A stretch of DNA of 21,880 bases, taken from a virus. The position numbers and the translations under genes were made by a program. This document shows, one piece after another, positions 1 through 21,880 of this stretch; the first letter of the stretch is position 1, and each line of letters begins with the position of its first letter. The notes under the pieces were generated by a model. The model had not been told where the DNA came from, did not search any database, and saw only the letters and a list, made by a program, of their open reading frames with translations. The stretch is taken from IMG/VR virus record IMGVR_UViG_3300042502_000724, positions 1 through 21,880 of that record; one strand, written 5' to 3'.

Positions 1-1079
1 CGGGCACTGATGCGCTCCGCGTTCTTGGCGTAGACGCGGGCCGCTTCGCGCTTCCACTCGGCCTTGGCCGCCTCGTTGGTGCCGATGTCCACCGGCTTGG
101 CCGGTACGGGGTCGTCGGTGCGCTGCGGGAGACCGCCAAGTGGAGTGCCCTCGTTCCACACCGTCTGCATGACGTCGAGGACTTCGGTGTTGATCTGCCA
201 CGGGGTGTCCTGAATGTGGTTCACCGCCGCGTAGCAGGCATCAATGTCGATGCTGCGCAGCTCTTCGTGGTAGGCCTTGTTCCGCTGCTTGACGAAGCGG
301 TTGCCGGCGCGGGGCGTGAGGTAGCCACCGTAGGTGGGCGAACGCCAGCGACGGGGGCGGACCAACATCGGCAGGTTGATCGGCTCCATCGACGAACAGC
401 GGTCGTGCTGGTTGTCGAGCCACTTCTGCAGTGTCTCGGTCGGCTTGAGGCGGTAGGTGTAGCCGCGCTTGTGCTTCTGCGCGTCCTTCGAGAACAGGCC
501 GGTCGCTTCCATGACCAGCTCCATCAGCTTCAACCCGATGGTGGCCTTCACGGTCTCGGGGACCTCGCGACGGACGCCCTCGGCAACGAACAGCTTCTTC
601 ACCGCAGCCCTGCGCTGGCGGGAGTAGCCGCGCTGCTCTTGCGCCTTGAGGTAGCCCTTGTAGCCCACGCGGTTCTGCTCGCGGAACGCCTTGAACTCAA
701 GGTTCTCGATCAGGGCATCGGCGATGCGGATGGCGATGGTCTGGAACGCCGACTGGCTGATCGACAGGTTCACCATCACACGTACCGTCAGATAGGCAGC
801 CTCGTCGGCTTCCGTCAGGAGCAGATAGTCGGCGGCGTTGTGGCGGCGTCCGGCCTTGCCGTCGCAGGCATCGGCGAGGAAGGCGTTGATCGCCTCGGCG
901 ACCGGCTCGACGCAGGCCTTGATCAGGATGCGGCCCGGCGGGAGATTGGCTTCCTCGTCCACCGTCCCGGCGTCCACCTTCCAAGGCAGCTTGCGCGAGT
1001 GGTAGCGGGCAGTGCCGAGGGCGCGGCTCTCGTCTTCGAGTTCGATCTGACGGCGAATGAGGTCACGGGTGGGTGTCAT
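1..1079 (-). CDS. T7-type single-subunit phage RNA polymerase, N-terminal part (cut by window edge)
   Basis: DNA-directed RNA polymerase of the T7/T3/SP6 family, which transcribes phage genes from phage-specific promoters. About 359 codons are visible; the C-terminal palm, fingers and specificity loop lie beyond the left edge. The call rests on residue patterns shared with the T7 RNAP N-terminal half: an early ELEDESRALGTARY segment like T7 EHESYEMGEARF, then YGGYLTPRAGNRFVK like the T7 GGGYW region, VNHIQDTPWQIN like T7 INIAQNTAWKIN, and PAKPVDIGTNEAAKAEWKR like T7 PMKPEDIDMNPEALTAWKR. The ATG at 1079 follows an AAGGA ribosome site about 8 nt upstream. Its N terminus is shorter than that of T7 RNAP. 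It lies downstream of the integrase, separated by about 300 bp holding a T3-like promoter and dyads. It is probably transcribed first by host polymerase and then autogenously. Confidence 0.95.
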   Translation of the reverse strand, partial: MTPTRDLIRRQIELEDESRALGTARYHSRKLPWKVDAGTVDEEANLPPGRILIKACVEPVAEAINAFLADACDGKAGRRHNAADYLLLTEADEAAYLTVRVMVNLSISQSAFQTIAIRIADALIENLEFKAFREQNRVGYKGYLKAQEQRGYSRQRRAAVKKLFVAEGVRREVPETVKATIGLKLMELVMEATGLFSKDAQKHKRGYTYRLKPTETLQKWLDNQHDRCSSMEPINLPMLVRPRRWRSPTYGGYLTPRAGNRFVKQRNKAYHEELRSIDIDACYAAVNHIQDTPWQINTEVLDVMQTVWNEGTPLGGLPQRTDDPVPAKPVDIGTNEAAKAEWKREAARVYAKNAERISA

Positions 1080-1134
1080 GGGTATTCCTTCCGGTCAGGG
1101 AGAAGCCCGCTCTGCGCAGGCCAAGGGTTCCGAT

Positions 1135-1153
1135 GGAGACCGTGAGGGTCTCC
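1135..1153 (-). promoter_or_regulatory. Hairpin in the RNA polymerase 5' leader
   Basis: Perfect 7-bp arms GGAGACC and GGTCTCC around a 5-nt loop, 56 nt upstream of the polymerase ATG. The right arm is part of two consecutive 11-bp repeats (AGGGTCTCCTA, AGGGTCTCTTT at 1145-1166). It could be an RNA stability or processing element of the leader. There is no T-tract, so a simple intrinsic terminator is unlikely. Confidence 0.5.
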
Positions 1154-1170
1154 TAAGGGTCTCTTTCAGT

Positions 1171-1186
1171 GGGTGTGTTCACACCC
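1171..1186. promoter_or_regulatory. 7-2-7 dyad at the predicted transcription start
   Basis: GGGTGTG TT CACACCC is a perfect 7-bp inverted repeat with a 2-bp centre. It abuts the last base of the T3-like promoter, so a leftward transcript would start within or just before it. It could be a 5'-terminal RNA stem-loop or an operator dyad. The sequence does not distinguish these. Confidence 0.5.
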
Positions 1187-1206
1187 CCGAGGGTGAGGGT
1201 TAATTG
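1187..1206 (-). promoter_or_regulatory. Candidate phage-polymerase promoter (T3-like), left copy
   Basis: On the minus strand it reads CAATTAACCCTCACCCTCGG. The 13 bases AATTAACCCTCAC equal positions -17 to -5 of the phage T3 promoter (AATTAACCCTCACTAAAGGG), the polymerase-binding half. The melting region TAAA is replaced by GC-rich CCTC, followed by a G-run as expected for initiation. It points into the RNA polymerase gene, whose ATG is about 108 nt downstream. An exact 20-bp copy lies inverted at 7380-7399. That it is a promoter is inference from the T3 match, the exact duplication and its position. Confidence 0.65.
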
Positions 1207-1295
1207 GCACTGTTGGCGCGATCTTCATGAATGTGGAAGTATCGCGCCAGATCGTGCCAAGTCGGCGCGCAGAAGATCGTGCCAGTTGGCACGGT
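1204..1295. repeat. Cluster of TGGCRCGAT motifs with nested dyads (operator, attP or origin candidate)
   Basis: Copies of a 9-mer TGGCRCGAT occur at 1214-1222 (+) and at 1241-1249, 1251-1259 and 1276-1284 (all minus), with a near copy at 1287-1295 (+). They form two symmetries. One is a 57-bp nested dyad, 1204-1260: TTGGCAC and TGGCGCGAT plus CTTC on the left, mirrored by GAAG, ATCGCGCCA and GTGCCAA on the right. The other is a tight dyad, CGTGCCA GT TGGCACG, at 1278-1293. AGATCGTGCCA is also directly repeated with a 25-bp period (1249, 1274). It overlaps the upstream end of the T3-like promoter and follows the integrase gene, so repressor operator, integrase core/arm sites or a replication origin all fit. 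Confidence 0.6.
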
Positions 1296-1337
1296 GCATT
1301 TCTGCCCGGTAGCCGATTGATTATTTAGGGAGTTACT

Positions 1338-1361
1338 GGAGCGGGTGATACCACCCACTCC
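1338..1361 (-). terminator. Hairpin downstream of integrase (possible terminator or processing site)
   Basis: On the minus strand GGAGTGGGTG GTAT CACCCGCTCC forms a 10-bp stem with a 4-nt loop, 16 nt after the integrase stop. One pair is U-G in the minus-strand RNA but would be a C-A mismatch in plus-strand RNA, which argues that the leftward transcript is the functional one. No U-tract follows, so it may be an RNase III-type or stability hairpin rather than an intrinsic terminator. Confidence 0.45.
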
Positions 1362-1377
1362 ATACCTTTTCAGCGAC

Positions 1378-2673
1378 TTACTCATGGCACACCGGGACAG
1401 GCTCGGCGCGATCTGTTCCGTCCGGTTGATGATCTGCGATGGCACACAGTGCGCCATCCGATCCCGCTTTTCCCCGACGCGAAGCGACTGAGCTGATCGT
1501 GTTGAGGATGCCTGCGCCCCGCCAGACGTGGCTGTTCATCAGGTGCAGGTAGCGACCGGCGGTGATCTTGATGTCGGAGTGCCCTAGCCAGTCGCGCAGG
1601 GCGACCAGATCGAGCCCGCCCTCGGCCAGCCGGGTGGCGCAGGTGTGCCGGAAGGTGTGCAGCACCACGTCGTCGAACGCGAAGCCCTTCGCCTTCATGT
1701 CCTCGCGCAGGTTGGCGAGCAGGTAGAGCGGGCCGCTGCTGCCCTTCGCCCAAGGGAACCAGCGGGTACCCTCGACGCGCTCGTTAAGCTCCTCAATCAC
1801 GCGCAGCGCCCGGTCGGAGAGGGGCACGTCGCGGGGCTTCTTGCTCTTGGTCACCACAATCTCCCGCCCGTTATAGATCGTGCGTCGGGGGATCGAGAGC
1901 CACACGCCCTCGGCTGCCTCGCCAGTGAGCGGGTCGGTCCACCGCTTGCGCTTAACCCACGACGGCCCGGCGAGGATGGCCTCGGTCAGGCGGATGCCAG
2001 TGTCGAGCAGCAGGATGGCGAGGCGCTCGAAGTGCCACCATGCGCGCAGCGGCTCGGCCTGCCGCCGGTCGAGGATGCACTCCAGCAGCGCCGCTTCCTC
2101 GTCGAGGGACACGACGCGGTCCCGCTCGTTATCGACGGTGATCGAGGGGAAGTCTGGCATCGAGGCCAGCACCCCTTCGTTCACCGCGTGGCGGCAGGCG
2201 GCGGACAGGCTGCCCGTCAGCTTGCGGACGCTGGCCGGGGCGTAGCCCTGAGCGAACAGGTCGTCGGTCAGTTGCTTGGCGATGGCCGTGGTCACCTGCC
2301 CAATCTGCAGGTCGCTCGGCAGGTTGCGCCCGATGACCCGGACGTTGGAGCGGTGGGTCGCATCGGCCCGGCAGTGCAGCCACACGTCCCGGTGGGACAG
2401 GCACTGCGCCAGCCAAGCCGACAGGTAGGGCGTGTCGAGTTTCGTCAGGGTGGAACCGCTCGAGCGCGGCTTGTGGCCTTTGGGTGCGACCTCTCCGCCC
2501 TGTGCGGGGTGGAGCGGGTGCATCCCGGCGAGCCAGTCGCGGCGCTGTGCCTCGGCCTCGGTGCGGTCCTTGGTACCAAGGCCCACACGGGACCGGCGGA
2601 GCCCGCCCTGCCCGTCTGGCACCTCGGTGTCGAGGTAGTAGACCCCGTTCGGTTTCTGCTTGAGGGCGGTCAT
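1378..2673 (-). CDS. int: Tyrosine-family site-specific integrase
   Basis: Integrase of 431 aa expected to catalyse recombination between phage attP and host attB for lysogenic integration. Catalytic residues are visible in the usual order: Arg228 in LLDTGIRLTEA, a beta-hairpin Lys in TKSKKPRDVPL (about 276-279), His339 and Arg342 in HTFRH, His365 in WLGHSD, and the nucleophile Tyr375 in GRYLHL. The N-terminal part (residues 1-60) looks like an arm-binding domain, and about 80-175 like the core-binding SAM-like domain. The ATG at 2673 follows GGAGAG about 9 nt upstream and lies 1 nt beyond the stop of the MarR-like gene, so the two are co-translated. The C-terminal tail after Tyr375 is about 56 residues, somewhat long. 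Together with the T7-type polymerase it marks this as a potentially temperate T7-like phage. Confidence 0.95.
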   Translation of the reverse strand: MTALKQKPNGVYYLDTEVPDGQGGLRRSRVGLGTKDRTEAEAQRRDWLAGMHPLHPAQGGEVAPKGHKPRSSGSTLTKLDTPYLSAWLAQCLSHRDVWLHCRADATHRSNVRVIGRNLPSDLQIGQVTTAIAKQLTDDLFAQGYAPASVRKLTGSLSAACRHAVNEGVLASMPDFPSITVDNERDRVVSLDEEAALLECILDRRQAEPLRAWWHFERLAILLLDTGIRLTEAILAGPSWVKRKRWTDPLTGEAAEGVWLSIPRRTIYNGREIVVTKSKKPRDVPLSDRALRVIEELNERVEGTRWFPWAKGSSGPLYLLANLREDMKAKGFAFDDVVLHTFRHTCATRLAEGGLDLVALRDWLGHSDIKITAGRYLHLMNSHVWRGAGILNTISSVASRRGKAGSDGALCAIADHQPDGTDRAEPVPVCHE

Positions 2674-2674
2674 G

Positions 2675-3067
2675 TCACTCTCCGTAGGTGATGGCGGCGG
2701 CGACCTCGTCGATCACGCGCTGCCCGGCGTTGGTAAGGCGAAGGAACTTGCGGCGGTGGTCGAGCGGGTCGAGGTCGGCCTTGAGCCACCCCAACCCGGT
2801 CACCCGGTCGCCATCACGCACCCGGCCTTCCTTGAGGAAGACCTTGTAGGTGGTGTGCAAGCTACGGTTCACGGTAGGCCCCACAGCGTCCTTCAAGTCA
2901 GTGAAGGTTGACGCACGGCCCGCTCGGTCCGCAAGCCCGGCGGTTAGAAAGAACGCCAGTTGCGCAGCGGTCAGCTGTCTAGGTGAAAGCTCAGCGAGGA
3001 CAATCAGCCCCGCTGAGAAGTTTCGCAAGGCGGGCGTGGACTGCCGCCGCTCGATCTTGTCGGTCAT
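2675..3067 (-). CDS. MarR-like winged-helix protein, probable phage regulator
   Basis: Protein of 130 aa with the layout of a winged helix-turn-helix DNA-binding domain: a helical LTAAQLAFFLTAGLAD segment, then FTDLKDAVGPTVNRSLHTTYKVFLKEG (recognition-helix region), then a wing-like stretch ending LDHRRKFLRLTNAGQRVIDE, which resembles the D-x-x-DRR-k-x-x-x-LT-x-x-G end of MarR proteins. I chose the ATG at 3067, not an earlier in-frame start at 3121, because GGGGAG sits about 7 nt upstream. It is 1 nt from the integrase and has its own candidate promoter, so it is the best candidate here for a lysogeny or integration regulator. Binding partner and sites are unknown. The nearby TGGCRCGAT dyads are an obvious hypothesis. 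Confidence 0.7.
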   Translation of the reverse strand: MTDKIERRQSTPALRNFSAGLIVLAELSPRQLTAAQLAFFLTAGLADRAGRASTFTDLKDAVGPTVNRSLHTTYKVFLKEGRVRDGDRVTGLGWLKADLDPLDHRRKFLRLTNAGQRVIDEVAAAITYGE

Positions 3068-3289
3068 TGTCTTCTCCCCCGGTCGGCCCCTCGCCGACCT
3101 TCGTGTTGGTGGAACATTCATGCATTTGCAGGTTCATGTCAAGTTTCTCAGTCGGAGCCGCCGCCGATAGCGGACCCTCAAGGTTGAGAACCACACCACC
3201 CAGCTTGGGCTGACGCCAACGCTGCTCGGCCTAGGTGGTGGGGGAATACGGCGCGGTAGACGCACCGGGTCGCGAAGGAAAGCTGTTTA
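3068..3289. other. Intergenic region before the regulator-integrase pair
   Basis: A 222-bp gap holding a promoter-like TTGACA (3137-3142), a direct TTCATG repeat, a CCCAgctTGGG mini-dyad near 3200, and a weak long-range inverted repeat of CCACC/GGTGG type around 3190-3240. It separates the early operon from the regulator and integrase, so a terminator for the former and a promoter for the latter would be expected. Only the promoter has moderate support. Confidence 0.5.
3114..3142 (-). promoter_or_regulatory. Candidate host sigma-70-type promoter for regulator-integrase
   Basis: A perfect -35 TTGACA (minus strand, 3142-3137) is followed after 17 bp by GAATGT (3119-3114), a poor -10. It lies about 50 nt upstream of the regulator ATG. 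The -10 match is weak, so activity may need an activator or may not exist. Confidence 0.4.
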
Positions 3290-3439
3290 TTAGGCCTCAG
3301 GCGGCTTCGGTTCGCTGGCGGTGCGCCCCTTGAGCAGGGCGTGGATCAGCTTGGCCTCGCGGCGGCCGATCTTGCGACCCGCCCGGTTCGAGGATGCGAT
3401 GGCCGCATCGACGGCCTTGGGGTGGTATTGGTTGATCAC
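3290..3439 (-). CDS. Small basic hypothetical protein
   Basis: 49 aa, starting at a GTG placed one base after the stop of the upstream gene, with GGAG 9-10 nt before it. The sequence is rich in Lys and Arg (RKIGRREAKLIHALLKGRT), with an acidic/proline tail. It is too short to assign to a family. The tight coupling to the preceding gene and the ribosome site support it as real. It is the last gene of the early block before the intergenic region. Confidence 0.6.
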   Translation of the reverse strand: MINQYHPKAVDAAIASSNRAGRKIGRREAKLIHALLKGRTASEPKPPEA

Positions 3440-3440
3440 G

Positions 3441-3689
3441 TCAGCGGTCTCCGTAGCTAGGGTGGGTTTCTCCCGCCATCGCGGTGAGGTTCTCGCCTTC
3501 GCCGATGCGGGCGTGTCCGCCGCTGTTCAGCAGGTAGGTGGCGAGAGCCTCGACCAGATGCTCGGCAGGGTCGGCGTTGCTGGCCTTGCGGTTCCACTCG
3601 CGGAACAGGTCAGCGGCGGCCTCGAAGGCCAGATCGACCACGCGGCGGTCGGCTTCGCAGAGGCGGGCATAGTTTTTGTGGATGGTCAT
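3441..3689 (-). CDS. Early hypothetical protein (82 aa)
   Basis: 82-aa protein of unknown function. The ATG at 3689 follows AAAGGA about 9 nt upstream. It is mostly helical and acidic, with LAFEAAADLFREWNRK and EHLVEALATYLLNSGG, followed by a Gly-rich tail. There are no cysteines beyond one near the N terminus and no membrane segment. It is part of the compact early operon; the next gene starts one base after its stop. I do not recognise the family. Confidence 0.75.
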   Translation of the reverse strand: MTIHKNYARLCEADRRVVDLAFEAAADLFREWNRKASNADPAEHLVEALATYLLNSGGHARIGEGENLTAMAGETHPSYGDR

Positions 3690-3700
3690 GGTTCATCCTT

Positions 3701-3880
3701 TCATTCGTCACAGGCCGGGAGCCACGAGGGCACCGGGCGGGATTGCTGTCCAGCCACCACAGGCGGCGGGGCATAGCGGGTTGAAGGTGCCGTGTCGGCA
3801 GGGTGAGGGCGGCGGTCCCGCAGCAGGGCGAGGTGAGCGCCGGGTGTGTGCCGCTCAGGGCGGTGTCCGTTCCAGTTCAC
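3701..3880 (-). CDS. Possible small hypothetical protein (59 aa)
   Basis: An open frame filling the space between two better-supported genes. The suggested GTG start at 3880 overlaps the upstream stop as GTGA, with a G-rich ribosome site (GGGGGTGG) 5-9 nt upstream, and the frame ends just before the ribosome site of the next gene. The product is rich in Pro, Arg and His and unlike a folded domain, so its coding status is uncertain. The packed layout of the operon is the main support. Confidence 0.4.
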   Translation of the reverse strand: MNWNGHRPERHTPGAHLALLRDRRPHPADTAPSTRYAPPPVVAGQQSRPVPSWLPACDE

Positions 3881-3969
3881 ATCCACCCCCGTTGCTCGAA
3901 GGCTTCGTCGGTGGCGTCCTGCAGGGCATCCAACAGGTCGTCGGAGAGGTGGTGGGCGTAGGTGTCCAT
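3877..3969 (-). CDS. Very small acidic protein (30 aa)
   Basis: A 30-residue peptide, MDTYAHHLSDDLLDAL... ending RGWM, starting at an ATG 4 nt after the upstream stop, with AAAGG about 10 nt before it. It is strongly acidic and probably helical. T7-like early regions commonly encode such small host-interaction peptides. No function can be assigned. Confidence 0.55.
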   Translation of the reverse strand: MDTYAHHLSDDLLDALQDATDEAFEQRGWM

Positions 3970-3973
3970 TGGT

Positions 3974-4237
3974 TCAGCCTTTCATGAAATCGTCAGCGCC
4001 CCGGACCGAGGCGAGGAAGGCAATCCCGGTGATGTCGTGCGTCTCGCCCATCCCGAGGGCGTCGATGGCGGCAGCCGCCCCGCAGAGACACTCCAGCGCG
4101 GCGCGGTTCCCTGCCTTGGAGAGGGTACCATCGGCTTTGCGCCAGCCTTGGGCGGTGGCCCGCCCGTTGAGGTGGTCGCGCAGCCCGTTGAGCAGGGCGA
4201 GGCGGTCGGCAGCGGTGGTGGTGGTGGTGGCGGTCAT
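3974..4237 (-). CDS. Early hypothetical protein (87 aa)
   Basis: 87 aa, ATG at 4237 one base after the upstream stop, preceded by a perfect GGAGG 8 nt upstream. A Thr-rich N terminus is followed by a predicted helical region with DRLALLNGLRDHLNGR and ALECLCGAAAAIDALGMGE. Two cysteines lie close together (CLC). There is no recognisable family or membrane segment. An in-frame TTG at 4252 inside the upstream gene is less likely to be the start, because the ribosome site fits the ATG. Confidence 0.7.
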   Translation of the reverse strand: MTATTTTTAADRLALLNGLRDHLNGRATAQGWRKADGTLSKAGNRAALECLCGAAAAIDALGMGETHDITGIAFLASVRGADDFMKG

Positions 4238-4238
4238 G

Positions 4239-4427
4239 TCAGTTTCCTCCAATCTGGCGGCCGTGGCGGGTGTATGCCGGGCCGGTGTAGGGTGTGTGGT
4301 TGGCGAGGCGCTGGCGGTCGGCTTCGAGGCCTTCCAGCAGCGCCGGGATGCGGCTTGCGCTGTCGATCAGAGACGCGAGGGCACAGACCCCCGCGCCGAT
4401 CATGAAGAGGGCGATGGCGATGCTCAT
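4239..4427 (-). CDS. Small membrane protein (62 aa)
   Basis: 62 aa with one hydrophobic segment at residues 2-21 (SIAIALFMIGAGVCALASLI), then a charged helical stretch (LLEGLEADRQRLANH) and a short polar tail. This is consistent with a single-pass inner-membrane protein. The ATG at 4427 overlaps the upstream stop as ATGA and has GAGG 7 nt upstream. An in-frame start at 4442 is less supported. A role in host-membrane takeover or superinfection exclusion is possible but not shown. Confidence 0.7.
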   Translation of the reverse strand: MSIAIALFMIGAGVCALASLIDSASRIPALLEGLEADRQRLANHTPYTGPAYTRHGRQIGGN

Positions 4428-4687
4428 TTGCAGACCTCGCAATCCACGCGCTGGCCGCTTGTGGGGTCGGCATTGTTCCAGACGTTGCCTTCCCCATCGC
4501 AGGCCTCGCAGGGGTCCGAAGGGGCGGCCGGTAGGTCCTTTTCGTAATAGTACGCGGTGCGGCCGAAGCCGTCGTTCCAGCAGGCGGCGACCGGGACCTT
4601 GGCGAGGGCGGCTTGCGCCTCGTCAGGGGAGAGGCCTTGCTGGCGCAAGTGAGCGAGCGCGGCGAGCCGCGAGAGGGTGGTGGTCAT
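4424..4687 (-). CDS. DnaJ-like zinc-knuckle small protein
   Basis: 87 aa. The C-terminal third has two CxxC pairs, Cys60/Cys63 in CEACDGEG and Cys83/Cys86 in CEVC. The first carries the CxxCxGxG signature of the DnaJ zinc-binding domain, so a single zinc site is likely. Residues 1-35 form an LSRLAALAHLRQQGLSPDEAQAAL helix pair resembling a small UBA-like or helical module. It starts 3 nt after the upstream stop and overlaps the next gene by 4 nt. Such one-zinc DnaJ-like proteins are common in phage early regions, with unknown targets. Confidence 0.75.
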   Translation of the reverse strand: MTTTLSRLAALAHLRQQGLSPDEAQAALAKVPVAACWNDGFGRTAYYYEKDLPAAPSDPCEACDGEGNVWNNADPTSGQRVDCEVCK

Positions 4688-4690
4688 GGT

Positions 4691-5158
4691 TCAGAGCCTT
4701 TCGATTGATACGGTGATGAGGGACCGCGCTGCACGGTGGCAGGCGGCAGGGGCGGCGGCAGACTGATCGATGACGATGCCATCCCGCAGGGTGACCACGT
4801 GGCCCGAGACCCGCAGCATGTACGTGACCCCCGGCTTGGCGTGGCGGGCCGCGAAGGTGGCGACAGAGCATCGCGGCAGGTAGCCGAGGCCTCCCGGCAG
4901 GTACGCTAGGTCGCTTTTCGGGACGTGGTGAGTGACCCGGTGCGGGACGTTCCACCGCTCCAATACAGCCATGCGCTGGCCGTGGTTCGTCTTACCCTTC
5001 CAGCGGCCGGACCGCTTCCAAGCGAAGGGGATTTCGAGGTGCAGCGCGTCCCATGCCTGCTGGAACGTCCGCCCCGCGAAGATCGCCGTGGCAAGGATGC
5101 CACAATGACCGCCCATAGGGACCGCGCCATAGTCGGCGGGATAGTCCGCGCCGCTCAT
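4691..5158 (-). CDS. Possible papain-fold (cysteine-peptidase-like) early protein
   Basis: 155 aa, ATG at 5158 overlapping the upstream stop (TAATG). An earlier in-frame start inside the upstream gene is rejected. Residues GGHCGILATAIFAG (Cys19 at the start of a helix) and, 100 residues later, YMLRVSGHVVTLRDGIVID (His120, then Asp131) match the pattern of C1/C39-like papain folds: Cys at a helix N terminus, His on a central strand, and an acidic or amide residue about 10 positions on. The spacing and the G-H-hydrophobic-hydrophobic-x-hydrophobic-x-D-G-x-hydrophobic-x-D motif are persuasive, but no family match is claimed. It sits in the early block, where host-modifying effectors are common. 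It could be a protease, deamidase or transferase, or a catalytically inactive relative. Confidence 0.6.
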   Translation of the reverse strand: MSGADYPADYGAVPMGGHCGILATAIFAGRTFQQAWDALHLEIPFAWKRSGRWKGKTNHGQRMAVLERWNVPHRVTHHVPKSDLAYLPGGLGYLPRCSVATFAARHAKPGVTYMLRVSGHVVTLRDGIVIDQSAAAPAACHRAARSLITVSIERL

Positions 5159-5478
5159 TAGAACGCCCCCATTGCGAGGGTGAATGACCGGCCGAACCCG
5201 GCGGGCACCTTCACCTTTCCGGTCCGGCAATCGACCGAGAATATCACCCCGTCGAAAGCCGTGTTGAGCGGCATGATGCCCAGCGAGAGACCGCCTTCGA
5301 TTTTCTCGTGGCACAAGCCAACAAACCGGGCTGCAGCGTAAGCCCCGTCGCCCTTGCGCATCCGGGGCGCGGCTTCCTTGAGCCAATCTATCACGTTGTC
5401 CGCATCCCAGTGCAGATAGACTTCAACGCCCCCACCAAGGTCGTGGTCAGGAAAGCGAACGATTGCACGATTACCCAT
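5158..5478 (-). CDS. Conserved phage protein of the MGNRA type, function unknown
   Basis: 106 aa beginning MGNRAIVRF, then VEVYLHWDAD, a central ARFVGLCHEKI and SLGIMPL region, and a beta-rich end. This resembles small phage and plasmid proteins starting MGNRAVI with a YLHWNG motif, for which I know no established activity. The ATG at 5478 has AAGGA about 10 nt upstream. It overlaps the next gene by one base. It probably folds as a compact alpha/beta protein, with no membrane or zinc features. A 25-bp direct repeat lies 77 nt upstream. Confidence 0.75.
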   Translation of the reverse strand: MGNRAIVRFPDHDLGGGVEVYLHWDADNVIDWLKEAAPRMRKGDGAYAAARFVGLCHEKIEGGLSLGIMPLNTAFDGVIFSVDCRTGKVKVPAGFGRSFTLAMGAF

Positions 5479-5537
5479 GATGATTTTCCTTTCGTTTTTG
5501 CGCCTGTCTCCTCAGCGCCGGGCGGCAATCCGGCGGA

Positions 5538-5554
5538 CCCGCCACTAGGGCGGG
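5538..5554. promoter_or_regulatory. Hairpin with CTAG loop
   Basis: Perfect 6-bp arms CCCGCC and GGCGGG around ACTAG, directly abutting the 25-bp repeat at 5555-5579 and lying in the gap before the 106-aa gene. No T-tract follows in either direction, so it may be an RNA processing or attenuation hairpin. Confidence 0.4.
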
Positions 5555-5579
5555 TTTCGACTAGGTGGAAGTTTCAAGC
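5555..5579. repeat. 25-bp direct repeat, copy 1
   Basis: Identical over 25 bp to 6360-6384 (minus strand begins GCTTGAAACTTCC and ends CCTAGTCGAAA). This copy contains the stop codon of the Cys-rich gene, while the other copy lies 13 bp before its start. The pair therefore frames that gene. Confidence 0.9.
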
Positions 5580-6347
5580 GAAGTGCTTTTTACCCGAACC
5601 GTGGGCGGCGATGGTGATGGACGCCTTAGCCTTGCCAGACGTGCCCATGCAGGCCTTGCAGGTGATGCAAGATGTCACGTTGCCCTTTTCATCCGACGCC
5701 GGGCAGGTGCTTTCCTTGCCCCGCACATTCTCGAAGGGCTCGGCCGTTACCCGGAAGGTCCGGTAACCCAAGCCGTGGGCGGCTTCCATGTCAGCGACGC
5801 TATCCGCGCTCGCCATAACCAACTCGGCCCACCGTGCCGGGACAGAGCGCCACTGGTGAGTGTAGCCTGTCCAGCCCTTGGCATTGAGTAGGGCGGTCTT
5901 CCAAAGGGCAAACGGGGCGGCTGCAGGATCGCCATAGGTACCAAGCCGGACCATGCGACCAGCGAATAGGGCGGCGGCTTCAAAGGCATTTGCCTTGGCA
6001 TAAACGCCGCGCTTGTAAGCATCGAAAACAGCGCGGGGACCGTGCATCAAAGTGACGTAGCAGGAACGGCCCTTCCCCGTGCCGTCACCCCGGTGGATAC
6101 AAGTGCCGCAGATAGACACATCATCCCCGGACCGGACCGCGCTGCTCGGGTCAATGTCAGAGCGCAAGATATAGGTTTGCACCATAGCGCCGGTCTTCTC
6201 ATTAGTGGAACGATTGCGCAAGCCGGTTGCGATCACCACGATTGGCGCGCCGTCCAACTTGCTAGGTCCCTCATAGAGGACCACGCCATTTGCCTTGGCA
6301 AGGGCGGGCGACAGGGTGGTTTCGGCGGCAGGCAGGATATTGAACAT
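5574..6347 (-). CDS. Conserved cysteine-rich phage protein, function unknown; first early gene
   Basis: 257 aa. Two Cys groups could bind zinc or an iron-sulfur cluster: Cys80/Cys83 (CGTC) with Cys96, and near the C terminus Cys215 (TCPASDE) with Cys227, Cys230 and Cys233 (CITCKACMG). Conserved-looking central motifs are RLGTYGDPAAAPF (134-146), WTGYTHQW (159-166) and LVMASADS (176-183), followed by GYRTFRV (194-200). I recall this combination from uncharacterised phage and plasmid proteins, and GxYGDP plus TGYTxQW recalls radical-SAM-related phage proteins, but a canonical CxxxCxxC is not seen. The ATG at 6347 has AAGGA about 10 nt upstream. It is the first gene after the host-type promoter and is framed by 25-bp direct repeats. 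Confidence 0.75.
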   Translation of the reverse strand: MFNILPAAETTLSPALAKANGVVLYEGPSKLDGAPIVVIATGLRNRSTNEKTGAMVQTYILRSDIDPSSAVRSGDDVSICGTCIHRGDGTGKGRSCYVTLMHGPRAVFDAYKRGVYAKANAFEAAALFAGRMVRLGTYGDPAAAPFALWKTALLNAKGWTGYTHQWRSVPARWAELVMASADSVADMEAAHGLGYRTFRVTAEPFENVRGKESTCPASDEKGNVTSCITCKACMGTSGKAKASITIAAHGSGKKHFA

Positions 6348-6359
6348 GGCAACTTTTCC

Positions 6360-6384
6360 TTTCGACTAGGTGGAAGTTTCAAGC
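6360..6384. repeat. 25-bp direct repeat, copy 2
   Basis: Exact copy of 5555-5579, ending 13 bp upstream of the ATG of the Cys-rich gene. On the minus strand it runs directly into the ribosome site (GAAAGGAAAA). A similar GAAAGGAAAA precedes the next gene too, so the repeat may have spread as part of a leader. Confidence 0.9.
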
Positions 6385-6484
6385 TATCGCTTGCAACGCC
6401 GCCCGTCTCGCAGGCAGCGATGCAAACGGCCTGCCGGGTAATGGGCAGGCTCCAGTTTGCTAGGGGCAACTTGTGAGCCCCAAT

Positions 6485-6564
6485 CCAGCGCGTTCCTGTC
6501 ACGCTGGGTCACCCGGCATCCCTACTTTCCCCTGCCTATGCAGTAGTGCCGCCCTAGTCGGCAC
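6485..6564 (-). promoter_or_regulatory. Structured early leader (two hairpins)
   Basis: Between the host promoter and the first early gene, two inverted repeats stand out: GTGCCG/CGGCAC with a 7-nt CTAG-containing loop (6546-6564), and CCAGCG/CGCTGG with an 11-nt loop (6485-6507). They may be RNase III-type processing or attenuation structures, as seen in T7 early mRNA. Their function is inferred. Confidence 0.35.
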
Positions 6565-6692
6565 CATCAGGTTTTCAGTCTGCCTTTTGGCTGGCCAGTA
6601 TGTAAGGGCGGCCTATCACCCTGTCGCTAGGTTCGGATGGTGACCCTGCCAGATGGCTGTGGGCCGGTGTGTCCGTCGCTTCGATGTTTTGG

Positions 6693-6720
6693 AATATAAA
6701 CCCGCCTGATTGATAGTCAA
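6693..6720 (-). promoter_or_regulatory. Strong host sigma-70-type early promoter
   Basis: On the minus strand TTGACT (6720-6715), a 16-bp spacer and TATATT (6698-6693) match the bacterial -35/-10 pattern closely, in an AT-rich patch within a GC-rich genome. It would start transcription near 6686, about 340 nt before the first early gene. This is the expected position and role of the T7 A1-A3 promoters. A small TTGA-TAG-TCAA dyad overlaps the -35. Confidence 0.7.
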
Positions 6721-6871
6721 CCGGGGTTGAGCAAAAAAAACGCAGGGTAAGTATTCGTACCTATGCCAGCGCCGCCCCGTTCCCCGAGGGTATATAGGGC
6801 GATTATGCCCTACAGCCCATAGAGCCCCGACAGAGCCCCAGCGCATGCTATATGCTCCCTATTGCGCCTAT

Positions 6872-6943
6872 CTCGCATGATATAGCCCCTAGAGCCCCTT
6901 TAGAGCCCTTAGGAGCGCCTCTAGGGCTCTAGGGCTATGCGAG
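6872..6943. repeat. Large imperfect dyad in the junction region
   Basis: The left arm CTCGCAT-(GAT)-ATAGCCC-(C)-TAGAGCCC (6872-6898) is mirrored by GGGCTCTAGGGCTATGCGAG (6924-6943), about 20 matching positions with small bulges. The centre contains further TAGAGCCC and CTAG repeats. It could extrude as a cruciform or form a strong RNA hairpin. It lies where genome ends are joined, so it may relate to packaging or end formation. Confidence 0.55.
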
Positions 6944-7213
6944 TACCCAGACGCGCTTCGATGCAACCCTAGGCCTATTTCTGGCCGCCCTACGGGCTGT
7001 CCCGTGGTGGCGCTGGTAGGGCACCGAAAGGGCACCGAAAGGGCTAGGTCGAAACAATGCAGGGCATAGCACAAGGATGCTCACACCATTGCGCTCCCTA
7101 GGTCCCCGGCCCCGCCCCCATAGCGCCCTAGCCTAGCCCCTGCCATGCCCTTGGCGCATTCACTTAGAACAATAGAGGGGAACGAAAGCACGCAATCCCT
7201 AGGCCTAGCGCCA

Positions 7214-7238
7214 ATCGTGCCACCCTATCGCGCCAGAT
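7214..7238. repeat. Second TGGCRCGAT cluster
   Basis: ATCGTGCCA (7214-7222) and ATCGCGCCA (7227-7235) are the same 9-mers found four times at 1214-1284. The 13 bases TATCGCGCCAGAT (7226-7238) are identical to 1240-1252. The cluster lies upstream of the right T3-like promoter, as the left cluster does for the left promoter. Confidence 0.6.
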
Positions 7239-7379
7239 AGGATGCTGGCCAGCGCGCCACGCCTAGAGGGTGAGAGCCTAGAGGGAAGGCGATGGCCCGG
7301 CCGGGGCCCTATGGGGGGTAGCGCCGGTGTCGGCTGCGTATGAGGGGCTTCGGATTTTTGTAGCAAAACCAACGGGCTT

Positions 7380-7399
7380 CAATTAACCCTCACCCTCGG
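7380..7399 (+). promoter_or_regulatory. Candidate phage-polymerase promoter (T3-like), right copy
   Basis: CAATTAACCCTCACCCTCGG, exactly identical to the minus strand of 1206-1187, including the 13-base match to the T3 promoter binding region. An AT-rich stretch precedes it and GGAGGA follows. It faces rightwards, opposite to all genes, so a transcript would run antisense into the terminase gene. It may be a promoter for an antisense RNA, a replication start or an end-associated site, or it may have no transcriptional role. Confidence 0.5.
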
Positions 7400-7411
7400 A
7401 GGACGGGGGTG

Positions 7412-7477
7412 CATGGATACTGCATGAGTGCTCTAAGAGTACCCCTAAGGTACCCCAGCAGTGCCCTATCAGTGCCC
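7412..7477. repeat. Array of six imperfect 11-bp repeats
   Basis: Contiguous 11-mers on the plus strand: CATGGATACTG, CATGAGTGCTC, TAAGAGTACCC, CTAAGGTACCC, CAGCAGTGCCC, TATCAGTGCCC. The shared core is GTRCCC in the last four, weaker in the first two. The period is about one helical turn. AAGAG-TACCC-TAAGG-TACCC within it resembles AAGAG-ACCC-TTAGGAGACCC downstream of the left promoter. Possible iteron-like binding array. Confidence 0.5.
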
Positions 7478-7510
7478 TTCAAGATCACCAGCTGACCCGC
7501 AGGGGCCTTG

Positions 7511-7560
7511 GAAGGTGGGGTAGTGGGGTGGTGTAGGGAGCATCTCCCCACCCACCCTTC
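7511..7560. other. G-rich hairpin / possible G-quadruplex
   Basis: GAAGGTGGGGTAGTGGGG and a GTAGGGAG segment are followed by CATCTCCCCACCCACCCTTC, giving an imperfect stem with outer arms GAAGGTGGG/CCCACCCTTC. The plus strand has closely spaced G-runs able to form a quadruplex. It lies between TerL and the repeat array. Function unknown. Confidence 0.35.
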
Positions 7561-7635
7561 TGGTACACCCCCCTCAGAGCCTCTCAGAGCCCCGTGGGTG
7601 CCCTAGAGGAGACCTCGGGTGTATGAGGGCCTACA

Positions 7636-7669
7636 GGCGCTCAGCGCCTTCCTAGCCCGCTTTGCGGGC
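7636..7669 (-). terminator. Tandem hairpins after the large terminase gene
   Basis: Two GC-rich stems follow the TerL stop within 4 nt: GCCCGC-TTT-GCGGGC (7655-7669) and GGCGCT-C-AGCGCC (7636-7648). They occupy the end of the late operon, where a terminator or RNA-processing signal is expected. There is no clear U-tract, so an intrinsic terminator is only a possibility. Confidence 0.45.
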
Positions 7670-7672
7670 AAC

Positions 7673-9400
7673 CTAGCGTAGGGCCTTTGCAGGCCGTCCT
7701 ACGGCCCTTCGGGATTCTACGCCTCCCCGCTTCTTCTCCAGCAGGGAGAAGACGGAGGTACCGGAGAAGAACCGACGTTCGTTCTCCTTCTCGACCTCTG
7801 CTGCTCGGGCCTCTTCAGCCTTCTTGGCATCTGCGTTGAGGTACTCGGACCAGTAGCGCACACCCATCGACAGCACATCGACCATGTCGTCGTGCCGCAA
7901 GGCCCCTCGGGCGTTGTGGATGTGGGTGAGCTGGTAGAGCCCCCGGTGTGCTGTGGGGGACAGGAGGTCAGCCCGCAGGACCGAGAGATCGACCACGAGG
8001 CGGTGTTGCTTCATGACTGGCTCCAGCCAGCTCAAGATGCGGGCCTCCTTCATGCCGGTCACCTTCATCCCCTCGATCCTGCAGGGGCGCAGGGAGTTGA
8101 CGTGGGTCTCCAGCAGCTTGGCGAACATGCCGTCCCCGAAGTTGTCTTCGGTGATGATGGCGTTCACCTCGTGCCTCGCGCTGATCTGTGCGAGCTCTGA
8201 AAGGGTCTCGGGGGAGTACCCCTCGCTGAACCCGCCCCACCCCGTCACGAAGACGTAGCCGAGCAGGAACTTGGTTACCACGTAGGTGGTGCGGTCACGT
8301 CCTCGGCCGGAAGGGTCGATGTGCATGACGGCCCCGGTGTACGGCAGGAACTCGGTCTGGTGCCGCATGGGGCGGTACAGCCGGTCGCCGTCGAAGCCGA
8401 CGTTCTCGATGTCCTTGATGGCGAGGTCGGGGTCGCTCGACCAGATCAGGTGAGCAGGTGCGACCTTCTTATCCAGATCGGTGACGATCAGGTCTCGGGT
8501 CTTCAACGGGTACCGCTCGGCGTCCGACAGGGTCGTGTCGAGCTGGAACTGCAGCAGGAAGCCGGCTGCCCGGTACTCAGTCTCGCGCTCCAACAGGTCA
8601 ATGTCAGAGAACCGCTGGGGGTCCGTGGGGGCACCGCCGAGCATCGAGCCGACAGGCTTCGACAGCTCAGGGTTGGCCTCCAGATCGGCCACCAGCATGG
8701 GGGCGAGGTGGCCGCCGTAGTTGTGGACCTTGCCGATGAGCGGATAGCGCGCCGGCCAGATGCGGACCTCGTAGCCCTTCTCAGGGAGCTGCCGGTATAT
8801 CGACTGTTCGCTCTGAGGGGTCCCGAGGTACACAATCTCGCCACCCGGTTTCAGGATCGCAGCGTACTCCGCCGTCTTCGTGGCGAGCTTCTCGCGCATC
8901 GTTTCGGTCTCGGAGTTCTTGACCACCTCGACGTCGTCGGAGATCACTAGGTCCCCTCGGGACCCCGTCAGCTGCCCGGTGATGCCCACGGCTTTGACCG
9001 ATGGCGACTTGTCCGCCTTGGCCGGCCCAACGTCGAACACGAGGGTCGAGGAGCGTTGGCCGGGGCGGGAGCGCAGCTCATCCCACAGGCCGTCCCCGGC
9101 GTCGTGGTCGATGATCTGCTTGATGAACGAGGCGATCTCGTTCGCGAAGGCTTCGTTGGCGGAGACGATCACGACCTTGAGGTCGGGGTTCCGCCAGAGC
9201 CGCCAGACCACGTAGGCGGCGGTGAGGAAGGTCTTGCCGACCCCCCGGAAGGCTTGGATGAAGCGACGCTTACTGCCGCTTTCGAGGAACCTCGCGATGT
9301 CCTTCTGGACTCTGGTCGGCTCAGGCAGAAGCAAGAGCCGGGTCCAGCAGTACCAGATGAACTTGAGGAAAGAGCCTCGGAGTTGCTCGCGGGCGTCCAT
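7673..9400 (-). CDS. terL: Large terminase subunit (T7 gp19-like)
   Basis: 575 aa, close to T7 gp19 (586 aa). It is the ATPase-nuclease motor that translocates DNA into proheads and cuts concatemers. Walker A is visible as AFRGVGKT (50-57), Walker B as LVISDD followed by VE (151-158), and the ATPase coupling motif as YLGTPQ (191-196). The RNase H-like nuclease domain shows Asp362 in MHIDPSGRGRD, the acidic pair in IITEDNFGDG (about 418-419) and HDDMVD (503-508). The start ATG overlaps the TerS stop (TGATG), implying translational coupling. It is the last late gene, as in T7, and is followed by hairpins and the junction region. Confidence 0.95.
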   Translation of the reverse strand: MDAREQLRGSFLKFIWYCWTRLLLLPEPTRVQKDIARFLESGSKRRFIQAFRGVGKTFLTAAYVVWRLWRNPDLKVVIVSANEAFANEIASFIKQIIDHDAGDGLWDELRSRPGQRSSTLVFDVGPAKADKSPSVKAVGITGQLTGSRGDLVISDDVEVVKNSETETMREKLATKTAEYAAILKPGGEIVYLGTPQSEQSIYRQLPEKGYEVRIWPARYPLIGKVHNYGGHLAPMLVADLEANPELSKPVGSMLGGAPTDPQRFSDIDLLERETEYRAAGFLLQFQLDTTLSDAERYPLKTRDLIVTDLDKKVAPAHLIWSSDPDLAIKDIENVGFDGDRLYRPMRHQTEFLPYTGAVMHIDPSGRGRDRTTYVVTKFLLGYVFVTGWGGFSEGYSPETLSELAQISARHEVNAIITEDNFGDGMFAKLLETHVNSLRPCRIEGMKVTGMKEARILSWLEPVMKQHRLVVDLSVLRADLLSPTAHRGLYQLTHIHNARGALRHDDMVDVLSMGVRYWSEYLNADAKKAEEARAAEVEKENERRFFSGTSVFSLLEKKRGGVESRRAVGRPAKALR

Positions 9401-9669
9401 CAGTGGCGGAGCGCCGCAGCCTCCTCATCGACGTCGATGTCGAGGGACGCGAGGGTCGCCGACAGGTCATTGAGGGGCTTGTTGGAAGCCGGGGCGGTCA
9501 CGTCGTTGTCCTTGAGGAACTTCATGACCTTGTCGAGGAGCTGCGGGTTGATGGGGAGGGGGTTGCCCTCCTCATCTTGCGCAGTCATCGCCCGGTGCAG
9601 CTCGTCTTTCAGTGCCCCGGCGAGCATCCCGTGGATGGCGTCGAGGAGATCGTTGGATGCGCGGCTCAT
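9400..9669 (-). CDS. terS: Small terminase subunit (T7 gp18-like)
   Basis: 89 aa, the size of T7 gp18. The N-terminal helix LLDAIHGMLAGALKDELHRAM and the central NPQLLDKVMKFLKDNDV follow the pattern of short podovirus small terminases (a helical stretch, then a QFLKDN-type motif). It recognises phage DNA and hands it to TerL. ATG at 9669 with AAGGAG 5 nt upstream. It sits directly between holin and TerL. T7 has an Rz (spanin) gene between its terminase genes; here the two overlap and no such gene is present. Confidence 0.9.
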   Translation of the reverse strand: MSRASNDLLDAIHGMLAGALKDELHRAMTAQDEEGNPLPINPQLLDKVMKFLKDNDVTAPASNKPLNDLSATLASLDIDVDEEAAALRH

Positions 9670-9678
9670 GCCTGCTCC

Positions 9679-10062
9679 TTATTTCTTGGTAGGCAGCCAG
9701 TTGTGGAGCCACGTCCAGAGCTGCTTCGGGGACTCCCGTACGAAGTCGCCGATAGAGACCCGGAGGGCCTTTGCGGTCTCGAAGGCACCGACCCCTGCGG
9801 TGAAGCCGATGGCGTTCTTGAGGACGCCTTGAGCGCCCATAAGGTGTGCTGCGGCTTCACCCGCGTAGTAGGAGACGACGATGCCGACGATCAGCTGCAG
9901 GAACCTCTGGGTCCACGTCAGGGTCGTTTGTACGGCGATGGCAACAGCTGCCCCGAGGGCACCCGGAACGAGCGCCGATGCGAATGCGAGGATCGCTTCG
10001 AGAGCCTCGAGGAAGTATTGCTTCACAGTCCAGTCCATTTGTTGTCTGCCAGTGCTGCGCAT
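9679..10062 (-). CDS. Putative holin
   Basis: 127 aa (119 if started at the internal Met at 10038, MDWTVKQYF). Three hydrophobic segments are visible: about AILAFASALVPGALGAAVAIAV, LIVGIVVSYYAGEAAAHLM, and a weaker GVLKNAIGFTAGVGAFETAKAL, followed by a polar, Trp-rich tail ending LPTKK. This is the shape of class I or LydA-like phage holins, which permeabilise the inner membrane for lysis. Position immediately before TerS matches T7 gene 17.5. Neither start has a strong ribosome site, so the exact N terminus is open; the two-start arrangement could give a holin/antiholin pair. No endolysin or spanin lies next to it. Confidence 0.75.
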   Translation of the reverse strand: MRSTGRQQMDWTVKQYFLEALEAILAFASALVPGALGAAVAIAVQTTLTWTQRFLQLIVGIVVSYYAGEAAAHLMGAQGVLKNAIGFTAGVGAFETAKALRVSIGDFVRESPKQLWTWLHNWLPTKK

Positions 10063-10097
10063 AGCAGCACCGACAGAGCGATTAAGAGGTCGATCAC
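10023..10097 (-). CDS. Possible 24-aa hydrophobic peptide overlapping the holin start
   Basis: A GTG-started frame, MIDLLIALSVLLCAALADNKWTGL, with AAGGA about 10-12 nt upstream. It overlaps the beginning of the holin gene in another frame. It resembles a signal or single membrane segment. It may be a regulatory leader or antiholin-like peptide, or chance. The Cys context (VLLC) is not a good lipobox, so I do not call it an Rz1. Confidence 0.3.
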   Translation of the reverse strand: MIDLLIALSVLLCAALADNKWTGL

Positions 10098-10121
10098 GGT
10101 GTCATGTCCTTCACCATTCGT

Positions 10122-10376
10122 TCACAGCGCCAACTCCACGTGTCTGACAGCATCGCCCTTGCGCCGCTCGAACCGGACGCGCTTGGCGTTGGGGAAGTGT
10201 GTTGCCACACCTCCCCGCCATTGTTCCGGGGTCAGCGGCGTTCCGATCCAGCCTTGAAGGTGCAGGCAGTCGCCGTCCTCGGTCACCACGATCATGCGGC
10301 CATATTCTGGCCCGTCGCCATCGCAGACGCGCACTAGGTGCGAGCCGAGCGGCAGCGGCGTTGCGACGAGGCGCAT
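10122..10376 (-). CDS. Small hypothetical protein after the SGNH fibre
   Basis: 84 aa, with ATG directly following the stop codon of the upstream fibre gene (TAAATG), so almost certainly co-translated. The sequence looks like a compact beta-rich domain (SHLVRVCDGDGPEYGRMIVVTEDGDCLHLQGW), then a charged helix with FPNAKRVRFERRKGD. There is no signal peptide or membrane segment. It could be a fibre chaperone or small accessory structural protein by position only. Confidence 0.65.
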   Translation of the reverse strand: MRLVATPLPLGSHLVRVCDGDGPEYGRMIVVTEDGDCLHLQGWIGTPLTPEQWRGGVATHFPNAKRVRFERRKGDAVRHVELAL

Positions 10377-12263
10377 TTATGGAGCGCCCCACGGTGAGTA
10401 GCCGGATGGTAGCGCATTCGCGAACGGGCGCTGTCCGCCATTGATCCGAATGCGCCCGCCGGGGTTTGTCAAACTGCCATACAAGTGCATGACGCCAGTG
10501 GCCGGCAGAACAAGACCGCCGGTTCCTGCTGGCAAGTTGCCACGCGTCACAAGAACGCCGTTACGATAGAACCAAGCCTGTCGGTTATCGAGATCGACTG
10601 CTATGCCGATGGTAGTGGCGGTCTCAGCGAACGCACTGCCGTCTTGGGCCACACCTGACTGCTGCGCATTGTTATCTTCGCTGTCATAGAAGACATTGCT
10701 GACAAACAGACAGCCGTCGAGGTTGTTAACCCCCGGCCTGTTGGCGGGAGACGTGATGTCCATTGTGCTTCGTGCTACACCAACGCCCGTGAGCCCGGTG
10801 GCAGACACGATTTCAAACTCGCCAAACCACTTGCCGGTAGAACGCCCAATGGCCGAGCGAATGCCGCTGGCCGCGCCTGTCTCGACAGAGACAATCATGT
10901 CCTGATTGTCGTTCTCAACCACGACCCCGGAATAGAAGTCGGTCGGACTCCATGTCGCAGACGCAGCTGCACCAGCGGCGGTCGTAATAGTGACCGACTG
11001 CGTGGTTCCACCGATAGTCACAGACGCCTGAACGGCGGTGGAGGCGCTTCCGCTGCTTTGCATCCGCAACGTCAGCACGTCGCCGTTACGGCATGTCCCT
11101 GTGTTGCCTTGTGATGCGCCCGCGAACCCGCGCTCCAAAGTGCCTGCCCCCGAATGGGTAAAGGTCGCGTCCACGTTTGGCCCGAGCCCGGTCACTACGA
11201 ACCTGCGGGTGAAAGCGGTGCCGGTGGCGGCACCAGTTACGTTGCTTCCGAACCACGCGGAGCCTGTCGGAATTGAGCCGGTTGCTCCCGCCGCAATCGA
11301 GTCGAGAACTGCTTTGAATGTCTCGTTAGCCGCAATATTGCCGGCGGCACTCAAATGCACCCCGTCGCTAATTCCGGCGTTCGGATCACTCGCTGTGTTG
11401 AACGTCGGGTGCTCGCCGTACGGAATGTATGCGTCGGCCAAGTCCCGATAGTTGGGACGCAAAGCCGCCAACAACTCTGCGCGTCTCGCGTTGAAGGTAA
11501 CGTGTGCTGCGTTGCGGCTGTCATACGGAGTCGGCGAGCTAATCGCGACCTTCATGCCGGTGGCGCGCACCACATCGGTGAACGCCTTGAGCTTCGGAAC
11601 GTAGTCCGCGCCGTTGGTTTCGTTACCAAGTCCATTGGCCCCAATGAATACCGTGAGCCAATCAGCGCCCGTGGCTTGGATATTCGCCATTTGGCCCCAA
11701 AGACTGTTGCCGCCGTTATTGAGATCGGCAGGGACGCCAAGCACACGGCCATTGGCAGCTATAACTGTAACAACGGCTGCGGGGTTAGCGGTGGCCCACT
11801 CGCTTGCGTAGGTGCCTCCGAAGGTGATGCTGTCGCCAGCGACCGCCACACCGAACACATTGGGGATGTTGCCCAAACGCACCAACTCCGGTGCCAGTTG
11901 TGACACTTGTATCGCCCGCAGCGACGAGCCCTGCACAATCGGGATTAGATCACCCTCCGCGAGCGGCAGGACCGCCGCAAGAAGGGCGGTTATGCCCGAA
12001 GCGGTGAAAGCACCCGCGCCGGCAGGACCAGCAGGACCAGCAGGACCCGCAGGGCCCTGAGGGCCAGCGGTGGGGGCCACCCAGCCAACGGCTTGGTCCC
12101 CATTGCCGGTCTTGGCGAGAACCTGCCCGGTAGTGCCCCCGTTAGGGACAAGGGCGGCGTCCACGAGGGCAAAGTTGTCGTTGATCTTTTGCCCCGCCGT
12201 GCGGAGCGGGTCGCCGGTCCCATCGTTGGGAGCGGTGCCGATATTGATGTTCTGGATGGGCAT
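10377..12263 (-). CDS. Tail-fibre protein with SGNH/GDSL esterase and SPRY-like domains
   Basis: 628 aa receptor-binding or depolymerase fibre. Residues 1-36 (MPIQNINIGT...KINDNFALVD) are a common tail-fibre N-terminal motif. 67-83 is a short collagen-like GPxGPA run. About 135-325 is an SGNH hydrolase: nucleophile Ser145 in AGDSI, Asn210 in FIGANG, and the Asp300-x-x-His303 pair in SDGVHLS. About 345-430 is an Ig-like beta region. About 437-625 is SPRY-like (GKWFGEFEI, GIAVDLDNRQAWFYRNG) and ends in a typical PSGYSPWG motif. Such fibres often remove acetyl groups from host surface polysaccharide; the actual substrate is unknown. ATG at 12263 has a weak ribosome site and a 33-nt gap from the gene before. 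Confidence 0.85.
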   Translation of the reverse strand: MPIQNINIGTAPNDGTGDPLRTAGQKINDNFALVDAALVPNGGTTGQVLAKTGNGDQAVGWVAPTAGPQGPAGPAGPAGPAGAGAFTASGITALLAAVLPLAEGDLIPIVQGSSLRAIQVSQLAPELVRLGNIPNVFGVAVAGDSITFGGTYASEWATANPAAVVTVIAANGRVLGVPADLNNGGNSLWGQMANIQATGADWLTVFIGANGLGNETNGADYVPKLKAFTDVVRATGMKVAISSPTPYDSRNAAHVTFNARRAELLAALRPNYRDLADAYIPYGEHPTFNTASDPNAGISDGVHLSAAGNIAANETFKAVLDSIAAGATGSIPTGSAWFGSNVTGAATGTAFTRRFVVTGLGPNVDATFTHSGAGTLERGFAGASQGNTGTCRNGDVLTLRMQSSGSASTAVQASVTIGGTTQSVTITTAAGAAASATWSPTDFYSGVVVENDNQDMIVSVETGAASGIRSAIGRSTGKWFGEFEIVSATGLTGVGVARSTMDITSPANRPGVNNLDGCLFVSNVFYDSEDNNAQQSGVAQDGSAFAETATTIGIAVDLDNRQAWFYRNGVLVTRGNLPAGTGGLVLPATGVMHLYGSLTNPGGRIRINGGQRPFANALPSGYSPWGAP

Positions 12264-12296
12264 CTAGGGGTGTCCGTTGGATTGCGGGGTGCGCTG

Positions 12297-13052
12297 TTAG
12301 GGGGCAAAGTAGCAGCCAGCGGTTATGCGCCAGATGACGTTTGTGGTTGCCGGACAGACAATCGTCGTGTTGGTGGCCTGCGCCGAGGCCGCGATCGGAA
12401 AAGCGAAGTCCTCGCGGATGATCTTATCGACGCCCTGCGCCGCCGCATCAGCCCCGAAGGTAAACGCCAGGTTGCCGGGGAGGTTGGTGGTTGTCACGAC
12501 GGTGGGGGTGGCACCTGCGGTAAGGAGGGCCGCCGCACTGCGAACAATCGACAGATAGGTGATGTAATGGCGCAAGCCTGCGCCCGGCGAGTTTAGAGTG
12601 AGCGTGACCGCCGCACCGCTGGCACCTGTGGTGGTGGCGAGCGCCGGGGTCACCCTTCCCTGCAAGGAGTCATCAAGGAGGCACATACCGGCCGAAAGGG
12701 AGGCAACGGCGGCTCCTGAGGTGTAGGCCGTAACTCGCGCGCGAACCAAGCGGTAGCCCGCACAGTTACCGGCCCACACACCGGGAGCCGATCCTGCCAC
12801 AGCCGCGACGTAGGCAATGGAGGCCACGTTGAGCGGGCGCAGCGGGATGGGCACCCAGTTGGTGCCGTCAACGGTTCCCGAGACTTCCACGGTCAAGTTG
12901 AACGTGCCACGCAGATCGAGCGTAATAGTGGTGCTGCCGTCGCAGGGCGTGATAACTTCGGCGTTCAGTGCGCCGAGGTTTCCGGCTGTAAAAAGCGTCT
13001 CTCGTGGGTGCAGCGTTCCGCCGGCACCAAGGTCTCTCGATAGTTTCGCCAT
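12297..13052 (-). CDS. Beta-sandwich phage structural protein, probable fibre component
   Basis: 251 aa. The N-terminal half has the pattern of a widespread phage beta-sandwich module: CDGSTTITLDLRGTFNLTVEVSGTVDGTNWVPIPLRPLN, later YRLVRARVTAYTSGAAVASL (residues about 40-130). The C-terminal half is a second beta-rich region with SPGAGLRHYITYLSIV, a form common in phage surface proteins. The ATG at 13052 overlaps the preceding stop (TAATG) with GGAG 9 nt upstream; a TTG 15 nt earlier is less likely. It lies within the fibre cassette, so a receptor-binding or decoration role is likely. No enzyme motif is seen. Confidence 0.7.
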   Translation of the reverse strand: MAKLSRDLGAGGTLHPRETLFTAGNLGALNAEVITPCDGSTTITLDLRGTFNLTVEVSGTVDGTNWVPIPLRPLNVASIAYVAAVAGSAPGVWAGNCAGYRLVRARVTAYTSGAAVASLSAGMCLLDDSLQGRVTPALATTTGASGAAVTLTLNSPGAGLRHYITYLSIVRSAAALLTAGATPTVVTTTNLPGNLAFTFGADAAAQGVDKIIREDFAFPIAASAQATNTTIVCPATTNVIWRITAGCYFAP

Positions 13053-13750
13053 TAGAAGGCACTCCAATTAAAACGAATGGGCCCCCCGTGCGGGGTGGCG
13101 AATGATGCGGTAACGGTGATCTCGTTGGTTCCGGGGGCCGCCGCGACACTCAGAAGGTCGATGAGGTCAACCGCGTTCTCGTCGTCGTCAGTGTGCGGCG
13201 CGAGGCTGAGCATGACCACGTCGCTGGGGGTTAGGCCGGGAGCGGGTAGAGTCGCAGTTGCCTCGATTGCCCCGTTTGGCACTAGGAGGACGACGCTGCC
13301 ATACAGCGGTGCGAGCCCTGCCGGTCCTGCGGGGCCTGTGGGGCCTTCGGGGCCTTGCGGGCCGGGGACGGTGCTGGCGGCTCCGGTGGGACCGGCTGGG
13401 CCCTCAGGGCCCTGAGGACCGGCAGGGCCGGGCACGGTGCTTGCAGCGCCAGCGGGTCCAGCGGGTCCAGCGGGTCCCTGAGGACCGGCGGGGCCGGCAG
13501 GACCGGCAGGGCCCTGAGGGCCGGGAACCGTACTGTCTGCCCCGGCAGGCCCTTGGGACCCGGCAGGACCGGCAGGCCCCTGAGGCCCGGCAGGCCCTTG
13601 CGGACCCGGAGCGGGGGTGTTGGTACCGGCGGGGCCTGCAGGGCCTCTAGGGCCGACAGGGCCTCTCGCCCCAGTTGGTCCGGGTGGACCGGACTTATCC
13701 GCGACTGCGGCGGTGACAAGGCCCGCGATGAACGAGCGAAGAGTGGTCAT
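13052..13750 (-). CDS. Collagen-like tail-fibre protein
   Basis: 232 aa. A short N-terminal anchor (residues 1-20) is followed by about 130 residues of Gly-x-y repeats, mainly [12 protein letters not shown] and GPEGPT, with three A-STVPGP interruptions spaced regularly. A globular beta-rich tip (about 150-232) starts near [19 protein letters not shown]. This is a trimeric collagen-like shaft with a distal domain, common in phage fibres. ATG at 13750 with GAGGA about 9-10 nt upstream. The DNA is strongly repetitive and prone to recombination, so shaft length may vary among isolates. Near its start it holds one arm of a 40-bp inverted repeat shared with the ejection-protein gene at 21658-21697. 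Confidence 0.85.
13669..13708. repeat. 40-bp inverted repeat, arm 1
   Basis: Matches the reverse complement of 21658-21697 at 38 of 40 positions. Both copies are centred on a small GGTCC/GGACC palindrome, and the two differences fall in its loop. Here it encodes the DKSGPPGPT region of the collagen-like protein. Confidence 0.85.
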
Positions 13751-13775
13751 GCGGTGGGTTCCTCAGACGCTCGCA

Positions 13776-14444
13776 TCAGGCGGCGTCCATCGTGACGGTG
13801 GTCGAGCTGATCCGCGTCCCGCCATCCATGGTGGTCTCGGTCGCGCTCGGGGGGCCGCATGGGCAGCAGCATGATTGGCGGCTCGACGTGGCGTCCATAG
13901 AGACGTCGTCAGAGCTGAATAGGAGGTCCGTCTGGTCGAACGTGATGCCACGGGCAGACGGGTTACAGAGGCCGGCCAGCTCGTTGTAGATGGCCTCGAC
14001 CAGCACCAAGCCTTCCTCAACAGCGGCCGCGTTGGCCTCCGAGTTCTCGTACCAGAAGCGGACGTCGGACCACTTGGCGGCCACGTCGGCCTGCTGGGTA
14101 TCGACGATACTCTTGAGGGCCTGCGTATCGGAGCGCGCAGTCTGTGCCGCTGCTCTTGCGGTTTCGGCTGCGGCCTGAGCCGCTTGCGCGAGGGCCTGAG
14201 CTGTTTCTGCTGCGGCTTGCGCGTCAGCGGCGTCGGCCGCCGGGCCGGATACCTGACTGAGGACCGCAGGGAGACTGAGGAACAGCTCCGTCGTCCCTTC
14301 TGCATTCGTGAGTGGGTACCGACCATCTGCATTCGGACCCCCGGCAGGGGAACCAGTGAGCCAGTCGGCGAGCTGATCCTGCTGGGCGTTCCAGCGGGTC
14401 ATCAACTCGACGAGCTGCGCTGATAGCTGCGCGGGGGTCGTCAT
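13776..14444 (-). CDS. Alanine-rich tail-fibre-associated protein
   Basis: 222 aa. Residues 30-60 (TGSPAGGPNADGRYPLTNAEG...LPAVLSQV) match a motif frequent in phage tail-fibre stalks (GGPNGDGxYPLT). About 65-110 is an Ala-rich coiled coil (AQAAAETAQALAQAAQAAAE). The C-terminal third includes FDQTDLLFSSDDVSMDA and an odd Cys-rich SCCCPCG segment. Its ribosome site GGAG lies within the stop region of the tail-fibre gene, so the two are coupled. Likely a secondary fibre or linker between the main fibre and the distal fibres. No enzymatic motif. Confidence 0.7.
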   Translation of the reverse strand: MTTPAQLSAQLVELMTRWNAQQDQLADWLTGSPAGGPNADGRYPLTNAEGTTELFLSLPAVLSQVSGPAADAADAQAAAETAQALAQAAQAAAETARAAAQTARSDTQALKSIVDTQQADVAAKWSDVRFWYENSEANAAAVEEGLVLVEAIYNELAGLCNPSARGITFDQTDLLFSSDDVSMDATSSRQSCCCPCGPPSATETTMDGGTRISSTTVTMDAA

Positions 14445-14450
14445 GCGTGG

Positions 14451-16979
14451 TTACTCCGTAGAGATCACCCCCAAGGACTGGGTGTGAGCGATAAGCCCCA
14501 TCGTCGAGGATGGGGCCGTGGATAGGGGCCGTGAAGTGACGGTCGCTGTGTACTCTGGGCTCAGGCCGCCGCCCGTGTCCGTGAAGGTCCACGAGCCGGT
14601 AAGGGTCTCTCTCCAGTAGCCCGGCTCGCTTGTGCCAAAGCCCGGCGAACAAAGGGTGGAGCCCGAGGCGCTGAACGTGGAGAGCAGGGTGCCGTTGCGA
14701 CGCAGCTCTATGGTGACCGAAGGGGTCCCACTGCCATCGCAGGAGCCGCTGATCTCGACCTCGCGCATGCTCTCGTAGCTCACGATCACCGTCCGGGCAC
14801 CGCCGGCCGAGCCGAAGATACCAGTCGAGATGGAAGCCGACGCCGACACCTGTGTCGAACGGGCAGCGTTCTTACGCACACCTGCGGACAGGGCACCGCC
14901 GAAATAGGCGTCGCCGTTAGTCTTAAGGTAAGTGATCGCGTTGGCCTCGGAGCATAAGGAGATCGCCATCTTCGGGCCGAACCACTCGATGAACTGGTTG
15001 GCCGAGCCGAAGCCCACACCCGCCACCTTCATATGAGAGCCGTTGTCCCAGACGATGCGTCCCGTCCCAACAAGCCAGTCCCCGTTCTGGGTGATGTTCG
15101 CACCCAGAGCGCCGGAAGTCAGCTTGGAGACATTCAGGTTCCCGATGTTCGCTTCCTTGATCCGCACGACGCCCCCTGAGACCTCGAAGGGTACCTGAGG
15201 AGAGTTGCCGGGGGTCACGATGGCGAAGCGGTCCGCAAGGATCACGAAGGACCCTGTGGCCCCGTCGTTGTTCTGGACGAAGCCGGTGACGTACCCATTG
15301 ACGTCGAGGGACACGCCGTAGCGCGCCTGCAGCCCGTTGACTGAGCTTTGCAGGGTCGAAACGGAAGCGATGTTCCCGTTGAGCGAGGTGGACAGCACCG
15401 AGATATTCGAGGCCAGCGCGTTGTCGCCTGATACCCGTGCGTTCTGCTCGGTCACGATGGCCGCTTCGGCGATGGTGATGTCACCCTCGGCCGCTGTCAT
15501 GCGAGTGAGCAGGCCATTGATCGCCGTGGCGTTCGCGCTGTCGCCGTTGGCCCGCGCAGTCTGCTCGGACAGGATGTCAGCACGGGCCGTGGTGATGTTA
15601 CCTTCGGCGGTCGTGACGCGAGCCGTGAGAGCCGTGAGGTTGCTGGACAGGGCGTTGTCGCCGTTGGCCCGAGCGGTCTGCTCAGTGAGGACCGCCGCCT
15701 CGACGGTGTTGATGTCGGCTTCCGCTGTAGTCACGCGGGCTGCGAGAGCCAGACGGGCCGTGGCTTCTGCCGCATCCCCGCCCGCCCGTGCCGCCTGCTC
15801 CGCAATGATCGCGGCTTCGGCGGCGTTGATGTCGCTCTCGGCGTTCGTCACGCGGGCTGCGAGGGCCTGACGGGCTGTGGCTTCTGCCGCGTCCCCGTTG
15901 GCTCGGGCAGTCTGCTCAGTGACGATGGCAGCCTCGGCCGCCGCAAGGTCGGTTTCGGTGATGTCCACGCGGGCCGCTAGGGCTTGTCGGGCCGTGGCTT
16001 CTGCCGCATCCCCCGATGCTCGGGCGCTCTGCTCGGTTACGATGGCCGCCTCGTTGGTGGTCATTCGGGACCCGAGGGTGGTGACAGAGGTCGTGAGGGC
16101 GGCGTCGGCGTCGATGCGGGCAGTCTGCTCGCTCTGGATGGCTGCGAGGTTCGCGCCGTCCGCCGCCGTCAGCACCGACAGTCGCTGCGCAAGGCTCTCC
16201 GAGGGGGAGACCTTGACCTTGCTGGTGTCGAGGATGAACGACAGGTTGTCGCCGCTCTTGGCCCCGATAAGGTTGAGCGTTGTGACGATGGCTTGGTCGC
16301 CGGCTATCCGAGCGTCCCGCTCCTCTTGGATCAGGGTCAAGACGCCGCTGCCGCCGCCCCCGAGCAGGCCATCTACGACACCCACAAGGCTGTCGTGGTC
16401 GCCCCTGAGGGTGACGAAGTCCTGATCAATGCGGCTCAGGTCCAGCGCCTGCGCGGTGATAGCCTGCGCGTTCGCTTCCACGTTGAACGCCTGCGCGAGG
16501 ATCGCGTCAGCGTTGAGGTCGATGTCGGCGATGCGGGCGCGGAAGTTGTCGAGGACCTGATCCTCTAGGACCAGCTCCGCCAGCTCCTGCGCGACGTCTT
16601 CGGGATTGGTGACGATGCCGAGGTTGTCCCCTAGACGCACCTGCGCGTTCCGCAGGCTGCGATCATAGAGGGACTCGACCTCCTGCTGCTTGTACAGCAG
16701 CTGCTGCACGGCAATGTTGAGGTCCTCGGCGGTGAGGATGTTCCCATCCTGAAACTTGACGAGCTGCTCCGAGGTGGGAGTGTTACGCTCGATTTCGACG
16801 GCAGCCCCGGCTGCAACTCCATCGGGCAGCCGAAGCCGCGTCGCTGAGAGCCACGAAAGGGGGAGCGTCGGGGTCCCATTGACCCGCACCTTGACGTGCG
16901 AGCGGTTGATGTAGGGGAACGGGACGTCGAAGTCGCGCTGCCCTGCAGCCGCAGCATAGGCCACGTAGGGTTGGGTCAA
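14451..16979 (-). CDS. Main tail fibre: T7 gp17-type head, repeat coiled coil, lambda J-like distal module
   Basis: 842 aa. Residues 1-150 follow the T7 gp17 N-terminal domain that binds the tail (YVAYAAAAGQRDFDVPFPYINRSHVKV, LYKQQEVESLYDRSLRN). About 276-545 contains about seven 39-residue units (AAIVTEQTARANGDAAEATA..., then AARVTTAEADI), predicting a long trimeric coiled coil. About 555-680 (SLDVNGYVTGF, GSFVILADRFAIV, RIKEANIGNLNVSKL) looks like the C-terminal fibre module of lambda gpJ relatives. The C terminus is beta-rich. Start: TTG at 16979 with GGAG 7 nt upstream; no ATG fits between the upstream stop and the conserved N terminus. It lies after the ejection proteins, as gene 17 does in T7. 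Confidence 0.9.
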   Translation of the reverse strand: MTQPYVAYAAAAGQRDFDVPFPYINRSHVKVRVNGTPTLPLSWLSATRLRLPDGVAAGAAVEIERNTPTSEQLVKFQDGNILTAEDLNIAVQQLLYKQQEVESLYDRSLRNAQVRLGDNLGIVTNPEDVAQELAELVLEDQVLDNFRARIADIDLNADAILAQAFNVEANAQAITAQALDLSRIDQDFVTLRGDHDSLVGVVDGLLGGGGSGVLTLIQEERDARIAGDQAIVTTLNLIGAKSGDNLSFILDTSKVKVSPSESLAQRLSVLTAADGANLAAIQSEQTARIDADAALTTSVTTLGSRMTTNEAAIVTEQSARASGDAAEATARQALAARVDITETDLAAAEAAIVTEQTARANGDAAEATARQALAARVTNAESDINAAEAAIIAEQAARAGGDAAEATARLALAARVTTAEADINTVEAAVLTEQTARANGDNALSSNLTALTARVTTAEGNITTARADILSEQTARANGDSANATAINGLLTRMTAAEGDITIAEAAIVTEQNARVSGDNALASNISVLSTSLNGNIASVSTLQSSVNGLQARYGVSLDVNGYVTGFVQNNDGATGSFVILADRFAIVTPGNSPQVPFEVSGGVVRIKEANIGNLNVSKLTSGALGANITQNGDWLVGTGRIVWDNGSHMKVAGVGFGSANQFIEWFGPKMAISLCSEANAITYLKTNGDAYFGGALSAGVRKNAARSTQVSASASISTGIFGSAGGARTVIVSYESMREVEISGSCDGSGTPSVTIELRRNGTLLSTFSASGSTLCSPGFGTSEPGYWRETLTGSWTFTDTGGGLSPEYTATVTSRPLSTAPSSTMGLIAHTQSLGVISTE
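15345..16154 (-). repeat. 117-bp tandem repeat region encoding the fibre coiled coil
   Basis: About seven imperfect 117-bp (39-codon) units in the tail-fibre gene, each with EQ-x-AR followed by GD about six residues later. Units two to four (AEATARQALAARV) are the most similar to each other, suggesting recent duplication. Unit number sets shaft length. Confidence 0.75.
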
Positions 16980-16997
16980 TGGGGTTCTCCGTTTGGT

Positions 16998-19900
16998 TTA
17001 TTCGAGGCTTGATGCGCGGGTGGGCGTGAGGCCCAGAGCCGCTGCGCTCTCGACGGCCACTTCGCGGGCTTCTTCCCGCTGTAGGCCTTCCTTCATGTAC
17101 AAGGTGAACGACCGGGCCGTCTCGCGGTCGGCGAGGTACCCTTGGTTCTGCTGCTCGAAGATTTCACGGGCCGGTTCGTTGAACTGGCTCATGACCTCCA
17201 CGACCGCCTCTTGGGCCTGCGAGCGATCCTGCAGGGACTGGAAGCCGGGGTCCTCGAAGAGTTGCCCGAGGGCTTGCTTCATGGTCAGGCCATCCCTGTT
17301 GTACGCCTCTTCGGCGCGGATGCGGCGCAGCTCCGATAGCTCCTCCGACGTCAGATCGAACCCCGCAGGGTCCGCCTTCCGAAGGCTGGTGATATCGACG
17401 CCAAGCTCGCGGAGCTTGAGGGTCACTTCGTCCTCGTCGGACACGGTGCCCGCCTTGATGCCGAAGAGGTTGGCCTCGACGACGTTGCCGAGCGCATCGC
17501 GCCGGGCCGGCAGGTATGCACCCATGCCGGGGGTCACCTTGGCGATCCGGTCGAGGGCTGTCGCGGCTTCGAGGGCGTGGCCGGCTATCGCTTCGTTGGC
17601 CTGCCGGAAGGTCCCCGAGAAGGGGATCATGCGCCCGGCGGAGTCGAAAGCGAACTTCTGGTAGTAGTCCACGATGGAGCCTTCCTTGGAAGTCAGCGCC
17701 TCGAACAGCTCGTTCAAGCCGGTGAGGTAGCTCTTCTCCAGAATGGCGTCACGGAAGCCGCCGTAGGCCACGGCCATTGCGGTTGCGATTGCATCGTCCT
17801 GACCGTAGCGGTCCCCGGACTCCTGCGATGCCTTCCACATCTGGCCGATGACACCTCCCATAGCGAGGCCCAGAGCGAGCGGCTCGAGCCGCCCGAACTC
17901 CACATAGCCCCCGCCCGGCAGGTTCACCCGGTGCGCTGGTGCGCCGCCAAGGTTTGCCGAGTTGGTGTAGTCGCCGTTGGTGATCGTGATTGCCCCAGTG
18001 GCTGCTGCGACCATGCCTGCGGCGATGATCGTGCCCCCTAGGTCCATCCGGGCCTGCTCCATTGCGCGCTCGATAGGATCGCTGCTGTTTAGCGCCTTCT
18101 TCGCCTCATCGGTGAACTTGCCCCAAGGGGTGTAGTTGACCAGCCCCCGCTCCATGATGCGGGTCGGGGTGGCGATGTAGGGGATCAAAGCGCCTTTCAG
18201 GACACCGAAGCCCGCCACGGTATCGACGGCGTTCGCCACAGTTGCCGTAGCGCGCCCGACAGAGGTCTGAGGGCCATCGAGGAACAGGACGCGCTCGGCT
18301 TCCTTCTCCGCGTTGTAGTCGCGCCGGATGAGCATCTGGTCGATGTCGTCCAGCCCCTCACCCGCAATGAGCTTGGCCTCGACCGCCTCAAGGATGTCCT
18401 TGGGCGGAATAGCGGACCACTCGGCAGTGAGTTGCGACACGCGCTTGGACAGAGCGTCGCCGGCCAAGCCTTCATCGAGAGCCTTCGCGGTCGCCTTGCC
18501 TGCCATCTCGGCGTAGACCTCCTTGGTCATCACCATCGCCCGGCCGTAGTCGTCGATCACGCCAGAGGCGATCTTCGCGCTTGCGGTGCCTAGTGCATCG
18601 ACGGTGTTTAGGACCGTGGCCCCTGCGCGCTCTAGCGCGTTCACGAAGGACGCGAAGGGCATGTCCGACTGCGCCCGCTGTGCCAGCTTCTCGTTGAAGC
18701 CGGCGACGTCGGTCACAGCGAGGCGCTTTGCGAGGTCGAACTCGCGGATTGGCGGCGGGCGGAAGCCTGCGGCGATCATGGCCTGCCGGGAGGTGCTGGC
18801 GCGCTGGGCGGCCTTAGTGGACCCCGCGACCCCCGCGATGTTGCGGAAGCTCCCGAGGGCCTCCCACTTGATCCGCCGGGCTGCAGCGATCACGCCGATC
18901 TTGTGCGCTTCCCAGCGAACGGCTGCCGAAGCCTGCCGCTGCATGGTCAGGATGGTGGCGGCGCGTACGTCTCCAGACTGCCGGGCGGCAGCCGTAGCGA
19001 GAGCGCGAGCGCCGCTGCTTCTGATCCACGAGTGCAAGGGGACGCCCACGAGGTTCACCAGAGCGGTGGTGGGCGTCAGCACGGTTGACTTGAAGAAGGC
19101 CTCGAAGGTGTTCCGCGAGCGGAACCACAGGCTGGCCTTCTCGGCATGCACCGGGTCGAGCAGTATCTTGGAGATTGCCTCCAGCTTCGACATATCGCGG
19201 GTCTGAGCGAGCAGCTCGTTAAGAGCGTCATCGTCCAGCTTCGCCATCGCCTCGTTCACGCGCTTGGTGATCGTGTTGATGTCCTCGACATCGACGCCGT
19301 CAGCCATCTGCTTGAACATCAGCGAGGTCGAGTGCCGCAGCATGCCCAGCTCGCGCCCTGCGGCGCTCATGAGGAGCTGCCCCTTAGCGGACACGCGGAG
19401 AGCCTTGGACAGCTCTTCCGCCAGCACGGTGCGGGCTTCGCGCTCGCCCTTGAGGACTCTCGGCATGAGGTCCTTGGATACCCGTGCGAACTGTACGCCC
19501 GCGAGGGTCATCTGGATTTTACCGACAGTGGCCGAGCCTTGGGTCGCGAGGACCTTCTCGGTCAGCGTATCGAGCTGCCCCTCGGTCATGGTGGTGCCGT
19601 AGCGGGAGCGCAACTGGGCCTCGAAGGACTTGACGGTCCGCGAGCCGAGGTTGGCCTTGGTGAGGATACCCTCGCCAAGCTCGTACAGGATGTCGGCGAC
19701 CTCAGGGATCACCTGCTCCAACTCCCCGAACTCCGAGAGGTCGAGGCCGAGGATTGAGCGGAAGTGCGGCTCCTTGGTCAGGTCCCCGCTCTCCATCGCG
19801 TCCATGAGCTTCTTCGCGGCGACCTTGGCCTGCTGCGGGGTGAGCTGCGCGATCTTGGAGAACAGGGCTTCCTTCTTGGGGACGTCGAGAAGCTCGTCAG

Positions 19901-20744
19901 CGGTCGCGAAAGCTCCCGGCTCGAGGTCCTTTGACTGCCGCCCGGTCAGCCGGTTGATTGCGGTGCGTGAGGCGTTGGGCGTCGCGGGCGAGCGCGGTGC
20001 GCCCGGAAGGCTCTTGCGAACATCGTTCAGGCCCTCGGCCGCGTCGTCTGCGGCACGGGACCCACCGCCCACAGGCTTGAACTCGAAGTCCAGCTTGGGG
20101 GGCTTTCCTTGGCGGAACTGCACAGCCCGTTGGTAGCCCGACTGGAGTAGGCGTCCACCTTGGAACATCGCCGTACCGACGATGAAGCCGCCGCCTGCGC
20201 CGAACAGGCCGCCCATAACGGCGTCGTCCATGCGGTCCATCGAGAACAGCTCTTCACTGTCGGCCGAGCCATACCCGTAGGCGGCCCCCATGACGCCGGC
20301 CTCGAAGGAGGCGCGTCCGATGTTGGACACCCCTGCCCGGCCCAGCCCCGCCGCCGCGCTGATGCGCGAGGTGGGCACGAAACCGCCAGCGAGCTGGCCG
20401 GTGAAGTAGGAGCCGGGGTTGTCGTCTTCGACCTGCCCCATGACCCCGCGAGCGAGGCGCAGGTTCTCTGTGTAGGATCGCTGGCCGAACGGGGTGATGA
20501 TGCCTGCGAGGATTTCGTCAGCAAAGCCGAGGGTGACGGTGTCCGTTACACCTACGGCGAACGCCGAGATCGGGTTGCTGTCCACCTCGTCGAAGTTGTA
20601 CTGCTCTGGCTCCCTCGCGGACACCCGCCGTGCCCCCGAAGGAACCGCAGGTGCATCGCTGGGCGCGGGTGCGCCCGACTGGGCAGCCTTGAGCCGCGCC
20701 TGCGCTTCCGCGAGACGCTTCTGTGCTTGTTCCTTGGGGGTCAT
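16998..20744 (-). CDS. Large internal virion / DNA-ejection protein (gp16-like by position)
   Basis: 1248 aa, similar in size to T7 gp16 (1318 aa), which forms the trans-envelope ejection channel. Residues 1-45 are a charged/Pro-rich leader. About 55-175 shows a motif set common in large phage virion proteins: DTVTLGFADEI, NPGSYFTGQLAGG, and Gly-rich hydrophobic stretches (GAGGGFIVGTAMF). The centre is helical. Near residues 855-990 are hydrophobic segments (FGVLKGALIPYIATPTRI, TIIAAGMVAAATGAITI, LALGLAMGGVIGQM) suited to membrane insertion. I see no lysozyme motif here; one appears in the neighbouring upstream gene instead. ATG at 20744 with AGGA about 8 nt upstream. Assignment as gp16 equivalent rests on size and position. 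Confidence 0.75.
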   Translation of the reverse strand: MTPKEQAQKRLAEAQARLKAAQSGAPAPSDAPAVPSGARRVSAREPEQYNFDEVDSNPISAFAVGVTDTVTLGFADEILAGIITPFGQRSYTENLRLARGVMGQVEDDNPGSYFTGQLAGGFVPTSRISAAAGLGRAGVSNIGRASFEAGVMGAAYGYGSADSEELFSMDRMDDAVMGGLFGAGGGFIVGTAMFQGGRLLQSGYQRAVQFRQGKPPKLDFEFKPVGGGSRAADDAAEGLNDVRKSLPGAPRSPATPNASRTAINRLTGRQSKDLEPGAFATADELLDVPKKEALFSKIAQLTPQQAKVAAKKLMDAMESGDLTKEPHFRSILGLDLSEFGELEQVIPEVADILYELGEGILTKANLGSRTVKSFEAQLRSRYGTTMTEGQLDTLTEKVLATQGSATVGKIQMTLAGVQFARVSKDLMPRVLKGEREARTVLAEELSKALRVSAKGQLLMSAAGRELGMLRHSTSLMFKQMADGVDVEDINTITKRVNEAMAKLDDDALNELLAQTRDMSKLEAISKILLDPVHAEKASLWFRSRNTFEAFFKSTVLTPTTALVNLVGVPLHSWIRSSGARALATAAARQSGDVRAATILTMQRQASAAVRWEAHKIGVIAAARRIKWEALGSFRNIAGVAGSTKAAQRASTSRQAMIAAGFRPPPIREFDLAKRLAVTDVAGFNEKLAQRAQSDMPFASFVNALERAGATVLNTVDALGTASAKIASGVIDDYGRAMVMTKEVYAEMAGKATAKALDEGLAGDALSKRVSQLTAEWSAIPPKDILEAVEAKLIAGEGLDDIDQMLIRRDYNAEKEAERVLFLDGPQTSVGRATATVANAVDTVAGFGVLKGALIPYIATPTRIMERGLVNYTPWGKFTDEAKKALNSSDPIERAMEQARMDLGGTIIAAGMVAAATGAITITNGDYTNSANLGGAPAHRVNLPGGGYVEFGRLEPLALGLAMGGVIGQMWKASQESGDRYGQDDAIATAMAVAYGGFRDAILEKSYLTGLNELFEALTSKEGSIVDYYQKFAFDSAGRMIPFSGTFRQANEAIAGHALEAATALDRIAKVTPGMGAYLPARRDALGNVVEANLFGIKAGTVSDEDEVTLKLRELGVDITSLRKADPAGFDLTSEELSELRRIRAEEAYNRDGLTMKQALGQLFEDPGFQSLQDRSQAQEAVVEVMSQFNEPAREIFEQQNQGYLADRETARSFTLYMKEGLQREEAREVAVESAAALGLTPTRASSLE

Positions 20745-20759
20745 AGGGGGTCCTGTTGG

Positions 20760-21880
20760 TTATCGGCCGGTCGAGGCCCCATTGACCCCGCCGGGGGTCC
20801 TTAGGGAGCGTACGAGCTTGGCCTCTTCCTCTAGGAGGAAGGCTTGGGAGTTGAGGGCCGCCGTCTCGGGGTCCTCGCCGTTGGCGATCTCGTTGGTGAA
20901 CCGGCCAGCGGCGCGATTTACGAGGGCCTCGTACTGAGGAGCGAGAGCGCGGGCGCGGGCGGGGTTGAGACTCGGATCGAGGGCCATCAGGCGTCCTGAG
21001 GGGTCTTCCGCCGCCTCGGACAGGAGCGTTCTCTGCTTACGCACGACGTCGCTGTTCTCGATTGCGGCCTCCATAGAGTTTGCCACGCTGTTCACGTTAG
21101 AGAGGATAGCTCCTGCGACCTCCACGTCGCTCACCCTGAACGCTACTTCGCGGGCTGCCCGGCGCGCCTCTGCGGCGGTGAGCCTACCACGAAACAGAGC
21201 CCCAAGGATCACCTCGGAGCCCTCGCGAGCGTTCTGCTCCCGACGCTTGTTCTCTTCCCGCTCTGCCCGGCTTTCGTCGCGCTCGGCGGCCGCCTCTCGG
21301 CGGTCTGCCTGACGCTCCTGCAGCTGGATCAGCGACTGGACGTCTTCGGTGCCGATGTTGCCGGCCTCCCACTCGCGGATGATGTCGTCACGGGTGGTTA
21401 CGTTGCCACCGATCCCTGCGAGACCCAGCGCGAGCCGGGTGCCGTTGACCGACTGGTCCTCGGCGAGCTTGGTACGATAGGCCCGACGCATACGGTCCGT
21501 TGAGGCGGCATACAGCTCGTCCATCCGGGAAGTCTGCTCAGGTGTGAACTGCACGTCCTCGATCCCTACGATGCTGACCATTTCACCCGAGCGTTCGAGC
21601 TGGGTGATAGGGTCGGCGAAGGGGTCGCGGAGGCGTAGCGCAGGCGTTACCGGCGCGGCAGTCGCGGATAAGTCCGGTCCCGCCGGACCAACTGGGGTCG
21701 CGCCAAAGAACTCACGCGCCGCCTTCATGCGGTCGCGGGTACTCTTCTGGTCAGAACGCTCGTAGAAGCGGTCGATGGCACGGGCTGCTTCCTCAGGCGT
21801 CTCCGCGTTGAGGATGGAGTCCCGCTGCTTCTTCGTCATCCCGGCAGCTTGGTAGTTGTCCAGCTCCCACTTGATGAACT
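20760..21880 (-). CDS. Internal virion protein with C-terminal end of a tail-lysozyme-like domain (cut by window edge)
   Basis: The frame stays open to the right edge, so only the last about 372 codons are seen. The Met at 21839 has no ribosome site and is internal. The first 60 visible residues (FIKWELDNYQAAGMTKKQ..., NAETPEEAARAIDRFYERS) match the end of phage tail lysozyme (Phage_lysozyme2-type) domains, which finish with a W-E-L segment and a T-x-x-E-A-A-x-x-F-x-x-x-Y/F-E-R motif. A disordered Pro/Ala stretch follows ([17 protein letters not shown]), then a highly charged helix (ADRREAAAERDESRAEREE) and helical segments. It probably opens the peptidoglycan during DNA entry. It lies 15 nt before the 1248-aa ejection protein. 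Confidence 0.7.
   Translation of the reverse strand, partial: FIKWELDNYQAAGMTKKQRDSILNAETPEEAARAIDRFYERSDQKSTRDRMKAAREFFGATPVGPAGPDLSATAAPVTPALRLRDPFADPITQLERSGEMVSIVGIEDVQFTPEQTSRMDELYAASTDRMRRAYRTKLAEDQSVNGTRLALGLAGIGGNVTTRDDIIREWEAGNIGTEDVQSLIQLQERQADRREAAAERDESRAEREENKRREQNAREGSEVILGALFRGRLTAAEARRAAREVAFRVSDVEVAGAILSNVNSVANSMEAAIENSDVVRKQRTLLSEAAEDPSGRLMALDPSLNPARARALAPQYEALVNRAAGRFTNEIANGEDPETAALNSQAFLLEEEAKLVRSLRTPGGVNGASTGR
21658..21697. repeat. 40-bp inverted repeat, arm 2
   Basis: Reverse complement of 13669-13708 at 38 of 40 positions. It encodes the ATPVGPAGPDLSAT linker, while the other copy encodes a different peptide from the complementary reading. The GGTCC-NNNN-GGACC core reads as Gly-Pro on both strands. 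Confidence 0.85.

Follow-up and report, generated by a model that had tools for sequence, protein, structure and literature searches.

Tail genes flanked by inverted repeats are familiar from the invertible tail-fibre segments, i.e. the G segment of phage Mu and the Hin/Gin family. For yeast, inverted repeats within coding genes have been described as sites of template switching (PMC8604942), and breaks can acquire short templated insertions in inverse orientation, most of them ~5-34 bp long (PMC11724301). In the mitochondrial genomes of Nematomorpha, palindromes are found of which both inverse-repeat arms lie in protein-coding sequence; these repeats are numerous and perfect, with lengths of up to 284 bp, and their arms encode conserved regions (PMC6649704).

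We analysed a virus record with a length of 21,880 bases (below: the window), the source of which is a temperate T7-like phage, and which holds two inverse copies of a 43-bp block at a distance of 8 kb. As in the Mu and Hin/Gin systems, the inverse repeats lie on either side of tail genes, but no invertase was found among the window proteins scanned and the repeats are located inside two unrelated genes, both of which would be destroyed by a flip. The likeness to the yeast events (PMC8604942, PMC11724301) is closer, in that a short inverse copy alters a run of codons and palindromes or microhomology can start the process; yet those events are mostly local, whereas the phage sites lie 8 kb apart, the block is longer (43 bp) and the edges of the junctions are ambiguous. 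With the coding palindromes of Nematomorpha (PMC6649704) the locus shares the placement of both arms in protein-coding sequence, but here there is one imperfect pair, of which one arm falls in a variable linker. We consider it probable that the pair arose by a short inverted templated copy from a collagen-like gene into the linker of an ejection-type protein. As such the event is an ordinary kind of mutation in an unusual and instructive place. The features concerned are the following.

3-1079, minus strand: T7-type RNA polymerase gene (start)
1378-2673: tyrosine integrase
7673-9400: T7-type large terminase
10377-12263, minus strand: GDSL-lipase tail protein
13052-13750, minus strand: collagen-like tail/fibre gene, 232 aa (Pfam Collagen, E=2e-16; PHROG tail fibre families)
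13669-13711, minus strand: copy 1, probable donor, 43 bp (codons ~14-27 of the collagen-like gene)
14451-16979, minus strand: T7-type tail fibre
16998-20744, minus strand: 1248-aa protein
20760-21878, minus strand: ejection-type (internal virion) protein, fragment of 372 aa, with its 5' end beyond the right edge of the window
21639-21654, plus strand: weaker extension of the match (10/16 versus its partner 13712-13727)
21655-21697, plus strand: copy 2, probable recipient, 43 bp, in a linker and in the orientation opposite to that of its gene

The two copies (13669-13711 and 21655-21697) agree at 40 of 43 positions, and thus differ at three. Ungapped extension to 13669-13727 and 21639-21697 yields 50/59 matching positions (85%), with one edge that is sharp (after GGGG) and another that fades across 16 bp, where the agreement at 21639-21654 may represent chance or an eroded edge. 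The core, GGTCC-N4-GGACC, constitutes a small palindrome or hairpin, and the edges of the block are ambiguous. The first-pass annotation had listed the pair as a 38/40-bp inverted repeat, which has the same core and exactly the same outer ends. It had also placed the two genes on opposite readings: the copies are indeed inverse, but both genes are read from the minus strand, so that copy 2 in the ejection gene corresponds to the antisense of the collagen-like gene. The earlier argument that the match cannot stem from a common coding ancestry holds, as the peptides agree only at the palindromic Gly-Pro core.

As a test against chance, the ejection gene was permuted at the level of its codons while the collagen-like gene was left intact. 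The best of 2000 such trials reached 31/43 and the extrapolated p is ~2e-8, by which chance is excluded for a match of 40/43. A shuffle of synonymous codons is unfit as a null in this case, because it retains both peptides and hence most of the match. Within the window, the runner-up inverted gene pair likewise reached 31/43, and six complete phage genomes of similar size, together with two partial contigs, yielded no further inverted pair that reaches 36/43 with a spacing of more than 1 kb. The inverse match is real and locally rare.

Copy 1 begins ~40 nt past the start codon of the collagen-like gene, whose product consists of a start, a Gly-X-Y body and a C-terminal part of 87 aa. The copy is found again without any change, together with both flanks and in the same orientation, in a contig from another metagenome (IMG/VR 3300034117_001082, here L003) that is 99.3% identical to the window over 9.4 kb; a search for relatives of the C-terminal part recovered only L003 and a second contig, L006. 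In a protein search the translated antisense of the collagen-like gene scores as collagen-like itself, and the translated antisense of copy 1 is nearly the linker peptide of the ejection-type protein.

Copy 2 starts at about residue 61 of the latter protein, in the linker that follows a tail-lysozyme-like part. Residues 1-58 weakly resemble the end of Phage_lysozyme2 (Pfam E=9e-4, below the family cut-off), and it is from this match and from the position of the gene that we infer an ejection protein. A single close relative was found, namely a 44-kb record (IMG/VR 3300034072_000527, here L004), which is collinear with the window in gene order and encodes a homolog of 733 aa that is 49% identical. 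On both sides of copy 2 the nucleotide identity between L004 and the window is ~80%, but at the site itself L004 carries a differing linker, TAPEPAAAPSGTAPESGG, that is 9 bp shorter, and the divergence is located exactly there. The bases that border the block (GCGACC before and CGCGCCGG after) are still L004-like, as expected if the inner linker alone had been replaced. The whole L004 record holds neither a copy of the block nor a collagen-like protein. The comparison with relatives proposed in the first pass therefore shows that copy 2 is missing from the L004 linker, but, with the collagen-like gene also missing there, it does not put the two copies in order of age. Other relatives of the ejection protein, its linker-side flank and the 1248-aa protein are few: L005 and a distant, partial L009 next to L004 in IMG/VR, and nothing in the GTDB genomes.

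A search for further copies, which the first pass had proposed for the full genome, brought up no third copy of the block in IMG/VR, where L003 is the only other contig that has it; the block is absent from L004, L005 and Caulobacter phage S2B. Phage and plasmid records contain no copy of the repeat; two plasmid matches (~90% across 30 bp) are no better than expected by chance. An attachment site, a tRNA or a known RNA was considered and dropped, as neither copy has a tRNA or an Rfam match.

Taken as a copy event, which the first-pass annotation had put among its options and which we find to be the best explanation, the pair combines a match beyond chance with a recipient that lacks the copy in the one relative available. 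While the phage DNA was being replicated or repaired, ~43 bp of the collagen-like gene, taken from its 5' part, would have been copied inversely and would have replaced ~34 bp of linker-coding DNA (a net gain of 9 bp with respect to L004). The process would be template switching, possibly started by the GGTCC-N4-GGACC hairpin, as the palindromic core could allow a growing end to anneal to the wrong strand. Because GGN CCN when reversed again reads Gly-Pro, the block would have arrived open, i.e. stop-free, and rich in Gly, Pro and Ala, and hence acceptable in a linker that is tolerant of change. It looks like a one-off accident that was tolerated in a flexible linker, rather than like a genetic switch. 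Both the direction of the copy and the template switching are inferred. As the copies differ at three sites, a similar collagen-like gene in another phage could also have served as the donor.

Since L004, the sole close relative found, is without the collagen-like gene, the direction of copying rests on codon usage. The Leu codon TTA accounts for 2 of the 454 Leu codons in the genes of the window and for none of the 333 in four genes of L004. One of the two sits in copy 2, where it corresponds to GAT AAG (Asp-Lys) of copy 1 read on the opposite strand, AAG being the usual Lys codon. In terms of synonymous usage in its own frame, copy 2 lies 4.6 sd below expectation and copy 1 3.2 sd below. The resulting ratio of ~13 for the direction from collagen to ejection gene is modest, copy 1 being itself unusual, and we read it as moderate evidence that the collagen-like gene was the donor. 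The reverse direction or a third source, in which antisense linker sequence would have given rise to the start of the collagen-like gene, or the linker would have been obtained by recombination from the collagen-like gene of another phage, appears rather unlikely to us. It would fit the absence of the collagen-like gene from L004, by which that gene may be young at its locus, and the three mismatches, which leave room for an intermediate source; codon usage, TTA above all, favours the collagen-like gene as donor, and no such sequence is found in IMG/VR beyond L003 or in phage records.

The inverse copy could alternatively have been kept for a function, either as complementary transcripts (43-59 nt) that pair as RNA, or as two sites bound by one protein, but we regard this as improbable. 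Pairing could mean a duplex, RNase III processing or control of the translation of the collagen-like gene, and a duplex of ~-110 kcal/mol is predicted between two 71-nt stretches of the mRNAs, with copy 1 close behind the start codon and both genes on the same strand. Nevertheless, any inverse copy yields such complementarity, the copies already differ at three sites and no further copy was found. The more specific idea that, in the late transcripts, the ejection message controls the processing or translation of the collagen-gene message, i.e. an antisense link created by one inverted copy, strikes us as quite improbable. As to the binding site suggested in the first pass, regulatory sites would be expected in several copies, mostly outside genes and kept in relatives, whereas here there are two copies, both within genes, and no third in IMG/VR, which speaks against it.

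That copy 2 reflects an assembly error or a chimera also seems quite improbable. Copy 2 is covered by the contig of this window alone, and L005, which overlaps the last 95 bp of the window, stops ~90 bp short of it; yet a chimera would give identity, whereas three mismatches and a sharp edge are seen, the frame of copy 2 is open and its flanks align with L004 on both sides. With 3/43 differences, open frames and a left copy that recurs in a separate contig, an error in either locus is unlikely.

Least probable of all, and in our view hardly credible, is the inversion of the 8-kb fibre segment put forward in the first pass, with the copies as crossover sites between which the segment flips to change fibre or ejection proteins: inverse repeats do flank the tail genes, and the reading frames on either side of the repeat would be joined in phase, but a flip would join the lysozyme part to ~50 nonsense residues and remove the remaining ejection protein, leave the collagen-like gene without a start and turn round the genes for the 1248-aa protein, the T7-type fibre and the 222-aa product with respect to their neighbours, while no serine recombinase or resolvase-type match was obtained among the 15 window proteins scanned (about half of the genome lies beyond the window), the integrase present is of the tyrosine type, L004 is collinear, and the left copy has the same orientation in L003, i.e. 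a single orientation across two contigs.

The inverted templated copy that we favour offers a clear small case in which a virion protein acquires a stretch encoded by the opposite strand of a different gene, which is possible because reversed Gly-Pro codons specify Gly-Pro again. It suggests a possible route for diversifying the flexible linkers of virion proteins and provides a simple sequence test for phage genomes, namely, the search for inverse matches at variable linkers. A wider consequence follows only if such events prove common.

Several observations were made elsewhere in the window. Its gene order resembles that of Caulobacter phage S2B and Mycobacterium phage jiawei, both integrase-bearing Autographiviridae. 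In the T7-type tail fibre gene, positions 15418-16145 hold 117-bp (39-codon) repeats in five to seven units, and the L003 contig ends just past them, at window position 16236. The differences between L003 and the window cluster within ~0.5 kb (14000-14500), in the 222-aa gene and its start, as would follow from a recombinational exchange. A type II hammerhead ribozyme (5498-5562, minus strand; 43.5 bits versus a gathering score of 37) lies directly downstream of a 257-aa gene (5574-6347, minus strand; weak DUF7227). This gene is flanked by an identical 25-bp direct repeat, TTTCGACTAGGTGGAAGTTTCAAGC, at 5555-5579 and 6360-6384, one copy of which overlaps the edge of the hammerhead; a weaker copy is located at 3099-3123.

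A perfect inverse pair, CAATTAACCCTCACC, occurs at 1192-1206 (minus strand), upstream of the RNA polymerase gene, and at 7380-7394 (plus strand), in the opposite direction and just past the end of the terminase gene; it resembles a T3-type phage promoter. Between the early genes and the terminase, the region ~6400-7650 is without long genes and contains many short TAGAGCCC/CCTAGG-like words. By comparison with S2B, it possibly represents the genome ends (terminal repeat) joined in assembly. The S2B record (MN857473.1) itself contains an exact 774-bp direct repeat, from 10800 and from 13659 onward, followed by further identical pieces, which starts in gp015c and gp016c of the public record and reflects either a duplication or an assembly fault.
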